Assembly: GCF_017104565.1 (NCBI RefSeq)
Contig: NZ_JAAGPD010000001.1
Coordinates: 496,001 to 560,000 of the forward strand
Length of the DNA: 64,000 nt
Source of the DNA: Paraburkholderia sp. Tr-20389
GTDB taxonomy: Bacteria > Pseudomonadota > Gammaproteobacteria > Burkholderiales > Burkholderiaceae
Direction of reading: 5' to 3'
The notes below the pieces were generated by a model, which searched no databases, was not told the origin of the DNA, and was given only the letters and a program-made list of their open reading frames with translations. The stretch's first letter is position 1. Each line of letters opens with the position of its first letter. Below are positions 1-64,000 of the stretch, in pieces. Made by a program: the position numbers and the translations under genes.

Positions 1-972
1 GCGCTCACGCCGTTTGTCCGCACTGCTGCCAAGCAGGGGCAGCGCGATGATGGCGCAGAGGTATGGGATCGCAGTCAGAATGCCCACCCACAGCGGGTCG
101 GCAACGCCCGTGCGCCGGACGATAGTCGGCAACCAGAACGTGAGTCCGTACTGGCCAAGCACGACACAGAAGTAGATGGCGGCCATCAGCCACAGGCGCC
201 GGTCTGCGATGAACGCACGAATCGACATATGCTCGGTGGTCTCAGTGCGGTCCTTGTCGACGTTGCGCTTGAGCAAAGCCTTTTCGTCATCCGTCAGCCA
301 CTTCGCACCGGCGATGCCGTTGTCGAGATAAAGGATGATCGCAAAGCCAAGCACAAGCGACGGGACCGCTTCGAGCATGAACAGCCACTTCCATCCGGCG
401 AGGCCGTGCAGACCCTGAAACGAATGCATGATCCAGCCCGACAGCGGCCCGCCCACGATGCCTGCGAGCGGTATCGCCATGAAGAACATCGAGAGCGCCT
501 TCGCGCGCCGTGCCGCAGGAAACCAGTACGTGAGGTACAGAATCACGCCGGGCGCAAAGCCCGCCTCGGCGACGCCAAGCAGGAAGCGCAAGACGTAGAA
601 CGCGGTCGGCGATTTGACGAACACGAAGCTCGCTGAAATGAGTGCCCAGGTGAGCATGATCCGCGCGAGCCAGTTGCGCGCGCCGACCTTGTGGAGAATC
701 ACATTGCTGGGCACTTCGAAGAGAAAATAGCCGAGAAAGAAGATGCCGGCGCCGATGCCGTACACCGTTTCGGAGAAGCGCAGATCATTGAGCATCTGAA
801 GCTTCGCAAAACCGACGTTGACGCGATCGAGGTACGCGCCCAGGTAGCACAGCATCAAAAAGGGAATCAGACGGCGCGCCACCTTGGCATACGTTCTCGC
901 TTCGAAGCTGACGACGTCGACAGACGCGGAAAGCTCTGCGTCGATCATGGGCGAGGCCATTTTGGATTTCAT
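1..972 (-). CDS. MFS permease, ACS family (3' part outside window)
   Basis: Inner-membrane symporter of the anion:cation symporter branch of the major facilitator superfamily, which usually imports organic or sugar acids. The ATG at 972 follows an AGGAG about 8 bases upstream. 324 codons are visible and the frame is open to the window edge; the family is about 430 residues, so roughly the last quarter is missing. After a soluble N-terminus come hydrophobic segments with the ACS hallmark YLDRVNVGFAK near residues 45-55. A charged central loop (TDDEKALLKRNVDKD) lies near residues 225-240 between the two six-helix halves. It lies 140 bases downstream of an SDR gene on the same strand and probably shares its transcript. 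The substrate is not deducible. Confidence 0.85.
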   Translation of the reverse strand, partial: MKSKMASPMIDAELSASVDVVSFEARTYAKVARRLIPFLMLCYLGAYLDRVNVGFAKLQMLNDLRFSETVYGIGAGIFFLGYFLFEVPSNVILHKVGARNWLARIMLTWALISASFVFVKSPTAFYVLRFLLGVAEAGFAPGVILYLTYWFPAARRAKALSMFFMAIPLAGIVGGPLSGWIMHSFQGLHGLAGWKWLFMLEAVPSLVLGFAIILYLDNGIAGAKWLTDDEKALLKRNVDKDRTETTEHMSIRAFIADRRLWLMAAIYFCVVLGQYGLTFWLPTIVRRTGVADPLWVGILTAIPYLCAIIALPLLGSSADKRRER

Positions 973-990
973 CGGTTGTCTCCTGTTGGC

Positions 991-1015
991 CAGACGCATG
1001 CCGTCCATGCGTCTG
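991..1015. other. hairpin upstream of the permease ribosome-binding site
   Basis: Perfect 10-base inverted repeat CAGACGCATG / CATGCGTCTG with a 5-base loop. It sits in the gap between the SDR gene and the permease, a few bases before the permease Shine-Dalgarno. There is no T-tract, so it is more likely an mRNA-stability or processing hairpin than a terminator. Confidence 0.4.
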
Positions 1016-1112
1016 ACCGCAAGCTTGTGAGCCGTTTCAGCGGCGCGACACCCCGTGTGTCCGGGTGCGTCGTGAACGTGCGCATCGTTGCGAGGCGCAC
1101 GCGGGTTCATGG

Positions 1113-1862
1113 TCAGTGAATCAGCATGCCGCCGTTGACATCGAGCGTGATGCCCGTCAAATAGGTCGACAAACCGCTTGCCAGGAACAGGCAGGCGTTG
1201 GCGATATCGTTCGCGTCACCGAGACGTCCGAGTGGAATGCCCTTGATGATGTCGGCACGCATTTCCGGCGTCAGCTTGTCGCCTGTGATATCCGTCTGAA
1301 TGAGGCCCGGCGTGATCGAATTCACGCGGATGCGATCGACGCCGAACTCGCGCGCCATTGCCTTGGCGAGTCCGAGCACGCCCGCTTTTGCCGCACTGTA
1401 GTGCGGGCCGCCGAAGATGCCGCCGCCGCGTTGCGCGGAGACGGATGACATGCACACGATGCTGCCGCTTTGCTGCCTCTTCATCTGCGGAATGACCGCT
1501 TGCGACATGTACAGTGTGCCGAGCAGGCTGACGCCGATCACCGCGTCGAAGTTTTCGCGCGCAATTTCCAGCGTCTTGATGGGCTGCGTGATGCCCGCGT
1601 TGTTCACCAGCGCATCGATGCGGCCATATGTCTGGACGACGGCGTTGGCGGCGCTGACGCATGCCGCCTTGTCGGTGACGTCGCACGCCAGACCCAGGTG
1701 GCCGTCCCCCAGGTCGCGCGCTGCGCTTTCGGCGTCGGCCTGTTTGAGGTCGAGGATCGCGACGCGGGCGCCTTGCGCGGCCATCGCTTTTGCCGTCGCC
1801 TTGCCGATACCGCGCGCCGATGCCGCGCCCGTGATGATGACCACTTGATTCTCAAGCAACAT
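1113..1862 (-). CDS. SDR family NAD(P)-dependent oxidoreductase
   Basis: Cytosolic classical short-chain dehydrogenase, 249 residues (usual length about 250). The cofactor motif TGAASARGIG is at residues 11-20, an acidic residue ends strand 2 (ILDLK), NNAG comes next, then a catalytic Ser in the MSSVS region, and YSAAK supplies Tyr and Lys near residues 155-160. The C-terminus ends with the common GITLDVNGGM. The ATG at 1862 has GGAG 8 bases upstream. The ACS-type permease follows on the same strand and a LysR gene lies just upstream, so it likely oxidises a hydroxy-acid or sugar-acid imported by that permease. The substrate is inferred only from context. The extended loop TGAASARGIG is typical of the FabG-like group. 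Confidence 0.9.
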   Translation of the reverse strand: MLLENQVVIITGAASARGIGKATAKAMAAQGARVAILDLKQADAESAARDLGDGHLGLACDVTDKAACVSAANAVVQTYGRIDALVNNAGITQPIKTLEIARENFDAVIGVSLLGTLYMSQAVIPQMKRQQSGSIVCMSSVSAQRGGGIFGGPHYSAAKAGVLGLAKAMAREFGVDRIRVNSITPGLIQTDITGDKLTPEMRADIIKGIPLGRLGDANDIANACLFLASGLSTYLTGITLDVNGGMLIH

Positions 1863-1958
1863 GTCAATGTCTCCGTTGGTGAACTAGGTGTAGGCGAAGT
1901 TTCTCCGCCTGCGACCTGACCATCAACGCAGTTTTGCTCAATCGATGCTGAGAAAATT

Positions 1959-2873
1959 TCAGCTGCGGGATTTCCCTGACGGGCCGGGACCGCCGCGCTC
2001 TATCTCCTGCTCAATCCATGCGAGGAAGCGGGCCACCCTCGGCAGATCCGCGTTCTGGCTCGGGTAAACCAGATGGTGAGCGCCGACCTCGACCGAATGC
2101 GCATCATCGAACACGGGCACCAATGCGCCTTCCCGAATCTTGACCGAGGCGAGCATCAAACTCTCCAACGCGATGCCGAGTCCCAGCGTAGCCGTCTCGA
2201 TCGACATATAGGAACGGTCGAATGAAAAATCAAAGGTCTTTTGCGCGCCGGCGACCCCGGCGCGTCCAAACCATTGGCGCCACTGAACAAGCGGTGTTTC
2301 CGAAAAGATGAGCCGGTGCGCGAGGAGATCGTTGGGTGTCTTCACCGGGTGTTGCTTCAGATACTTGGGCGATGCCAGCGGTGCGATGAACTCACCCCGT
2401 AGCGTCTTGACTTCGACATTGCTCCACTCGCCGTACCCGTGGCGGATATCGATGTCGTAGTAGCCGTTCGAGAACGAAACGTTCTCATATGAGCAGGCGA
2501 GGTTCAGCTGGATGTCTCCGTTGGCCTCCTGGAACGAAGCCAGCCGTGGCATCAGCCACATGAGACCGAAACTCGGGCTTGAATGGACCCGCAGGATATC
2601 GACCTCCTTGCGGCTCGACGCCCGCTCGGTCGCGCGGCTGAGGTCTGCCAGCGAACCGGTCACGTCGGACAGATAGCGCTCGCCCGTGGGCGTCAGAACG
2701 AGGCCGCGCCCGGTTCGCTGGAACAGGGGCTGACCTATGATCGACTCCAGATTGCTCAGTTGATGGCTTACCGCGGATGCGGTCAGACCAAGCTCATCGG
2801 CTGCGCGGTTCACGCTCCTGGTTCTGGCAATACATTCGAAGGCAACGATGGCCTTGACGGGAGGAATACGCAT
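1959..2873 (-). CDS. LysR-type regulator, GcvA-like
   Basis: DNA-binding transcriptional regulator of 304 residues, normal for the LysR family. The N-terminal winged helix-turn-helix covers about residues 1-65 (AFECIARTRSVNRAADELGLTASAVSHQ, quoted here in two parts: AFECIARTRSVNRAADEL and GLTASAVSHQ). The substrate-binding domain follows from about residue 92. A GcvA/AmpR-like character is suggested by the opening pattern PPVKAIVAFE. It reads the same way as the SDR and permease genes 96 bases downstream, so it is their likely regulator. The effector is unknown. Confidence 0.88.
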   Translation of the reverse strand: MRIPPVKAIVAFECIARTRSVNRAADELGLTASAVSHQLSNLESIIGQPLFQRTGRGLVLTPTGERYLSDVTGSLADLSRATERASSRKEVDILRVHSSPSFGLMWLMPRLASFQEANGDIQLNLACSYENVSFSNGYYDIDIRHGYGEWSNVEVKTLRGEFIAPLASPKYLKQHPVKTPNDLLAHRLIFSETPLVQWRQWFGRAGVAGAQKTFDFSFDRSYMSIETATLGLGIALESLMLASVKIREGALVPVFDDAHSVEVGAHHLVYPSQNADLPRVARFLAWIEQEIERGGPGPSGKSRS

Positions 2874-3272
2874 GGTCGACTTGTCTTCGGGTCGGTTAAG
2901 GAGAACTGCATCGCTCGCACGCAGCGATCGAACAGCGCGGCCCTCTCGCCATCCCCTTGATGTCTCTCGCGTAGGTGCCGGCTACGTCACCTCGACTTGA
3001 AGCCGATGGCGACAGGCGTTTTCAGAAATTTCAGCAACGGCAATTCTACGACCATCCGAAAGACGGATGCTACACACTGCGGGTGACATGCGCGCAAACC
3101 TGGTGGCTGCAGGCGACCTGGTCCTCCCGTCGCGGAGGTCTGCAATTGGACAGTCTGATTTCTTGCGAGCCGACAATCGAAGCAAAGGTGATTCAAGGAT
3201 GTCGATTTAGCACGATCCCGAACGTCGCGTAGGTATGTTCGGCGGTACGCATCCGGCAAAGGAGAACCCAGC
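2874..3272. other. gap of about 400 bases, no gene seen
   Basis: Lies between the divergent LysR and GST genes and must hold both promoters. An 85-codon open frame on the plus strand (2975-3232) has no recognisable protein features and no Shine-Dalgarno, so I do not call it. No clear -35/-10 pair or palindrome was found. Confidence 0.5.
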
Positions 3273-3941
3273 ATGCCCCCCTCACTGCTCCCCGTTATCA
3301 CGGTCTTTGAGCGGTCGCCCGATCGCGGTAAGGGACTCGCGCGTGACATGCGTGTTCGCTGGGCGTTTGAAGAAGTGGGTCAGCCTTACGAGGTTCGCCT
3401 TGTCTCGTTCAGCGCGATGAAGGAACCCGCGCATCGTGCGCTTCATCCGTTCGGGCAGATTCCGACCTATGAAGAAGGCGCGCTTGCGCTGTTCGAGTCG
3501 GGGGCGATCGTGTTCCATATCGCAGAGCGCCACGCAGGTCTCCTGCCCGCCGATCCGAACGCCAGGGCACGCGCAATCACCTGGATGTTCGCCGCGCTCA
3601 ACACGATCGAGCCGCCGATCCTCGATCTCCAGACCACCAGAATCCTGGAGCGCGACAAGAGCTGGTACGAGCAGCGCCTGCCTGTCGTAGAGGATCGCAT
3701 CCGTGAGCGGCTAGCCGAGCTGTCCGATCGCCTTGGCAACGCTGACTGGCTCGATGGCGCGTTCAGCGCAGGCGACCTGATGATGGTGTCGGTGTTGCTC
3801 AGGTTGAAAGCATCGCGGCTGCTGGACGAGTATCCGAACCTCTTCGCCTATGTCGCCCGCGGCGAGGCGCGGCCCGCGTACAGGCGCGCTTTCGACGCCC
3901 AACTGGCGATTTTCACCAGCCAGCCATCGACCGGCCGATGA
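3273..3941 (+). CDS. glutathione S-transferase family protein
   Basis: Cytosolic GST-like protein, 222 residues, full length. The N-terminal thioredoxin-like domain (about 1-90) contains the typical HPFGQIPTYEEG segment and the ESGAIVFHIAE glutathione gamma-glutamyl-binding segment (conserved E-S pair). The all-helical C-terminal domain contains the N-capping motif region FSAGDLMMVSVL. The ATG at 3273 follows AAGGAG by 8 bases. It stands alone between a divergent LysR gene and a membrane protein gene. It could be a detoxification or stress GST; the catalytic Ser/Cys at the N-terminus is not obvious. Confidence 0.88.
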   Translation: MPPSLLPVITVFERSPDRGKGLARDMRVRWAFEEVGQPYEVRLVSFSAMKEPAHRALHPFGQIPTYEEGALALFESGAIVFHIAERHAGLLPADPNARARAITWMFAALNTIEPPILDLQTTRILERDKSWYEQRLPVVEDRIRERLAELSDRLGNADWLDGAFSAGDLMMVSVLLRLKASRLLDEYPNLFAYVARGEARPAYRRAFDAQLAIFTSQPSTGR

Positions 3942-4072
3942 AGGTCGGCTTTGCGCTCGACAGCACGGCCGTGAAGCCACCGATACGGTCGGTCATTCGA
4001 CCGATACCGCCGCGATCCGCCCAGTGCGATCCTTCCTCGCGACACATTCATCGAATCCGTTAGGGAGTGGCT

Positions 4073-4651
4073 ATGGCCGATCGCGATGCAGGTATCACCC
4101 GGGCGCAGGAAGAAAGCTGGCTCACGCGCTATTACGTCACCCGGGCCGCGTTTTCCGCAGTCTGGGTTGCGCTTGCCTTCTCCGTCGGCCAACGGTTTCC
4201 GGCCGGTGCTGTTGTACTACTGATTGTGTATCCCGCGTGGGATGCGCTGGCCAACTACATCGACGCGTCGCGCAGCGGAGGCTTGACTGAAAATCGTACC
4301 CAGGCGCTAAACGTCGTCATCAGTCTCGTGACAACGGTTGCGGTGATCGCCGCATTGCGATTGAACTGGGTGCTGGGCATATTCGGCATTTGGGCCGTAC
4401 TCTCCGGATTGCTTCAGTTCGGCACCGCCGTGCGCCGCTGGAAACATCTCGGCGCGCAATGGGCAATGATCCTGAGCGGCGGACAATCGGCGCTCGCGGG
4501 GGCGTTTTTCCTGTTGCAAGCCCGCGCGCCATTGCAGCTTGCGACCGGCCGCGTGGCAGGCTATGCAGCCGTAGGCGCCGTCTACTTTCTCGTTTCCGCG
4601 GCGTGGCTTTTAGTCGGCCAGATGCGCAGCAAGACGGTTCGAACGTCCTGA
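4073..4651 (+). CDS. small integral membrane protein (DUF308/HdeD-like)
   Basis: About 192 residues with five to six hydrophobic segments separated by short charged loops. A soluble N-terminal stretch (ADRDAGITRAQEESWLTRYY) is followed by membrane helices to the end. The pattern resembles the DUF308 membrane proteins common in Burkholderia, but the match is from general appearance. The ATG at 4073 is chosen over a GTG at 4067 because AGGGAG lies about 5 bases before 4073. It is followed by a hairpin and a convergent gene. No function is known. Confidence 0.7.
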   Translation: MADRDAGITRAQEESWLTRYYVTRAAFSAVWVALAFSVGQRFPAGAVVLLIVYPAWDALANYIDASRSGGLTENRTQALNVVISLVTTVAVIAALRLNWVLGIFGIWAVLSGLLQFGTAVRRWKHLGAQWAMILSGGQSALAGAFFLLQARAPLQLATGRVAGYAAVGAVYFLVSAAWLLVGQMRSKTVRTS

Positions 4652-4652
4652 A

Positions 4653-4678
4653 ACGTCCGCTCGCTGACGAGCGGACGT
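4653..4678. terminator. hairpin between convergent genes
   Basis: Perfect 11-base stem ACGTCCGCTCG / CGAGCGGACGT with a 4-base loop, starting just after the stop codon of the plus-strand membrane protein and before the end of the minus-strand gene. No strong T-tract on either side, so terminator activity is likely but weak evidence. Confidence 0.5.
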
Positions 4679-4709
4679 ACGCGAACATCAGTTCGCGAAG
4701 CACGAGAAC

Positions 4710-5099
4710 TCAGCCGAGCCTCTCCTTGAGAAACGCGACCACAAAAGGCGTAGCGGCGGCCGCGATCGTCGACGCAGTCGATGGATCGATGCCCATCCGT
4801 GCCGCCAGCGATTCGGCCACACGACCGGTCAGGACGCCTTCGCCGCCCTCTTCGAGCGATTTGAAAACGCCATCTCCCTTGACCAGCCCGGCGGCGAAGG
4901 CAGCAAAGAAGCTTTTGCCCGGATGCTCACCCAACAGGCCGGCACCCTGCTCCTCGACGTGAGCATGCGCGGTCTCGGCTACCTGTCCCAGCATTTGCTG
5001 GGCGTCGTCGGCATTGATACCTTGATCGGCAAGCGCCTGGGTTGCCTGACTCCCATGTTCTGACGCGAGAAATTCAGAAACCAGTTGCTGCATGTCCAT
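4710..5099 (-). CDS. small soluble protein, DUF937/YidB-like
   Basis: 129 residues, helical and acidic, beginning MDMQQLVSEFLASEHGSQAT. It contains a Gly-rich centre (GDGVFKSLEEGGEGVLTGR) and a C-terminal part typical of YidB/DUF937 proteins (MGIDPSTASTIAAAATPFVV followed by FLKERLG). The start at 5099 is preferred because GGAG lies 8 bases upstream; an in-frame extension to 5288 has no supporting signal. No catalytic residues are visible. It stands alone, convergent with the membrane protein gene. Family role is unknown. Confidence 0.7.
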   Translation of the reverse strand: MDMQQLVSEFLASEHGSQATQALADQGINADDAQQMLGQVAETAHAHVEEQGAGLLGEHPGKSFFAAFAAGLVKGDGVFKSLEEGGEGVLTGRVAESLAARMGIDPSTASTIAAAATPFVVAFLKERLG

Positions 5100-5285
5100 G
5101 ACAAATGCTCCAGTAATCGTGAGGTTCGAAAGACCGACTTGGAAAAGGCGACTGCACACATCACGCCCCGCCCTATGCGCAGCCATGCCTGCACCCATTG
5201 TCGCCCGACTACCTTTCGGACGGACTACACTACGCGCCACACGCCTGTTCCTTCGGACGACGCGCGCGGCACCGGGCCTCTGAAG

Positions 5286-5322
5286 CAAAAAAGCCAGCGG
5301 ACAATGTTCTTGTTCGCTGGCT
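5286..5322 (-). terminator. intrinsic terminator of the beta-propeller lipoprotein gene
   Basis: On the minus strand an 11-base stem AGCCAGCGAAC / GTCCGCTGGCT (one G-T pair) with a 9-base loop is followed by a run of six T. It lies about 55 bases after the stop codon of the gene ending at 5377. Confidence 0.85.
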
Positions 5323-5376
5323 AAGCGCTACGACAACTGAAGTCTCGCGCAGAAAATCGTCTATGTAACGACTCGT

Positions 5377-6522
5377 CTATTTCGTCGCAAAGACCGAGAT
5401 CCCGCCGTTCGGAAACGCAGCCGCGCCTGGCTGGAACGGTACATAGACCTGACCGAGGCCGCTGTCGATCGCAACCGAATGCGCACCCGTTCCTACCGCG
5501 ACGGTGTAGAGCAGCTTGCGCGTCGCGCCGTCGATCACACCCATCTGCGGCGTGAAGCCCGATGCCGCCGCCGTGCCGCTCGTGACCCAATGGCGCGCCG
5601 GCAGGAAGTAGCGATTCGACGCGGAATCGTATGCGACCTGGTCCGTTCCTCCAAAGGGTATCGATGCGAGTTGCGAACCCGTGTCGCGGTCGAGAATCAG
5701 CGTGATGAGCGGATTACCCGCGGACGGATCGCAGCCGATCAACACGTCGCTGTTCGGACCGAGTGCAATGCCGGAAGGCTCGCATTTGCCGAGCGAAAAC
5801 GCCTTACTGACAGCAGGCGTGCCCGATGTGACGGAGCTGGCGGCGATGACGTCGAGTTCGCCCGTCGGGTTAGCCGTCGTTCCGTCGTTGTTGATGAGGA
5901 AACTCTTCGACGCCGGGTCATACACGCAAGCCTCCAGTCCCGATGAGCCGGTGAAGGTCAGCTTCGACACTACGGCTTGCGTGGTCGTCGAGATGAAGGT
6001 GACGTATGGCGGCGACTCGCCGGGGCTTGCGAACATGATGAGATGATCGTCAGGGTCGTAACAGCCTTCGTCGACGCGCGAGCCCGATGTACTGATCGGA
6101 ATCGTCTTCACCGTCGACATCGCAGACGTATCGACGATCTTCACCGAATCCACGTCGCCCACGTATAGCGTATTCGTTCCCGTCACACCGACGATGCCGT
6201 CGGGCCCGGACGCATCCGTACTCGCGCCTGCACCCGTAAACCCGCCGGTAATCTGCGCGATCAACGTGTTCGATTTCGTATCGACGACGTCGACGGATTT
6301 GTTGTTGCGGTCCGCCAGATAGTACCTGCCGGCTTCCGTGTAGCCGATGTCGAAGCTGAACGCCGGCGTCGTGGAATTGGGCACGGCGATGGTCGTCAAC
6401 AGCTTGGACGGCGTGGGTGCGGGTGTCGATGACGTCGGCGTCGAAGAGGAGTGGTCTCCTCCGCCACACGCTGCGAGTACGGCCGTCGCCACGAGTAGAA
6501 CGGCCAATAGCGGTTTTTTCAT
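5377..6522 (-). CDS. secreted beta-propeller (YVTN/NHL-like) lipoprotein
   Basis: Predicted lipoprotein of 381 residues. The N-terminus MKKPLLAVLLVATAVLAACG is a signal peptide with a lipobox (LAAC); the mature protein starts at the Cys and continues with a Ser/Thr/Pro linker. The rest is made of repeating blade-like units such as YLADRNNKSVDVVDTKSN, LYVGDVDSVKIVD and SVAIDSGLGQVYVPF. These are typical of YVTN/NHL or lactonase-like propellers. The start at 6522 follows AGGAG by 8 bases, and it places the signal peptide at the true N-terminus; a longer frame to 6576 would bury it. No catalytic assignment can be made. Confidence 0.8.
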   Translation of the reverse strand: MKKPLLAVLLVATAVLAACGGGDHSSSTPTSSTPAPTPSKLLTTIAVPNSTTPAFSFDIGYTEAGRYYLADRNNKSVDVVDTKSNTLIAQITGGFTGAGASTDASGPDGIVGVTGTNTLYVGDVDSVKIVDTSAMSTVKTIPISTSGSRVDEGCYDPDDHLIMFASPGESPPYVTFISTTTQAVVSKLTFTGSSGLEACVYDPASKSFLINNDGTTANPTGELDVIAASSVTSGTPAVSKAFSLGKCEPSGIALGPNSDVLIGCDPSAGNPLITLILDRDTGSQLASIPFGGTDQVAYDSASNRYFLPARHWVTSGTAAASGFTPQMGVIDGATRKLLYTVAVGTGAHSVAIDSGLGQVYVPFQPGAAAFPNGGISVFATK

Positions 6523-7324
6523 CAGTCGGCTCCTTTGAGCGGCAATACAGGTGAGAGAAACGCTTGAGTGCTGCATGGGATCTGCTGGAGCGCCCCGATA
6601 GTTCGTTGCATAGGCGTGCTCACGTCATCCATCTCGTGGAAGCGGCGGGTCACAGCGCTTCGTTCCGGTGGTAAGGATGAGGAAGGAGCGGCAAGAATGC
6701 ACAGAAAATAATTTGATGGTTTATATAGAGAAATGCGAATGAATGTATGGATGACGAAATATTCATACGTTCGATACGCTCTGTTTTAGTAATATTGGAT
6801 TCCGGTTTAAAACGATGAATAACAATGAGAAGCGATGCAGATACGGCAAAAATAAAACTCATGCGGCATTGCCGCATTCGCTTATATCGTTGGCGCAATG
6901 GCGAAAAGTGGTGCTCGACCTGGAACCGGCTGCGGACGAATTGCCGCGCCGATGTCGAAGCGCGGTACTTCGATCGTGTCTGGCGGCTCTGTAAGGCCTT
7001 GTTATGAAAAAGAAAGCGTGAATCGCGGCGAGCAGAGAGGAATGCAGCGCCAAGAATATCGAAGCTCAGGGAAAACGCCTGGCATCTTACTCATTTTTCC
7101 ACGCAACAAGACACTGCAATAAGAAATAATGTCCGCTTTAATGAAAATAATGAATTATTCGAGTAACGTCTACCGACGAATAAATATAAACATCAAAATA
7201 CCATGAAAGCCGACCACCTTAAGGAAAACCTAAGATTGCGAGAATAGAATCGATCACCCGCATTGTCGAATTCCATAAAGAATTAATCTCTTCAACGCTA
7301 TTGGTCTCGCGGCGTATTGCGCGC
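6523..7324. other. 800-base AT-rich intergenic region
   Basis: Lies between two minus-strand genes. Two parts, about 6690-6860 and 7120-7290, are clearly richer in A/T than the rest of the window. Short open frames exist but none shows a convincing start signal or protein character. It should contain the promoter of the propeller lipoprotein gene and the end of the TpsA transcript. No tRNA or terminator was recognised. Confidence 0.5.
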
Positions 7325-9760
7325 TCACTGCATAATCTGCCAACGCAACACGGGATGCGTCGCGCCGGCCGGCATCGCCCATACGCCTGTCGCGCTGAAG
7401 TCATACGACACGAACGAGGCGGCGTTGCTCATCTGCGCAGTCGTCAGTCCGTTCGCATCGGGTATCGTGGTGCCGTATCTGACGCCGATCGTTGCAGCGG
7501 TCGTGTCCCTGTTCCAGTAGACATCGTTCGAGATCGTGCCGGTATTCGTGCGCGCTATCCCGATCGGTTCATAGAACGGCTGCGTGACGAGCCCTGTCGC
7601 GAACGACTGGCTGATCGTCCCTTCGTTGGTCACGACGAGTCCTGCGCCGCCGCACGGCGTACCCGCAGCGCCGCGGCAATAGCCGTAGAGTGTCACGGGC
7701 CCCGTTGCGTACGATCGGCTGATCGTACCCGTGTTGTCGCCGGCGAGTCCGCCGCCGCCCTCGTTGATGTAGCTCGACGACACGACTGACCCGCTGGCAG
7801 AGGACTCGTCGATCAGCCCGTCATTCGCTCCCACCAGTCCGCCGAGCGTGTTGCCCGTGGCCAGCGCGACGCTGCTCGACGAGCGCAGCACCTTGCCTGT
7901 ATTGCCGCCCACAAGCCCACCCGCGATCGTATAGTCGATCGCACTGAAGCCCCCGCTTGTGAGCGTCCCCGATGTGTTGACGCGCAGCACCGTGCCGAAA
8001 TTCTTGCCCGCCAGCATGCCCATGTACGCATACTGGTTCTCACCGAGCGCGCCCGTGCCGTCGATGTTCAGATTGCGCACGATGCCCTGAGTGCCGATCA
8101 CACCGAACAGGCCCACCATCCTGGCATCGTACGGACTGGCGGGCACCCATGGCGCCAGCGTCAACGAACCGATCGTTTTGCCCTGCCCGTCGAATTGCCC
8201 CGTGAAGGGCGTGAGCGGGTTGCCGATCGGCATGTACGAGCCGTCGCGCGTTGCGCTCGCATCGATGTCCTTGCCGAGTGCGTAGTTGCCGGCGAGATCG
8301 CTCGCCATAGCTTCCAGGTCGCTCAGCGAATTGACTAGCCTGTAGCCCGTGAATTGCGACAGCAACCCACTGTAGGCGTCCGGCGTCCATGCCGCGTTGC
8401 CCAGTTGCGTGCCCGCCAGGTAGGTGCCGTTCGTGTCGTAGAACGCGTTGACGAACCCCGTGCTGCGCGACCAGTCGATCACACCGTAATTCACGACCGA
8501 GCCCGCGTTGTCGAGACCCGCGGCATCGGCGCGCAAGCTCAGATTGCCTGCGCCCTGATTGGCGATGGTCGTACCCTGCCCGATCGACACGTTCCCGTAT
8601 GCCGCGAGTGTGAGCGACGCGGCGCCCTGCCACAGCAGACTCGTTACGACGCCCAGATCGCCCGTCGTGCCGCTCGTGCCCGTCGTCGTGATGTCGACGG
8701 ACGTGCCCGCGTTCAGGCTGCGCTGCAGTGCGCGCGCTGCAGCAGCGTCGATCGTGAACGAGGGTGTCGACAGATTCCATTGCGCCGCATGCACTGCGGC
8801 ATCTGAGCCGAATGCCAAGCTGGCGGCTTGCGTGTCGACGATTCCGCCGCTGCTGTCTTCGTTCGTCGCCGTGATCACGCCCGATTGCACGACACGGCCG
8901 CCGTCAGCCAGCAGCCATACATGCCCATCGCGCGTGCCGGTGCCCGTCGCGCGCACGCGTGTACCGCCGCCGGCGAGCGCATAGACGTTGCCATCAGCGG
9001 CTTGCAGGGAGATCTGCGCAGCCTGTATCACGCCCCGGTTGACGACCGTGCCCTGACTGCCCGTCTGCACGAACACCTGCCTGCTGCCTGCTGCGTCCTG
9101 CAGCAGCACCTTGCTGCCCGATGCCAGTTCCGCCGAACCTTGCGGTGCCTGAATATCGCCGGCATTGACGACCGCACGCCGCGCGATCAGGAACACATCG
9201 CCGCCGCTGGAGCCGATCTTGCCGAGATTGATCACGCTTGCGTTCGAATCGCCCGACAGCGTGAGCGCATCGCTGCCCTTCATGAACGCGCAGTTGCACA
9301 CATCGAGTGTCGATGCAACGAAGCGACCGCCCGTGGTGACGACGCCCGACGGACCGATCACGATGCCTTGCGGATTGATCACGTACAGGCTGCCCGTCGC
9401 GCTCAGCCTGCCGAGGATCGCGGACGGCGAGCCGCCCGTCACGCGGTTCAGCGTGGCACCCGTACCGTTGTCGAATGACACGCTGTTGCTTCTGCCGACA
9501 GAGAAACTGTTCCACTCGACGATGCCTCGCGTCGAACCTGGCTGTGTGACGACGAGCGCATTACCCTGGTTCGCGATCGAGCCCGAGCCGGCCACATAGC
9601 GCCCGCCTTGCGGAAGAACGCCTGCCGCCAGTGCGGCTTGTGCGAACGCGAGTTCGGCGAGCGACGCGCCGATCGCAATCAGGAAGTGCAGGAAGTGTGC
9701 TGTGGATGGCTGGCGACGCAATGCGCGCCGAATGGACGGGGCCTGGGCTGCGTGTCGCAT
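7325..9760 (-). CDS. TpsA-type exoprotein with haemagglutination activity N-domain
   Basis: Exoprotein of a two-partner secretion system, 811 residues. The signal peptide ends near AQAALAAG. The TPS secretion domain follows (about residues 50-300) with ATLNRVTGGSPSAILG and the diagnostic LYVINPQGIVIGPSG. The body is a predicted right-handed beta-helix. Near the C-terminus are GLUG-type repeats (GGLVGGNTGKV, GGLVGANDGLI, GGGLAGDNTGTI), ending in ATHPVLRWQIMQ. The ATG at 9760 is preceded by a purine-rich GGGGGA. It is a paralogue of the divergent gene at 10169 and should be secreted by the TpsB encoded at about 12484. No extended signal peptide region, toxin domain or immunity gene is visible. 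Likely role is adhesion or aggregation. Confidence 0.9.
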   Translation of the reverse strand: MRHAAQAPSIRRALRRQPSTAHFLHFLIAIGASLAELAFAQAALAAGVLPQGGRYVAGSGSIANQGNALVVTQPGSTRGIVEWNSFSVGRSNSVSFDNGTGATLNRVTGGSPSAILGRLSATGSLYVINPQGIVIGPSGVVTTGGRFVASTLDVCNCAFMKGSDALTLSGDSNASVINLGKIGSSGGDVFLIARRAVVNAGDIQAPQGSAELASGSKVLLQDAAGSRQVFVQTGSQGTVVNRGVIQAAQISLQAADGNVYALAGGGTRVRATGTGTRDGHVWLLADGGRVVQSGVITATNEDSSGGIVDTQAASLAFGSDAAVHAAQWNLSTPSFTIDAAAARALQRSLNAGTSVDITTTGTSGTTGDLGVVTSLLWQGAASLTLAAYGNVSIGQGTTIANQGAGNLSLRADAAGLDNAGSVVNYGVIDWSRSTGFVNAFYDTNGTYLAGTQLGNAAWTPDAYSGLLSQFTGYRLVNSLSDLEAMASDLAGNYALGKDIDASATRDGSYMPIGNPLTPFTGQFDGQGKTIGSLTLAPWVPASPYDARMVGLFGVIGTQGIVRNLNIDGTGALGENQYAYMGMLAGKNFGTVLRVNTSGTLTSGGFSAIDYTIAGGLVGGNTGKVLRSSSSVALATGNTLGGLVGANDGLIDESSASGSVVSSSYINEGGGGLAGDNTGTISRSYATGPVTLYGYCRGAAGTPCGGAGLVVTNEGTISQSFATGLVTQPFYEPIGIARTNTGTISNDVYWNRDTTAATIGVRYGTTIPDANGLTTAQMSNAASFVSYDFSATGVWAMPAGATHPVLRWQIMQ

Positions 9761-10168
9761 ACATCCCCCTTTCCGCTCGTGCGCGGAATGGCTGCCGGCG
9801 ACCCGCGAGGCCGACCGGACACGCATCAGTCGCGGCGTATGAACAATACGCAGTGGGCGCCGCGAGAGCGCGTCAAGACCTCAACGTTTCGCGCCATTTT
9901 CACGGTGTTTTGGTGCCTGCCCGTTCCGACGCGGCGCATCTGATTCACCGCGCATAGTGGCCCAAAGCGCGGAACTTTAGGCGCGAAACGCTGATATCCG
10001 GCGCGATGCGAAACGATTCGTAAGCAGAAAGCGTCTGCCACAATACCGCTGACCGCGAAGGCTCCGGCGCGCCAACGATACCCGCCATCAGTGATCCGGC
10101 CTCCATCACAACAGGTATCGTGCACACGTTGTTCTTTGTGGCCGATACCGATAGCCAGGGACACAACC
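9761..10168. promoter_or_regulatory. shared intergenic region between divergent tpsA genes
   Basis: 408 bases separating two divergent tpsA genes; both promoters must lie here. I could not assign a confident -35/-10 pair. No open frame with coding character is present. Confidence 0.4.
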
Positions 10169-12448
10169 ATGATCACAAATCAACGGCTGGTATCGCACGC
10201 TTGTGGCGCCCGACGCAATTCGAATGGGCCTTCTCTCTCCGCTAGTTCCTTCCACTCGATCAACACCTTGCGCGTCGCCGCCATGCTGGCGTTCTTTTGC
10301 GCGGCATCCGCGCATGCTGCCGGCCCGCTGCCTGCGGGCGGGCGCTTCGTCGGCGGCAACGGATCGATAGCCACGAACGGTTCGACACTGACGGTCAATC
10401 AATCGACGGGACGCGCAGTCGTCAACTGGGACAGCTTCTCGATCGGCAACGGCAACCAGGTCGTGTTCGCCAACGGCAGCGGCGCAACGCTCAACCGCGT
10501 CACGGGTGGCAAGCCGTCCGCCATCCTCGGCACACTCAAGGCCAGCGGCAGCGTGTACCTGATCAATCCGCAAGGCATCGTCGTCGGACCGCAGGGTGTG
10601 ATCGCCACCAACGGGCGCTTCGTTGCATCCACACTCGACACCGACCCCGTCGCCTTCATGAACGGCGGACCGCTGGTGCTGGCAGGCGATTCGAACGCGA
10701 GCATCGTCAACCTCGGCAAGATTTCCTCGACTGGCGGCGACGTCTTTCTGATTGCGCACAGTGCGATCATGAACGACGGCACGATCAGCGCACCCAACGG
10801 AACAGCCGAACTCGCCGTGGCGAAGCAGGTATTGCTGCAGGATTCGTCGACGGGCAAACAGGTGTTCGTGCAGTCCGGCGCGGGCGGCATGCTGGCCAAT
10901 ATGGGCACGATCCAGGCGGCGCAGGTCAGCCTGCAATCCGTCGACGGCAACATCTACGCGCTGGCGGGCAATCACGAGGCCATTCGCGCGACGGGCACGG
11001 CCACGCGCGACGGCCATGTCTGGCTCGTCGCCGAGCACGGCACCGTGCGGCCCGGCGGTGTCATCGACGCAGCCGGCGGCACCGTCGACATGAACGCGAA
11101 CACGCTCGCGTTTCCCAAAGGCGGCACGTCAGTCGACGCAAAGCAGTGGAACATCTCGACCCCGACGTTCACCGTCGATCAAGCGGCCGCAAGCGCGCTG
11201 TCGCAAGGGCTCGGCAACGGCACCTCAGTCAGGCTGCAAACGACGGGCGCGAACGGCAGCAGCGGCGATCTCAACGTCGATACGGGCATCCACTGGCAAG
11301 GAGGCGCATCGCTGACGCTCGCCGCATATCACACGTTGACGCTTGGCTCCAATGCAACGCTCGCCAATCAGGGCAGCGGCAACCTGACACTGCGCGCCGA
11401 TGCCGCCAGTCTCGACAACGCAGGCTCGGTCGTGAATCACGGCGTGATCGACTGGTCGCATAGCACGGGCATCGTCAATGCGCTGTACGACATGAACGGC
11501 AGCTACAGTGCGGGCACGCTGCTCGGCAATCCCGCATGGACGCCCGCGCCTTCGAGCGGCCAGCTCGCGCAGATCACCGGCTACAAGCTGGTCAACAACG
11601 TGAACGATCTGGAGAACATCAGGCAGGACCTGGCGGGCAATTACGCGCTAGGCACCGATATCGATGCGACAGGCCATACGTTCACACCGATCGGCAACCA
11701 CACCACGCCGTTCACAGGACAGTTCGACGGCATGTGGCACAGCGTCTCCAACGCCACCATCAACATCGACGATTTCAGCAAGGACTACTCGGCGGGACTG
11801 TTCGGCGTGGTGGGATCGGCGGGCGTGCTGCGCGATGTCGGTATCGAGAATGGCGTTGTGTCGACGAGCAACCAGGGCAGCGGCATTCTCGCCGGCATCA
11901 ACCAGGGCGTCATCGCATACGCGCATACCTCGGGCCGCGCAGGCGAAGTCGAGCAGAACGGCACGGACTTCGGCGGAGTGGTCGGCAGAAACGAAGGCAC
12001 CGTCGAACGCTCATGGAGCAGCGCGACGATATCGGGCTCCGATGCGAACGGCGGACTCGTCGGCTACAACCTCGGCACGATCACGCAATCGTATGCAACG
12101 GGCGCGGTGAGTCCCGTTTTCTCCACGGGATTCGGCGGCGGACTCGTGGGCATCAACGAGGGAACGGTCAGCGAGTCGTTCGCGACGGGTGCCGTGCAGA
12201 CCCGCTCGATGCCGACGCATGGCGTCATCGCCTTCGGTTCCGGCACGCTCGCCCCCGACGTGTACTGGAACAGGGAGACCACGGGGCAAAGCGCGAGCGG
12301 CGGCGATCTGCCGCCCGCCAACGGACTGACCACCGCGCAGATGAGCGACCCGGCGAGCTTCGCGGGCTACGACTTCGGGCCGAACGGCATCTGGCTCATG
12401 CCGGCAGGCGCCACGCATCCTGTGTTGCGGCAACCTGCCGAACAGTAG
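10169..12448 (+). CDS. TpsA-type exoprotein, second paralogue
   Basis: 759-residue paralogue of the divergent tpsA. The signal peptide ends near AASAHAAG. The TPS domain carries ATLNRVTGGKPSAILG and VYLINPQGIVVGPQG. A beta-helical body follows, with GLUG-like repeats (GGVVGRNEGTV, GGLVGYNLGTI, GGGLVGINEGTV), ending in ATHPVLRQPAEQ. The ATG at 10169 has an AGGGA about 7 bases upstream; an in-frame extension to 10091 lacks a signal. The TpsB gene follows within about 10-40 bases, so this is the tpsA cotranscribed with its pore. Sequence agreement with the other paralogue is strongest in the TPS domain and the last 60 residues. Confidence 0.9.
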   Translation: MITNQRLVSHACGARRNSNGPSLSASSFHSINTLRVAAMLAFFCAASAHAAGPLPAGGRFVGGNGSIATNGSTLTVNQSTGRAVVNWDSFSIGNGNQVVFANGSGATLNRVTGGKPSAILGTLKASGSVYLINPQGIVVGPQGVIATNGRFVASTLDTDPVAFMNGGPLVLAGDSNASIVNLGKISSTGGDVFLIAHSAIMNDGTISAPNGTAELAVAKQVLLQDSSTGKQVFVQSGAGGMLANMGTIQAAQVSLQSVDGNIYALAGNHEAIRATGTATRDGHVWLVAEHGTVRPGGVIDAAGGTVDMNANTLAFPKGGTSVDAKQWNISTPTFTVDQAAASALSQGLGNGTSVRLQTTGANGSSGDLNVDTGIHWQGGASLTLAAYHTLTLGSNATLANQGSGNLTLRADAASLDNAGSVVNHGVIDWSHSTGIVNALYDMNGSYSAGTLLGNPAWTPAPSSGQLAQITGYKLVNNVNDLENIRQDLAGNYALGTDIDATGHTFTPIGNHTTPFTGQFDGMWHSVSNATINIDDFSKDYSAGLFGVVGSAGVLRDVGIENGVVSTSNQGSGILAGINQGVIAYAHTSGRAGEVEQNGTDFGGVVGRNEGTVERSWSSATISGSDANGGLVGYNLGTITQSYATGAVSPVFSTGFGGGLVGINEGTVSESFATGAVQTRSMPTHGVIAFGSGTLAPDVYWNRETTGQSASGGDLPPANGLTTAQMSDPASFAGYDFGPNGIWLMPAGATHPVLRQPAEQ

Positions 12449-12483
12449 CCGAGCCCTTGCTTTCTTCAACGCATCAGCCGCCG

Positions 12484-14262
12484 GTGTTCGGCTGCGCAAA
12501 AAGCAGCCGGTGTCACGCGTTCGACGCCATACGATGGCTCATCGTCGCATCGTGTGCGGCGGCGGCCGTGCATGGTTCGCCTGCGGCAGCCCAGGCGTGG
12601 CGCGACGTCGCGCCACAGCCTGCACTGCAGCCGCCGCGCAGCGCGCCGTCGAAGCCTCGAACGCAAACACAAAACGACGCGGCAAAGGTCGCCGTCGAGC
12701 GGCTCACGGGACTCGTGTTCGAACCGGCCGGCGTGTCCTCCACCGCGCCGTCAACGTCGCAACAGCGCGTCATTGCACAGGCACTGCCCGTACTGGACGC
12801 GGACTTTCTGCAAAACTTCACAGCCGATCTCGACAAGCCGCTCACTTTCGGCCGGCTCGCCGAAATACGGCAGGCCGTGATCGAGCGCTACCGGCGCGCG
12901 GGCAAGCCGCTCGTCGATGTCTATGTGCCGGAGCAGGACGTCAGCGCGGGCGTCGTGCGCATCGACATCGCCGAGTTCAGGCTGGGCCGTGTGCGCGCGA
13001 ACGGCAACCGTTACTTTTCGAGCGGGCTGCTCGAACGCGAGATGCCGCTCGCGTCCGGCGAGCCGATCCTCCAGGCGGATGTCTCGCTCGGACTCGCCGT
13101 GCTCAACGCGAATCCGTATCGCCGGGTGGATGCGATATTCGCACCCGGCGAAGGGACGAACACGACCGACGTCGTGCTGCAGACGGATGATCGCCTGCCG
13201 TTGCGCGCCAACGCGGGCTATGACAACCAGGGCGTGCCGTCCCTCGGACGCGACCGGTTCTTTGCCGGCTTCGGTTACGGCAACCTCTTCGGTCTCGATC
13301 AACAGATCGCGTATCAGTTCACGGCCAGCAACGACTTCGTCAGCGGCAATCCGGATATCGAAGGACGGCCGAACCGTGCGCGCTTCATGGCGCACGCGTT
13401 CAGCTACGTCGCGCCGCTGCCGTGGCTCGACAGCATCGAGTTCTTCGGTGTGTACGCGCAGAGCACGCCACGGCTGCCTGACACGTATGGGCAAACGGGC
13501 ATTTCCGCGCAGTTCAGCATGCGCTACGACTGGCGTCTGCCGTCGACGGGCGACTGGACGCAGTTGGTCCAGTTCGGTTACGACTTCAAGCGCAGCAACA
13601 ACGATCTGGAATTCGGCGGCTTTCAGGTGTTCAACTCGAACACGCATATCCATCAGTTCGTGGCCGTCTACGACATCAGCCAGCAGAAGGACGCCGGTAC
13701 GGCGCACGCTGCCGCCACCTTCGTTGCGAGTCCGGGCGGTCTCGACGGCGACAACAGCGACGCCGCATTCAATACGGCGCGTCAAGGCGCGACCGCCCGT
13801 TACACGTACCTGCAACTGACGGGATCGGACGCGTTCGCGCTCGGCCGAGGCTTCACGCTGGCGGCGAACGGCACGTTTCAATGGACGCCCGACACGCTGC
13901 TGCCAAGCGAAGAAATCGGGCTCGGCGGCGAGACCAGCGTGCGAGGCTACGATCCCTATGTGGTGCTCGGCGACCGCGGCTGGAACGTGCAGGCCGAGTT
14001 GCGCACGCCCGCTTTCGCCATCGGCACGAGCGATGTCCTCGTGCAGCCATTCGTCTTCTTCGATGCCGGGCGCGTCTGGACCCGCATCGACCAGCCAGCG
14101 GAATACAACCCAGGGATGCTCGCGAGTGCCGGTGCGGGGGTGCGCTTCAGATGGTCGCGCTTCGCCGACTTCCGCTGCACCTATGCCGCGCCTTTGCGTG
14201 CGGCGACGCAGGATGGATCGAAGGCGCCGATGGTGATGCTGTATCTGTCGATCGGAACGTGA
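12484..14262 (+). CDS. TpsB outer-membrane pore (ShlB/FhaC/HecB family)
   Basis: Outer-membrane transporter that recognises the TPS domain of TpsA and exports it. The frame contains a signal peptide (WLIVASCAAAAV ... PAAAQA), a POTRA region (FGRLAEIRQAVIERYRRAG, then VDVYVPEQDVSAGVVRIDIA) and a 16-strand barrel of the ShlB type with the conserved lid-lock motif VRGY (TSVRGYDPYVV). No ATG starts the frame near the signal peptide. GTG at 12484 is used here and TTG at 12457 is the alternative; neither has a clear Shine-Dalgarno, so translational coupling to tpsA (stop at 12448) is likely. About 590 residues, normal for the family. Only one TpsB serves two TpsA genes in this window. Confidence 0.87.
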   Translation: MFGCAKSSRCHAFDAIRWLIVASCAAAAVHGSPAAAQAWRDVAPQPALQPPRSAPSKPRTQTQNDAAKVAVERLTGLVFEPAGVSSTAPSTSQQRVIAQALPVLDADFLQNFTADLDKPLTFGRLAEIRQAVIERYRRAGKPLVDVYVPEQDVSAGVVRIDIAEFRLGRVRANGNRYFSSGLLEREMPLASGEPILQADVSLGLAVLNANPYRRVDAIFAPGEGTNTTDVVLQTDDRLPLRANAGYDNQGVPSLGRDRFFAGFGYGNLFGLDQQIAYQFTASNDFVSGNPDIEGRPNRARFMAHAFSYVAPLPWLDSIEFFGVYAQSTPRLPDTYGQTGISAQFSMRYDWRLPSTGDWTQLVQFGYDFKRSNNDLEFGGFQVFNSNTHIHQFVAVYDISQQKDAGTAHAAATFVASPGGLDGDNSDAAFNTARQGATARYTYLQLTGSDAFALGRGFTLAANGTFQWTPDTLLPSEEIGLGGETSVRGYDPYVVLGDRGWNVQAELRTPAFAIGTSDVLVQPFVFFDAGRVWTRIDQPAEYNPGMLASAGAGVRFRWSRFADFRCTYAAPLRAATQDGSKAPMVMLYLSIGT

Positions 14263-14264
14263 CA

Positions 14265-14296
14265 TGTCCGCGTTGCGCGCCTACGCAACGCGGACA
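14265..14296. terminator. hairpin between convergent tpsB and binding-protein genes
   Basis: Perfect 13-base stem TGTCCGCGTTGCG / CGCAACGCGGACA with a 6-base loop, placed directly after the tpsB stop and before the end of the minus-strand gene. No long T-tract, but the position between convergent genes fits a bidirectional terminator. Confidence 0.6.
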
Positions 14297-14313
14297 CGCA
14301 TCGTGTAGACGCA

Positions 14314-15096
14314 TCACTTGCCGTACATATCGAACGAAAAGTACTTCGCTTCGATTTTCTTGTACGTGCCGTCGCGCAGAATTTCGTTGATCGCGACATT
14401 CAGCGCGTCGCGCAGATCGCTGTCGGATTTGCGCACGCCGGCGGCATCGCCGTCGCCCATGATCTTCGGGTCATAGACCACGTCCCCGGCGAACGCGAAG
14501 CCCTTGCCGCCCGGCGTGTCGAGAAAGCCCAGCTTGCCCTGCACGGCATCCATCAGCACGGCGTCGACGCGCCCCGTGCCCAGATCCGCGTAGGCCTGAT
14601 CGTAGTTCTGGTACGGCACCACCTCGACGTTCGCCGCCGCCCACTTCTCGCGCGCATAGGTTTCCTGCACCGTGCCCTGCTGAACGGCGACGCGCTTGTG
14701 CGCGAGCTTTGCGCCATCGGGCAGCAGGCCCGAGCCTTCGCGCGCGATCAGCCGGGTCTGGTTGCGATACAGGCGATCCGTGAAATCGATCTGTTCGCGG
14801 CGCTTCTGCGTGGCCGCCATCGACGACAGGATCACGTCGAACTTGCGCGCCTGCAGCCCCGGAATAAGACCGTCGAAGCTGCTTTGCACCCACACGCATT
14901 TCGCCTTCAGCTTCGCGCACAGCGCGTTGCCGAGATCGACGTCGAAGCCGACCACGGCGCCGCTCGTCGACAGCGATTCGAACGGAGGATAGGTCGGATC
15001 GATGCCGACACGTATGGTCTGCCATTCTTTCGCCGATGCGGCGCAGGCCAGCGCCATCGATACAGCCGCTACCGCCACTTTCAAGCTACGTTTCAT
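14314..15096 (-). CDS. amino-acid-type ABC transporter substrate-binding protein
   Basis: Periplasmic binding protein of family 3, 260 residues. The signal peptide MKRSLKVAVAAVSMALACAA ends near SAK; the mature part starts EWQTIRVGIDPTYPPFES and contains GFDVDLGNALC, the usual ligand-pocket opening. The ATG at 15096 follows GGAG by 7 bases. It is the last gene of the left-reading group that begins with the HcnABC-like dehydrogenase, so it probably delivers the substrate of that enzyme, such as an opine or a cyclic/D-amino acid. No permease or ATPase gene is adjacent, so the membrane parts must be elsewhere. Confidence 0.85.
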   Translation of the reverse strand: MKRSLKVAVAAVSMALACAASAKEWQTIRVGIDPTYPPFESLSTSGAVVGFDVDLGNALCAKLKAKCVWVQSSFDGLIPGLQARKFDVILSSMAATQKRREQIDFTDRLYRNQTRLIAREGSGLLPDGAKLAHKRVAVQQGTVQETYAREKWAAANVEVVPYQNYDQAYADLGTGRVDAVLMDAVQGKLGFLDTPGGKGFAFAGDVVYDPKIMGDGDAAGVRKSDSDLRDALNVAINEILRDGTYKKIEAKYFSFDMYGK

Positions 15097-15175
15097 CACA
15101 GCACTCCACGCCAGAGGTTTAAAGGCTTCAAGGTCGTCAGCCAACGTCGCATTCGCCCAGCCACAATCACGCACT

Positions 15176-16651
15176 TCAACTTGGAAACTCGCCACGCGCG
15201 ACGCCCGCATCGGCGGGCAGAGCCTGCGCCAGTTGCGCGATCGTCACCGGCTTGATCGGCGCGCGAATCCGGTAGTAGCCGACATCCTCGGGCTTCCGGG
15301 CCTGCACGCTCGCGATCACTTCGGCGACCGTCGACCCGCACCAGCGGCCTTGACATGGGCCCATGCCGCAACGCGAGAACGCCTTCATCTGGTTCGGTCC
15401 CATGCAGCCTTGCGCGGCGATACGGCGAATCTCGCCTGCCGTCACCTCCTCGCAGCGGCAGACGATCACATCGTCTGCGGGAAGACGTGACGCGTGCGGC
15501 GGTGTATAGAGCGCATCCAGCAGCGGACGCACGGTCAGATGACGGTTCAATGCTGCGCGCGGCGCGCGGCTCGCGCGATCCCGTGCGGACATATCGAGTG
15601 CGCCGAGCCGCGCGGCAATATCGAGCGCGGCAAGCATGCCCGCCCACGTCGCGGCCTGAGCACCCGCGATCCCGGCGCCGTCGCCGGCTATCCACACATG
15701 CTCGACGTTGCTGCGTCCCCATGCGTCGGTCCGTGGACGCCAGCACGCCGAGTTCGCATCCCATTCGTGTGCGCAACCCGTCGCGCGCGCGAGATTCGTC
15801 GATGGAATCACCCCCTGGTGCAGCAGCACGAGCGACGCGTCGAGCCGATGCGCGTTGCCCTTGCCGTCGATGAAGCGAACGCCGCGCGCCTGCGTATCGC
15901 CGATGACTTCGACATCGCGCGCATGACGATGAATCGCGATGCCCGCACGACGCACCGTGCGCATCATGCGCCAGCCCTTGAGCAGATAATCGGCGGCCCT
16001 GAGCGCGCGCGGCACGTGGCGCAGCGCATCGGCATAGACGTTCGACGGCGTCGTGTCGACGATGGCGCCGATGCGTCGGCCCGCGTTCAGCAACTGTGAA
16101 GCGAACAGCCACAGCAGCGGCCCGCTGCCGACCAGCACGGTCTGTGCGCACGGCACGAGCCCTGCCGACTTGAACGCGGATTGCGCAGCGGCGACGCCCA
16201 TCACGCCAGGCAGCGTCCAGCCGCGAATGGGCCACGGACGCTCCTGCGCGCCCGTGGCGATCAGGACGGCGCGTGCGTGCACGGCGAGCGTACCCGCGTC
16301 GACGGACGCGCCGGCGACGTCGGCAGAATTGCCGCGCGTGAGCATCGCCACGGCTTCCGTCCCGCCCGCATACGGCTCGTTCGCAATCTGCCAGACGAGC
16401 GTCTGCGGCAGATACTGCGCGCCACAGGCGCGAAAGCGCTCGATCAGCGGGCGTCCCGCCGCATAGTCTTTGCCGAGCGCCGACGTATCTCGCAGCGGCG
16501 ACGTCGCCGCGTCGCGATAGATCTGGCCGCCTGGCGCATGGCCTTCATCGGCGAGCACGACCGACAGCCCGCGTTCGCGCGCCTCGCAGGCTGCCGCCAT
16601 CCCTGCCGGCCCCGCGCCGACGATCAGCAGATCGCTTCGTAGATCCGTCAT
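15176..16651 (-). CDS. FAD/NAD(P)-binding oxidoreductase, HcnB-like alpha subunit
   Basis: 491-residue flavoprotein, large subunit of a three-part amine/imino-acid dehydrogenase like hydrogen cyanide synthase B, opine oxidase A or D-hydroxyproline dehydrogenase. The FAD motif GAGPAGMAAACEARERG is at about residues 11-27 and a second dinucleotide motif (VGSGPL) lies mid-protein. The C-terminus has a BFD-like [2Fe-2S] domain with CRCEEVTAGEIRR and CGMGPCQGRWCG. Its ATG at 16651 overlaps the TGA of the ferredoxin-like gene (ATGA), showing translational coupling. Neighbours supply the small Fe-S subunit and the catalytic flavin subunit. Confidence 0.87.
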   Translation of the reverse strand: MTDLRSDLLIVGAGPAGMAAACEARERGLSVVLADEGHAPGGQIYRDAATSPLRDTSALGKDYAAGRPLIERFRACGAQYLPQTLVWQIANEPYAGGTEAVAMLTRGNSADVAGASVDAGTLAVHARAVLIATGAQERPWPIRGWTLPGVMGVAAAQSAFKSAGLVPCAQTVLVGSGPLLWLFASQLLNAGRRIGAIVDTTPSNVYADALRHVPRALRAADYLLKGWRMMRTVRRAGIAIHRHARDVEVIGDTQARGVRFIDGKGNAHRLDASLVLLHQGVIPSTNLARATGCAHEWDANSACWRPRTDAWGRSNVEHVWIAGDGAGIAGAQAATWAGMLAALDIAARLGALDMSARDRASRAPRAALNRHLTVRPLLDALYTPPHASRLPADDVIVCRCEEVTAGEIRRIAAQGCMGPNQMKAFSRCGMGPCQGRWCGSTVAEVIASVQARKPEDVGYYRIRAPIKPVTIAQLAQALPADAGVARGEFPS

Positions 16652-16941
16652 GCGAGCCTCGCCTTGCCATGCATCGAACGCACGCGCATGCCTGCTGCCA
16701 CACGCGTCATGCAGGCCTGCACGTTCGGCACGCCGTCCACCTCCACGAGGCACTCGAAACACACGCCCATCATGCAGAACGGCCCACGCGGCGCACCGCT
16801 GACGGCCGAAGTGCGGCATGTCATCTGTCCATTCGCGAGCAGCGCGGCGGCAACCGTGAAGTGTGCGGGTACGCGCAACGCGTTGCCGTCGATCTCGATG
16901 TCGACGGCCGCCTCCGACGTCAGTTCCAGTACGTCAAACAT
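16648..16941 (-). CDS. (2Fe-2S)-binding small subunit, HcnA-like
   Basis: 97 residues. Carries the plant-type ferredoxin cluster pattern CMMGVCFECLV plus a fourth Cys in VQACMTR. It is the electron-transfer subunit of the HcnABC-type complex. The start overlaps the end of the upstream gene by 8 bases, and its stop overlaps the start of the HcnB-like gene by 4 bases. The three subunits are therefore encoded as one tightly coupled unit. Confidence 0.87.
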   Translation of the reverse strand: MFDVLELTSEAAVDIEIDGNALRVPAHFTVAAALLANGQMTCRTSAVSGAPRGPFCMMGVCFECLVEVDGVPNVQACMTRVAAGMRVRSMHGKARLA

Positions 16942-18067
16942 CGCTTGTCCTCATCGCGTTCGACTGCGGTTGAAAACGCGCCGTGACGAACGGCTCGATG
17001 ATGTCCGGACGCGCACCGCCCGCGATCCACGGCGCAAGCGTTTCGGCGTGCGCGGCGGCGAGGGTCACGCCGCTATGGCAGATCGCGACGAAGGCGCCCG
17101 GGCACGATGCCGACTCTTCATAAACGGGCAGACCATCCGGCGTCATGATGCGCAGCGCACCCCATGTCCGCACGACGCGTACGTGTGCGAGCATCGGGAA
17201 CGCCGTCTGCGCCCGCCGCGCGATATCGGCCATCACGCCGCGCGTGGTGCCGTCGTCGAAACCGACGTCTTCCGCGGAATCGCCGAGCATCACGGAGCCT
17301 TCTCGCGTCTGCCGCACGACCAGCGTCGGATAGTCGAGGAACGGTGCGAGTCGTTCGGTCACCATGATCTGTCCGCGCAGCGGCGAGATCGGCGCATCGA
17401 GGCCGACCATCGGTGCGAGCCGCGCGTTGCCGAGTCCCGCGGCGAGCACGACGCGCCCCGCTGTCAGCGTGCCCGTTGCCGTAACGATGTCGAAGCTGCC
17501 CGCACGCGGCAGCACTTCACGCACTTCGTCGTTCGGCCGGTACACGCCGCCGCGCGCAGCGAATGCCTGTTGCAGCGCGCGCAGCGTATAGAGGGGATTG
17601 GCGTGGCCGTCGTTACGCGAATAGAGCGCGCCCGCGAGTTCCGGCGATGCCGCCGGTATGCGCTTGCGCAACGCCGCTGAATCCAGCACTTCGTAGCCGA
17701 GCCCTGCATCCTGTCGACGCAGCGATTCGAGCAGTGCGTGTCCCTTGTCGAGTTCCTCGTGCGTCTCACACAATTCGATGCCGCCGGGCCGTTCGAAGCC
17801 CACGTCGACACCCGTTTCGAGCGACAGTTGCGCCGCGAACGCCGACCAGCGCTCCGACGAACCCAGCGACCACTGCGCGTACGGCAGGCAGCGTCCACCT
17901 TTGCCCTGCACCCACACCAGGCCGAAATTGCCGCGTGCCGCGCGATGCGCGCCGTCGGCGCCGTCGCACACGGCGACCCGCAGGCGCAGCCGCGCGAGCC
18001 CATAGGCGATCGCCATGCCAACGAGACCGCCGCCCGCGACGACGACGTCATAAGCGTTCGATTTCAT
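16934..18067 (-). CDS. FAD-dependent amine/amino-acid dehydrogenase, HcnC-like beta subunit
   Basis: 377-residue DAO-family flavoprotein, the probable catalytic subunit. The N-terminus has the FAD motif VVVAGGGLVGMAIAYGLARL and an acidic residue ending strand 2 (CDGADG). The C-terminal part contains TWGALRIMTPDGLPVYEE and CHSGVTLAAAHAETLAPWI, which close the FAD site in glycine/sarcosine oxidase relatives. It is the first gene of the left-reading operon and faces a LysR gene. Family members oxidise glycine (HcnC), opines or D-hydroxyproline. The amino-acid binding protein downstream favours a catabolic rather than cyanogenic role, but this is inference. Confidence 0.87.
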   Translation of the reverse strand: MKSNAYDVVVAGGGLVGMAIAYGLARLRLRVAVCDGADGAHRAARGNFGLVWVQGKGGRCLPYAQWSLGSSERWSAFAAQLSLETGVDVGFERPGGIELCETHEELDKGHALLESLRRQDAGLGYEVLDSAALRKRIPAASPELAGALYSRNDGHANPLYTLRALQQAFAARGGVYRPNDEVREVLPRAGSFDIVTATGTLTAGRVVLAAGLGNARLAPMVGLDAPISPLRGQIMVTERLAPFLDYPTLVVRQTREGSVMLGDSAEDVGFDDGTTRGVMADIARRAQTAFPMLAHVRVVRTWGALRIMTPDGLPVYEESASCPGAFVAICHSGVTLAAAHAETLAPWIAGGARPDIIEPFVTARFQPQSNAMRTSDV

Positions 18068-18107
18068 GTCCGCCCTCTCCCGGCGGAACCGATGTTATGG
18101 ATATCGA

Positions 18108-18118
18108 TCACGAAGTGA
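18108..18118. promoter_or_regulatory. small inverted repeat in the divergent promoter region
   Basis: TCAC-GAA-GTGA, in the 139-base gap between the HcnC-like gene and the divergent LysR gene. LysR regulators often bind imperfect palindromes in such gaps; this one is short and could be chance. Confidence 0.25.
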
Positions 18119-18206
18119 AGTTGATAAAAATGCTGTGTGCCGTAGCATCCAACTGGCAAAATGCGGCGTCAAATGCCGATTTTTGTCTCATGTATAAGCG
18201 AATGTT

Positions 18207-19127
18207 ATGGCCTCGAACGACCTCAAGATTCGACAGGTAGAAGCGTTCCGCGCGCTGATCCAGCGCCACACCGTGACGCGCGCCGCCCAGTCTTTGCACG
18301 TCTCGCAGCCCGCTGTCAGCCGTCTGATCGCGGATTTCGAGGACAGCGTGGGATTCGCGTTGTTCGAACGTCAGCAGGGACGGCTCGTGCCGACGGCGGA
18401 AGCGCGCGTGTTATACGAGGAAGTCGAGCGCGCGTTCGTCGGACTCGACCGCATCGGTCATGCCGCGCAGCAGATTCGCGCGATGCGTCGCGGGTCGTTG
18501 CGCGTGGCCGGATCGCCCGCGATTGCGCTCGAACTGTTGCCTGCCGTCGTCGCGCAGTTCGTCGAAGTGCATCAGGGTATCGACGTGACGTTGCTGACGC
18601 ATAGCGCGAGCACGGTCGTCGACATGGTGGCGTCGGGTCAATGCGATGCCGGCTTTATTGCCGAAGCAATACCGCATCCCGCCGTGCGGGCCGACCGGCT
18701 GACGGATGCGCCCATGCGATGCATCCTGCCGCTTTCGCACCGGCTTGCACGCAAGCGCGTGCTCAAGCCCGCCGATCTGCAGAGCGAGCCCTTCGTATCC
18801 TTCCCGCGTTCATTCGATGCGCGCGCCGCGATCGATCGTCTGTTCGTCGAGCACGGCGTGCAACGTCAGATGACCATCGAGGCACAATTGTCGCAGACCA
18901 TCGTCGCGCTGGTGGCGAACGGCGCAGGCGTCGCGTTGATCGATCCCGTCACCGCCGCCTATGCGAAACCCCGCGTCGCCGTGCGGCCTTTCCTGCCGGA
19001 AATTCGCGACCAGCTCTATCTGGTTCATGCCGTCGCACAGTCGCCGTCGAGCATCGCCGAGCTTTTCTGTGCGCGCGCCCGCGAAGCGTTGGCGCGACTC
19101 CTGGGTCAGAGTGAGAAGCCGCGCTAA
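18207..19127 (+). CDS. LysR-type regulator of the HcnABC-like operon
   Basis: 306 residues. The helix-turn-helix covers about residues 5-65 (TRAAQSLHVSQPAVSRLIAD). The effector domain starts near residue 95 (GSLRVAGSPAIALELLPAVV). The arrangement and sequence style recall OccR/NocR-like opine regulators. It is transcribed away from the dehydrogenase operon with a 139-base gap, the usual layout for a LysR gene controlling its divergent target in response to the substrate. Confidence 0.88.
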   Translation: MASNDLKIRQVEAFRALIQRHTVTRAAQSLHVSQPAVSRLIADFEDSVGFALFERQQGRLVPTAEARVLYEEVERAFVGLDRIGHAAQQIRAMRRGSLRVAGSPAIALELLPAVVAQFVEVHQGIDVTLLTHSASTVVDMVASGQCDAGFIAEAIPHPAVRADRLTDAPMRCILPLSHRLARKRVLKPADLQSEPFVSFPRSFDARAAIDRLFVEHGVQRQMTIEAQLSQTIVALVANGAGVALIDPVTAAYAKPRVAVRPFLPEIRDQLYLVHAVAQSPSSIAELFCARAREALARLLGQSEKPR

Positions 19128-19156
19128 CGGGACGGACCTGCCCAACGCGAACTACG

Positions 19157-20275
19157 TCACTGAACCAGACGCGGCGGTGTAATCGCTCCATAGTTCGGTC
19201 CGACGCCGCCGGCGTTCTTCGCCTGACACTTGTCCGGCTGATTGCTCATCTGCAAAAGGACATACGGCTTGGAGCCTTTCGTCGCGCTTAGAATGTGCAC
19301 GCAAGCGAACGCGACAACGGGCTGATAACTGCTGGTGCCAAGGCTGCTTACGACGGGCACCGTCTCGTACTCACAGGAATGGTCGCCGGCAGCGCTGCAA
19401 TCGTTGACGGACGTGTAAAGCGTGTTCTCCTCGCCCGGCTGGATGTAGGTTCCAGGCTGCGACCCGATACCGAGCGTATCGGTATTCTGACCGGCAATCA
19501 GCCCTCGCACGAACGGAACATTGTTTTGCTGGCTGGTCAGCGTGGTCCACTGCCCGGCTTCGCAGCCATTTGCCTGATACGACGACGAGACTTCGAAGGC
19601 GTAGGGCGTGTTGGGCGTCTGAGGCCAGTCCTGTCCGGGGATCGTTGCCGTGCTCGTGGCCAGCTTCGGAGAGTTGGTCGACGAGTTCCAGTAGTTGTCG
19701 TAGAGGCACTTGGAGATGGCGAGCGGAAAGAGACCGCCGGCCCCGACGTAGCCAGGTCTCGACACGGCCGCAGTCGCCGTCGCACTCGCCGACAGCGACG
19801 TCACACCAAGAATGCTTGCCAGATAGACGGGAACGCTGCCGTTTGCATTGCCGGCGCTCTTGGTGATCGTCACCTGGATGGCGGGCAGATCGTTCGTACC
19901 GGGCGTAAAGGGCACCGTCTCCAGCTTGCCCGGACTACCGGTTATGTTCCAGTAGCCCGACCCCGTCACGGCAACCTTGATCGCGCTTCCCTGAACCAGG
20001 TTCGACGCCGTGCCCGTCGCAAAGCTGGAGGCCCGCTGCGTGGCAGTCGTCCAGTCGGGCTCCGTTGCCGTCGTGTTCCCGCACTGCGCACGCTGATACA
20101 GACATGGCGCGCCCGCCAGCGCGGCAGCGTCCGCCGCATTCTGCAATTCGTTGCGCGACACCAGCAGATTGCCGATGTCGACGGCCAGCGCGGCCATCCC
20201 CAGAAGCGAAACCATGCTTACCGCCGTGATCACCGCGACGGAGCCTCGCTGTTTGTATTTGCTCGTCCTTTGCAT
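19157..20275 (-). CDS. TadG-like pilus assembly protein
   Basis: 372 residues. The N-terminus has the hallmark of Tad/TadG proteins: a basic start, QRGSVAVITAVSMVSLLGMA forming the single membrane helix, then VDIGNLLVSRNELQNAADAA and ALAGA. The rest is a secreted beta-rich domain without a clear von Willebrand motif. It is 10 bases downstream of a TadE-like gene and probably cotranscribed. Family role is in assembly or display at the cell surface of Flp pili. No Flp pilin, TadA ATPase or secretin gene is in the window, so these genes either serve a distant tad locus or act separately. Confidence 0.83.
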   Translation of the reverse strand: MQRTSKYKQRGSVAVITAVSMVSLLGMAALAVDIGNLLVSRNELQNAADAAALAGAPCLYQRAQCGNTTATEPDWTTATQRASSFATGTASNLVQGSAIKVAVTGSGYWNITGSPGKLETVPFTPGTNDLPAIQVTITKSAGNANGSVPVYLASILGVTSLSASATATAAVSRPGYVGAGGLFPLAISKCLYDNYWNSSTNSPKLATSTATIPGQDWPQTPNTPYAFEVSSSYQANGCEAGQWTTLTSQQNNVPFVRGLIAGQNTDTLGIGSQPGTYIQPGEENTLYTSVNDCSAAGDHSCEYETVPVVSSLGTSSYQPVVAFACVHILSATKGSKPYVLLQMSNQPDKCQAKNAGGVGPNYGAITPPRLVQ

Positions 20276-20285
20276 GATGCGCGCC

Positions 20286-20747
20286 TCACTCGTTGTTCAT
20301 GACCGTGGTCGCGGTCATCGTAATGGGGCCCGTGAGCGCGGACAGCATCGCGCCCAGGCCCAATCCCGAGTACTGGTACGAGACCGTCACGGTGAGCGGC
20401 GTGCCGAACGTGCCGCCCACCCCGGATGGAACACTGACCGTCGGCGTATTGCTCGTGCCGAACGTGACGAGATAACTCTGGCAATAGGCGAGCACCACGT
20501 TGGTAATGTCCTGCTTGGTCGGCTTTGGCGTTCGCAGCAATACGCCGGCGCGCGCACCTTCGCGACTGGCGTTGGTGATCATCGCCTTGTCGTAAAGCCC
20601 GATACCCAGTTCAACGATGCCGAAGACGATGAGCAGCAGAAGCGGCAGCACGATCGCGAATTCCACGGCGGCCGCGCCGCGCTGAAACGTGTGATGTGTC
20701 CGGCGGCGTGCGCCCGTTGGAAGATCGCATGCAGGATATCGTTTCAT
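20286..20747 (-). CDS. TadE-like pilus assembly protein
   Basis: 153 residues. After a basic leader comes the TadE signature FQRGAAAVEFAIVLPLLLLI with the conserved Glu five residues into the hydrophobic segment, the feature cut by prepilin-type peptidase in pseudopilins. The C-terminal part has VSYQYSGLGLGAMLSALTGP and TMTATTVMNNE, usual for the family. ATG 20747 is preferred over ATG 20750 because GGGGG is at a better spacing. It precedes the TadG-like gene. Confidence 0.83.
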   Translation of the reverse strand: MKRYPACDLPTGARRRTHHTFQRGAAAVEFAIVLPLLLLIVFGIVELGIGLYDKAMITNASREGARAGVLLRTPKPTKQDITNVVLAYCQSYLVTFGTSNTPTVSVPSGVGGTFGTPLTVTVSYQYSGLGLGAMLSALTGPITMTATTVMNNE

Positions 20748-21655
20748 CATTTCCCCCGTGCCTGATTTAAGTGCCGCGTTCATACCGGCTTTCATGACTC
20801 GCATTCGACTGCCACCGCATGTTCTTTCGCGGCAGCGGTCGATGCGTAGTGCGCGCCTTTTTCGCACGGAACATGCCATGACCGTTTGCGGCTCTCGCAG
20901 TGGGCAATAGACCGGCTTTCGCCAGATATCCGATGTGCAAATGGATCGCAGATGTTTCGGGTTCGATACACCCGATGGATGTGCGCGACGCACACGCCTG
21001 ACGTTGCGATGTGCCATGGAAGCAGCAGCCGTTTCGATCGCGAATGTCGAACCTGTATCGGCGCTGAGACAGTGTTTCGAAGCACAAAAGGCAGCGCGTC
21101 CCGCCCGCTTAAGCAAGCCTTAAGGTGTCGCAGTCGGAACTTCTCTTGTACGAGTACCGACGCGCATTTTTATCGCTCTCGTCACGAGTTCATATAAAGG
21201 CTCGTTCTTTTGCTCGTGGATTATCGGAGTCGACAAAAGAGTTGCTATATCGCACGCAGCGTCGGTGGTGGAAAGGCTTTCATCCGGAATTTGAGAATAT
21301 CTGTCATTCGCAACCGTTACCAGAAAGCCTCCAGGCGTTACAAAAAATTCCCGCAATACCGTTTCATACGACCTAAAGTCCTTTTCACGCATCTGACAAA
21401 TGCCGGTCATTGCAAAGGGACCGTCATCGACGCGCAAGCAAACAGTCTGGTATCGAGTAGCGAAGTCGTGACCGACGCGCTGACGGTGATCAGCGCTGGC
21501 AGTCTGTCGCAGTCCGAAACGGTAGTGAGCGTGGCGAGCGGATGATGGCGGAGACATTGAGACCCGGACAAAGGCACCATGCCGCTCCACTTTCTTTTGC
21601 AACTGCCGGCGCGCCACGGTGAGCTGTGACAGACGCAATGGAGAAGGAGCCTTCC
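20748..21655. other. 900-base region with at most one small gene
   Basis: Between the TadE-like gene and the BNR-repeat gene. The frame of tadE stays open upstream to 21116, but this part has no start signal or protein character. A 96-codon frame at 21120-21410 is given separately at low confidence. Locally less GC-rich (21120-21400) than the neighbours. Confidence 0.4.
21120..21410 (-). CDS. possible small hypothetical protein
   Basis: Open frame of 96 codons starting MTGICQMREKDFRSYETVLR; a second ATG lies at 21392. The sequence has reasonable amino-acid balance (EFFVTPGGFLVTVANDRYSQ, NEPLYELVTRAIKM), and codon use is less GC-rich than in neighbours, which could mean foreign origin or non-coding DNA. 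No Shine-Dalgarno was found, and no family is recognised. It lies upstream of the TadE/TadG pair on the same strand. Confidence 0.3.
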   Translation of the reverse strand: MTGICQMREKDFRSYETVLREFFVTPGGFLVTVANDRYSQIPDESLSTTDAACDIATLLSTPIIHEQKNEPLYELVTRAIKMRVGTRTREVPTATP

Positions 21656-23089
21656 ATGCGTTGCAACAAGCCCCGCGTACTGTTGAGCGGTATTTCCATC
21701 GCAGTTGTCCTCGCCACAGGCATGACTGCCAGTCGGGCCGACCTTGTCTCCCGTCCAAGCCTCTTTGCCAACTGCACCATAGGCGGCCCCGGCACGAACT
21801 ACGTGAATGCCGAAGTCGAGCCGTGGATCGCGTCGAACCCGAACAATCCTTCGAACCTTATCGGCGTATGGCAGCAGGACCGATGGGACAACGGCGGCGC
21901 ACACGGCCTGGTCGCCAGTTCGTCGTTCGATGGCGGATCCGTGTGGACTACGCCGACTGCATTGCCGTTCAGTGCATGCACGGGTTTGCTGGACTACGAA
22001 CGTGCGTCTGATCCGTGGGTGTCGATCGGCCCCGATGGCACGGCGTACGCTGTGTCGATTTCCTTCAATCAATCCAACAACAGCAATGCGGTGGTCGCCT
22101 CGGTTTCGAAAGACAATGGACAGACGTGGGCGAAGCCGACCATCATCATCGCCAACAACGAACCCACGCTGCAATTCTTCAACGACAAGGAATCCGTGAC
22201 GGCGAACCCCGTCAAGGCAGGCGTCGCCTATGCGGTGTGGGACCGGCTGGAATTGCCGAACGGTAATCCGTACGCCAACCTGCATACGGCAGCCTTTCGC
22301 GGGCCATCGCTGTTCTCCAGGACAACGGATGGCGGCACCACATGGAGCACGCCCTCCGTGATCGTGAGCTTGCCTTCACGGCAACAGACGATCGGCAATC
22401 AGATCGTGATCAACTCGCAGGACGGAACGCTCTACGATTTCTTCAACCTGATTGCTCCGCCATTCTCCAAAGCGGCCGGCAAGGTGGCGTTCATCAAATC
22501 AACCGATGACGGCGCAACGTGGACCAAGCCGAAGATCATCTCGGGTTTGCAGACCGTATCCGTCTTCGATCCGAACACGGGGGAAGCCGTTCGTTCAGGC
22601 GACATCATTCCCGAGCCCGCAATCGATCCGGCCAGTGGGCAGCTCTATGTCGTGTGGCAGGATTCGCGCTTCAACGGCGGCCACTACGATGAGATCGCGT
22701 TCTCCACGTCGAAAGACGGCGGCACCACATGGAGCGCACCGATCCGGGTCAACACATCCTCGGGACGGCCTGCGTTCAATCCGGGCATTCGTGTCAATTC
22801 GTCGGGGACCGTTGCCGTGACGTACTACGACTTCCGCAATCTGGCGGACGGCAACACCACGACACTGCCGACGGACATCTGGCAAACGACCTCGCCCGAC
22901 AACGGCAAGACGTTCGGCAATGAAACCCATGTGGCAGGATCGTTCGACCTCAAGTTCGCGCCTAACGCCGAGGGTTTCTTTGTCGGCGACTACCAGGGAT
23001 TGGCCGCCAGCGGATCGAGGTTCGTGCCGTTCTTCGTGCAAACGAATCAGGATCTCAAGAATCGCACGGACGTATTCGCCCAGCCGTAG
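21656..23089 (+). CDS. secreted BNR/Asp-box repeat protein (sialidase-like fold)
   Basis: 477 residues with a signal peptide (VLLSGISIAVVLATGMTASR). At least five Asp-box motifs of the S-x-D-x-G-x-x-W kind occur: SFDGGSVW, SKDNGQTW, TTDGGTTW, STDDGATW, SKDGGTTW, and a variant SPDNGKTF. These mark a six-bladed propeller like sialidases and related glycosidases. The sialidase FRIP motif and arginine triad could not be found, so enzymatic activity is uncertain. The ATG at 21656 follows GAAGGAG by about 6 bases and puts the signal peptide at the N-terminus. It is monocistronic. The protein is probably exported to the periplasm or medium. Confidence 0.78.
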   Translation: MRCNKPRVLLSGISIAVVLATGMTASRADLVSRPSLFANCTIGGPGTNYVNAEVEPWIASNPNNPSNLIGVWQQDRWDNGGAHGLVASSSFDGGSVWTTPTALPFSACTGLLDYERASDPWVSIGPDGTAYAVSISFNQSNNSNAVVASVSKDNGQTWAKPTIIIANNEPTLQFFNDKESVTANPVKAGVAYAVWDRLELPNGNPYANLHTAAFRGPSLFSRTTDGGTTWSTPSVIVSLPSRQQTIGNQIVINSQDGTLYDFFNLIAPPFSKAAGKVAFIKSTDDGATWTKPKIISGLQTVSVFDPNTGEAVRSGDIIPEPAIDPASGQLYVVWQDSRFNGGHYDEIAFSTSKDGGTTWSAPIRVNTSSGRPAFNPGIRVNSSGTVAVTYYDFRNLADGNTTTLPTDIWQTTSPDNGKTFGNETHVAGSFDLKFAPNAEGFFVGDYQGLAASGSRFVPFFVQTNQDLKNRTDVFAQP

Positions 23090-23188
23090 CGGGGTGAAGC
23101 GAGCAGTCGGCGCGCAGCGCGGACACATGCGCTGCGCGCCGATGCGGTTGATAGTGTGCTGCACGCGGGCGTTTTCATCACCGCCAAC

Positions 23189-23208
23189 TCTTATATAAGA
23201 CATAAGAC
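23189..23208. promoter_or_regulatory. palindromic operator candidate upstream of acnB
   Basis: A perfect 12-base palindrome TCTTATATAAGA (23189-23200) runs into CATAAGAC, giving a direct repeat of ATAAGACAT. It lies immediately before the acnB -35 box. GntR-type regulators of TCA-cycle genes in beta-proteobacteria are remembered to use sites of this look, but the protein that would bind is not in the window. Confidence 0.45.
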
Positions 23209-23210
23209 AT

Positions 23211-23239
23211 TTGACGTTACCGCACACAGCAATTAAAAT
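23211..23239 (+). promoter_or_regulatory. acnB promoter (TTGACG-17-TAAAAT)
   Basis: -35 TTGACG at 23211-23216 and -10 TAAAAT at 23234-23239 with an ideal 17-base spacer, about 80 bases before the acnB start. Matches the sigma-70 consensus at 10 of 12 positions. Confidence 0.65.
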
Positions 23240-23319
23240 CGCGATCAAAGCAGTGCCCGGAGCAGCCGCGGAGCGCCTGACAAGCCTTCCCCTTAAAACG
23301 CAATACCAGCAGGTCCCCC

Positions 23320-25905
23320 ATGCTTGAAAACTTTCGTGCTCATGTAGCCGCGCGCGCCGCGCTCGGCATTCCTCCCCTGCCGCTGACGGCCCAGCAGACC
23401 GCCGAGCTGGTGGAACTGCTGACCAATCCGCCCGCCGGCGAAGAGCAGACCCTGCTCGACCTGATCACCAACCGTGTGCCCGCCGGCGTGGACGAAGCCG
23501 CGCGCGTGAAGGCCGGTTTCCTGGCCGCCGTGGCCAAGGGCGAGACCGCCTGCGCACTGATCTCGCGCGCCCGCGCCACCGAACTGCTCGGCACGATGCT
23601 GGGCGGCTACAACATCCAGCCGCTGATCGAACTGCTGTCGGACGCCGAAGTCGGCACCGTCGCTGCCGACGCGCTAAAGAAGACCCTGCTGATGTTCGAC
23701 GCGTTCCACGACGTCAAGGAACTCGCCGACAAGGGCAACGCCAACGCGCGCGCCGTGCTGCAAAGCTGGGCCGACGCCGAATGGTTCACGAGCCGTCCGG
23801 AAGTGCCGCAAAGCCTGACCATCACCGTCTTCAAGGTGACGGGCGAAACCAACACCGACGACCTGTCGCCCGCCCCGGACGCCACCACGCGCCCGGACAT
23901 CCCGATGCACGCGCTGGCGATGTTGAAGAACGCCCGTCCCGGCATCACTCCGGAAGAAGACGGCAAGCGCGGCCCGATCAAGTTCATCGAATCGCTGAAG
24001 GAAAAGGGTCACTTGGTCGCGTATGTGGGCGACGTGGTCGGCACCGGCTCCTCGCGCAAGTCGGCCACCAACTCGGTGCTGTGGTTCACGGGCGAAGACA
24101 TCCCCTTCATCCCGAACAAGCGCTTCGGCGGCGTGTGTCTGGGCGGCAAGATCGCTCCGATCTTCTACAACACGATGGAAGACGCAGGCGCCCTGCCGAT
24201 CGAACTCGACGTGTCGAAGATGGAAATGGGCGACGTGGTCGAACTGCGCCCGTACGAAGGCCGTGCACTGAAGAACGGCGAAGTGATCGCCGAATTCCAG
24301 GTCAAGTCCGACGTGCTGTTCGATGAAGTACGCGCCGGCGGCCGCATTCCGCTGATCATCGGCCGTGGTCTCACCTCCAAGGCGCGTGAAGCGCTGGGCC
24401 TCGCCCCGTCGACGCTGTTCCGCCTGCCGCAGCAGCCGGCCGACAGCGGCAAGGGCTTCTCGCTGGCACAGAAGATGGTCGGCCGCGCCTGCGGTCTGCC
24501 GGAAGGCCAGGGCGTTCGCCCGGGCACGTACTGCGAACCGAAGATGACCTCGGTCGGCTCCCAGGACACGACGGGCCCGATGACCCGCGACGAACTGAAG
24601 GACCTGGCGTGCCTCGGCTTCTCGGCCGACCTCGTGATGCAGTCGTTCTGCCACACGGCAGCGTATCCGAAGCCGGTTGACGTGAAGACGCACCAGACGC
24701 TGCCGAACTTCATCAGCAACCGTGGCGGCATCGCACTCCGTCCGGGCGACGGCGTGATCCACTCGTGGCTGAACCGCATGCTGCTGCCCGATACCGTCGG
24801 CACGGGCGGCGACTCGCATACGCGCTTCCCGATCGGCATCAGCTTCCCGGCCGGTTCGGGCCTGGTCGCCTTCGCAGCCGCGACGGGCACGATGCCGCTG
24901 GACATGCCGGAATCGGTGCTGGTCCGCTTCAAGGGCAAGATGCAGCCGGGCGTCACGCTGCGTGACCTCGTCAACGCGATCCCGCTGTACGCGATCAAGC
25001 AAGGCACGCTGACGGTCGCCAAGCAAGGCAAGAAGAACATCTTCTCGGGCCGCATTCTCGAAATCGAAGGTCTGCCCGATCTGAAGGTCGAGCAGGCGTT
25101 CGAACTGTCGGATGCATCGGCAGAACGTTCGGCCGCTGGTTGCACGGTTCATCTGAACAAGGAACCGATCATCGAGTACCTCAACAGCAACATCACGCTG
25201 CTGAAGTGGATGATCGCCCAGGGCTACCAGGATCCGCGCAGCCTGCAGCGCCGCATCAAGGCGATGGAACAGTGGCTGGCCGACCCGCAACTGCTGTCGC
25301 CGGATGCCGACGCCGAATACGCCGCCGTCATCGAGATCGATCTGGCCGACGTCCACGAGCCTATCGTGGCCTGCCCGAACGATCCGGACGACGTGAAGAC
25401 GCTGTCGGACGTGGCGGGTGCGAAGATCGACGAAGTGTTCATCGGCTCGTGCATGACCAACATCGGCCACTTCCGTGCGGCGTCGAAGCTGCTCGAAGGC
25501 AAGCGCGATATCCCCGTCAAGCTGTGGGTCGCTCCGCCGACCAAGATGGACCAGAAGCAGTTGACGGAAGAAGGCCACTACGGCGTCTTCGGCACGGCGG
25601 GTGCGCGGACGGAAATGCCGGGCTGCTCGCTGTGCATGGGTAACCAGGCACAGGTTCGCGAAGGCGCAACGGTCATGTCCACCTCGACCCGTAACTTCCC
25701 GAACCGCCTGGGCAAGAACACGAACGTGTATCTCGGCTCGGCGGAACTGGCGGCGATCTGCTCGCGTCTCGGCAAGATCCCTACCAAGGACGAATACATG
25801 GCCGATATGGGCGTGCTCAGCGCCAACGGCGACAAGATCTATCAATACATGAACTTCGATCAGATCGAAGACTTCAAGCAAGTGGCCGACACCGTCACGA
25901 TGTAA
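23320..25905 (+). CDS. acnB: aconitate hydratase B
   Basis: Bifunctional aconitase / 2-methylisocitrate dehydratase: isomerises citrate to isocitrate in the TCA cycle and hydrates methylaconitate in propionate breakdown. 861 residues, the family length. The order is AcnB-type: N-terminal HEAT-like domain, then the swivel domain, then domains 1-3. The three [4Fe-4S] ligands fall at C711 ([10 protein letters not shown]), C769 and C772 (GCSLCMGNQ), the expected positions for AcnB. It is expressed alone, with its own promoter and a strong terminator. Codon use is strongly biased to G/C third positions with little variety, as in a highly expressed gene. The iron-sulfur-free form is a known RNA-binding regulator in other bacteria. 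Confidence 0.97.
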
Positions 25906-25962
25906 GTGTGCTGGCGGGCTACGGCGAGGCGTTGAAGTTGTAGTTTTTCGTCGTAGCCCCAC

Positions 25963-26005
25963 AAAATGGCGCCGCAGGCTGAATGCCTGCGGCGCCATTT
26001 TTTTT
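25963..26005 (+). terminator. strong intrinsic terminator of acnB
   Basis: 17-base perfect stem beginning AAAATGGCGCCGCAGGC with a 5-base loop, followed by a T-run to 26005. The matching A-run on the other side makes it usable from the convergent strand as well. Confidence 0.92.
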
Positions 26006-26185
26006 AGCTACCCATCCTGGCCTGCATCCCCCCGTCCCTGCATCAAGCTATCCGACTTTCGATCACACGCTCGCCATGCCGCCGGACACCCAGGCACGCA
26101 AAATGTCTTGATATGAAGTCGCGCGACGCATTCGATCCGAGCGGACGCTGTCGCACGTGCGCCTCATCGCGATCACGGGGTACGG

Positions 26186-27064
26186 TCAGGGCTTGACGAA
26201 TTTGAGCGTCATGCGATCCGACTCCCCGATCGCGGCAAAGCGCGACCTGTCGGCGTCACCGCCCTGGTAGGTCGGCGGCAGCGACCACACGCCGTGCGGA
26301 TAGTCCTTGGTGTCTTTGGGATTCGCATTGATCTCGCTGCGCGCCATCAGAACGAAGCCGGCTGCTTGTGCGTGCTCGATCACGAACGCTTCCGTCACGT
26401 AACCGGAATCGATCATTTGCTGCTTCGTGGTTCCCGGCCGCGCACGATGCTCCTCGACGCCAAGTGTGCCCCCACGCTTCAACGCGCCGTAGAACGCGTG
26501 CAGGTTCGCATCGAGTTGTCCGTCCTTGATCCAGTTATGGATGTTTCGAAACGTCAGCACACGGTCGAATTTCGAGTTCGCGTCGAAGCCGTTGAACTGG
26601 CCCGCGTGCAACGTACCGACGACGACCTTCCCGTAAACCGATGGATCCTTCGCGAGCTTGCGCCGATAAGCGGCATCGGTCGCGCTGTCTTCGGCGGCGA
26701 GATCGGAAGATGTACTCAGATATTGCGCCTCGTAGAGCTGCCCCGCATCGTGCAGGTAGGGCGCGAGTATGTCCGTGTACCACCCGCCTCCCGGCGCGAT
26801 CTCCAGCACCGCTTGTGCCGGCCCAAGATCGAAGAATTGCAGCGTTGCTTCCGGATGGCGGTAGACGTCGCGCGCACGCGCCTGCGGGCTGCGCTGCGGC
26901 CCATTGACGGCGGCACCGAGTGAAGTGGCACCGGCACCTTGCGGCTGCGATTCACGCGATGCATCTTGAGAACTCATCGACGACGTGCAGCCTGTCAGCG
27001 TGAGCGCAAAGAAGGTGGCGGCGATCGTGACTGCGCGCGCCCGGTCGAGGCGAGTAGCGTACAT
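26186..27064 (-). CDS. SAM-methyltransferase-like lipoprotein (COG4798-type)
   Basis: 292 residues. The N-terminus carries a signal sequence with a lipobox, ALTLTGC, so the protein is predicted to be a lipoprotein anchored outside the cytoplasm. The body is a class I methyltransferase-like fold: AVLEIAPGGGWYTDILAPYL is motif I, and FDRVLTFRNIHNWI and LHAFYGALKRGGTLGVEEHR follow in place of the usual later motifs. S-adenosylmethionine is not known in the periplasm, so either the start is wrong or the domain has another use. No methyl acceptor can be named. It is convergent with acnB. Confidence 0.78.
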   Translation of the reverse strand: MYATRLDRARAVTIAATFFALTLTGCTSSMSSQDASRESQPQGAGATSLGAAVNGPQRSPQARARDVYRHPEATLQFFDLGPAQAVLEIAPGGGWYTDILAPYLHDAGQLYEAQYLSTSSDLAAEDSATDAAYRRKLAKDPSVYGKVVVGTLHAGQFNGFDANSKFDRVLTFRNIHNWIKDGQLDANLHAFYGALKRGGTLGVEEHRARPGTTKQQMIDSGYVTEAFVIEHAQAAGFVLMARSEINANPKDTKDYPHGVWSLPPTYQGGDADRSRFAAIGESDRMTLKFVKP

Positions 27065-27115
27065 GGAATCGATTCGGGTTCGAGATACGGGTACGTTACG
27101 CCAATACGCGCGCTT

Positions 27116-28030
27116 TCAGCTAGCGATGTCGCGCACCCGCCGCGATGCCGCGCGCATTCGACGGCCCTTCTGCTCCTGCAACCATCGCAACGATTCCTGC
27201 ACGACCTCGGGCGGCACCTCGTTGAACGAGGCGGTGCGAATCAGCGTCTCGCTGGCGGCGATGTCGTTGAAGAGTCCCAGCTTGTTCTGCACGGCCGTCA
27301 ACTCCTTGATCGTGCGACCGTATCCGCCCTTGATCACTGGCTGGAAAAACTCGAGCAGATACCTGAGTTTTTTGCCGGCCTTGCGAACATCGTGAAGCTC
27401 TTCCTCGTGCTCCGTTTCGCTGCCGCGTCCTGCGCGCCTGCTGCGCTTGTGAAGTGCGCGCTGCGCCAGACGGACGCGCTTTCTTGCGAATGCGCGAATG
27501 GGAAGATCGTTGCAATGCAATTGCAGCGTGGTTTGCGCGCGAAGCAATGCATCATTCAGAAACGCCTCGACGTCGTCGCATTTGATCATCGTCTGGCTGT
27601 GCACCACCGCCTGCGCACGCTTCTCGCGGGCTGCGGCCACCAGTGGGTCGATCGATGCGCCCGATTCCTGCGCGGCTTGCAGGAGTTCGCCTGCGATGTC
27701 CCAATCACGGGTTCCGCCCGCCACCGCCGCAAGACGTTTGAATTCTTCGGTGGCTTGCGCGGTCGCTTCTTCCCCAAGGTAAGGGGAATACGCCCAGTAC
27801 AAAGCACGAAGTTTTCTGAAAGCAACGCGAAGCTGATGAAACCCTTCGACATCGCTTTGCGTGGATAGCTCTCTGGCCCTTTGAACTGCTTCGGCCACAA
27901 CAGGTGTCGCCAATGACGAAAAAGTACTGGCGATGGAACTCGTTTTTGAAAGCGATGAACCGGCCGGCCGCCGGTTGACTTTGAAGAAAGTGGTTGGCCG
28001 CGGCAAGGGCCAGTCACCATCCATATCCAT
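27116..28030 (-). CDS. CHAD domain protein
   Basis: 304 residues, alpha-helical, rich in conserved His, Arg and Lys. Typical CHAD features are VEGFHQLRVAFRKLRALYWA and EEELHDVRKAGKKLRYLLEF, two copies of the His-x-x-R-x-x-x-R-K-x-R pattern. CHAD proteins bind polyphosphate and are often near polyphosphate enzymes; here no polyphosphate kinase or CYTH triphosphatase is adjacent. ATG 28030 has GAGG about 6 bases upstream. A Nudix hydrolase gene is divergent from it. Confidence 0.88.
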   Translation of the reverse strand: MDMDGDWPLPRPTTFFKVNRRPAGSSLSKTSSIASTFSSLATPVVAEAVQRARELSTQSDVEGFHQLRVAFRKLRALYWAYSPYLGEEATAQATEEFKRLAAVAGGTRDWDIAGELLQAAQESGASIDPLVAAAREKRAQAVVHSQTMIKCDDVEAFLNDALLRAQTTLQLHCNDLPIRAFARKRVRLAQRALHKRSRRAGRGSETEHEEELHDVRKAGKKLRYLLEFFQPVIKGGYGRTIKELTAVQNKLGLFNDIAASETLIRTASFNEVPPEVVQESLRWLQEQKGRRMRAASRRVRDIAS

Positions 28031-28279
28031 TGGAGCCTCGCTTGCGACAGGAGAATACGCGTTGCCGTGACCTTACCATAGCCATATACGCGCGCTGCAT
28101 CCGTTGTGACGTTTAAATGAAATGTGGCTTGATAGTGTCGCGTCCGCGTCGCTCTCGCTTCGAGATGTCACCCGTTTCTGCTGTTCTGTATTAGCATACG
28201 CGGCTAGGTCAATACGGCCCGATACAGTGGCGCGTCGAGCGCGCCTGCAGAACGCCTGGGACATCAGTGGGAGTACGGT

Positions 28280-28648
28280 TTGAAGAAGCGCGCCACCGTG
28301 ATTTGTCGCAGAGGGAAACGAATCCTGCTCGTTGCACGCAGTCAATCAAAGTGGGCTTTACCGGGCGGGATCCTCAAGCGTGGAGAAGATCGCACGGACG
28401 CTGCGCTTCGGGAACTCAAGGAAGAAACGCGACTGTCCGGCAAGTCGGCCAAGCACCTCTTCGACTTTCGCGGCAAACAGAAGCATCACCACGTGTTCGC
28501 CTGCGAGATTCCGAATCGCGCCAAAGCTCGCCCGAGTAACGAAATCTCCCGGTGCCGCTGGGTTCATCTCGACGACCTCCCTCGCCTCATGACCAGCGGG
28601 CCGACGGTCAATATCGTGAAGCTCATGAGTCAAAGGCGCTGGAAGTAA
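28280..28648 (+). CDS. Nudix hydrolase
   Basis: 122 residues, cytosolic; the family cleaves nucleoside diphosphates linked to another moiety, often in housecleaning or signalling. The Nudix box reads GILKRGEDRTDAALRELKEE followed by TRL; the consensus Gly near its end is an Arg, while the metal-binding REx2EE core is intact. It starts with TTG at 28280, supported by GGGAG about 6 bases upstream. It is divergent from the CHAD gene. Size and general sequence resemble diphosphoinositol/diadenosine polyphosphate hydrolases, which may relate to phosphate-rich ligands. Confidence 0.85.
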   Translation: MKKRATVICRRGKRILLVARSQSKWALPGGILKRGEDRTDAALRELKEETRLSGKSAKHLFDFRGKQKHHHVFACEIPNRAKARPSNEISRCRWVHLDDLPRLMTSGPTVNIVKLMSQRRWK

Positions 28649-28658
28649 CAGCCTGTCT

Positions 28659-30227
28659 TCAAGCCTGAATACTCGACGTTCGGCGACGAGAGCTGCCCTT
28701 GCCTGTGGAAGAATTGCGCACAGCGCGACCTCGTGCGAGTGACTTCGCCTCTGCAACGATAACGGCTGCAAGACGCTGTGCGGCCACGTTCATCTGCGCG
28801 CCGCTGAATCCCCCGAATCCAAGGATCACACCCGGACGTGCTGTTCCCGGTGCGAACGTCGGCGACACCGCACGCACCGAGACGCCCTCACGCGCGGCCA
28901 ACTCGACGACTCTCCGGTCATCGATGCCTTTCGCCAGCCACAGGACGAGATGCATGCCCTGATCGCCTGGCTCCACCCATGCGATCTCCTTGGGAAGCAA
29001 AGAATCGAGTGTCTCGATCAGATGCACGCGATGATCGAAGTACACGTTGCGAACCTTGCGTATATGACGCTCCAGGTGGCCCTCGGCCATGAAGGCCGCC
29101 AGCACGTGCTGATCGGCATTGGGCGGATGACGGTCCATCAGCACGCGCGCGCCGCAGAATGCATCGACCAGATCGTCGGGGACGATCGCATAACCCAGAC
29201 GCAATGATGGAAACAGGATCTTGCTGAACGTGCCGAGATAGATCACACGGTCGGGATCGAGTCCCTGCAGTGACGGAAACGGATAGCCCTGGTAGCGAAG
29301 CTCGCTGTCGTAGTCGTCCTCGACTACCCACGCATGGCTGGCGCGCGCCCACGCGAGCAATGCGTTGCGCCGCGCCATGCTCATCGGCATGCCCAGCGGA
29401 TACTGATGCGACGGCGTGACGAATGCGGCACGCGCGTGAGGCGCCTTTCTGATGCCTGCTTCGACGTCGATGCCTTCTGCGTCCACGGGTACGCGAATCA
29501 TCGTGTTGCGATGGCCCGTACTCTCGAGTATCGCTGTCACGCCACGATAGGCCGGATTCTCTACCCACGCCTGGTCGCGTGGACCCAGCAACACCTGACA
29601 TGCGAGGAAGAGACCTTGCTGCGTTCCGCTGGTCACGATGACCTGGCCCGGTTCGCAACGTACGGAGCGCGACTTTCGCACGTAGCCGGCAATCGCTTCC
29701 CGCAGCGGCAACGCGCCGAGCGGGTCCGTGTAACCGGCCGGCGCGCCTGGGCCTTTTGCACGCAGCCGGTTGCCGAGCCGGCGCCAGATGTCGGCAGGCG
29801 CCGTTAAGCCGACGGGGACGGAAATCGCAAACGGCACGTGCGCAAGCGGCCTGAACTCCTGCGCGATCTGCGCAAACGCTGCTGCGGGCTCCGGCAAGGC
29901 GGGCCGCGCAATACGCCTGCGGACGGCGCGCGGCTCGCTGGCCTGTGGCGCTTCGGCGAGCGCTTGCGCGACGCGCGTGCCGGCGCCTTCTTTCGACTCC
30001 AGAAAGCCCTCGGCGATCAACTGCTGGTAGGCCTCGATGACCGTGCCGCGCGCGACTTGCAATGACTCCGCGAGCAGGCGCGTGGAAGGCAGCGCATCGC
30101 CGGGCAACACATCGCCGTTGCGCACCGCTTCGCGAAGCGCCTCCGCGACCTGACGGCTCAGGTTGCCCGCCGCGCGATCCAGAGTGCCGATCGACGGAAT
30201 TTCCACGATCCCGGCCGTTCTTGCCAT
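28659..30227 (-). CDS. MocR/PdxR-type GntR regulator with aminotransferase domain
   Basis: 522 residues. The N-terminal GntR winged helix (about residues 15-80; LPSTRLLAESLQVARGTVIE without its first residue) is fused to a fold-type I aminotransferase domain that binds PLP as effector. The Schiff-base Lys is in TFSKILFPSLRLG. ATG 30227 is preferred over an upstream in-frame TTG at 30254. It is divergent from a PaiB-type gene 114 bases away, a common MocR arrangement, so the pair probably forms one regulatory unit. Stop is 10 bases from the Nudix stop, convergent. Confidence 0.9.
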   Translation of the reverse strand: MARTAGIVEIPSIGTLDRAAGNLSRQVAEALREAVRNGDVLPGDALPSTRLLAESLQVARGTVIEAYQQLIAEGFLESKEGAGTRVAQALAEAPQASEPRAVRRRIARPALPEPAAAFAQIAQEFRPLAHVPFAISVPVGLTAPADIWRRLGNRLRAKGPGAPAGYTDPLGALPLREAIAGYVRKSRSVRCEPGQVIVTSGTQQGLFLACQVLLGPRDQAWVENPAYRGVTAILESTGHRNTMIRVPVDAEGIDVEAGIRKAPHARAAFVTPSHQYPLGMPMSMARRNALLAWARASHAWVVEDDYDSELRYQGYPFPSLQGLDPDRVIYLGTFSKILFPSLRLGYAIVPDDLVDAFCGARVLMDRHPPNADQHVLAAFMAEGHLERHIRKVRNVYFDHRVHLIETLDSLLPKEIAWVEPGDQGMHLVLWLAKGIDDRRVVELAAREGVSVRAVSPTFAPGTARPGVILGFGGFSGAQMNVAAQRLAAVIVAEAKSLARGRAVRNSSTGKGSSRRRTSSIQA

Positions 30228-30252
30228 TATTCCGGTCCACCCATAATTGTTC

Positions 30253-30280
30253 AAACTGGATCTTTAGCATAAACCAGTTT
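30253..30280. promoter_or_regulatory. inverted repeat between the MocR and PaiB genes
   Basis: AAACTGG and CCAGTTT with a 14-base spacer, in the middle of the divergent promoter region. Position and symmetry fit an operator for the MocR-type regulator. Confidence 0.45.
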
Positions 30281-30341
30281 CCGACCACAATGGCCACTCG
30301 GATCGCTAACCCCTACAACCCACCAGGCAAGTGGAATCGAT

Positions 30342-30980
30342 ATGTACGTACCCGGGCATTTCAACGAAGACAACCGCGAAGTTCTGCACGCGCACATCGC
30401 ACAGAATCCGTTCGGCATGCTGGTGACGCATGGCAAGAGCGGGCTGGACGCGAATCACATTCCCTTCGAACTGGCAGTAGAAGGAGACGGCCCAGGCGTG
30501 CTGCGTGCGCATGTCGCGCGAGCCAACCCCGTCTGGCAGGATGTCGCGAACGGAGATGAAGTGCTGGCCGTCTTCCGTGCCGGCGACGCCTATATTTCGC
30601 CAAACTGGTATCCGAGCAAACATGAAGCCCACAAGCAGGTGCCGACGTGGAATTACATCGTCGTCCATGCCTATGGCCGCATCACCGTTCGCGATGACGA
30701 GCGATACGTGCGCGGCGTCGTGGGCCGGCTGACTCGCACACATGAAGCATCGCAAGCGCAGCCGTGGAAGATGGCCGACGCGCCGAAGGACTATATCGAT
30801 ACCCTGCTCCAGTCGATCGTCGGACTGGAGATCGAGATCACGCGGCTGGTCGGCAAAAGCAAGCTGAGCCAGAACAAGGAAGCGCGTGACGTTCGCGGCG
30901 CAGCCGAAGCACTCAAGGCGCGCGAGCAATCGCGGATCGGCGACGCGATGCTCGCCAGGCGGACGGATAAGCCTGAGTAA
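30342..30980 (+). CDS. PaiB-type FMN-binding protein
   Basis: 212 residues. Begins MYVPGHFNEDNREVLHAHIA, the family opening, with the FMN-binding split-barrel parts PFGMLVTHG, DAYISPNWYPSK and VPTWNYIVVHAYG. The family was named from Bacillus PaiB, which affects sporulation and protease expression, but most members are flavin-binding proteins with unknown substrate. The product may be the target of the divergent MocR regulator. Full length. Confidence 0.88.
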   Translation: MYVPGHFNEDNREVLHAHIAQNPFGMLVTHGKSGLDANHIPFELAVEGDGPGVLRAHVARANPVWQDVANGDEVLAVFRAGDAYISPNWYPSKHEAHKQVPTWNYIVVHAYGRITVRDDERYVRGVVGRLTRTHEASQAQPWKMADAPKDYIDTLLQSIVGLEIEITRLVGKSKLSQNKEARDVRGAAEALKAREQSRIGDAMLARRTDKPE

Positions 30981-31187
30981 AGCGAAGATTCACCCGTGCT
31001 GGCCGCCGCCATCTCGTCCACACGCATCCCCGGCATAAGCCCAAGTCAATCCAGCGCGACCTGAACGGTCGCCGCTTCCAAACCTCGCCTTCAACCCACG
31101 GCTTCGCACGTCCCCAGTCGATACGGACCTATCCGCTTCGGCACCTCTCACATTTGTACCATGTATTTACCGAAATCCACTACAATC

Positions 31188-31206
31188 GCGAATGATTTGC
31201 ATTTAC
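31188..31206. promoter_or_regulatory. Fur-box-like site upstream of the TonB receptor
   Basis: The core AATGATTTGCATT (31191-31203) is near-palindromic and matches the Fur core AATGATAATCATT at 10 of 13 positions. It lies about 55 bases before the receptor start. Confidence 0.5.
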
Positions 31207-31257
31207 AGCGAATTCAATCGGGCTCGACTCACAAATTTCAAAAAAGACCAAGGCCTT

Positions 31258-33453
31258 ATGTCACAACGGGATACTCAGCAAAACATCAGTCGGCGTACTG
31301 CGATGTCATGGGCAGTCGAACGTCTTTTCGTGGGATTGGTCGCGACGGCCGCCATCCAGGCCAGTGCTTACGCGCAGACCTCGGCAGCGACGGACGACGG
31401 CACATCGCCGGATTCCACTACCCTGCCCGCCGTGGTCGTCAAAAGCTCGGCAGCGCCCGGCGAACTGCCCGCGCCCTACGCGGGCGGCCAGGTGGCGCGA
31501 GGCGGCAGCATCGGTGTGCTCGGCACGTCGAACGTGATGGACCAGCCGTTCAGCACGACCAATTACACCGAGCAGACGATCCAGGACACGCAGGCGCGCA
31601 CGATCGCCGATGTCGTCGTCAATAACGCTTCCGTACGCAACGAGCAGAGCAGCGGCGGCTTCGGCGACGTCTTCCAGATTCGCGGCTTCGACGTGCAGGC
31701 AACCGATGTCGCGCTCAACGGGCTGTACGGCATGGTCTCGGCGGCTCGCGTACCGGTCAATCTGCTGGAGCGCGTCGAAGTGCTGCAAGGGCCGGGTTCG
31801 CTGATGTATGGAATGGGACCGGGAGGCAGCGTCGGCGGCGCGATCAACATCGTCACCAGGCGCGCCGACGATCAGCCGCTCACGCGCCTCACGGCGCTGT
31901 ATCAGTCCAAAGGCCAGTTCGGTATGGCCGCCGACATTGGCCGCCGCTTCGGTGACGAAGGCCAGTGGGGTATCCGCTTCAACGGGCAGATCAAGGACGG
32001 ACAGACGGGCATCGCGCACGGCAATCAGCTTCAGGGCGACAGCGCGATCGGTCTGGACTATCGCGGCAAGCAGTTACGCTGGTCGTTCGACGCCTACAAC
32101 GTCTCCGAGAACACCGATGAGTTCCGCTCGCAGATCGGCTTCGGCACGGCCACGGCGGTGCCCGAGGCGCCGTCGGGTTACAGCAATCTCTATCCGGGTT
32201 CGAAGCTCAAGCTGCGCGATTCGGCCGTCATGACTCGCGTCGAGTACGACGTCAACCAGTACGTGACCGTGTATGGCGCGGCTGGCGAGCATTACGGCAC
32301 GTCGGCGCAGAACTTCCCGTACGCGGCCAACATGACGTCGGCGGGGACGTTCGACGTCTACAACGGCTACTACGACCAGTACACCCGCACGAAAACCGTC
32401 GATGCCGGCTTGCGCTTCCACTTCGACACCTTTGGCATCAAGCACACGCTGGTCACGGGCATCACGAGCCTGAATCAGGAGATCGGCTATTTCTACGCAC
32501 TGGGTTCGACCTCGGTACCGTCGAGCCTCTACAATCCGACGCCGCTGCCTGCGATGGACGTTGCGCGCGGCGACGCACAACGCAGCTCGCAGTTACGCCT
32601 GAACAGCCAGCAGGTCATCGATACGATGTCCTTCTTCAACGACCGTCTGCTGATCACGGGCGGCTTCCGTCATCAGACGATCGGCTCGGACAACTACGAC
32701 CCGACCACGGGTTTGCAGCAAAGCTCGCTAGACCAGCAGGCGATCACCCCGCTCGCGGGCATCGTGTTCAAGCCGCTGTCGAATATCTCGGTGTACGGCA
32801 ACTTCACGTCGGGTCTGTCGAACGGCGGCACGGCGCCCGCGGGCACGGCGAACGCGGGACAGGCATTCGCGCCGTACAAGTCGAACCAGTACGAGGCGGG
32901 TGTGAAGGCGGACTGGGGCCGCGTGCTGACCTCGGTCGCCGTCTTCCAGATCGCACAGCCGAACGCCGTCACCGATCCGACGACGAACGTCTACGGTTAC
33001 AACGGTCAGACGCGCGTGCGCGGTCTCGAACTGTCGGCTTATGGCGAGGTGTTCCGCCGCCTGCGCCTGATGGCGAGCGCAACGTTCTACGATCCGAAGG
33101 TGTCGGGCACGGCGGGCGGCACGCAGGACGGCAACGCACCTGGCGGCGTGCCGAAGTTCGCGTTCAACCTCGGCGCCGATTACGATCTGCCGTGGGTCCA
33201 GGGTCTGAGCGTCAACGGCCGGATCATCCACACGGGCGCGCAGTACTACGACTCGAGCAACGCATTGCGCCTGCCGGCATGGACGCGTTATGACGTCGGC
33301 GTGCGCTACGGCACGCGGATCGCGAAGCGGGACGTCGTGTTCCGCGCGAACGTCGAGAATCTCTTCGGCAGCCGCTACTGGATCCAGCAAGGCACGTACG
33401 TGACCAATGCCGCGCCGCGCACGGTGCTGCTGTCCGCTCAGGTCGACTTTTGA
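31258..33453 (+). CDS. TonB-dependent siderophore receptor
   Basis: 731-residue outer-membrane receptor. A signal peptide ends near ASAYAQ. A possible TonB box (LPAVVVK) follows, then the plug domain with DVFQIRGFDVQATDVALNGL and VEVLQGPGSLMYGMGPGGSV, and a 22-strand barrel ending in a terminal aromatic residue (LLSAQVDF). It imports a ferric-siderophore using TonB energy. ATG 31258 is chosen because AAGG lies just upstream. An upstream in-frame ATG at 31192 overlaps the Fur-like site. It stands alone: no biosynthesis or inner-membrane uptake genes are near, so the ligand is probably a xenosiderophore. Confidence 0.9.
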   Translation: MSQRDTQQNISRRTAMSWAVERLFVGLVATAAIQASAYAQTSAATDDGTSPDSTTLPAVVVKSSAAPGELPAPYAGGQVARGGSIGVLGTSNVMDQPFSTTNYTEQTIQDTQARTIADVVVNNASVRNEQSSGGFGDVFQIRGFDVQATDVALNGLYGMVSAARVPVNLLERVEVLQGPGSLMYGMGPGGSVGGAINIVTRRADDQPLTRLTALYQSKGQFGMAADIGRRFGDEGQWGIRFNGQIKDGQTGIAHGNQLQGDSAIGLDYRGKQLRWSFDAYNVSENTDEFRSQIGFGTATAVPEAPSGYSNLYPGSKLKLRDSAVMTRVEYDVNQYVTVYGAAGEHYGTSAQNFPYAANMTSAGTFDVYNGYYDQYTRTKTVDAGLRFHFDTFGIKHTLVTGITSLNQEIGYFYALGSTSVPSSLYNPTPLPAMDVARGDAQRSSQLRLNSQQVIDTMSFFNDRLLITGGFRHQTIGSDNYDPTTGLQQSSLDQQAITPLAGIVFKPLSNISVYGNFTSGLSNGGTAPAGTANAGQAFAPYKSNQYEAGVKADWGRVLTSVAVFQIAQPNAVTDPTTNVYGYNGQTRVRGLELSAYGEVFRRLRLMASATFYDPKVSGTAGGTQDGNAPGGVPKFAFNLGADYDLPWVQGLSVNGRIIHTGAQYYDSSNALRLPAWTRYDVGVRYGTRIAKRDVVFRANVENLFGSRYWIQQGTYVTNAAPRTVLLSAQVDF

Positions 33454-33466
33454 GCGTTGTCCGTTC

Positions 33467-33500
33467 CAGTACCGGATCGGGCATCGGCGATCCGGTACTG
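33467..33500. terminator. hairpin after the TonB receptor gene
   Basis: 13-base perfect stem CAGTACCGGATCG / CGATCCGGTACTG with an 8-base loop, 14 bases after the stop codon and before the convergent permease gene. It lacks a T-tract. Confidence 0.55.
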
Positions 33501-33600
33501 ACTGCTGCACCTGCCCGGCACGGCCTCGTCGTTCGAATGACTCGGGCGTATCATTTCTGACGTGACATTGAATGCCGCGACCAGGAGCATCTGATCTACG

Positions 33601-35076
33601 CTAACGCGAACCGGACTTTCCGCGCTTCTGATGAAATCTTCCGACGGCCGCGAGAAAAGCACTGAGTCCCAGCGTCGCCACCACTTCCTCGCGATGAGCC
33701 TGACCGCTGACCATTACGCCCAGCGCGCCGACAATCAGAAGGACGACGAACAGCCCCAGAAAAGGATGCAGCCACATGCGGACCTTCAGTGTCGCCTGCG
33801 TGTGAAGCCGCGTGCGCAGGCGGAGTTGACTCACGGCGATCACCAGGTACACGAGCAGCGCAATCGAGCCCGTCGTCGACAGCAGCGCCTCGAACACGAA
33901 GCTTGGCGCGAGATAGTTGGCCGCGACACCGGCGAACGCTGCGAGCGTCGATGCGAGTACGGCGAATACGGGCACGCCCGCCCGGTTCGTGTAGGTCATG
34001 ACCGACGGCGCCTGCCCTCGCGCGCCGAGCGAGAAGATCATGCGTGACGCGGTATACAAGCCTGAGTTGAGGCAACTGCATACTGCAACGAGAATCAGCG
34101 AATCGATCATCGGCTTCGCATAGGGCACATGCAAGGCTTGCAGCACGGCCTGATAGGAACCGATCTTCGTCAAGGCGGGATCATTCCACGGCAGGATGCA
34201 AATGATGATGGCAATCGAACCGATGTAAAAGAGCGAGATGCGCCAGACGACGGAGGTGATTGCACGCGATATTTCCCGCGCCGGATCCTTCGACTCGGCT
34301 GCGGCGATCGTCACCACCTCGGTTCCGAGAAACGTGAACATCGTCGTCAGCATGGCGCCTGCAACAGGCGTCCAGCCATTCGGTGCAAAGCCGCCCTGAC
34401 CGAACAGGTTCGGCGAAGCATGCACGTGAACATGCGGAATCAGGCCGGCAATTGCAGCAGCGCCACAGGCGATAAAGATCACGATCGCCGTCACCTTCAC
34501 CACGGAAAACCAGAACTCGAGTTCGCCATAGTGTTTGACGCTGGCAAGGTTCGCGACTGTCAGCAGACACGTGACGGCCAGACAGAATTTCCACAACTCG
34601 ACCTGTGGGAACCAGCTATTCAGGATGTTCGCTGCCGCCGTCGCTTCCAGCGGCAATACCAGTACCCAGAACCACCAGTACATCCAGCCGATCATGAAGC
34701 CGGCCCATGGGCCGATCGCCTTTCCTGCATAAGTCGAGAACGAACCCGAGTCCGGCATCGCGCAAGCCATTTCGCCCAGCATGCGCATCACCAGCACGAC
34801 GAGCAGACTGGCCAGCACATACGCGACGATCGCTGCCGGCCCCGCTTCCGCTATCGCGCGTCCTGAGCCGACGAAAAGACCCGCCCCGATGCTTCCGCCG
34901 ATCGACAGCATCACGACGTGCCGCTGTTTGAGGCTGTGTGCGAGCGCCTCCTTTTTTGCGGGCTCGCTTCCAGCGTCACGGTGCGATCCGTCGCGCAGAC
35001 CGAACGATCCGATATCCATCGACCGGATGCCGGCTACCGTGTCACCGCGCCGGTTTAGGTGTGAGGTTTCAGCCAT
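33601..35076 (-). CDS. amino-acid permease, APC superfamily (GabP/AAT-like)
   Basis: 491 residues with about twelve membrane segments. The start of the transport core, LKQRHVVMLSIGGSIGAGLF, is the family signature, and DPAREISRAITSVVWRI follows helix 6. ATG 35076 has a near-ideal Shine-Dalgarno (AGGAGGAG). It reads left after the aldolase and AraC-like genes and may be the uptake system of the etf/hyu locus, for an amino acid or N-substituted derivative. The ligand is unknown. Confidence 0.88.
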   Translation of the reverse strand: MAETSHLNRRGDTVAGIRSMDIGSFGLRDGSHRDAGSEPAKKEALAHSLKQRHVVMLSIGGSIGAGLFVGSGRAIAEAGPAAIVAYVLASLLVVLVMRMLGEMACAMPDSGSFSTYAGKAIGPWAGFMIGWMYWWFWVLVLPLEATAAANILNSWFPQVELWKFCLAVTCLLTVANLASVKHYGELEFWFSVVKVTAIVIFIACGAAAIAGLIPHVHVHASPNLFGQGGFAPNGWTPVAGAMLTTMFTFLGTEVVTIAAAESKDPAREISRAITSVVWRISLFYIGSIAIIICILPWNDPALTKIGSYQAVLQALHVPYAKPMIDSLILVAVCSCLNSGLYTASRMIFSLGARGQAPSVMTYTNRAGVPVFAVLASTLAAFAGVAANYLAPSFVFEALLSTTGSIALLVYLVIAVSQLRLRTRLHTQATLKVRMWLHPFLGLFVVLLIVGALGVMVSGQAHREEVVATLGLSAFLAAVGRFHQKRGKSGSR

Positions 35077-35186
35077 ATCTCCTCCTGAATTTCCATGTAC
35101 ATGGCAGCGAGCGTCGATGCTCGCCGTGCGGGCGGCGTGAGCGAGAGCGGTATCGATCTGCGTCGTGTTTCTCTTCGCTACGCCGT

Positions 35187-35705
35187 TCAATTGACTGCTT
35201 CGAAGGTGCAATGGGCATGTCCGGCGCGCAGCAGCGTGTGCAAAGATCTGCACCGCCTGAGCGCCGCATCGAAGCTGTATGACTCGCGGAACAGCGCCAT
35301 CTGTATCGCACGAGGCCGGGCACCAAGGCGCGCAGCGAGGGATTCGAGCGTCCACGGATACGACGGCGAAGCGAACATCGATTGCGTCAGTGCAAGCCCG
35401 AAGCCGCGGCCGTTGCACGCATAGCTCAGAGCAAGCGAATGCCAGTCCGGCTCCGACTGTTTATTCCGCAGCATCAGATCGATTTCGAGCCTGCCGGTTA
35501 CTGCGCCCGTCTCGTCCGGCATCATATGAACGTCGAACATTTCCTCGTGGCGAATGAGCACTTCGCCGCTCGGGCGATAGCGCTCTCCGCTCTGGGTTCT
35601 GGATAGCTGATGAATGCCGCGCCCGGCACACCACCGCAGCGCGAAGGGAAAGCGAAGCCCCCGAATTTCGACGCCTCGTGTCGCGACAAACAGATAAGCC
35701 AACAC
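35187..35705 (-). CDS. short AraC-type helix-turn-helix protein
   Basis: About 172 residues from a GTG at 35705; an ATG at 35846 is possible but would overlap the aldolase gene by about 95 bases. The C-terminal part shows one AraC-type helix-turn-helix: TLESLAARLGARPRAIQMAL then FRESYSFDAALRRCR. It is truncated compared with usual AraC proteins, which have two such units, and ends HCTFEAVN. The N-terminal part has no recognised ligand domain. It lies between the class II aldolase and the permease, on the same strand. It may be a local regulator or a shortened relic. Confidence 0.55.
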   Translation of the reverse strand: MLAYLFVATRGVEIRGLRFPFALRWCAGRGIHQLSRTQSGERYRPSGEVLIRHEEMFDVHMMPDETGAVTGRLEIDLMLRNKQSEPDWHSLALSYACNGRGFGLALTQSMFASPSYPWTLESLAARLGARPRAIQMALFRESYSFDAALRRCRSLHTLLRAGHAHCTFEAVN

Positions 35706-35751
35706 GTCGGTTCGACACTGCGAGCGAGGCGCCGGGAGGCCGGCATGAAAA

Positions 35752-36534
35752 TCAGACCCTGTAGTTTCCGCCGTCGCGGTCGAGGAGCCGCAACAGTGCG
35801 GTCCATTCACGGTCGAGGTGCACTGTGTCGAGATAGGCGTAGTCATCGTGCTGTTTTGCCGCGTGCTCGCAAACTTCAGGCGATGGGATGACGACCTTCT
35901 GTCCTGCCGACAACGTCGCAACCTGGATCTCGCAGGCCTTGTTCAGGTAATACATGCGAGTAAATGCCTCGGCCACTGAGCGGCCCGTCGTGAGCAGGCC
36001 GTGATTGCGCAGAATCAGATAATCCTTTTTCCCAATCGACTTCACGATGCGCTCGCGCTCGTCCAGTTCCAGCGAAATGCCTTCGTATTCGTGATACGCG
36101 ACACGGTTATAGAACTGCATGCTGATCTGGTTCAGCGGCAGCAGGCCGCACTCCATCGCGGCGACGGCCATACCGTAGGTCGTGTGGAGGTGCACGACAC
36201 ATTCGACATCGTGACGCGCCTGATGCAGCGCGCTATGAATCGTGAACCCGGCTGCATTGACCTCGAAGCGGTCGTCGCCGATCGGATTGCCGTCGACGTC
36301 GATCTTCACGAGAGACGACGCCGTGATTTCATCGAAGAACCAGCCATGCGGGTTGATCAGAAACTGATCGGTCGTTCCGGGAACGCGGGCCGAGATATGC
36401 GTGTAGATCAGATCGGTGAGTTCGAACTTCGCCGCCAGTCGGTACGCTGCGGCAAGCTGCACGCGTGTGTCCCATTCGGCTTGTGAAATGTTCCGTGGCT
36501 TGCGGTTAATGTGTGGATCGGTAGTGGAAATCAT
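35752..36534 (-). CDS. class II aldolase/adducin family protein
   Basis: 260 residues, cytosolic, metal-dependent. The Zn-binding His pattern is visible: CVVHLHTTYG gives HxH, and LRNHGLLTTG gives the third His of the family. A conserved Glu is in the glycine-rich region. Members cleave or decarboxylate phosphorylated sugars or hydroxy-acids; the adducin-like subgroup acts in unusual catabolic routes. It is 70 bases downstream of etfA on the same strand and probably in the same operon. Confidence 0.87.
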   Translation of the reverse strand: MISTTDPHINRKPRNISQAEWDTRVQLAAAYRLAAKFELTDLIYTHISARVPGTTDQFLINPHGWFFDEITASSLVKIDVDGNPIGDDRFEVNAAGFTIHSALHQARHDVECVVHLHTTYGMAVAAMECGLLPLNQISMQFYNRVAYHEYEGISLELDERERIVKSIGKKDYLILRNHGLLTTGRSVAEAFTRMYYLNKACEIQVATLSAGQKVVIPSPEVCEHAAKQHDDYAYLDTVHLDREWTALLRLLDRDGGNYRV

Positions 36535-36604
36535 GCTGAATGCTCTCCGGGTTCACGAGTTGCGCGGTTCTCGAACGGCGCGTCGGTTGAATAAAAGAAT
36601 GGAT

Positions 36605-37537
36605 TTACACTTCGGCGGCCAGCGACGGCACCGCTTCAAACAGATCGCCGACGAGGCCGTAGTTCGCGACGCTGAAAATCGGCGCTTCTTCATCCTTGTT
36701 GATTGCGACGATCACCTTCGAGTCCTTCATGCCGGCCAGATGCTGAATTGCGCCCGAGATGCCGACCGCGATGTACAGTTGCGGCGCGACGATCTTGCCC
36801 GTTTGACCGACCTGATAATCGTTCGGCACGTAGCCCGCGTCGACAGCCGCGCGTGATGCGCCCATGGCTGCGCCGAGTTTGTCGGCCAAAGGCTCCAGTA
36901 CCTTTGTGTAGTTCTCGCCGCTGCCCAGTCCGCGACCACCTGAAACGATAATCTCGGCGCTAGTCAGTTCCGGACGGTCGAGCTTCGTCACTTCGCGGCT
37001 CACGAACTGCGAGATGCCCGAGTCGGCCGCAGCTTCGATCTTCTCGACCGATGCACTGCCGCCTTCGGCTGCAACCGGATCGAAACCTGTTGCACGAACC
37101 GTGATGACCTTGATGGGGTCTTGAGATTGAACCGTAGCGACTGCATTGCCCGCGTAGATCGGGCGCTCGAAAGTATCGGGACTGACTACCGCCGTGATCT
37201 CGCTGATCTGCGCGACGTCGAGCTTCGCGGCGATACGCGGCGCTATGTTCTTGCCGTACGCCGTAGCAGGCGCGAGGATGTGCGAATAATCCATCGCGAT
37301 GTTCAGCACTGTCGCCTCGACGTTTTCCGCGAGGCCTTCGGCCAATTGGGGCGCATCGGCCAGCAGCACCTTCGATACGCCTATGACCTTCGCAGCGGCG
37401 CCAGCCGCATCGTGCGCGTTGTGACCGGCAATCAGCACATGAACGTCACCGCTAATCTTCTGCGCGGCAGCAACCGTGTTCAGCGTCGCTGCCTTGAGCG
37501 CCGCGTTGTCGTGTTCCGCAATTACCAGAATCGTCAT
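36605..37537 (-). CDS. etfA: electron transfer flavoprotein, alpha subunit
   Basis: 310 residues, full length. Carries the alpha-subunit signature GQTGKIVAPQLYIAVGISGA and the FAD-binding GRGLGSGENYTKV. It passes electrons from flavin dehydrogenases to the ubiquinone pool through ETF-ubiquinone oxidoreductase. It lies 13 bases downstream of etfB. The FOXRED1-like flavoprotein encoded in the divergent operon is its likely partner. Other copies may exist elsewhere in the genome for fatty-acid oxidation. Confidence 0.96.
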   Translation of the reverse strand: MTILVIAEHDNAALKAATLNTVAAAQKISGDVHVLIAGHNAHDAAGAAAKVIGVSKVLLADAPQLAEGLAENVEATVLNIAMDYSHILAPATAYGKNIAPRIAAKLDVAQISEITAVVSPDTFERPIYAGNAVATVQSQDPIKVITVRATGFDPVAAEGGSASVEKIEAAADSGISQFVSREVTKLDRPELTSAEIIVSGGRGLGSGENYTKVLEPLADKLGAAMGASRAAVDAGYVPNDYQVGQTGKIVAPQLYIAVGISGAIQHLAGMKDSKVIVAINKDEEAPIFSVANYGLVGDLFEAVPSLAAEV

Positions 37538-37550
37538 TTCGTCCCTCGCC

Positions 37551-38300
37551 TCACAAGACTTTGGCTTCGGTCTTGAGCTTTTCGACCAGCGTCTTCACGT
37601 CCGCCACCTTCACGCCGGCCGGGCGCTTCGGCGGCTCGCTGACCTTCAGCGTCTTCAGATGCGGCGTGACATCGACGCCCAGGTCTCCGGGCTTCACGGT
37701 TTCGAGCGGCTTCTTCTTCGCCTTCATGATGTTGGGCAGCGTCACGTAGCGCGGCTCGTTCAGGCGGAGATCGGTCGTCACGACTGCGGGCAGCTTGAGC
37801 GACAGCGTTTCGGCGCCGCCATCCACTTCGCGCGACACCGTCGCCTTGCCGTCGGCAACGACAACCTTCGATGCGAAAGTCGCCTGCGGCAGGCCAGCCA
37901 AAGCAGCCAGCATCTGGCCCGTCTGGTTCGAATCGTCGTCGATGGCCTGCTTGCCGAGAATCACAAGCGAAGGCTGCTCCTTGTCGACCAGCGCCTTGAG
38001 CAGCTTCGCGACCGCCAGCGGCTGCAGGTCCTCGTTGGACTCGATCAACACAGCGCGGTCCGCGCCGATCGCCAGCGCCGTGCGCAGCGTTTCCTGACAT
38101 TGCGTGACACCGCAAGAAACCGCCACGACCTCACTAACCACACCCGCCTCCTTCAGACGCACCGCTTCTTCAACAGCGATTTCGTCGAACGGATTCATCG
38201 ACATCTTCACGTTGGCGATGTCGACGCCGGATTGATCCGACTTCACGCGGACCTTCACGTTGTAGTCAACCACTCTCTTGACTGGCACCAAAACCTTCAT
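37551..38300 (-). CDS. etfB: electron transfer flavoprotein, beta subunit
   Basis: 249 residues, normal length. Starts [20 protein letters not shown], with [19 protein letters not shown] and the beta signature [20 protein letters not shown]. Forms the heterodimer with EtfA and binds AMP. ATG 38300 is chosen over ATG 38303 by Shine-Dalgarno spacing. It is the first gene of the left-reading unit, divergent from hyuA. Confidence 0.96.
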
Positions 38301-38513
38301 CATCCGTCCTTTGTCACTCTGCCAAAAATTCGCAAAATTGATCGGTTCGCATGCATCCGGACCGCTGCCCGCTGCGTCTCCGACCATCCATCCGCGCTCG
38401 ACCCCGTCAGCGTGAAAACACCTATAAAACTATAAAAAACAAAGCTTTACAAACACTAAAACGGGTTCGAGAATAGCCGGAATGGGCAAATTCATTTTGT
38501 TCGTGTTGACAGC

Positions 38514-38542
38514 ACTGTAAGACGTCACTCATCATATGTCAA
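38514..38542 (-). promoter_or_regulatory. candidate promoter for etfBA (TTGACA-17-TACAGT)
   Basis: -35 TTGACA at 38537-38542 and -10 TACAGT at 38514-38519, spacing 17, reading toward etfB. The shared operator-like motif covers it. Confidence 0.45.
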
Positions 38543-38544
38543 CG
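38517..38544. promoter_or_regulatory. shared operator-like motif, site 1
   Basis: GTAAGACGTCA (38517-38527) followed by ATATGTCAACG (38534-38544). Both parts recur, 7 bases closer together, upstream of the LivK-like gene (49883-49903), and in variant form before the FadR-type gene (46195-46217). Interpreted as a binding site of that regulator. Confidence 0.5.
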
Positions 38545-38701
38545 AGCAAAAATTAACGGTTGCGGCGCTCTGCCTACGGGAGACAAAAGACCAGAAAGGA
38601 CGGCTGTAATGTCCTGCTGGAAGCGCCGTCCGAAGTTCGTCAACGGGATTTCTCGCTGGGCGGAAGCGCCCGGCGCATGTCATGCTTTAAACAGGAGAGT
38701 C

Positions 38702-40801
38702 ATGGTGGCCAGTCACGACAAGGCACGAGTAGGCGTCGATATCGGTGGGACCTTCACCGACGTTGCGCTCGAACTCGGTGGAGCGCTCTTTTCCACCAAG
38801 GTGCTGACGGATTACACGGCGCCCGAACGCGCCATCATCAAGGGCATCGGCATCGTTGCGGACAAGGCCGGTATCGCGCTGAAGGATATCGGCGTCATCA
38901 TCCACGGCACCACGCTCGCGACCAACGCGCTCATCGAACGGCGCGGCGCAAAGACGGCCTTCGTGACGACGCAAGGCTTTCGCGACACGATCGAAATGCG
39001 CACGGAAAACCGCTTCGAGCAATACGACCTGAACATCAAGCTCCCTCCTCCGCTGATCGAACGCTGTGACCGCTTCACGCTCGGCGAGCGGATCGACGCG
39101 CAGGGCGGCATTCTGCTCGCGCCGACGGAAGCGCAAATCGCATCGATCGTCGACCGTATCGAACAGGGCGGCTACGAGAGCGTCGCGGTCGGCTTCATTC
39201 ACGCGTACGCGAACGGCGAGCATGAACGCATGATGCGCGACGCGATCGAAAAGCGCCTGCCCGATGTGTCCGTGTCGATATCGAGTGAAGTGTCGCCGCA
39301 GATTCGCGAGTTCGAGCGCTTCAATACGGTGTGCGCGAATGCATACGTGCGTCCGATCATGAAGTCCTATCTGGACCGCCTGCTCGGCAAGGTGCGCGAA
39401 GCGGGCGCCGTTTGTCCGCTCTTCATCATTCACTCGGGCGGCGGCATCGTGTCGATCGAGAGCGCGTCCGCGTTCCCCGTTCGCCTCGTCGAATCGGGCC
39501 CGGCGGGCGGCGCCATCTTCGCCGCGCATATTGCCGCGCGCTACGATCTGAACAGCGTGCTGTCTTTCGACATGGGCGGCACCACCGCGAAGATCTGTCT
39601 GATCGACGACCTCACGCCGAAGACGGCCAATACGTTCGAAGTCGCCCGCACCTATCGCTTCAAGAAAGGCAGCGGCATGCCCATTTCGATTCCCGTTGTC
39701 GAGATGGTTGAAATCGGCGCCGGCGGCGGCTCGATCGCCTCGCTCGACGTGATGCGCCAGATTCGCGTGGGTCCGCATAGCGCGGCATCGGAGCCCGGTC
39801 CCGCGTGCTATCAGCGCGGCGGCACGCAGCCGACCGTGACCGATGCCGATCTGCTGCTCGGCCGCCTCGATCCCGCCAATTTCGCGGGCGGCACGATCCA
39901 GCTTTCCACCGACAACGCCGCGACCGCGATGGTCAGTGAAGTGGGCGGCACGATTAGCCTCAATGCTGAAGAGACCGCTTATGGCGTAGCCGAAGTCGTC
40001 GACGAGAACATGAGCAACGCAGCGCGCGTGCATGCCGTCGAAAGCGGCAAGGACATCGGCGACTACACGATGATCACCTTCGGCGGCGCCGGTCCGCTAC
40101 ACGCGGCGCGTCTGTGCGAAAAGAGCGGAATCCGGAAGTTCATCGTGCCGCCGGGCGCGGGCGTGGGTTCCGCGATCGGCTTTCTGCGCGCGCCGTTCGG
40201 CTACGAGAGCGTGCGCAGCGCGAGCATGCGCTTCAACGACTTCGACGCGGATGCACTGAATGAAATCGTCGGCCAGTTGAGCGAAGAAGCCGTCCACTTC
40301 GCACGACAAGGTTCGGGCGATGCCGAGCCGCTCGTCGAAATCAAGGCGTTCATGCGCTATGTCGGCCAGGGCTGGGAAATCCCCGTGATGATTCCGCACC
40401 GCCGCTTTACCACCGACGATCGGCGCACCTTCGCGGATGCTTTCACGAAGGCCTATACGCAGTTCTTCGGCCGCCCCATCGATGGGCTCGACATCGAAAT
40501 CGTCAGTTGGGCGGTGAAGGCAAGCTCGCCGATGCCGCCTGTCGAGCGCCTGAAACTCGAGACGTCGCGAGATGCAGTCACCGCTGCAAAGACACGCAAT
40601 ATCTTCGACGCGGCGCTGCATCGTTTCGTCGAAGCGGCCATTGTCGAACGCGCTTCGCTGAAAGTGGGCGAATGCGTGACGGGACCGGCGATCATCGTCG
40701 AACCAGAGACGTCGACGCTCGTCACCTCGTCTTTCGATGCGATGGTGCAGCCCGATGGGTGTCTCCTCGTCGTCGCCAAAGAACTGAACGCCACTCGCTG
40801 A
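38702..40801 (+). CDS. hyuA: hydantoinase/oxoprolinase subunit A (HyuA)
   Basis: 699 residues. The ATP-binding actin-like motif is near the start (VGVDIGGTFTD, to residue 20), and LATNALIERRGAKTAFVTTQ and SFDMGGTTAKICLID are family signatures. With HyuB it forms an ATP-dependent amidohydrolase or carboxylase: N-methylhydantoinase, 5-oxoprolinase or acetone carboxylase type. The ATG at 38702 has AGGAG well placed; an upstream extension is rejected. HyuB follows after 14 bases. Substrate cannot be told from sequence; the neighbours are discussed in the findings. Confidence 0.9.
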   Translation: MVASHDKARVGVDIGGTFTDVALELGGALFSTKVLTDYTAPERAIIKGIGIVADKAGIALKDIGVIIHGTTLATNALIERRGAKTAFVTTQGFRDTIEMRTENRFEQYDLNIKLPPPLIERCDRFTLGERIDAQGGILLAPTEAQIASIVDRIEQGGYESVAVGFIHAYANGEHERMMRDAIEKRLPDVSVSISSEVSPQIREFERFNTVCANAYVRPIMKSYLDRLLGKVREAGAVCPLFIIHSGGGIVSIESASAFPVRLVESGPAGGAIFAAHIAARYDLNSVLSFDMGGTTAKICLIDDLTPKTANTFEVARTYRFKKGSGMPISIPVVEMVEIGAGGGSIASLDVMRQIRVGPHSAASEPGPACYQRGGTQPTVTDADLLLGRLDPANFAGGTIQLSTDNAATAMVSEVGGTISLNAEETAYGVAEVVDENMSNAARVHAVESGKDIGDYTMITFGGAGPLHAARLCEKSGIRKFIVPPGAGVGSAIGFLRAPFGYESVRSASMRFNDFDADALNEIVGQLSEEAVHFARQGSGDAEPLVEIKAFMRYVGQGWEIPVMIPHRRFTTDDRRTFADAFTKAYTQFFGRPIDGLDIEIVSWAVKASSPMPPVERLKLETSRDAVTAAKTRNIFDAALHRFVEAAIVERASLKVGECVTGPAIIVEPETSTLVTSSFDAMVQPDGCLLVVAKELNATR

Positions 40802-40815
40802 TCAGGAGCCAAACC

Positions 40816-42498
40816 ATGTCCCTTAGCAATCTCGACACGATCCACATGCAGGTCATGTGGAACCGCCTGATTTCCGTGGTGGAAGAACAGGCGATGGCCC
40901 TGATCCGCACGGCGTTCAGCACCAGCGTTCGCGAAGCGGGCGATCTGTCGGCAGGCATCTTCGACAAGCGCGGCCGCATGCTGGCGCAAGCCGTGACGGG
41001 TACGCCCGGCCACGTGAACACGATGGCGGAAGCCGTCGAGCACTTCATGAACGACATCGGCATCGACCGGATGTATGAAGGCGATGTCTATCTGACCAAC
41101 GATCCGTGGAAAGGCACGGGCCATTTGCACGACTTCACGGTCGTGTCCCCTTCGTTCCATCACGGCGAGTTGATCGGCTATTTCGCCAGCACGGCGCACG
41201 TGGTCGATATCGGCGGTCGCGGTTTCGGACCGGACTCGCGCGAGATCTACGAAGAAGGTCTGTTCGTGCCGATCATGAAGCTGATCGAGCGCGGCGAAGT
41301 CAATCGCGATCTGATCAACATTCTGCGCAACAACGTGCGCGAGCCCGATAAGGTCGTCGGCGATCTCTATGCGCTGGCCGCGTGCAATGAAACGGGCCAC
41401 AAGCGCCTGCTGGAGATGCTCAAGGAGTTCGACCTCAAGGACGTCGAAGGCATCGGCGAGTTCATTCTGGCGCGCAGCCGCGAAGCGACGCTCGAACGCA
41501 TCGCCGCACTGCCGAACGGCACGCAGACCAACGACATGACGCTCGACGGCTACGACACGCCCGTCAAGCTCAATGTGACGCTCAGCGTCGCCGATGATCA
41601 CCTGCTCGCCGACTTCGCCGGTTCATCACCTGCCAGCCCGTTCGGCATCAACGTGCCGCTGCTCTACGCGAAGGCGTATGCATGCTATGGCCTGAAATGC
41701 ATCATCGCGCCGGAAGTGCCGAACAATGCGGCGTCGCTGGAACCGTTCCGCGTGCAGGCGCCCGCGGGCTGCATTCTCAACGCGCAACGTCCGAGCCCCG
41801 TCGCGGTCCGCCACGTGCTCGGCCATTTCGTGCCTGACCTCGTGCTGGGCGCGTTGCACAAGATTCTCCCGGACCGCGTGCCTGCGGAAGGCTCCGGTGC
41901 GTTGTGGAATCTGCACGTCAGCGCACGTCCGGTGCAGGAAGGATCCGGACTCAAGGGCAGCGAAATCCTGATGTTCAATAGCGGCGGCACGGGTGCCCGC
42001 GCGGAACTCGATGGGCTGTCGGCAACCGCGTTTCCGAGCGGCGTGCATGCGATGTCCGTCGAAGCCACCGAACAGGTCGGCCCGATCGTCGTATGGCGCA
42101 AGGAAATGCGTTCGGGCTCGGGCGGCGCGGGCAAGCTGCGCGGCGGCCTCGGCCAGATCGTCGAAATCGGACCGCGCGCCGGCTATCACTTCCGCTTCAA
42201 CGCGATGTTCGATCGCATCGATCACCCCGCACGCGGACAGTCGGGCGGACAGTCCGGCGCGCCGGGCCAGGTCACGCTGTCTGACGGCACGAAGATGAAA
42301 GGCAAAGGGACGCAAGCCGTGGGCGAGCATGAGCGCGTCACGCTCTCGCTGCCGGGCGGCGGCGGCGTCGGTTCGCCGGCGCAGCGCGACCGCGAAGCCC
42401 TGTTGCGCGACATCCGCAACGAGTACATCTCCGAAGCACAACTGCGCGACGACTACGGCCTCACGCTCGATGCTCTCGAAGCTTCGGGCCGCCAGTAA
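40816..42498 (+). CDS. hyuB: hydantoinase/oxoprolinase subunit B (HyuB)
   Basis: 560 residues, the second subunit. Typical features: AGIFDKRGRMLAQAVTGTPG, DVYLTNDPWKGTGHLHDFTV and GGGGVGSPAQRDREALLRDI. It starts after an AGGAG at the usual distance and is followed 9 bases on by the uronate-dehydrogenase-like gene. A Gly-rich ending ahead of the conserved C-terminal helix is standard. Confidence 0.92.
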   Translation: MSLSNLDTIHMQVMWNRLISVVEEQAMALIRTAFSTSVREAGDLSAGIFDKRGRMLAQAVTGTPGHVNTMAEAVEHFMNDIGIDRMYEGDVYLTNDPWKGTGHLHDFTVVSPSFHHGELIGYFASTAHVVDIGGRGFGPDSREIYEEGLFVPIMKLIERGEVNRDLINILRNNVREPDKVVGDLYALAACNETGHKRLLEMLKEFDLKDVEGIGEFILARSREATLERIAALPNGTQTNDMTLDGYDTPVKLNVTLSVADDHLLADFAGSSPASPFGINVPLLYAKAYACYGLKCIIAPEVPNNAASLEPFRVQAPAGCILNAQRPSPVAVRHVLGHFVPDLVLGALHKILPDRVPAEGSGALWNLHVSARPVQEGSGLKGSEILMFNSGGTGARAELDGLSATAFPSGVHAMSVEATEQVGPIVVWRKEMRSGSGGAGKLRGGLGQIVEIGPRAGYHFRFNAMFDRIDHPARGQSGGQSGAPGQVTLSDGTKMKGKGTQAVGEHERVTLSLPGGGGVGSPAQRDREALLRDIRNEYISEAQLRDDYGLTLDALEASGRQ

Positions 42499-42507
42499 GG
42501 AACCAAC

Positions 42508-43341
42508 ATGACCGACATCACCAAGCCTCCGTTCAAGAACATCCTGATCACGGGCGCCGCCGGCGCGCTCGGCTCCGTGCTGCGCGAGTCGCTGCGACCG
42601 TACGCCGAACAACTGACCCTCAGCGACCGCGCGCCGCTCGGCGAAGTCCGCGCGAACGAACGTCACTTAGTCTGCGATCTGGCCGACCGCGATGCCGTGT
42701 TCGACATGATGAAAGGCGTCGACATGGTCATTCATCTGGGCGGCGCGCCGCGCGAGAACACTTTCCAGGTCATTCTCGATTCGAACATCGCGGGCAGCTA
42801 TCACATCTACGAAGCGGCACGCCAGGAAGGCGTGAAGCGCGTGATCTACGCGAGTTCGGTTCACGCGATCGGCTTCTACGAATGCGTTCAGACCATCGAT
42901 GCCGACGTGCCGCAGCGCCCGGACAGCCTCTACGGCGTCAGCAAGGCCTTCGTCGAAAACCTGTCGCGCTACTACTTCGACAAGTTCGGCCTCGAGTCGG
43001 TGTGCGTACGCATTGGCTCGTGTTTCCCGAAGCCCGTCGACCGCCGCATGCTGGCGACCTGGCTTTCCTACGACGACTTCTCGCACCTGTGCATCCAGGC
43101 GCTGATGACGCCGAGCGTCGGCCATATGATCGTCTACGGCAACTCGAACAACAGCGCGAACTTCTGGGACAACACGCAGGCCGGCTATCTCGGCTACCGC
43201 CCGAAAGACTCCGCCGACGCATATCGCGCCGAGGTCTATGCGAACACGCCCATCGGCGATCCGAAGCAGCCTGCCGTGCGCTTTCAGGGCGGCCAGTTCG
43301 CCGCCGACGGTCACTTCGAAGATGAGCCGAAGAACCGCTGA
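42508..43341 (+). CDS. NAD-dependent epimerase/dehydrogenase, uronate dehydrogenase-like
   Basis: 277-residue extended SDR. The Rossmann motif is TGAAGALG (about residues 15-22), then HLGGAPRE, a catalytic Ser in IYASSVHAIGFY, and Tyr142/Lys146 in YGVSK. The pattern CVRIGSCFPKPVDRRMLATW plus LSYDDF and VYGNSNNSANFWDN closely follows uronate dehydrogenases, which oxidise galacturonate or glucuronate to the aldarolactone. Those make a lactone; in this operon it may work on a different sugar acid or lactone-forming substrate, so the exact reaction is inferred. Confidence 0.85.
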   Translation: MTDITKPPFKNILITGAAGALGSVLRESLRPYAEQLTLSDRAPLGEVRANERHLVCDLADRDAVFDMMKGVDMVIHLGGAPRENTFQVILDSNIAGSYHIYEAARQEGVKRVIYASSVHAIGFYECVQTIDADVPQRPDSLYGVSKAFVENLSRYYFDKFGLESVCVRIGSCFPKPVDRRMLATWLSYDDFSHLCIQALMTPSVGHMIVYGNSNNSANFWDNTQAGYLGYRPKDSADAYRAEVYANTPIGDPKQPAVRFQGGQFAADGHFEDEPKNR

Positions 43342-43378
43342 GCGCCGCTAATCCGATCGACTTTCTGGAAGCATTGAG

Positions 43379-44575
43379 ATGGCACAGCAAGCAACAAAGA
43401 ATCACTACGACGTGGTGATCGTGGGCGGCGCAGTCGTCGGCAGCGCCACCGCTTACTTTCTCGCGAAGAATCCGGATTTCAACGGCTCGGTGCTCGTCGT
43501 CGAGCGGGACTGGACCTATGCGAAATCGGCAACGGCGCTGTCGAGCGCTTCGATCCGGCATCAGTTCTCGAATCCGCTGAACATCAGGATTTCGCAGTTC
43601 GGCACCGAGTTCATCCGCAATTTCCATGAACTTGTCTCTGTCGATGGCGACGCGCCCGAACTCGGCTTCAAGGAAAATGGCTACCTGTATCTCGGCGATG
43701 CGAAAGGCGCGCCGATGTTCGAGCGCAACTCCGCAACGCAACGCGAGAACGGCGCCGATGTCGCGCTGCTGGATCAAACGCAGTTGAAAGACCGCTTTCC
43801 GTGGCTGAATACCGAAGGCCTCGTGAACGGTGTCTACGGACAAAGCGGCGAAGGCTGGTTCGATAGCTATGGCCTGCTTCAGGGCATGCGCAAGAAGGCA
43901 CGTTCGCTCGGCATCGAATACATCGAAAACGAAGTGGTCGGCGTGATTCGCGAAGGCGCGCGCATCACGGGCGTCAAACTCAAGAGCGGCGAGAGCATCA
44001 GCTGCGGGCTCATGGTGAACGCAGCGGGCACGCGCGGGCCGGCGATGGCGCGCCTCGCGGGCCTCGACATTCCCGTGGAGCCGAGAAAGCGCTGCCTGTT
44101 CGTCTTCGACTGCCGCACCCCGCTGCAAGGCACCGTGCCGCTCACGATCGACACGACGGGCATCTTCTTCCGGCCGGAAGGACAGTACTACCTGACAGGG
44201 TGTTATCCGGACCCCGATCCGCTGGCGGACGTCGACGATTTCGACGTGATCCATTCCGAGTTCGAAGACATCATCTGGCCGGCGCTCGCCGAACGCATTC
44301 CCGCATTCGAAGCCATCAAGGTCGTCAACGCGTGGGCAGGCCATTACGACTTCTGCGTGCTGGACCATAACGCGATTGTCGGTCCGCATCCCGAGGTCAC
44401 GAACTTTCTCTTTGCCAACGGATTCAGCGGACATGGTTTGCAGCAGTCACCCGCGATTGGACGGGGCTTGTGCGAATTGATCGTCTATGGCCAATACCGC
44501 TCGCTCGATCTCGCGCCGCTCGGTTACGAGCGCGTGATCGAGAACAAGCCCTTCCTCGAAGAAGGCGTGATCTGA
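43379..44575 (+). CDS. FAD-dependent oxidoreductase, FOXRED1/DAO-like
   Basis: 398 residues. The FAD motif VVIVGGAVVGSATAYFLAK is followed by the conserved SIRHQFSNPLNIRISQFG region typical of FOXRED1 and related sarcosine/dimethylglycine dehydrogenases. The C-terminus has NAWAGHYDFCVLDHNAIVGP and NGFSGHGLQQSPAIGRGLCE. This family usually donates electrons to ETF or the quinone pool; etfBA lies at the other end of the divergent locus, which supports an ETF-linked dehydrogenase of an N-substituted amino acid. Confidence 0.88.
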   Translation: MAQQATKNHYDVVIVGGAVVGSATAYFLAKNPDFNGSVLVVERDWTYAKSATALSSASIRHQFSNPLNIRISQFGTEFIRNFHELVSVDGDAPELGFKENGYLYLGDAKGAPMFERNSATQRENGADVALLDQTQLKDRFPWLNTEGLVNGVYGQSGEGWFDSYGLLQGMRKKARSLGIEYIENEVVGVIREGARITGVKLKSGESISCGLMVNAAGTRGPAMARLAGLDIPVEPRKRCLFVFDCRTPLQGTVPLTIDTTGIFFRPEGQYYLTGCYPDPDPLADVDDFDVIHSEFEDIIWPALAERIPAFEAIKVVNAWAGHYDFCVLDHNAIVGPHPEVTNFLFANGFSGHGLQQSPAIGRGLCELIVYGQYRSLDLAPLGYERVIENKPFLEEGVI

Positions 44576-44607
44576 CTACGTGACTACTCTATGCAGAGGC
44601 TGACAAC

Positions 44608-45348
44608 ATGACTTCTCATTCGTATCGGACCGCGCTGGTCACGGGCGCGTCTAGCGGCATCGGCCGCGCTATCGCGCACCGGTTGGTCAATGACGGGCTG
44701 CAAGTCTATGCGCTAGGCCGCGACGCCAAAGCGCTCGACGCGCTGGCAAGCGAGTGCAACGTCACGCCGATCGTGCTCGATCTGCAGGACACGACGCCTT
44801 TACGCGATCTGTTCGAGCGCGTCGAAATCGACGTCGTCGTGAATAACGCGGGACTGCTGCCCGCCATTGCAAAATTCGCCGAAAGCGATCTGGCCGATCT
44901 CGACCGCATGATCGATATCAATCTGCGCGCGCCGCTGCGTCTCGCGCACCTCGCGCTCGAAGGCATGGTCGCACGCAAGCGCGGTCATCTGTTCTTCGTC
45001 GGTTCAAGTGCCGGGCGCTTCCCGCATCCGAATACGGCCGTCTATGGCGCGACCAAAGCCGCGATCAGCATGTTCTGCGATTCGCTGCGTTGCGATCTGC
45101 TCGGCACGAGAGTCCGCGTCACGGAAATCGCGCCGGGCCGCGTGCAGACGAGCCTCTATCGCACCGCACTCGGTGCCGAAGGCGCGAACGAAAAACTGTA
45201 CGACGCCTATCGCTCGATCCAGCCTGACAACATCGCCGAACTGATCGCGACGGCCATGTCATTGCCGGACGCCGTTGACGTGTCGCGCATGGAAGTCTTT
45301 CCGACCGATCAGGCAGCGGGTGGCTCGCAGATCGTATCCGTCAAGTAA
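44608..45348 (+). CDS. SDR family oxidoreductase
   Basis: 246 residues. TGASSGIG (residues 12-19), NNAG (79-82), a Ser in FVGSSAG and Tyr146/Lys150 in YGATK are all intact. The C-terminal part (ELIATAMSLPDAVDVSRMEV) is typical of the YdfG-like 3-hydroxy acid dehydrogenases. It lies 32 bases after the flavoprotein gene in the rightward operon. Confidence 0.9.
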   Translation: MTSHSYRTALVTGASSGIGRAIAHRLVNDGLQVYALGRDAKALDALASECNVTPIVLDLQDTTPLRDLFERVEIDVVVNNAGLLPAIAKFAESDLADLDRMIDINLRAPLRLAHLALEGMVARKRGHLFFVGSSAGRFPHPNTAVYGATKAAISMFCDSLRCDLLGTRVRVTEIAPGRVQTSLYRTALGAEGANEKLYDAYRSIQPDNIAELIATAMSLPDAVDVSRMEVFPTDQAAGGSQIVSVK

Positions 45349-45381
45349 TTGAAGTACCTTCAAACAGGACATATTCGAATC

Positions 45382-46134
45382 ATGAAGAATCAACGAGTCG
45401 TTATCGTCGGCGGCGCTTCAGGTCTTGGGCTCTCGGTCGCAAAGTTGATGCTGGAAGACGGCGCGGAGAGCATCGCGCTGATCGACAAGAACGGGCCGCT
45501 GCTCGATGAAACGGTCGGCGCGTTGAAGGCGCAAGGCCACGACGTATTCGGCGCAGTGGGCGACATCACGCGCAAGGACTCCGCACAGGCAGTGTTCCGC
45601 AAGGCGCTGGAAGCACTGGGGCGAGTCGATTGCCTGATTAACAGCGCGGCCATCTACCCGCGCCGCCCGATCCTCGAAATCTCCGACGACGAATGGGACC
45701 TCGAAAACGCCGTCAATATCAAGGGCACCTATCACATGATGGTCGCGGCGATCGAACATATGCGCAGCCGTCCGAAGGTCGAGGCGCACGTCGCGGGACG
45801 CATCGTGAACATCACTTCGGTCGATGCATTCAAGGCGCATCCGCAGAACGCGCACTATGCGGCAACGAAGGCAGCCGTCGTGAGTCTGACCAGATCGTTC
45901 GCGCAGGAAGTCGCGAAGGACGGCATCCTCGTCAACTCGGTTGCGCCCGCGGGATTCGCAACCGAGAAGGCGAAGAAGGCCGGCTTCCTCAACGAGCTTG
46001 CCGCAGCCAATCCGCTTGGCCGTGCAGCGGAACCGGAAGAGATCGCACAGTGGGTCGTCATGATGGCAAGCGTCCGCAACACGTATGCAACGGGAGAAAA
46101 CGTCATCGTGAGCGGTGGATACATCTACGCTTGA
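45382..46134 (+). CDS. SDR family oxidoreductase
   Basis: 250 residues with VGGASGLG, then NSAA in place of the usual NNAG, and Tyr159/Lys163 in YAATK. The Asp ending strand 2 (ALIDKNG) suggests NAD. ATG 45382 is preferred, though its Shine-Dalgarno is weak; an in-frame TTG at 45349 directly follows the previous stop and would give 11 more residues. The last structural gene of the rightward group, before the regulator. Confidence 0.88.
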
Positions 46135-46194
46135 GGCACATCAACCGCTCGCCCGCACTGGCGTGGGGCGAGCGGCGACCCGACTGCGGCTGTG

Positions 46195-46217
46195 GTAAAG
46201 TCATAATATGTCATACG
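46195..46217. promoter_or_regulatory. shared operator-like motif, site 2 (FadR-type gene)
   Basis: GTAAAGTCA (46195-46203) and ATATGTCATACG (46206-46217), a variant of the motif at the etf/hyu and LivK promoters. Placed about 90 bases before the regulator gene, fitting autoregulation. Confidence 0.45.
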
Positions 46218-46305
46218 GCGCAAGTCACACAGAACATGCTGCGCCGGCGCGGTATGTCTGCAGCCGTAAATTGCAGAGTTTTTCATCCGGTGTGGAGCAC
46301 ACGGA

Positions 46306-47058
46306 ATGACTCTGGACGCTGAAACTCTTCTGAAAACGGCCGCGAGCTCGGGAAAGCGCCGCAGCCTGACCGAACTCGTCATTCAAGCACTGAGCGACAA
46401 GATCGATCGCGGCGAATACGCGCCGGGTGCCAAGCTGCCTACCGAACCCGAGTTGTGCACCGAATTCGGCGTCAGCCGCACGGTGATCCGCGAAGCCGTT
46501 GCATCGCTCAAACTCGGCCGCCGTCTCATTGCGCGTCACGGCGTAGGTGTGTTCGTCGCCGAGGCCGCTGAGCATTCCGCGGGGGCCGGCTTCATCGATT
46601 CGACCACGCTGAACAGCTCGATGCACGTGCTCGAGTTGCGCATCGGTGTCGAAACCGAATGTGCGGCGTATGCTGCGCAGCGCCGTTCAGACGCGCACCT
46701 GCGAGCACTCAAGGAAGTCTACGCACGCATGGAGATCGTCGCTGTGGATGACGATGCGGAATGCGCACGCGCCGACTTCGAGTTCCATCTCGCCGTCGCC
46801 ACCTGTTCGGAGAATCCGCACTTCGCGTCGATTCTGCGCACGCTGGGGCAAGAGATCATCATCGATCTGCGCCTGAAGCATGCGAAGGCAAACCCCAAGG
46901 AACGCAAGACGTACATACGGCGCATTCAACGCGAACACGGCGACATTCTCGAGGCGATCGAGAAGCAGGACGAAAGCGCCGCGCGCCGAGCAATGCGACG
47001 CCATCTGAACGAAAGCCTCGAACGCTATCACAATCTGTCGAGCACGCGCGCCGAGTAA
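46306..47058 (+). CDS. FadR/GntR-family regulator with FCD domain
   Basis: 250 residues. The N-terminal GntR winged helix is at about 20-90 (GEYAPGAKLPTEPELCTEFG, then VSRTVIREAVASLK). The C-terminal FCD ligand domain has the metal/ligand residues in DFEFHLAVATCSENPHF and the final His in RRAMRRHLNES. FCD proteins respond to small organic acids. The gene closes the rightward catabolic group, and the shared motif at three promoters makes it the best candidate regulator of the whole locus. ATG 46306 has GGAG 9 bases upstream. Confidence 0.9.
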   Translation: MTLDAETLLKTAASSGKRRSLTELVIQALSDKIDRGEYAPGAKLPTEPELCTEFGVSRTVIREAVASLKLGRRLIARHGVGVFVAEAAEHSAGAGFIDSTTLNSSMHVLELRIGVETECAAYAAQRRSDAHLRALKEVYARMEIVAVDDDAECARADFEFHLAVATCSENPHFASILRTLGQEIIIDLRLKHAKANPKERKTYIRRIQREHGDILEAIEKQDESAARRAMRRHLNESLERYHNLSSTRAE

Positions 47059-47120
47059 CGATCACACGGTCTGGCGATCAGGTCCACGCGCTCATCACGA
47101 GGACCTGATCGGCAACCCAG

Positions 47121-48485
47121 TCAGTCGATGCTTCGCTGATCTCCGCGCATCGGCCTGCCCGTACGGTCCACGCAACAAACCAGCGCCAGTATGCCGATCA
47201 CGGCGGCAGCGATCAGGTAGTACGCGGGAATCATGCGGCTGCCCGTTACCTGAATCAGAAACGAATTGATCATCGGCGCGGTGCCCGCGAACAATGCGAC
47301 GGAAACGTTGTAGCTGACTGCCATGCCTGTGAAGCGCACACCCGTTTCGAACAGCGACGGTATCTGCGAATAAATGCACGACAGCAGTGCCGCAAGACAC
47401 AGGTTCAGCATCAGCAACGCGATCAACCGCTGCCCCACGCTTTCGACAGTCAGCAGATGAAAGCACGGCACAGCCAGCACCGCGAGCGCAAGACTGCCCG
47501 CGAGCATCATGGCCTTGCGTCCGATCCGGTCTGCCACGACGGCCAGCAGCGGAATCGTCACGATCAGGCAGGCCTGCGAGACGAGCGCGATCGTGAAACC
47601 CGTCGACGCATCCAGTCGCAAGGTACTCACCAGATAAGTCGGGATATAGGTGACGACGATGAAAAGCGTCACATTGGTCACGATGATGATGCCGCTCGAC
47701 TGCAAAAGCGCACCCTTGTGAGACGCAAACAGTTCGCGAAAGCCACCTGCCCTGTGCGCTGCCTCGAAAGTAGGTGTCTCTTCGAGTCGATAACGGATAT
47801 ACAGTCCGATTGCACCAAGAGGCAGCGCAAGCAGGAACGGAAGACGCCATGCCCACGCATCGATCTGAATCTGGCTAAACGAGTGAGTGAGCCCGGCCGC
47901 CGCCACTGCGCCGAAGCAGAAGCCGCTCATGCAGCCCACTTCGATCCAGCTGGTGACCAGCGTCCGGTTGCGGTCCTTGCAGTACTCTGCGACGAAGATC
48001 GCGGCGCCGCTCGCTTCGCCGCCTGCCGACACGCCCTGCAAGAGTCGAAGCAGCACGAGCAGGACGGGTGACGCGATACCGATTGCGTCGTGATCGGGTA
48101 TCAGGCCAATGCAGAACGTCGCGAGTGCCATCAACACGATGGTCGCGGTCAGCACGTTTTTGCGTCCGTAGCGGTCGCCAATCGGACCGAAAATGAATCC
48201 GCCAAAAGGACGTGCGAAAAACGCAATCGCGAACGCAGCGAGCGATGCAACCAGTTGCGTACCCGGCGCGCTCGCAGGAAAGAACACGCGCCCCATGACG
48301 GCGGCAAGATAGCCATACACCGAAAACTCGAACCATTCGACGAAGCTGCCGACCACCGATGCAAGCACGACCCGGTTCAGTTCGCGTTGCCCGACACGGC
48401 GGCGGCCAGGCCCGCTGTCACGCTGACGTGAAAGATTGCCGCTGTCATTGTCTACCAGGTATTCTGCTTCGCTCTTGACATCCAT
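47121..48485 (-). CDS. MFS permease, metabolite:H+ symporter type
   Basis: 454 residues with twelve membrane segments. The MHS-family opening VVGSFVEWFEFSVYGYLAA is followed by the loop motif GPIGDRYGRKNVL and LQGVSAGGEASGAAIFVAEY. Relatives carry alpha-ketoglutarate, citrate, proline/betaine or shikimate. Likely provides uptake for the catabolic locus. It lies between the regulator (convergent) and the LivK-like gene on the same strand. Start ATG 48485 has only a weak Shine-Dalgarno. Confidence 0.9.
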   Translation of the reverse strand: MDVKSEAEYLVDNDSGNLSRQRDSGPGRRRVGQRELNRVVLASVVGSFVEWFEFSVYGYLAAVMGRVFFPASAPGTQLVASLAAFAIAFFARPFGGFIFGPIGDRYGRKNVLTATIVLMALATFCIGLIPDHDAIGIASPVLLVLLRLLQGVSAGGEASGAAIFVAEYCKDRNRTLVTSWIEVGCMSGFCFGAVAAAGLTHSFSQIQIDAWAWRLPFLLALPLGAIGLYIRYRLEETPTFEAAHRAGGFRELFASHKGALLQSSGIIIVTNVTLFIVVTYIPTYLVSTLRLDASTGFTIALVSQACLIVTIPLLAVVADRIGRKAMMLAGSLALAVLAVPCFHLLTVESVGQRLIALLMLNLCLAALLSCIYSQIPSLFETGVRFTGMAVSYNVSVALFAGTAPMINSFLIQVTGSRMIPAYYLIAAAVIGILALVCCVDRTGRPMRGDQRSID

Positions 48486-48606
48486 ATGAATGATTCCAGT
48501 CGTGACAGAAAGGGAAATGACGTGAAGCAGCGAGGCAGACGGTGGCGATCGCTTCACTCGATGCCGCCGCTGCCTCGCTATGCGAGCCCTGCGCTTGCAA
48601 CCGACT

Positions 48607-49779
48607 TCAGTTCTTGAGCGGTTCGACCTTGTCGCCAACCGCAACGGCCTGCGGCACCCACTTGCCGCCGACAACCTTGTAGAAAGTGGCCGTCGGGTCT
48701 TTCATGTCGCCATTCGGCATGAACGCGATATTTCCGGAGATACCTTCGAAGGCAACCGATTTCACGAACGATCCATACACTTTCGGATCGGTGGAATTGG
48801 CCTTTTGCATGGCGTTGATCAACACCCAGGTCGCGTCATACGCGGAAGGTGCGTACGCGACCACGCCCTCCTTGTACTTGGCTTTCATCTTTTCGTCGAA
48901 CTCACGCCCCGTCTTCATCTTCGACAACGGAATGCCGTAGTCCCACGACATCGCGCCCTCCGCGCTCTCGCCGGCAACCTTGAGGAAGGTATCGTTCTCG
49001 AAGCTTCCACCGCCCAGCATCGCGGCCTTGATGCCGAGCTGCCGCATCTGCTTCATCACCAGACCGGCCTGCTGATCGAGGCCGCCCCAGAACACGACGT
49101 CCGGATTGAACGACTTGATGCGCGTGAGTTGGGACTTGAAGTCGACGGCCTTGTCGGATGTGAATTCACGATCGACGATCTTGCCTCCCGCCGCCTCGAC
49201 GCCCTTGACGAATTCGTCCGCCATCCCCTGCCCGAACGAGGTCCGGTCATCGATCACCGCAATGCTTTTGCCCTTGAGCGCGTTGACGGCCGAATGGCCC
49301 GCAAGCTGTCCCATCTGCGCGTCCGAATTGACCACGCGGAACACATTCCCGAAGCCTTGCGACGTCAGCGTCGGGTTCGTGGCCGTCGGCGAGACCATCG
49401 GTATCCCGGCCGTGTTGTAGATGCGGGAAGCAGGAATGCTCGTGCCGGAATTGAAGTGCCCGACGATACCCGCAACCTTCGAATCGACCATCTTCTGCGC
49501 AACCTGCGAGCCCATGCGCGGATCGCCCTGATCGTCCTCCGCATCGAGGACGAAATGCACGGGCTGGCCCGCAATGACGAGCTTCTTCGCGTTGGCATCG
49601 TCGAGCGCGAGTTCGACCCCGCGCTTCAGATCGACGCCGTAGTGCGCCGATCCGCCCGTCAACGGCGCCGCAAAGCCGATAGTTACGTCGCCCGCAAAAG
49701 CGGCAGGACTGGATATGAGCGCGCCGGCAGCCACTGACATGGCCAACGCGAAGCGTGTGAGCGAAAGCGGGGTTTTCAT
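48607..49779 (-). CDS. branched-chain amino-acid type ABC binding protein (LivK-like)
   Basis: 390 residues with a signal peptide ending ISSPAAFAGD. Features of family 6 periplasmic proteins: TIGFAAPLTGGSAHYGVDLK and GVELALDDANAKK, and GIPMVSPTATNPTLTSQGF in the hinge region. No LivHMGF permease or ATPase genes are adjacent. It has a good promoter (TTGACA-17-TACTTT) covered by the shared operator-like motif, so it joins the putative regulon. It could bind an amino acid or related compound. Confidence 0.88.
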   Translation of the reverse strand: MKTPLSLTRFALAMSVAAGALISSPAAFAGDVTIGFAAPLTGGSAHYGVDLKRGVELALDDANAKKLVIAGQPVHFVLDAEDDQGDPRMGSQVAQKMVDSKVAGIVGHFNSGTSIPASRIYNTAGIPMVSPTATNPTLTSQGFGNVFRVVNSDAQMGQLAGHSAVNALKGKSIAVIDDRTSFGQGMADEFVKGVEAAGGKIVDREFTSDKAVDFKSQLTRIKSFNPDVVFWGGLDQQAGLVMKQMRQLGIKAAMLGGGSFENDTFLKVAGESAEGAMSWDYGIPLSKMKTGREFDEKMKAKYKEGVVAYAPSAYDATWVLINAMQKANSTDPKVYGSFVKSVAFEGISGNIAFMPNGDMKDPTATFYKVVGGKWVPQAVAVGDKVEPLKN

Positions 49780-49872
49780 CGAATACCTCAGCGGATTGCG
49801 AATGGATGGTCGGCGGTGGCCCGGTGCGTCGACTCGAGCGACGGACAGGATTTTCTGCCCTCACCTGCTATC

Positions 49873-49901
49873 AAAGTATTAGGTAAGACGTCATATGTCA
49901 A
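49873..49901 (-). promoter_or_regulatory. promoter of the LivK-like gene (TTGACA-17-TACTTT)
   Basis: -35 TTGACA at 49896-49901 and -10 TACTTT at 49873-49878, spacing exactly 17. About 95 bases before the start codon. The shared motif overlaps the -35 box and spacer. Confidence 0.6.
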
Positions 49902-49903
49902 CG
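49883..49903. promoter_or_regulatory. shared operator-like motif, site 3 (LivK-like gene)
   Basis: GTAAGACGTCA (49883-49893) overlaps ATATGTCAACG (49893-49903). The two halves are identical to those in the etf/hyu region but 7 bases closer. Overlap with the promoter suits repression. Confidence 0.5.
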
Positions 49904-50311
49904 GGTCAAAAAAGGCGCCGTATCCAGGGTTTTCGAGGGTGTGGGAGAGGTAACGCGCAGCGGGATTCACGGTTTCCGGCGAATTGAGCGCGTGGGATGC
50001 CGTCATCGGCGCGACGCCCGCTGCACGAGCGACATCGTCCAGCGTCACGCGACCGCTGCCTCTGCGCACGCGGCGTTTGTCTGCCATAGAAGGGTTGTCC
50101 ACTGGCAAAACTTGTGTCCTCGAACAGATGCGGAATCGGGCTGCGCTCGATAGCTGCGATCGAACGCGTATCAAGTTCGAGAGTAAGCACCAAGTGGAAT
50201 GGACAGCGGAGGTTTGGAGCGCGTCGTCAGATTGCGAATGGTTTCCGAAAAATTAGAATCTCCAATTCAATCCGCGATTCCAATAGAGAAAAATAGTGGC
50301 CCGATGTGTAA

Positions 50312-50334
50312 ATTCAAACGCCGCGAGTTTGAAT
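50312..50334. promoter_or_regulatory. inverted repeat before the beta-CASP gene
   Basis: ATTCAAAC and GTTTGAAT with a 7-base spacer, perfect arms, 53 bases before the start codon. The surrounding DNA (50230-50390) is AT-rich. Candidate operator of the two-gene module; the binding protein is unknown. Confidence 0.45.
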
Positions 50335-50386
50335 CTATAAGCACGAAAAGTTTGAGCGTATAGTCCACAAAAAAATCGGATACGAC

Positions 50387-51634
50387 ATGCGAGCGTGCAT
50401 ACATCGGGGAAGCAAACAGATTGGCGGAAGTTGTGTTGAACTCGAGACCGGCGGCAAGCGACTTGTGCTTGATCTCGGTTTGCCGCTGGACGCGGCGAAT
50501 AACGATGCGGTGTTATTGCCGGGCATCCGGGGCATCGACGGCAACGACCCATCGCTATGCGGGATCCTGATTTCCCATCCGCACCTCGATCACTATGGTC
50601 TGCTCGCTCATGTTTCGCGGCGCGTCCCAATTGGACTCGGGCGTTCGGCCCGGCGAATCCTGCAAGCGGCATCCAGCTTCGTACCAGGCGACTGGCCGGT
50701 GCCCGCATCGGGCTGGGACTACGAATCGGAAACCACGTTCAACGTCGGCCCGTTCCAGATCACCCCTTATCTGGTCGATCACTCTGCCTACGACGCTTAC
50801 TCGCTGCTGATCGAAGCAGACGGCAAGCGGATCTTTTACAGCGGAGATTTCCGCGCGCATGGCCGTAAATCGCGGCTCTTCGACGCAATCGTCAAGCGCC
50901 CTCCCACGCGTATCGATGCGTTGCTGGTCGAAGGCTCGTCGCTGAGCAGGTTGAGCGCGGATGCGACGTTCCCGAATGAAAGCGACATCGAAGCGAAACT
51001 GGTCGATACGTTCCGCGAAACTGCGGGGTTGGCGCTGGTTCACGCATCCGTGCAGAACATCGACAGACTGGTCTCGATCTTTCGCGCAGCGAAAAAGTCG
51101 GGGCGTACGCTGGTTATCGATCTCTACGCGGCGGCCCTGCTGGAAGCAACCGGAAATGCCAGCCTGCCTCAATCGGATTGGGACAATATCGCGCTGTTCG
51201 TTCCGCACGCGCAGCGGCTGCACATCAAGAAAAATTCACTATTCGAACTTCTCTCACGGCATTCCGCTAAACGGATCTATCAAACCGATCTCGCCCGAGC
51301 GCCGCACAGGTTCACGCTGCTGTTCAGGCCGTTGCATTGTTCCGACCTCGATCAAGCGAAGTGCCTCACGGGCGCTTCTTACGTGTATTCGCAGTGGGAA
51401 GGCTACTGGAATCACGGGACCTACGACAAACTAAAGGCATGGATCGATCGGCAAGGGATCGTTCCGACGATGCTGCACACCTCCGGCCATGCTTCGCCAC
51501 GCGATCTGAAGACATTCGTCAAAGCGCTCGATGCCAGAAAGGTCGTGCCGATTCACAGCTTCAGACCGGATCTCTACGCGGAGCGGTTCGACAACGTGGA
51601 ACCACACGCCGACGGAGAATGGTGGGATCTCTGA
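50387..51634 (+). CDS. beta-CASP metallo-beta-lactamase-fold hydrolase (RNase J-like)
   Basis: 415 residues. The metal motif HPHLDH (with flanking GILIS and YGLLAH) is at about residues 64-69; DHSAYDAYSLLI and FYSGDFRAHG supply the next ligands. The C-terminal HTSGHAS is the beta-CASP motif found in RNase J and related nucleases. Nucleic acid hydrolysis is therefore likely. It lacks the long C-terminal domain of RNase J and is shorter than the usual 550 residues. ATG 50387 has only a weak Shine-Dalgarno. It lies 44 bases before a gene with a PD-(D/E)XK-like motif and probably forms an operon with it. Codon use is less biased than in the flanking catabolic genes, suggesting acquisition. Confidence 0.82.
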   Translation: MRACIHRGSKQIGGSCVELETGGKRLVLDLGLPLDAANNDAVLLPGIRGIDGNDPSLCGILISHPHLDHYGLLAHVSRRVPIGLGRSARRILQAASSFVPGDWPVPASGWDYESETTFNVGPFQITPYLVDHSAYDAYSLLIEADGKRIFYSGDFRAHGRKSRLFDAIVKRPPTRIDALLVEGSSLSRLSADATFPNESDIEAKLVDTFRETAGLALVHASVQNIDRLVSIFRAAKKSGRTLVIDLYAAALLEATGNASLPQSDWDNIALFVPHAQRLHIKKNSLFELLSRHSAKRIYQTDLARAPHRFTLLFRPLHCSDLDQAKCLTGASYVYSQWEGYWNHGTYDKLKAWIDRQGIVPTMLHTSGHASPRDLKTFVKALDARKVVPIHSFRPDLYAERFDNVEPHADGEWWDL

Positions 51635-51678
51635 TTCCGCGATCCCATCGACGATTTCGACTTACCTTTAGAAGCGAC

Positions 51679-52437
51679 ATGATGACCATCGAAGACAATA
51701 CGTGGAAGGTGCATCTCGAGAAGATGACGGGGTTTGCCCAGCTCAGGCGTCAACGGCACGACGAACTGCGCGAACTGGCAAAAGATGATGTCTATATCCG
51801 CGTGGGCGGCAACGGATTTCGGCCTGTTTCTCTGCACGGCGACAACCCCTGTGGGAGCCTGTATATCGACTGCAAAGCGGTCGGCACAACGGCTAATCTC
51901 GATCGAGCGTTGCAAAGAGCCAGGTCAGCGGGGCATGGTAAAGGCAAAGCCGGAAACGGCAAGCCGGAACATCGCGTGCAGGCCGGTCTGATTCGCGAGG
52001 CGCTGATGGCTCCCGCAAGTCTTCCCAAGATGCTGGACTGTGAGGCATTGCTTGACCAGTTGATCTTCGTATCGGACGAATTTCGTCTGGACGATATCCG
52101 GGCTGACGTGATTGCACTGGGCCGTAAAGGCGACGACTACTTTCCGGTCCTCATCGAACTCAAGGCGGTGCGCTCGCTGACGCGCGTGTTGGAACAACTC
52201 GAAAGAATCACGGACCGGCTGAATCAGGCACCTGAAGCGACCGTGGCCTTCTTTTCGGCTGCATCCGGGGTGGATGCCAGCCGCATCGGGACGTCCGCGC
52301 TTCGTATGCTTATCTGGCCCGCAAGCAAGAGCGGCAAAGAGAGTCACGCCGTGTCGATTGCGCGCGACAGAGGATTTGTCACGATCGCCTTTCCCATTGA
52401 AAACGATGGTCGATTGAAGTTTCAGCGGGAAGTCTGA
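51679..52437 (+). CDS. unrecognised protein with PD-(D/E)XK-like nuclease motif
   Basis: 252 residues (ATG 51679; a second ATG at 51682). The C-terminal half has DDIRADVIALGRKGDDYFPV followed by LIELKA: an Asp and an E-x-K in the right order and spacing for a PD-(D/E)XK nuclease core, similar to NucS/DUF91-like domains. A helix with RVLEQLERITDRLNQ follows. The N-terminal half matches no family I know. It is encoded next to a beta-CASP nuclease, with a perfect hairpin after its stop. The catalytic assignment is an inference from three residues. Confidence 0.7.
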   Translation: MMTIEDNTWKVHLEKMTGFAQLRRQRHDELRELAKDDVYIRVGGNGFRPVSLHGDNPCGSLYIDCKAVGTTANLDRALQRARSAGHGKGKAGNGKPEHRVQAGLIREALMAPASLPKMLDCEALLDQLIFVSDEFRLDDIRADVIALGRKGDDYFPVLIELKAVRSLTRVLEQLERITDRLNQAPEATVAFFSAASGVDASRIGTSALRMLIWPASKSGKESHAVSIARDRGFVTIAFPIENDGRLKFQREV

Positions 52438-52460
52438 GTTCGCATACCGCAACGCCATGA

Positions 52461-52487
52461 ACGCGTGCAGTACGAGACTGCACGCGT
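52461..52487 (+). terminator. hairpin terminating the two-gene nuclease module
   Basis: Perfect 11-base stem ACGCGTGCAGT / ACTGCACGCGT with a 5-base loop, 23 bases after the stop codon, followed by a short T-containing stretch. Confidence 0.6.
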
Positions 52488-52667
52488 CATCTTTGAAAGC
52501 CGGCGGAATGCGCGGCACGATGATTGCTGACTAGCTTGATTTCCGGCCATATCCGCGACGGGACGGGTCGACGGCGCGCCCCATCGTTGAGCAAAAGTGT
52601 CCCGCCAGTTCATACTATTTCGTCTAACGATGACCAACCGATCGCCGTGTCAACTTTCACTTCCACG

Positions 52668-53840
52668 ATGCGCCCAGCCGGCGCGATGCTGTTCCTCATC
52701 GGTACGCTGCTGACGGGCGCGGGATACGGCGCCACCTTTCTCCTTTCGATGCGCTTCCGGTCCATCGGCGGAAACGAGTTCGACACGGGTATCGCGCTGG
52801 CGGGCGGCGTGCTCGGAACTTTCGTGGGCGTGACAATGGTCCGTTCGCTCGCGCCGCGTATCGGAACGGCGCGCATGGCTGCGCTATCCGCACTCTGCGT
52901 CGGTATCGGCCTTATGGGCTTTTCGGCAACGATACGCGACAGCTCGCTGGAAGTGATGGCCGGATTTCTTATTGGTCTCGGCTGGGGCGCGTTCTATGTT
53001 GCCGCACCGTTGGCATTATCTGAGCGCACGCACGCAACCGATCGCGGCATCTGGTTTCTGCGCTTCGGTACATTCCAGATGGCGGGAATCGGCGGTAGCC
53101 CGGCACTCGCCGCGTATGCGATTCACTTTCTGCACTGGTCCGTCAATAGCGCGCTTGGCGTCATAGCGGTCCTATGTGCAATCGCGTCCGTCCTGCTGGA
53201 GGTATTCGGACGGCTCTTGCCGCATTCGTCCGGCGCAATGAAGAATGAGCGATGGGTGGGCGTTCTGGGCGCAATCGTCCGGACGCGCGCCGTCTATCCG
53301 ATTCTGATGATCGCGCTTGGCGCCTGCGTCTTCTCCGGCATCATGACGTTCCAGATGTCTCTCGTTCAGGGCACGCATGCACAGGCGAGCACCTTCTTCA
53401 GCCTCTACACGTTGACCGTGGTTTCGATGCGATGGCTGCTTTCCCGGCTCGTCGCCAACATCTCCACTGAAACCGCGACCAAGGTGCTGCTTGTCGTGAT
53501 GGTGCTCGGCATTGCTTCGATGTTCGCCGTGCCCTTGCACGTGTTCTTTCAGTTGTCTGCGGCGGTGCTGTTCGGAACGGGGTATGGGCTCGTCTATCCC
53601 GTCATGCAGACGCAGCTCGTCAACGATTCGGACGTAACGCATCACAATGCCGTTCTGACGTGGTTCGTGACCGCGTACTTCATCGGCGCATTTGGTTTTC
53701 CGACGGTCGGAGGCTGGCTGCTGGTTCACAGCGGCAAAGGCGCGCTGTTGACTGTCATTGCGGCGTGCGCGTTGGCGGCGTTGCTGCTCGCGTTTCTGCG
53801 AGACAAGCGCCGCATGCCGGCGCTGACGATCAAGGCGTAA
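52668..53840 (+). CDS. MFS permease
   Basis: 390 residues with about twelve hydrophobic segments (MLFLIGTLLTGAGYGATFLL at the start, GGWLLVHSGKGALLTVIAAC near the end). A MFS of the general 12-helix drug or small-molecule type; no family-specific motif was recognised, so the substrate is unknown. ATG 52668 is used; a GTG at 52647 is in frame and would add seven residues. No Shine-Dalgarno is clear at either. Confidence 0.8.
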   Translation: MRPAGAMLFLIGTLLTGAGYGATFLLSMRFRSIGGNEFDTGIALAGGVLGTFVGVTMVRSLAPRIGTARMAALSALCVGIGLMGFSATIRDSSLEVMAGFLIGLGWGAFYVAAPLALSERTHATDRGIWFLRFGTFQMAGIGGSPALAAYAIHFLHWSVNSALGVIAVLCAIASVLLEVFGRLLPHSSGAMKNERWVGVLGAIVRTRAVYPILMIALGACVFSGIMTFQMSLVQGTHAQASTFFSLYTLTVVSMRWLLSRLVANISTETATKVLLVVMVLGIASMFAVPLHVFFQLSAAVLFGTGYGLVYPVMQTQLVNDSDVTHHNAVLTWFVTAYFIGAFGFPTVGGWLLVHSGKGALLTVIAACALAALLLAFLRDKRRMPALTIKA

Positions 53841-53884
53841 TCCGACGATGGCGGGATGCGCCGCAATGAGAAGGGAGCACGACA

Positions 53885-54466
53885 ATGAAGATCCGCTACA
53901 TGCTTGCAGCAGCCGTCGTCGCGACGACGACGGGTCCGGCCCTTGCCCAGACGCAGCCATCCGTGGAGATCCAGAGAGGAAACGACACGACCACGGTGAC
54001 GGGGACGAACACGGTCATTGCCACGGTAATCGCCATTGATCCCACCACGCGGACTGTCACGTTGAAGAACAGGAATGGCAAGACGGAGGAACTCAAGGCG
54101 GGCGAGCAGGTGCGCAACTTCGATCAGCTCAAGATCGGCGATGTCGTCACTACTGAGTATCGCGAAGCGAGGTCGCTGAGCCTCAGGAAAACGAGCGGGC
54201 CGCGGTCTTCGAGTGAGCGGCAGATCTTGCTGCCGGCTGCTTCAGGCGCCAAGCCGGGCGGCACGATCCGGCGTGAAGTGACGATTGTGGGCGATGTCGT
54301 CGCTATCGATGCGAATGGGAAACACATTACGATCAGGGGACCGCAAGGCAGGGAGAATGTGCTCGTAGATCCCGAGCAGTTGCGGGATATACATGTTGGC
54401 GATCAGGTTGAGATTGTGCGTAGCGAGGCTGTAGCTATATCCGTTACGCCAGGGGTGGCGAATTAG
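53885..54466 (+). CDS. secreted protein with two repeated OB-like beta domains
   Basis: 193 residues with a signal peptide (MKIRYMLAAAVVATTTGPAL, cut after AQ). The mature part has an internal duplication: VIAIDPTTRTVTLKNRNGKT with LKIGDVVTTEYREA, and again VVAIDANGKHITIRGPQGRE with IHVGDQVEIVRSEA. This resembles DUF5666-like small beta-barrels. GGGAG lies 8 bases before the ATG. It follows the MFS gene by 44 bases and may be cotranscribed. Function unknown; periplasmic. Confidence 0.78.
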   Translation: MKIRYMLAAAVVATTTGPALAQTQPSVEIQRGNDTTTVTGTNTVIATVIAIDPTTRTVTLKNRNGKTEELKAGEQVRNFDQLKIGDVVTTEYREARSLSLRKTSGPRSSSERQILLPAASGAKPGGTIRREVTIVGDVVAIDANGKHITIRGPQGRENVLVDPEQLRDIHVGDQVEIVRSEAVAISVTPGVAN

Positions 54467-54478
54467 GGTTTTGCTCGC

Positions 54479-54690
54479 TGGCATCCGCGTTATGGCTTTG
54501 GTTTATTGGCGTTGCCCCTTGGATTTTTTGCTGGCGTCGCCCTTCCTGGTTCGGGTTTTTGCGTTGGCATCCGCGCTATGTCTTTGGTTTGCTGGCGTTG
54601 CCCCTTGGATTTTTTGCCGGCGTCGCCCTTCCTGGTTCGGGTTTTTGCGTTGGCATCCGCGCTATGTCTTTGGTTTGCTGGCGTTGCCCC
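54479..54690. repeat. 86-base tandem repeat, two and a half copies
   Basis: Units begin with TGGCATCCGCG at 54479, 54565 and 54651, an exact 86-base period; copies 1 and 2 differ by few bases. Each unit holds the outer tip of the palindrome described next plus a 44-base filler. The third copy is the true left arm tip. Confidence 0.8.
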
Positions 54691-55299
54691 TGTGCGGGGC
54701 GGCACTTACTTTCTTTGCCGCCGCAAAGAAAGTAAGCAAAGAAAGCGGGCTCACACCGCCAGCCCGTGTTTTTGCCTGCGGGCCCCCAACGGGTCCCGCA
54801 CTCCAAACGGCAACACATTGTTTTGCGCCCGTTGCCAGCGCCTTGAACAGGCGCATCACCCACTCCAATCACCCGCAGACAGCCAGCGGCAGCGAACCGT
54901 CCGCGCCGCCCAGGTGGCAAACGGTGTGTAGGTTGTCGCACCATGCGCGTTGCCGATCCTACGACACCGATCCCGCTTTTCAGTCCGGAGTGGAGCACTT
55001 CCATCGCGACGGCCTACACATAGTTTGCCACCTGGGCGGCGGTGGACTTCCTGGTAAGGCAGTTAGTGACGCAGGAGTATGAGGTGGGTGAGGCGAATCC
55101 AGGAACGCGGGCAACGGGCATGGATTAGCACGATGCCGCGCGCAGGACGGGGACGTTGAGAGCCCCTGGGCGAACGTCAAGTGCTGGCGGTGTTAGCGGC
55201 TTTCTTTTGCCTACTTTTCTTTGCCGCTGCAAAGAAAAGTAGGTGCCGCCCCGCACAGGGGCAACGCTAGCGAACCAGAGACATCACGCGGACGCCAAC
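54649..55299. repeat. 651-base concentric inverted-repeat element (MITE-like)
   Basis: Left arm 54649-54768 is the reverse complement, with modest changes, of right arm about 55178-55299; both contain TGCGGGGCGGCAC and a TTTCTTTGC-type stretch. A second pair, 54904-54932 and 55013-55041, differs at 2 of 29 bases and has the same centre (about 54973). No gene is inside. Intergenic DNA of this kind, with the same arm sequence, is familiar from Burkholderia-group genomes; whether it is mobile is not known. Confidence 0.75.
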
Positions 55300-55322
55300 A
55301 ACAACAACAACAACAACAACAA
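55296..55322. repeat. (CAA)9 microsatellite
   Basis: Nine uninterrupted CAA units beginning where the right palindrome arm ends and finishing about 18 bases after the stop codon of the small gene on the minus strand. Length change by slippage is possible but no coding effect is expected. Confidence 0.9.
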
Positions 55323-55340
55323 AACCGCAAACACCGTGAA

Positions 55341-55736
55341 TCATTTCACGCCAACATCTACGATGAGAACCGACTTCACCGCCCGAATCCTCCGATCGAC
55401 AAAATACCCACCCCCTTCCGTATAACGCAAATACAGACGCCCGCACTGCGAGCACTCCCAAACCCCACAGCGGTTATAAGGAAAGTACTGCGGCGCGATA
55501 GGCGCATCCGCCGACCAATACTGCACGTTATCCGGCCGATACTCCTCAAACGTAGGCTCAGCATGAGCCTCATGCATCAGCGTCGCGATCTCGACGAGTT
55601 GCGTCTCATCGAGGGAAAGCGGCTGCGATTGCCAGCCGTCGAGCGGCGTCTTCGTGCAAGAGCACGGCGCAGCGGTGCGTTCTTCGGCGCGTTTTGCAAG
55701 CGCGACGAGTGCCGCTGCGTCCACGTAGGGTGTCAT
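55341..55736 (-). CDS. small Cys-rich hypothetical protein
   Basis: 131 residues. Contains CSC near residue 26 and CGVWECSQCGRLYLRYTEGG near the C-terminus, where the second half forms a C-x-x-C knuckle; a zinc site is likely. The rest is acidic (LSLDETQLVEIATLMHEAHA). Not recognised beyond a resemblance to conserved small proteins of the Burkholderia group. ATG 55736; no good Shine-Dalgarno. It faces the palindromic element. Confidence 0.65.
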   Translation of the reverse strand: MTPYVDAAALVALAKRAEERTAAPCSCTKTPLDGWQSQPLSLDETQLVEIATLMHEAHAEPTFEEYRPDNVQYWSADAPIAPQYFPYNRCGVWECSQCGRLYLRYTEGGGYFVDRRIRAVKSVLIVDVGVK

Positions 55737-55833
55737 GATGTGCTGTCTGCTTCAGGTAGATTCGGGCGAATGTCACTTATACCGCAACTGCCGTCACGAT
55801 GCCGCGCCGCGCAGAAAACCCGGCTTCGACGCC

Positions 55834-56838
55834 TCACGTCGACTGCCGCCTCACCAGCCGCGGTAACGGCGCAATCACAGCAGGCGGCGGGCCTTCGCCA
55901 TGCGGCTCGTGAATCAGCCGTATCAGCAATTCGATCGACGCCTGCGCAATCGCCTCCGTATTGATCGCCACTGTGGTCAGCGAAGGCCGCACCTGGTGCG
56001 CAAGCTGAATGTCCGTGATGCCGATCACGGACACATCGTCGGGCACTTTACGGCCCAGCGTCGCCAGCGCCTGCAATGCGCCAATGCCAAGCAGGTCGTT
56101 GGTGGCGAACAGCGCGCTAAGATGCGGCTCGCGTTCCATCAACTCCATACATGCAGCAAAGCCCGCGTCGATCGTATCCGGAATCTCCAGCACGGCGGCA
56201 TCGTCCGGTTCGAGCCCCGCTTCGCGCATCACCTCGCGAAAGCCCGTCGCGCGCGCATCCTGCAAACCGCCACAACCATCGCCCACCAGCATGCCGATAT
56301 CGCGATGCCCCAGTTCGAGCAGATGCCGCGCTGCAAGCTCGCCCGCATGCGCAAAGTCGACGGCCACGCAAGGCAACGCCGGCAGACGCTCGGGATGCTC
56401 CCACAGGCTCAGCACGATCGGCGCGCCCACCGCCGCGGATGCGCACAGTTCGTTGATCGCGATATCCGTGTTGAGCACCAGCACACCTTCCGCCAGCGTG
56501 CCCGCAATCTGCGTCAGATACGCCCGGCCGATCTCCGCGTCGTCGTCCGTGTTGCACACCATCAGGAAGTAGCCGGCGCGCCGCGCCGCGCGTTCAGCCG
56601 CTAACACGAACTCAGGATAGAACGGATTCGCGATGCTCGACAGCATCAGCGCAAGCGTCGGCGAGCGCCCCTCCGCCAACGCGCGCGCATTCAGATTCGG
56701 GCGGTAGCCGAGTTCGCGGATCGCGCGCATCACGCGCTCGGCCGTCTCCGGGCGCACCTTGTCCGGGTTGCGCAAGACGTTCGACACGGTGGCCGCCGTG
56801 ACCTGCGCGCGTCGCGCAACGTCGCTTAATGTCGCCAT
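55834..56838 (-). CDS. LacI-family regulator of the galactoside operon
   Basis: 334 residues. The helix-turn-helix is at the start (MATLSDVARRAQVTAATVSN, then VLRNPDKVRPETAERVM), followed by the hinge helix (NARALAEG) and the periplasmic-binding-like sugar domain. It is divergent from the ABC importer operon, and two identical palindromes of the LacI type lie between them. Probably represses the operon until a galactoside or derived sugar binds. Confidence 0.92.
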   Translation of the reverse strand: MATLSDVARRAQVTAATVSNVLRNPDKVRPETAERVMRAIRELGYRPNLNARALAEGRSPTLALMLSSIANPFYPEFVLAAERAARRAGYFLMVCNTDDDAEIGRAYLTQIAGTLAEGVLVLNTDIAINELCASAAVGAPIVLSLWEHPERLPALPCVAVDFAHAGELAARHLLELGHRDIGMLVGDGCGGLQDARATGFREVMREAGLEPDDAAVLEIPDTIDAGFAACMELMEREPHLSALFATNDLLGIGALQALATLGRKVPDDVSVIGITDIQLAHQVRPSLTTVAINTEAIAQASIELLIRLIHEPHGEGPPPAVIAPLPRLVRRQST

Positions 56839-56899
56839 GCCTGTTGCAGTGTCCGAAAGAAAATGAAAGATCCCACATTGAGAGACTGCGAATCAGATG

Positions 56900-56928
56900 T
56901 TGCACACCTCACGCAGGCTTTGATAACT
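56900..56928 (+). promoter_or_regulatory. possible promoter of the galactoside operon
   Basis: TTGCAC at 56900-56905 and ATAACT at 56923-56928, spacing 17. Both operators lie downstream of it, suggesting a roadblock or looping mode. The -10 box is a weak match. Confidence 0.3.
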
Positions 56929-56981
56929 TTGTCCGAAAGCACATTGGAGACGAACATGATCGAGCTTTCGAGCACACCCGA

Positions 56982-56997
56982 ATTTAAACGCTTAAAT
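56982..56997. promoter_or_regulatory. LacI-type operator O1
   Basis: ATTTAAACGCTTAAAT, an imperfect palindrome around a central CG, the layout typical of LacI-family sites. Its exact reverse complement occurs 56 bases on. Confidence 0.75.
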
Positions 56998-57037
56998 CCC
57001 CGGCGCGCAAGCCTCTGCGCGATTTTTTTCAACGCGA

Positions 57038-57053
57038 ATTTAAGCGTTTAAAT
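57038..57053. promoter_or_regulatory. LacI-type operator O2
   Basis: ATTTAAGCGTTTAAAT, the reverse complement of O1, ending 14 bases before the ATPase start codon, so it overlaps the leader of the mRNA. Centre-to-centre spacing to O1 is 56 bases. Confidence 0.75.
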
Positions 57054-57067
57054 CCAGGGAAAACACC

Positions 57068-58219
57068 ATGTCTGCGATCTCCCTGAGAAACATCCAGAAG
57101 ACGTTCGGCGCGAATGCGCCTGTCATCAAGAACCTCAACCTCGAAATCGGCGCGCACGAGTTCTGCGTGTTCCTTGGTCCGTCCGGTTGCGGCAAGTCCA
57201 CGTTGCTGCGCATCGTCGCGGGACTCGAAGATGAGACCGATGGCGACGTGACCATAGGCGGCCAGTCAATGAACGGAGTCCCCGCTGCAGAGCGCGGCGT
57301 CGCGATGGTGTTCCAGAGCTATGCACTCTTCCCGCACATGTCCGTGTACGAAAACATGGCGTTCGGCCTGAAGCTCGCGAAGACACCGAAGTCCGAGATC
57401 GACCGCAAGGTGCGCGAAGCAGCGCGCGTGCTGCAACTCGATGCGCTGCTCGAACGCAAGCCGCGCGAGCTGTCGGGCGGTCAGCGACAGCGCGTTGCGA
57501 TCGGCCGTGCGATCGTGCGCGAGCCTGGCGTGTTTCTGTTCGACGAGCCGCTGTCGAATCTCGATGCCGCGCTGCGTGGCCAGACGCGCATCGAGATCGC
57601 GCGGCTGCATCAGCGCTTCGCCAACGCGAGCGTCGTCTACGTGACGCACGATCAGATCGAAGCGATGACGCTCGCCGACAAGATCGTGCTGCTGCATGCG
57701 GGCACGGATACGCAGCGCTTCGGCAGCATCGCGCAGATCGGTGCGCCGCTCGAGCTTTATCATCGGCCGCGTTCGAGGTTCGTGGCAGGCTTCATCGGCT
57801 CGCCGCGCATGAATTTCATCGACGGCGAAGTCGATGCCGTTGCACACGACAGCGTGCACGTCAGACTCAAGAAGAGTGGCTCGACGTTGCGCGCGCAGGT
57901 CGACGGCACGCGTCTGAAACGCGGGCAGCCCATCACACTCGGCATTCGTCCCGAACACATGCGCCTCGACGGCGACGCGCAAACGCTCGCGGTCAAATCG
58001 CTGCTTACCGAACAACTCGGCGAACACAGCTATGTGCACGTCGAATGCGCGGACGGCACGCTGATCGCGAAGGCGCCCGGCGATGTTGCGATCCGCAACG
58101 GCGAGTCGCTTGCGTTGCGTCTGCCCGCCGACGCCTGCCATCTGTTCGATGAAGAAGGCATCGCACTGGAGCGCTCGGTCGCAATCGACACGCAACCGCT
58201 CGCGCTGCAAACCGCCTAG
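57068..58219 (+). CDS. sugar ABC transporter ATP-binding protein (MalK/UgpC-like)
   Basis: 383 residues. Walker A GPSGCGKST at residues 37-45, signature LSGGQRQRVAIGRA, Walker B VFLFDEPLSNLD and the H-loop YVTHDQ are all present, followed by the MalK-type C-terminal domain (PRSRFVAGFIGSPRMNFIDG). It powers uptake through the two permeases of the same operon. Usually one such ATPase serves several sugar systems. Start ATG 57068 follows an AGGGA 8-12 bases upstream. Confidence 0.93.
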   Translation: MSAISLRNIQKTFGANAPVIKNLNLEIGAHEFCVFLGPSGCGKSTLLRIVAGLEDETDGDVTIGGQSMNGVPAAERGVAMVFQSYALFPHMSVYENMAFGLKLAKTPKSEIDRKVREAARVLQLDALLERKPRELSGGQRQRVAIGRAIVREPGVFLFDEPLSNLDAALRGQTRIEIARLHQRFANASVVYVTHDQIEAMTLADKIVLLHAGTDTQRFGSIAQIGAPLELYHRPRSRFVAGFIGSPRMNFIDGEVDAVAHDSVHVRLKKSGSTLRAQVDGTRLKRGQPITLGIRPEHMRLDGDAQTLAVKSLLTEQLGEHSYVHVECADGTLIAKAPGDVAIRNGESLALRLPADACHLFDEEGIALERSVAIDTQPLALQTA

Positions 58220-58348
58220 CACCGACGCGAACCGCGCCCGCCGGGTTCGCCACTGTCAGCAGCCGGCCACAGAGCCGGCGCAGTGGGCACGAAGACCGCC
58301 GTCCGCATCGAGCGGGCGGCCAACAACGCAGTTCAAGGAGACACCACG

Positions 58349-59632
58349 ATGATCAACAAGCACCTGAGCCGCATCGCCGGGCTCGCCTCTTTCAACACGC
58401 GCTCCGTGACGGCTGCCGTCGCGATGTCGGCGGCGTTGCTGTCGGGCCTCGTCACGAATGCCGACGCCGGTCAGCTGAACGTGAACGTGTCGGCGCGCGG
58501 CAATCAGCGCTCGACGTGGCAGGACGCGTTCGACAAGTTCAAGAAAGCCAATCCCGATGTCGATCTGAAGATCACCTACATCACCGAGGAAGCGTACAAG
58601 GTGCAGATGGGCGGCTGGCTCGCCACCGATCCGCCCGATGTCGTGTCGTGGCACGACGGCGAGCGCATGGCGTACTACGCGAAGCGCGGGCTGCTCGAAG
58701 ACCTCTCCGGCGACTGGGCCAAGAACGGCTGGAGCCAGCAGTATGCATCGGTGAAAGAAGCCTCGACCTATAACGGCAAGCAGTACGCGGCGCCCCTCGG
58801 CTACGACGCGTACGGCTTCTTCTATCGCAAGGATCTGTTCGAAAAGGCGGGCATCAAGAGCGAACCGAAGACGTGGGAAGAATTCCTCGATGCCTGCAAG
58901 AAGCTGAAAGCAAGCGGCGTAGCGCCCATCGCCGTCGCTGCACGCGACAGCTGGACGCTCGCGGCATGGTTCGATTATCTCGACCTGCGCATCAACGGCA
59001 ACGCGTTTCATCAGAAGCTGATGGCAGGCGAAATACCGTACACGGATCCGCGCGTGAAGAAGGTCTACACGACGTGGAAGACGTTGATGGACGACCATTA
59101 CTACATCGACAACGCGCTCTCCTACGACCTCGACTCCATCGGCCCGTTCCTCGCCAACGGCAAGGCCGCGATGATGCTGATGGGCACGTTCTTCTCGGCG
59201 GGCATTCCGGCGAGCGTAAAAGACCAGATCGGCTTCATGCGCTTCCCGGTGATCGACCCGAAGGTGCCGATGGCGGAAGACGGTCCCGTCAACGTGCTGC
59301 TGGTTCCTGCGAAGGCGAAGAACAAGACCGACGCGCGCCGTCTGCTCGCCTTCATGGAAACGCCTGAAATCAACGCGGACCTTGCACGCGGCTGGGGTCA
59401 ACTGCCGTCGAACAGCAAGGCGACCGAGCCTGAAGACCCGATCTCGAAGGTCGGCTTCCAGACGCTCGCCAGCACGACGGGCGGCATCGCGCAGTTCTAC
59501 GATCGCGACATGACGAAGGAAATGGCCGACGAAGGCATGAAGGCAATGCAGCAGTTCTATAACGATCCGTCGCAGATCGATTCGCTGCTCGCCCGTCTCG
59601 AAGCGACCCGCAAGCGCATCTATCACAAGTGA
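58349..59632 (+). CDS. sugar ABC transporter substrate-binding protein (family 1)
   Basis: 427 residues, signal peptide ending GLVTNADAG. A family 1 MalE-type binding protein: DAFDKFKKANPDVDLKITYI, APLGYDAYGFFYRKDLFEKA, and the tail NDPSQIDSLLARLEATRKR. ATG 58349 follows AAGGAG by about 9 bases. It delivers oligosaccharides or galactosides to the two permeases. It is separated from the first permease gene by two stable hairpins, which likely raise its expression relative to the permeases. Confidence 0.93.
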   Translation: MINKHLSRIAGLASFNTRSVTAAVAMSAALLSGLVTNADAGQLNVNVSARGNQRSTWQDAFDKFKKANPDVDLKITYITEEAYKVQMGGWLATDPPDVVSWHDGERMAYYAKRGLLEDLSGDWAKNGWSQQYASVKEASTYNGKQYAAPLGYDAYGFFYRKDLFEKAGIKSEPKTWEEFLDACKKLKASGVAPIAVAARDSWTLAAWFDYLDLRINGNAFHQKLMAGEIPYTDPRVKKVYTTWKTLMDDHYYIDNALSYDLDSIGPFLANGKAAMMLMGTFFSAGIPASVKDQIGFMRFPVIDPKVPMAEDGPVNVLLVPAKAKNKTDARRLLAFMETPEINADLARGWGQLPSNSKATEPEDPISKVGFQTLASTTGGIAQFYDRDMTKEMADEGMKAMQQFYNDPSQIDSLLARLEATRKRIYHK

Positions 59633-59640
59633 TGTCCTGA

Positions 59641-59692
59641 AGCGGCCGTGCTGCACGCGGCCGCTGCCGGGCGCATCGCATGCGCTGCGCCC
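59641..59692 (+). other. two hairpins between binding-protein and permease genes
   Basis: Hairpin 1 (59641-59665): AGCGGCCG paired with CGGCCGCT around a short loop. Hairpin 2 (59669-59692): GGGCGCA paired with TGCGCCC around a 10-base interior. Comparable to the REP elements after malE that protect upstream mRNA. Confidence 0.55.
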
Positions 59693-59748
59693 GCGAATCA
59701 CCCGCCGCTCCCCGCATCACGCGGGCGGCATCGAACGAGGTCTTCGTC

Positions 59749-60651
59749 ATGTCCACGTCTATCGCTCGCCTGCCTTCGGCGCGCAGCCGACGCACGTCCG
59801 CATCCGGGCGCGCACGCAATCGCGCGGCATTCTTTTTTCTGCTGCCGGGCTGCGCGTTGTTCGCCCTGTGCGTGATCTATCCGATCTTCAGCAGCATCGC
59901 GCTCAGCTTCTACAACTGGGATGGGATGACGGCGAAGAGCTTCATCGGACTCGCCAACTACGTCGAGCTGTTTCAGGCCGATACGTTCTATGTCGCGCTG
60001 AAGAACAACCTCATCTGGCTCGTGTTCTTCCTGCTCGCGCCGCCGTTGGGCCTGCTGTTCGCGCTGTATCTGAACCAGCAGGTGAAAGGCATGCGCGTCG
60101 TGAAGTCGTTGTTCTTTGCGCCGTTCGTGCTGTCGGGTGTGGTCGTGGGTCTCGTGTTCAGCTGGTTCTACGATCCGACCTTCGGTCTGCTCAAAGTGAT
60201 CGTCGGCCACGGCATTCCCGTGCTCGGCGATGCGCATACCGTGACGTTCGGCATCGTGTTCGCCGCGCTCTGGCCGCAAACGCCCTACTGCATGGTGCTG
60301 TATCTCACGGGCCTCACGTCGATCAATCCCGAGGTGGTCGAGGCCGCGCGCATGGAAGGCGCGAAGGGCTGGCGTCTGTTGTGGCACGTGATCCTGCCGC
60401 AACTGCGCCCCGCCACCTTCATGGCCGTGGTGCTGACGGTGATCGGCGCGCTGCGCAGCTTCGATCTGATCGCCGTGATGAGCGGCGGCGGCCCCTTCGA
60501 CAGCTCCACCGTGCTCGCCTATTACATGTACGACCAGGCCATCAAGTACTACCGCGAAGGCTATTCGGCCGCGATTGCCGTCGTGCTGTTCGCGATCATG
60601 CTCGTCTACATCGTGTTCCATCTGCGCCGGATGCTGCGCGAAGAACGCTGA
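59749..60651 (+). CDS. sugar ABC transporter permease 1 (MalF-like)
   Basis: 300 residues, six membrane segments. The EAA loop is recognisable: EVVEAARMEGAKGWRLLWHV with ILPQLRP. The basic N-terminal tail (about 25 residues) is usual for this subunit. ATG 59749 has ACGAGG about 8 bases upstream and sits about 117 bases after the binding protein. Forms a heterodimer with permease 2 in the inner membrane. Confidence 0.92.
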   Translation: MSTSIARLPSARSRRTSASGRARNRAAFFFLLPGCALFALCVIYPIFSSIALSFYNWDGMTAKSFIGLANYVELFQADTFYVALKNNLIWLVFFLLAPPLGLLFALYLNQQVKGMRVVKSLFFAPFVLSGVVVGLVFSWFYDPTFGLLKVIVGHGIPVLGDAHTVTFGIVFAALWPQTPYCMVLYLTGLTSINPEVVEAARMEGAKGWRLLWHVILPQLRPATFMAVVLTVIGALRSFDLIAVMSGGGPFDSSTVLAYYMYDQAIKYYREGYSAAIAVVLFAIMLVYIVFHLRRMLREER

Positions 60652-60680
60652 TTCACGCATCCTGCCCAAGGAGAACTGTC

Positions 60681-61532
60681 ATGTATCCGCTTCCCGTCGA
60701 ACGCTGGAAACCCTGGAATCGCGCGATCTACAAGGCATCGCTGCCGCTCGCGCTATTCGTGTGGCTGCTGCCGATGCTCGCCGTGCTGATCACATCGATC
60801 CGCTCATCCGATGAACTGTCGCAAGGCGATTACTGGACGTGGCCAAAGCACTTCGCGTTGCTCGACAACTACGGCACCGCGCTCACGCAGACGCCGATGC
60901 TGCACTACTTCGCCAATAGCGTGCTGATCACGGTGCCCTCCGTGCTCGGCGCGATCCTGCTCGCGTCGATGGCCGGCTTCGCACTCGCGACGTATCGCTT
61001 TCGCGGCAACATCGTCGTGCTGTTCACGTTCGTCGCGGGCAACTTCGTACCCGTGCAGATCCTGATGATTCCCGTGCGCGACATGGCACTGAAGGTCGGT
61101 CTGTTCAACACGGTGTGGGCGCTGATCATCTTTCACGTCGCGTTTCAGACCGGCTTTTGCACGCTGTTCCTGCGCAACTTCATCAAGCAGTTGCCGTTCG
61201 AGCTGATCGAAGCGGCGCGCGTCGAAGGCGCAAGCGAATGGACCATCTATGCGCGCATCGTTCTGCCGCTGATCCGCCCTGCACTCGCCGCGCTCGGCAT
61301 CCTCGTCTTCACGTTCGTCTGGAACGACTATTTCTGGGCACTGTGCCTCACGCAAGGCGACGACGCCGCGCCCATCACAGTCGGTGTCGCGGCCCTCAAA
61401 GGGCAATGGACGACCGCATGGAATCTCGTCGCAGCCGGTTCGGTGCTCGCCGCGTTGCCTTCCGTGCTGATGTTCTTCGCGATGCAAAAGCATTTCGTGG
61501 CCGGCCTCACGTTCGGCGCAAGCAAAGGCTGA
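60681..61532 (+). CDS. sugar ABC transporter permease 2 (MalG-like)
   Basis: 283 residues with six membrane segments. EAA loop: FELIEAARVEGASEWTIYAR then IVLPLIRP. It ends with the LTFGASKG pattern common in MalG relatives (shortened tail). Ribosome-binding site AAGGAGAA well placed. Pairs with permease 1. Confidence 0.92.
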   Translation: MYPLPVERWKPWNRAIYKASLPLALFVWLLPMLAVLITSIRSSDELSQGDYWTWPKHFALLDNYGTALTQTPMLHYFANSVLITVPSVLGAILLASMAGFALATYRFRGNIVVLFTFVAGNFVPVQILMIPVRDMALKVGLFNTVWALIIFHVAFQTGFCTLFLRNFIKQLPFELIEAARVEGASEWTIYARIVLPLIRPALAALGILVFTFVWNDYFWALCLTQGDDAAPITVGVAALKGQWTTAWNLVAAGSVLAALPSVLMFFAMQKHFVAGLTFGASKG

Positions 61533-61587
61533 CAAGGGCTCGCCTATCGAGCCGACAGCCCACTACTGATCTCTGGAGATATCGACA

Positions 61588-63561
61588 ATGCAACTGGGTG
61601 TTTGCTACTACCCCGAACAATGGCCGGAAACGATGTGGGCCGACGACGCGCGCCGGATGGTCGAACTCGGCATCACGCATGTGCGGATCGCTGAGTTCGC
61701 ATGGAGCCGCATGGAACCGCGCGCAGGCGTGTACGAATGGACGTGGCTGGACCGCGCCGTGAAGACGCTCGCCGACGCGGGCCTCAAGATCGTGCTCGGC
61801 ACGCCCACTGCATCGCCGCCGAAGTGGCTCGTCGATGCGATGCCCGAGATCCTGCCCGTGCGTGCCGACGGCACGACGTGGAACTACGGTTCGCGCCGTC
61901 ACTATGATGTTTGCAGCGAACCGTATCGACGCGAATGTGTGCGGATCGTCGACGCGATGGCGCAGCGCTATGGCGCGCATCCCGCCGTCGTCGCGTGGCA
62001 AACCGATAACGAACTCGGCTGCCATGAAACGGTGCCGAGCTATTCGAAGGCGGCGCGAGCGCGCTTTCAGGCGTGGCTCGCGCGTCGCTACGAAACCGTC
62101 GACAACCTGAACGACCGCTGGGGCACGGTGTTCTGGAGCATGGAATATCCGTCGTTCGATACGATCGAGTTGCCGAACCTCACGCCCACCGACGCGAACC
62201 CGATTCATCTGCTCGACTTCCGGCGCTTCATGTCCGATGAGGTGTCGAGCTTTCACCGCGAACAGATCGATGTGTTGCGACGTTACGCGCCGAACGCAGA
62301 CATGCTGCACAACTTCATGGGCTTCTTCACGACCTTCGATCACTATCGCTTCGCCGCGAACAACAGCATCGACGTCGCGACGTGGGACAGCTATCCGATT
62401 GCGCGGACGGAAGTGATCGCGTTGAGCGAAGAGGACAAGGCACGCTATGCCCGCACGGGGCATCCCGATGTGTCGGCCTTCGATCACGACCGCTATCGCG
62501 CGATCGGCCAGGGCCGCTTCTGGGTGATGGAACAGGAAGCGGGCCCCGTCAACTGGGCGCCGTGGAACCCGGTGCCCGCGCCAGGCATGGTGCGTCTGTG
62601 GGCCTATGAAGCGTTCGCGCACGGCGCCGAACTGGTGTCGTACTTCCGCTGGCGGCAAGCGCCTTTTGCGCAGGAGCAGATGCATTCGGGTCTGAATCTG
62701 CCCGACAACACGCTTTCGCCAGGCGGCCGCGAAGTGGCGCGCGCCGCACAGGAAATCGCGCAATCGGCGGCGCTCTCCATGCTCGCGCAAAGCGGCCCTG
62801 CGCCGCGTGCCGAGGTCGCGCTCGTGTTCGACTACGAGACGCAATGGATGTTCGAAATCCAGCGGCATGCGAAGGGCTTCGACTATCAGACGCTCGCCTT
62901 CGACTATTACCGCACACTTCGCGAGATGGCGATCGATGTCGATATCGTGTCGGCGCATACGGATCTTTCCGGCTACAAGCTCGTCGTCGTGCCGGGGCTC
63001 GCGGTTTTGCCCACGGGCTTTGCGAAGACGATCGAACAGTCTTCGGCTCAGTGGGTGATCGGACCGCGCACGGGATCGAAGACAGCCGACTTCGCGATTC
63101 CTGCACAGCTGCCACCCGGCGCATTGCAGAACACCTTGCCATTCAAGGTGCTCGAAGTCGATTCGTTGCGACCTACGTTGCAACCGTCGGCGACACTCGA
63201 CGGCGTAACGGGTATCGCATTGCACTGGCGCGAGCATCTGGAAACGCGCGACGGTCTCGACGTGCTCGCTCGCTTCGATGACAACTGGCCAGCCGTCGTC
63301 GCGCGCGGACAAGTGCGCTATGCATGCGCGTGGTTCGATGCCGCGCTGCATCGCGCACTGCTGGAAGGCGCGGCGCGCGACGCAGGACTCGCCGTCGCAT
63401 GCTTGCAGGAAGGGCTGCGCGTGCGCCGTCGCGGTGACGTCACGTTTGCGTTCAACTTCGGCGCGCAGGCGGTCGACGCGCCCGCGCCCGACAACGCGCA
63501 ATTCATTCTCGGACAACGCACGCTCGGCACGGCCGATGTGTGCGCGTGGATCGACGCATGA
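61588..63561 (+). CDS. beta-galactosidase, GH42
   Basis: 657 residues, cytosolic, no signal peptide. The acid/base Glu142 is in WQTDNELGCHE and the nucleophile Glu315 in FWVMEQEAGPVNWAPWNPVP; these fall close to the positions known in the family (141 and 312). The three-domain length is complete. It hydrolyses galactosides brought in by the importer encoded upstream. The stop overlaps the ATG of the GH35 gene (ATGA), so the two are coupled. Some GH42 enzymes prefer alpha-arabinosides or galacto-oligosaccharides; the substrate is not known. Confidence 0.93.
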   Translation: MQLGVCYYPEQWPETMWADDARRMVELGITHVRIAEFAWSRMEPRAGVYEWTWLDRAVKTLADAGLKIVLGTPTASPPKWLVDAMPEILPVRADGTTWNYGSRRHYDVCSEPYRRECVRIVDAMAQRYGAHPAVVAWQTDNELGCHETVPSYSKAARARFQAWLARRYETVDNLNDRWGTVFWSMEYPSFDTIELPNLTPTDANPIHLLDFRRFMSDEVSSFHREQIDVLRRYAPNADMLHNFMGFFTTFDHYRFAANNSIDVATWDSYPIARTEVIALSEEDKARYARTGHPDVSAFDHDRYRAIGQGRFWVMEQEAGPVNWAPWNPVPAPGMVRLWAYEAFAHGAELVSYFRWRQAPFAQEQMHSGLNLPDNTLSPGGREVARAAQEIAQSAALSMLAQSGPAPRAEVALVFDYETQWMFEIQRHAKGFDYQTLAFDYYRTLREMAIDVDIVSAHTDLSGYKLVVVPGLAVLPTGFAKTIEQSSAQWVIGPRTGSKTADFAIPAQLPPGALQNTLPFKVLEVDSLRPTLQPSATLDGVTGIALHWREHLETRDGLDVLARFDDNWPAVVARGQVRYACAWFDAALHRALLEGAARDAGLAVACLQEGLRVRRRGDVTFAFNFGAQAVDAPAPDNAQFILGQRTLGTADVCAWIDA

Positions 63562-64000
63562 CGGCCCGCGCGCCGCACGCGTCGACGCTGCTGACCGTCG
63601 ACGCCAGCCGCCCTGCCGATGCGCCGCGCGCAAGCATGCTGCGGACGGGCACGAGCACGTCGCCCGATGGAAGCGTGATCGGCATCAACAGCCGTTATCT
63701 GACGCGCGACGGCGAGCCGTGGCTGCCCGTGATGGGCGAGCTGCATTATTCGCGCGTGCCCGAAGCGCAATGGGAAGACGAACTGGCCAAGGTCAAGGCG
63801 GCCGGTGTCGATATCGTGTCGTCGTATGTGATCTGGCGATATCACGAGCCGCGTCCTGGACAATTCGCGTGGGATGCACGCAACGATCTGCGACGCTTCG
63901 TCGAAACCAGCGCGAAGCGTGGGCTGCTCGCGTTCGTTCGCATCGGTCCGTGGGTCCATGCGGAAGTGCGTTATGGCGGCATCCCCGCGTGGGTCGTCGA
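63558..64000 (+). CDS. beta-galactosidase, GH35 (5' part only)
   Basis: The start ATG at 63558 overlaps the stop of the GH42 gene. About 147 codons are in the window. After a short tail comes the GH35 catalytic barrel opening: WLPVMGELHYSRVPEAQWED, then VKAAGVDIVSSYVIWRYHEP and FVRIGPWVHAEVRYGGIPAW. These are the start of (beta/alpha)8 strands in GH35 (the RIGPWVHAE-like segment lies next to the active site). Full enzymes are 550-800 residues, so most of this one is outside the window. Confidence 0.88.
   Translation, partial: MTARAPHASTLLTVDASRPADAPRASMLRTGTSTSPDGSVIGINSRYLTRDGEPWLPVMGELHYSRVPEAQWEDELAKVKAAGVDIVSSYVIWRYHEPRPGQFAWDARNDLRRFVETSAKRGLLAFVRIGPWVHAEVRYGGIPAWVV

Follow-up and report, generated by a model that had tools for sequence, protein, structure and literature searches.

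A beta-CASP hydrolase gene and a predicted PD-(D/E)XK-like gene form a candidate mobile nuclease module in Paraburkholderia sp. Tr-20389

The initial annotation of a stretch of DNA from Paraburkholderia sp. Tr-20389 (64,000 nucleotides, hereafter the window) had described a two-gene nuclease-like module. We confirmed both open reading frames where it had placed them, 44 bases apart, and found every motif claimed for their products, namely HPHLDH, SGDFRAHG and HTSGHAS in P0001 and RADVIALG and LIELKA in P0002 (Table 1). The AT-rich leader carries a perfect inverted repeat, as described, and the hairpin after the pair is indeed perfect; it has no T-run, and a terminator scan, which found no terminators in 49700-52700, did not call it. 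Perfect hairpins with arms of at least 10 and loops of 3-12 have 12 start points in the 64-kb window. The pair is less GC-rich than its flanks, by a small margin (leader 0.53-0.55, genes about 0.56-0.60, flanks mostly 0.58-0.63). The adjoining decayed regulator gene was recognised by eye in an ORF at 49788-50174 on the minus strand, which resembles the start of a LacI-type regulator until the similarity ends at the boundary of the strain-specific segment. The 9.0-Mb source genome holds a single match to the MBL gene encoding P0001. Elsewhere in the window, the stretches 54681-54748 and 55195-55267 match each other's neighbourhood in relatives, in opposite senses; they contain perfect hairpins of 14-15 bp (54705-54736 and 55210-55243), were also found in L130 and L131 next to the same gene, and look like an extragenic palindromic element.

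Table 1. Features of the locus in window coordinates, with a small protein of related loci in locus coordinates
Feature	Position	Strand	Basis or remark
Strain-specific segment with the module	49945..52505	.	blastn of window 44000-60000 against relatives' stretches L129-L136
Perfect 8-bp inverted repeat, possible operator, in AT-rich leader	50312-50319/50327-50334	+	GC 0.53-0.55
Gene 1, P0001: single-module beta-CASP metallo-hydrolase (predicted), 415 aa	50387-51634	+	Pfam and active-site residues
Gene 2, P0002: divergent PD-(D/E)XK nuclease-like protein (predicted), 252 aa	51679-52437	+	structure model, profiles, alignment A6
Perfect 11-bp hairpin 3' of gene 2, possible transcript end	52461-52471/52477-52487	+	without T-run
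GIFW...PRGR-type protein	L031:5516-5992, L032:5558-5953, L033:5555-5998, L034:7247-7621

P0001 scored above the Pfam cut-offs for Lactamase_B_2, Lactamase_B and RMMBL. We took the motif scheme from PMC3095777 and PMC7458816, the placement on P0001 being our own, and located metallo-beta-lactamase core motifs 1-4 together with motifs A, B and C of the beta-CASP group. The active-site positions are D29, H64, H66, D68, H69, H132, D154, E182, H364, H368 and H390; in an alignment of P0001 with 79 relatives, ten catalytic positions were invariant across all 80 rows, and H390, which is the histidine of motif C, was the same in 79. Judged by these residues, P0001 is predicted to be a beta-CASP hydrolase that depends on metal; its active site is complete and its motif C is of the histidine type. 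PMC3095777 cites this histidine as a mark of RNA-processing beta-CASP enzymes; according to PMC7458816, SNM1A given the histidine kept its selectivity unchanged, so that the residue is a weak predictor of substrate and no strict rule.

The module idea had been made to depend on a PD-(D/E)XK fold in P0002, and structure prediction returned this fold at modest confidence. In comparisons with the PDB, the C-terminal half of the P0002 model was predicted to have the PD-(D/E)XK core (a helix, three strands, a helix and further strands), and the D...ExK active site was present. The best fold match was the endonuclease EndoMS, and a well-modelled relative from the partner family described below agreed, its leading PDB matches being the same. 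The model has a pLDDT of 65, with residues 17-71 below 50; its alignment included remote partner sequences, and Foldseek with this model gave no match at E<=0.001. Alignment A6 showed that E97, R141, D143, E160 and K162 are common to P0002 and its two close homologues. We regard P0002, with modest confidence, as a predicted and divergent PD-(D/E)XK nuclease-like protein. Searches of P0002 against Pfam, NCBIfam, PADLOC and PHROGs gave nothing convincing (best Pfam E 0.32, NCBIfam 0.12), the PDB sequences gave no match, and no relatives were found among plasmids, phages and viral contigs. Genes like that of P0002 are very rare: in sets of 399 and 369 genomes they occurred only in the own genome.

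We then asked how relatives of the MBL gene are accompanied. A tblastn search of P0001 against 72,556 plasmid records gave 25 matching records (best 46% identity); at six of the 8 places examined (H1, H3-H9), an adjoining or near ORF carried D-[hydrophobic]...WEAK, the exceptions being L033 and L038. A scan of 84,980 species-level genomes with the MBL alignment A1 yielded at least 531 relatives at tblastn E<=1e-3, those listed ranging from Pseudomonadota to Bathyarchaeota records, and the best 80 of them (45-66% identity) were examined for pairing; ten viral contigs also carried an MBL relative. By profile count, a partner-family ORF lay within 1 kb of the MBL gene, or was fused to it, at 52 of 98 loci, a figure that includes a 63-residue fragment at L084 and a 207-residue piece at L113 and excludes L057 and L066, where the distance exceeds 1 kb. 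It replaced a first count of 46/98, in which single-linkage clustering had drawn in a small unrelated protein. The 54 partner-family matches among 8124 ORFs were all within about 1.6 kb of an MBL gene and on the same strand.

At the 44 loci without the partner family, D...ExK occurred in 18 of 49 adjoining ORFs, compared with 36 of 573 distant ORFs at all 98 loci. The neighbour at L038, one of the 18 loci with such an ORF, is a metallophosphoesterase, so the count becomes 17. Neither a partner-family ORF nor an adjoining motif ORF was found at 26 of the 98 loci, several of which end at contig edges and others of which are intact; L106, L108 and L118, among these 26, encode MBLs with an additional fused domain. 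Fused genes were found at L056, L106 and L108, that of L056 being a natural single-chain fusion from Marinospirillum minutulum.

Other genes also adjoin MBL relatives. On alphaproteobacterial plasmids a small GIFW...PRGR-type protein, a possible third component, is encoded beside the MBL gene, and none was found beside the window's pair. A PcfJ-like gene stands directly 3' of the MBL gene at L058 (9267-9746; Pfam PcfJ 3.7e-9, for L058 only), and several of L040, L060, L061, L079, L083 and L094 have clustered +1 genes of this group; the start of the gene overlaps the MBL end in several loci, and it is perhaps an alternative partner. Metallophosphoesterase-like genes lie directly 3' of the MBL gene at L036:7209-7853, L038:7443-8012 and L057:9307-10455, the first two going by their annotation and the last identified by eye.

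P0002 itself is unlike the common partner. Alignment A6 matched the partner-family alignment A2 with an hhalign probability of 68.6 (E 4.6e-5); P0002 alone scored 31.0, compared with at most 23.6 in 120 control ORFs, with a probability of only 27%. In a partner profile built without P0002, it ranked 55 of 11,673 sequences, and in the iterated profile 56, with one antisense ORF of L052 above it. A proposed match of D120 and E122 to invariant partner residues in alignment A3 was dropped because the close homologues of P0002 have neither residue. Column matching was not relied on alone either, because 3 of 150 control ORFs equalled P0002, at 9 of 15 near-invariant columns, when the test was loosened. 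By profile comparison, P0002 is a putative remote relative of the MBL-linked partner family, the similarity being confined to the active-site region. As for its own homologues, the expectation that they adjoin an MBL gene was borne out in part: both are near one, yet on the opposite strand and 1.0 and 2.8 kb away. That two unrelated genes came to stand together by chance would suit the rarity of P0002-like genes and the unlikeness of P0002 to the common partner; its remote match to the partner family and the MBL genes near both homologues already disfavour this explanation, which we hold to be highly improbable.

Since the 98 loci had been picked by their MBL, a separate two-way search was made in 146 genomes from the genus to which G460 belongs (locus L107, Bradyrhizobium), in which A2 and A1 were searched separately (MBL E<=1e-30, partner E<=1e-10). 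The results showed the MBL in 13 genomes, the partner in 14 and both in 13, and in all 13 shared genomes the two overlap or are at most about 260 bases apart. The Fisher p of about 1e-17 ignores kinship and overstates independence, because the genomes are related, G460 and G462 at least were known before the search, and A2 includes members of the genus. The 14th genome, G1003, has the remnant of a partner in a frame of 210 codons and no MBL within 9 kb. On contig C4 of G460 the MBL search matched at four places; a partner match adjoins two of them and is missing at the other two, of which one is short and contains a stop. G944 has a second partner fragment of 65 residues about 90 kb off. The neighbourhood of the homologues in other genomes, on which the module idea had likewise been staked, was thus found in all 13 MBL genomes of the 146, at 52 of the 98 loci and in the fused genes, and with the fold prediction the idea outlived both tests.

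At E<=1e-30, P0001 was found in one of 145 same-genus genomes, its own. Matches at E<=0.001 in 82 of 300 genomes of the order were discounted as relatives, since the best outside the own genome reached 32 bits over part of P0001. A tree was built from P0001 and 79 genome loci, leaving out L041 (split frame), 8 plasmid loci and 10 viral loci. P0001 fell in the starred clade, with 26 rows, eleven named groups and mixed phyla, a phylum count that MAG contamination may inflate; the closer relatives listed that are recorded as isolates or strains include members of Thiohalocapsa, Marinospirillum, Desulfobulbus, Stenotrophomonas and Azohydromonas. Blastn placed the end of upstream synteny at 49938-49949 in four relatives (G310, G376, G333 and G346) and its restart downstream at 52506-52512 in three (G368, G310 and G376). 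The upstream and downstream blocks lie at separate places in G310, G376 and G346 and on different contigs in draft G333; L132 of G408 matches the window only in the transporter gene. The module thus occupies a 2.5-kb segment that was not found in these relatives and lies at a synteny break. Checked as the initial annotation had advised, the position of the pair is variable, in a strain-specific segment beside the LacI-like remnant.

This distribution bears on two other explanations. The pair might be an RNA-processing or nucleic-acid repair cassette with no tie to invaders, in which a helper nuclease assists an accessory equivalent of RNase J or SNM1; the matches of P0001 to RNase J chains, its RNA-type motif C and the EndoMS fold match of P0002 would allow it. 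We consider this unlikely, given the mixed phyla of the MBL tree and the many genomes in which the MBL was not found (at E<=1e-30, 144 of the 145 from the same genus and 133 of the 146 from the genus having the pair), a distribution which argues that the pair is not housekeeping. A toxin-antitoxin or addiction module, in which one protein is a nuclease toxin, the other restrains it and the two stabilise plasmids or islands, would agree with genes that often overlap or abut, with pairs on some plasmids and with the patchy distribution. This, too, is improbable to the same degree: catalytic residues are kept across relatives in both proteins, and one would not expect a toxin to be fused in a single chain with its own inhibitor.

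The surroundings of the MBL genes were also compared with defence genes. At the 8 plasmid places the neighbours include restriction-modification genes, UvrD with PD-(D/E)XK proteins, DUF262 with WYL, and transposases, two places having no annotation; a neighbour cluster of 13 loci includes the annotated WYL protein of L038. With PADLOC at E<=1e-8, 110 of the 186 flank proteins of 120-650 aa at 20 MBL loci, taken without the MBL and the family partners, gave matches to 84 families, compared with 11 for 110 of the 237 proteins in 20 control stretches of the same contigs; as these counts are of families and not of proteins, and 25 of the 84 flank families are listed by name, the contrast is supportive rather than decisive, and the control stretches also matched Cas6e, a dGTPase model and others. 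Two plasmids have Tn3, Mu-like, TniB/TniQ, IS21 and recombinase genes beside the MBL gene. These genes and the MBL relatives on the 10 viral contigs would suit a passenger that serves a mobile element, by excluding rival plasmids or transposons or by processing DNA in transfer. We think this quite unlikely, since a recombinase-like neighbour cluster (named by eye) occurs at only 3 of 98 loci and no mobile-element gene is a constant MBL neighbour among the clusters listed for them.

The initial annotation could not match the pair to a named system, and neither could we: P0001 and P0002 had no match among the named defence systems of PADLOC-DB 2.0.0 up to E 1. Ten partner-type relatives gave at best PDC-S11 (L106, 1.1e-6) and PDC-S02 (L083, 2.1e-4), and one A6 member matched at E 0.048. 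No description of the pair was found in a search of an open-access library of papers. In those plasmid records that are annotated, gene 1 is entered as 'MBL fold metallo-hydrolase' and the partner as 'hypothetical protein' or not at all, so a recurrent two-nuclease pair is easily overlooked.

Taken together, the two genes are a conserved, co-inherited and sometimes fused pair encoding nuclease-like proteins with intact active-site residues in distant hosts. Because the genes overlap, are fused and are inherited together, the proteins may act jointly, and we infer that they share a substrate or a complex. Patchy, transferred, island-linked nuclease modules are usually defensive, which makes defence our best guess, and a defence role fits the distribution and surroundings of the pair. 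We therefore favour, as probable, a mobile two-component nuclease module that would protect against phages or other mobile DNA. For its putative substrate, order of action and defence role we propose the following. The beta-CASP enzyme would be the constant part and the PD-(D/E)XK-like protein the variable one; that one type of MBL is found with PD-(D/E)XK partners of diverse kinds suggests an executioner that stays the same while the subunit for recognition or cutting changes. The partner would recognise invading nucleic acid and cut or nick it, and the conserved executioner would degrade it from the new ends, or, alternatively, once activated, degrade the RNA of the infected cell. The wider proposal, that bacteria and archaea widely share an unnamed immune system whose interchangeable PD-(D/E)XK partners would provide recognition and the first cut and whose constant beta-CASP enzyme would carry out degradation, is plausible though somewhat short of probable. 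If the pair is defensive, stand-alone immune systems gain an RNase J-type enzyme among their effectors, and the question arises whether a PD-(D/E)XK protein directs or unleashes a beta-CASP nuclease; the Marinospirillum minutulum fusion (L056) is suited to structural and biochemical work.

Among known systems, RNase J (TIGR00649; PDB 7pcr and 5a0t) resembles P0001 in its metallo-beta-lactamase core, beta-CASP motifs and RMMBL region. P0001 differs in having 415 aa, an accessory status and a nuclease-like partner gene, and falls far below the TIGR00649 cut-off (50.7 versus 400 bits). The nearest solved sequence is EF2904 of Enterococcus faecalis (PDB 2az4, 429 aa, E 2.8e-15), which its entry calls hypothetical. 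Cas14 of CRISPR type VII is likewise a beta-CASP enzyme serving immunity, although P0001 reached only 20.3 bits with its model NF045584 (cut-off 800). The PD-(D/E)XK defence nucleases Shedu SduA and Hachiman HamA are not known to have a beta-CASP partner, and neither P0001 nor P0002 matched a model in PADLOC. The nearest concept is that of the MBL pro-nucleases paired with proteases in Hachiman, AVAST, Lamassu and Canu, as presented in PMC12799240. In those systems a trypsin-like or caspase protease accompanies an MBL described as similar to the nucleases of DNA uptake, whereas P0001 is of the beta-CASP type and the predicted fold of its partner is PD-(D/E)XK-like instead of that of the proteases of Hachiman, AVAST and Canu; in both cases an MBL-fold enzyme is joined by a partner gene among defence loci.
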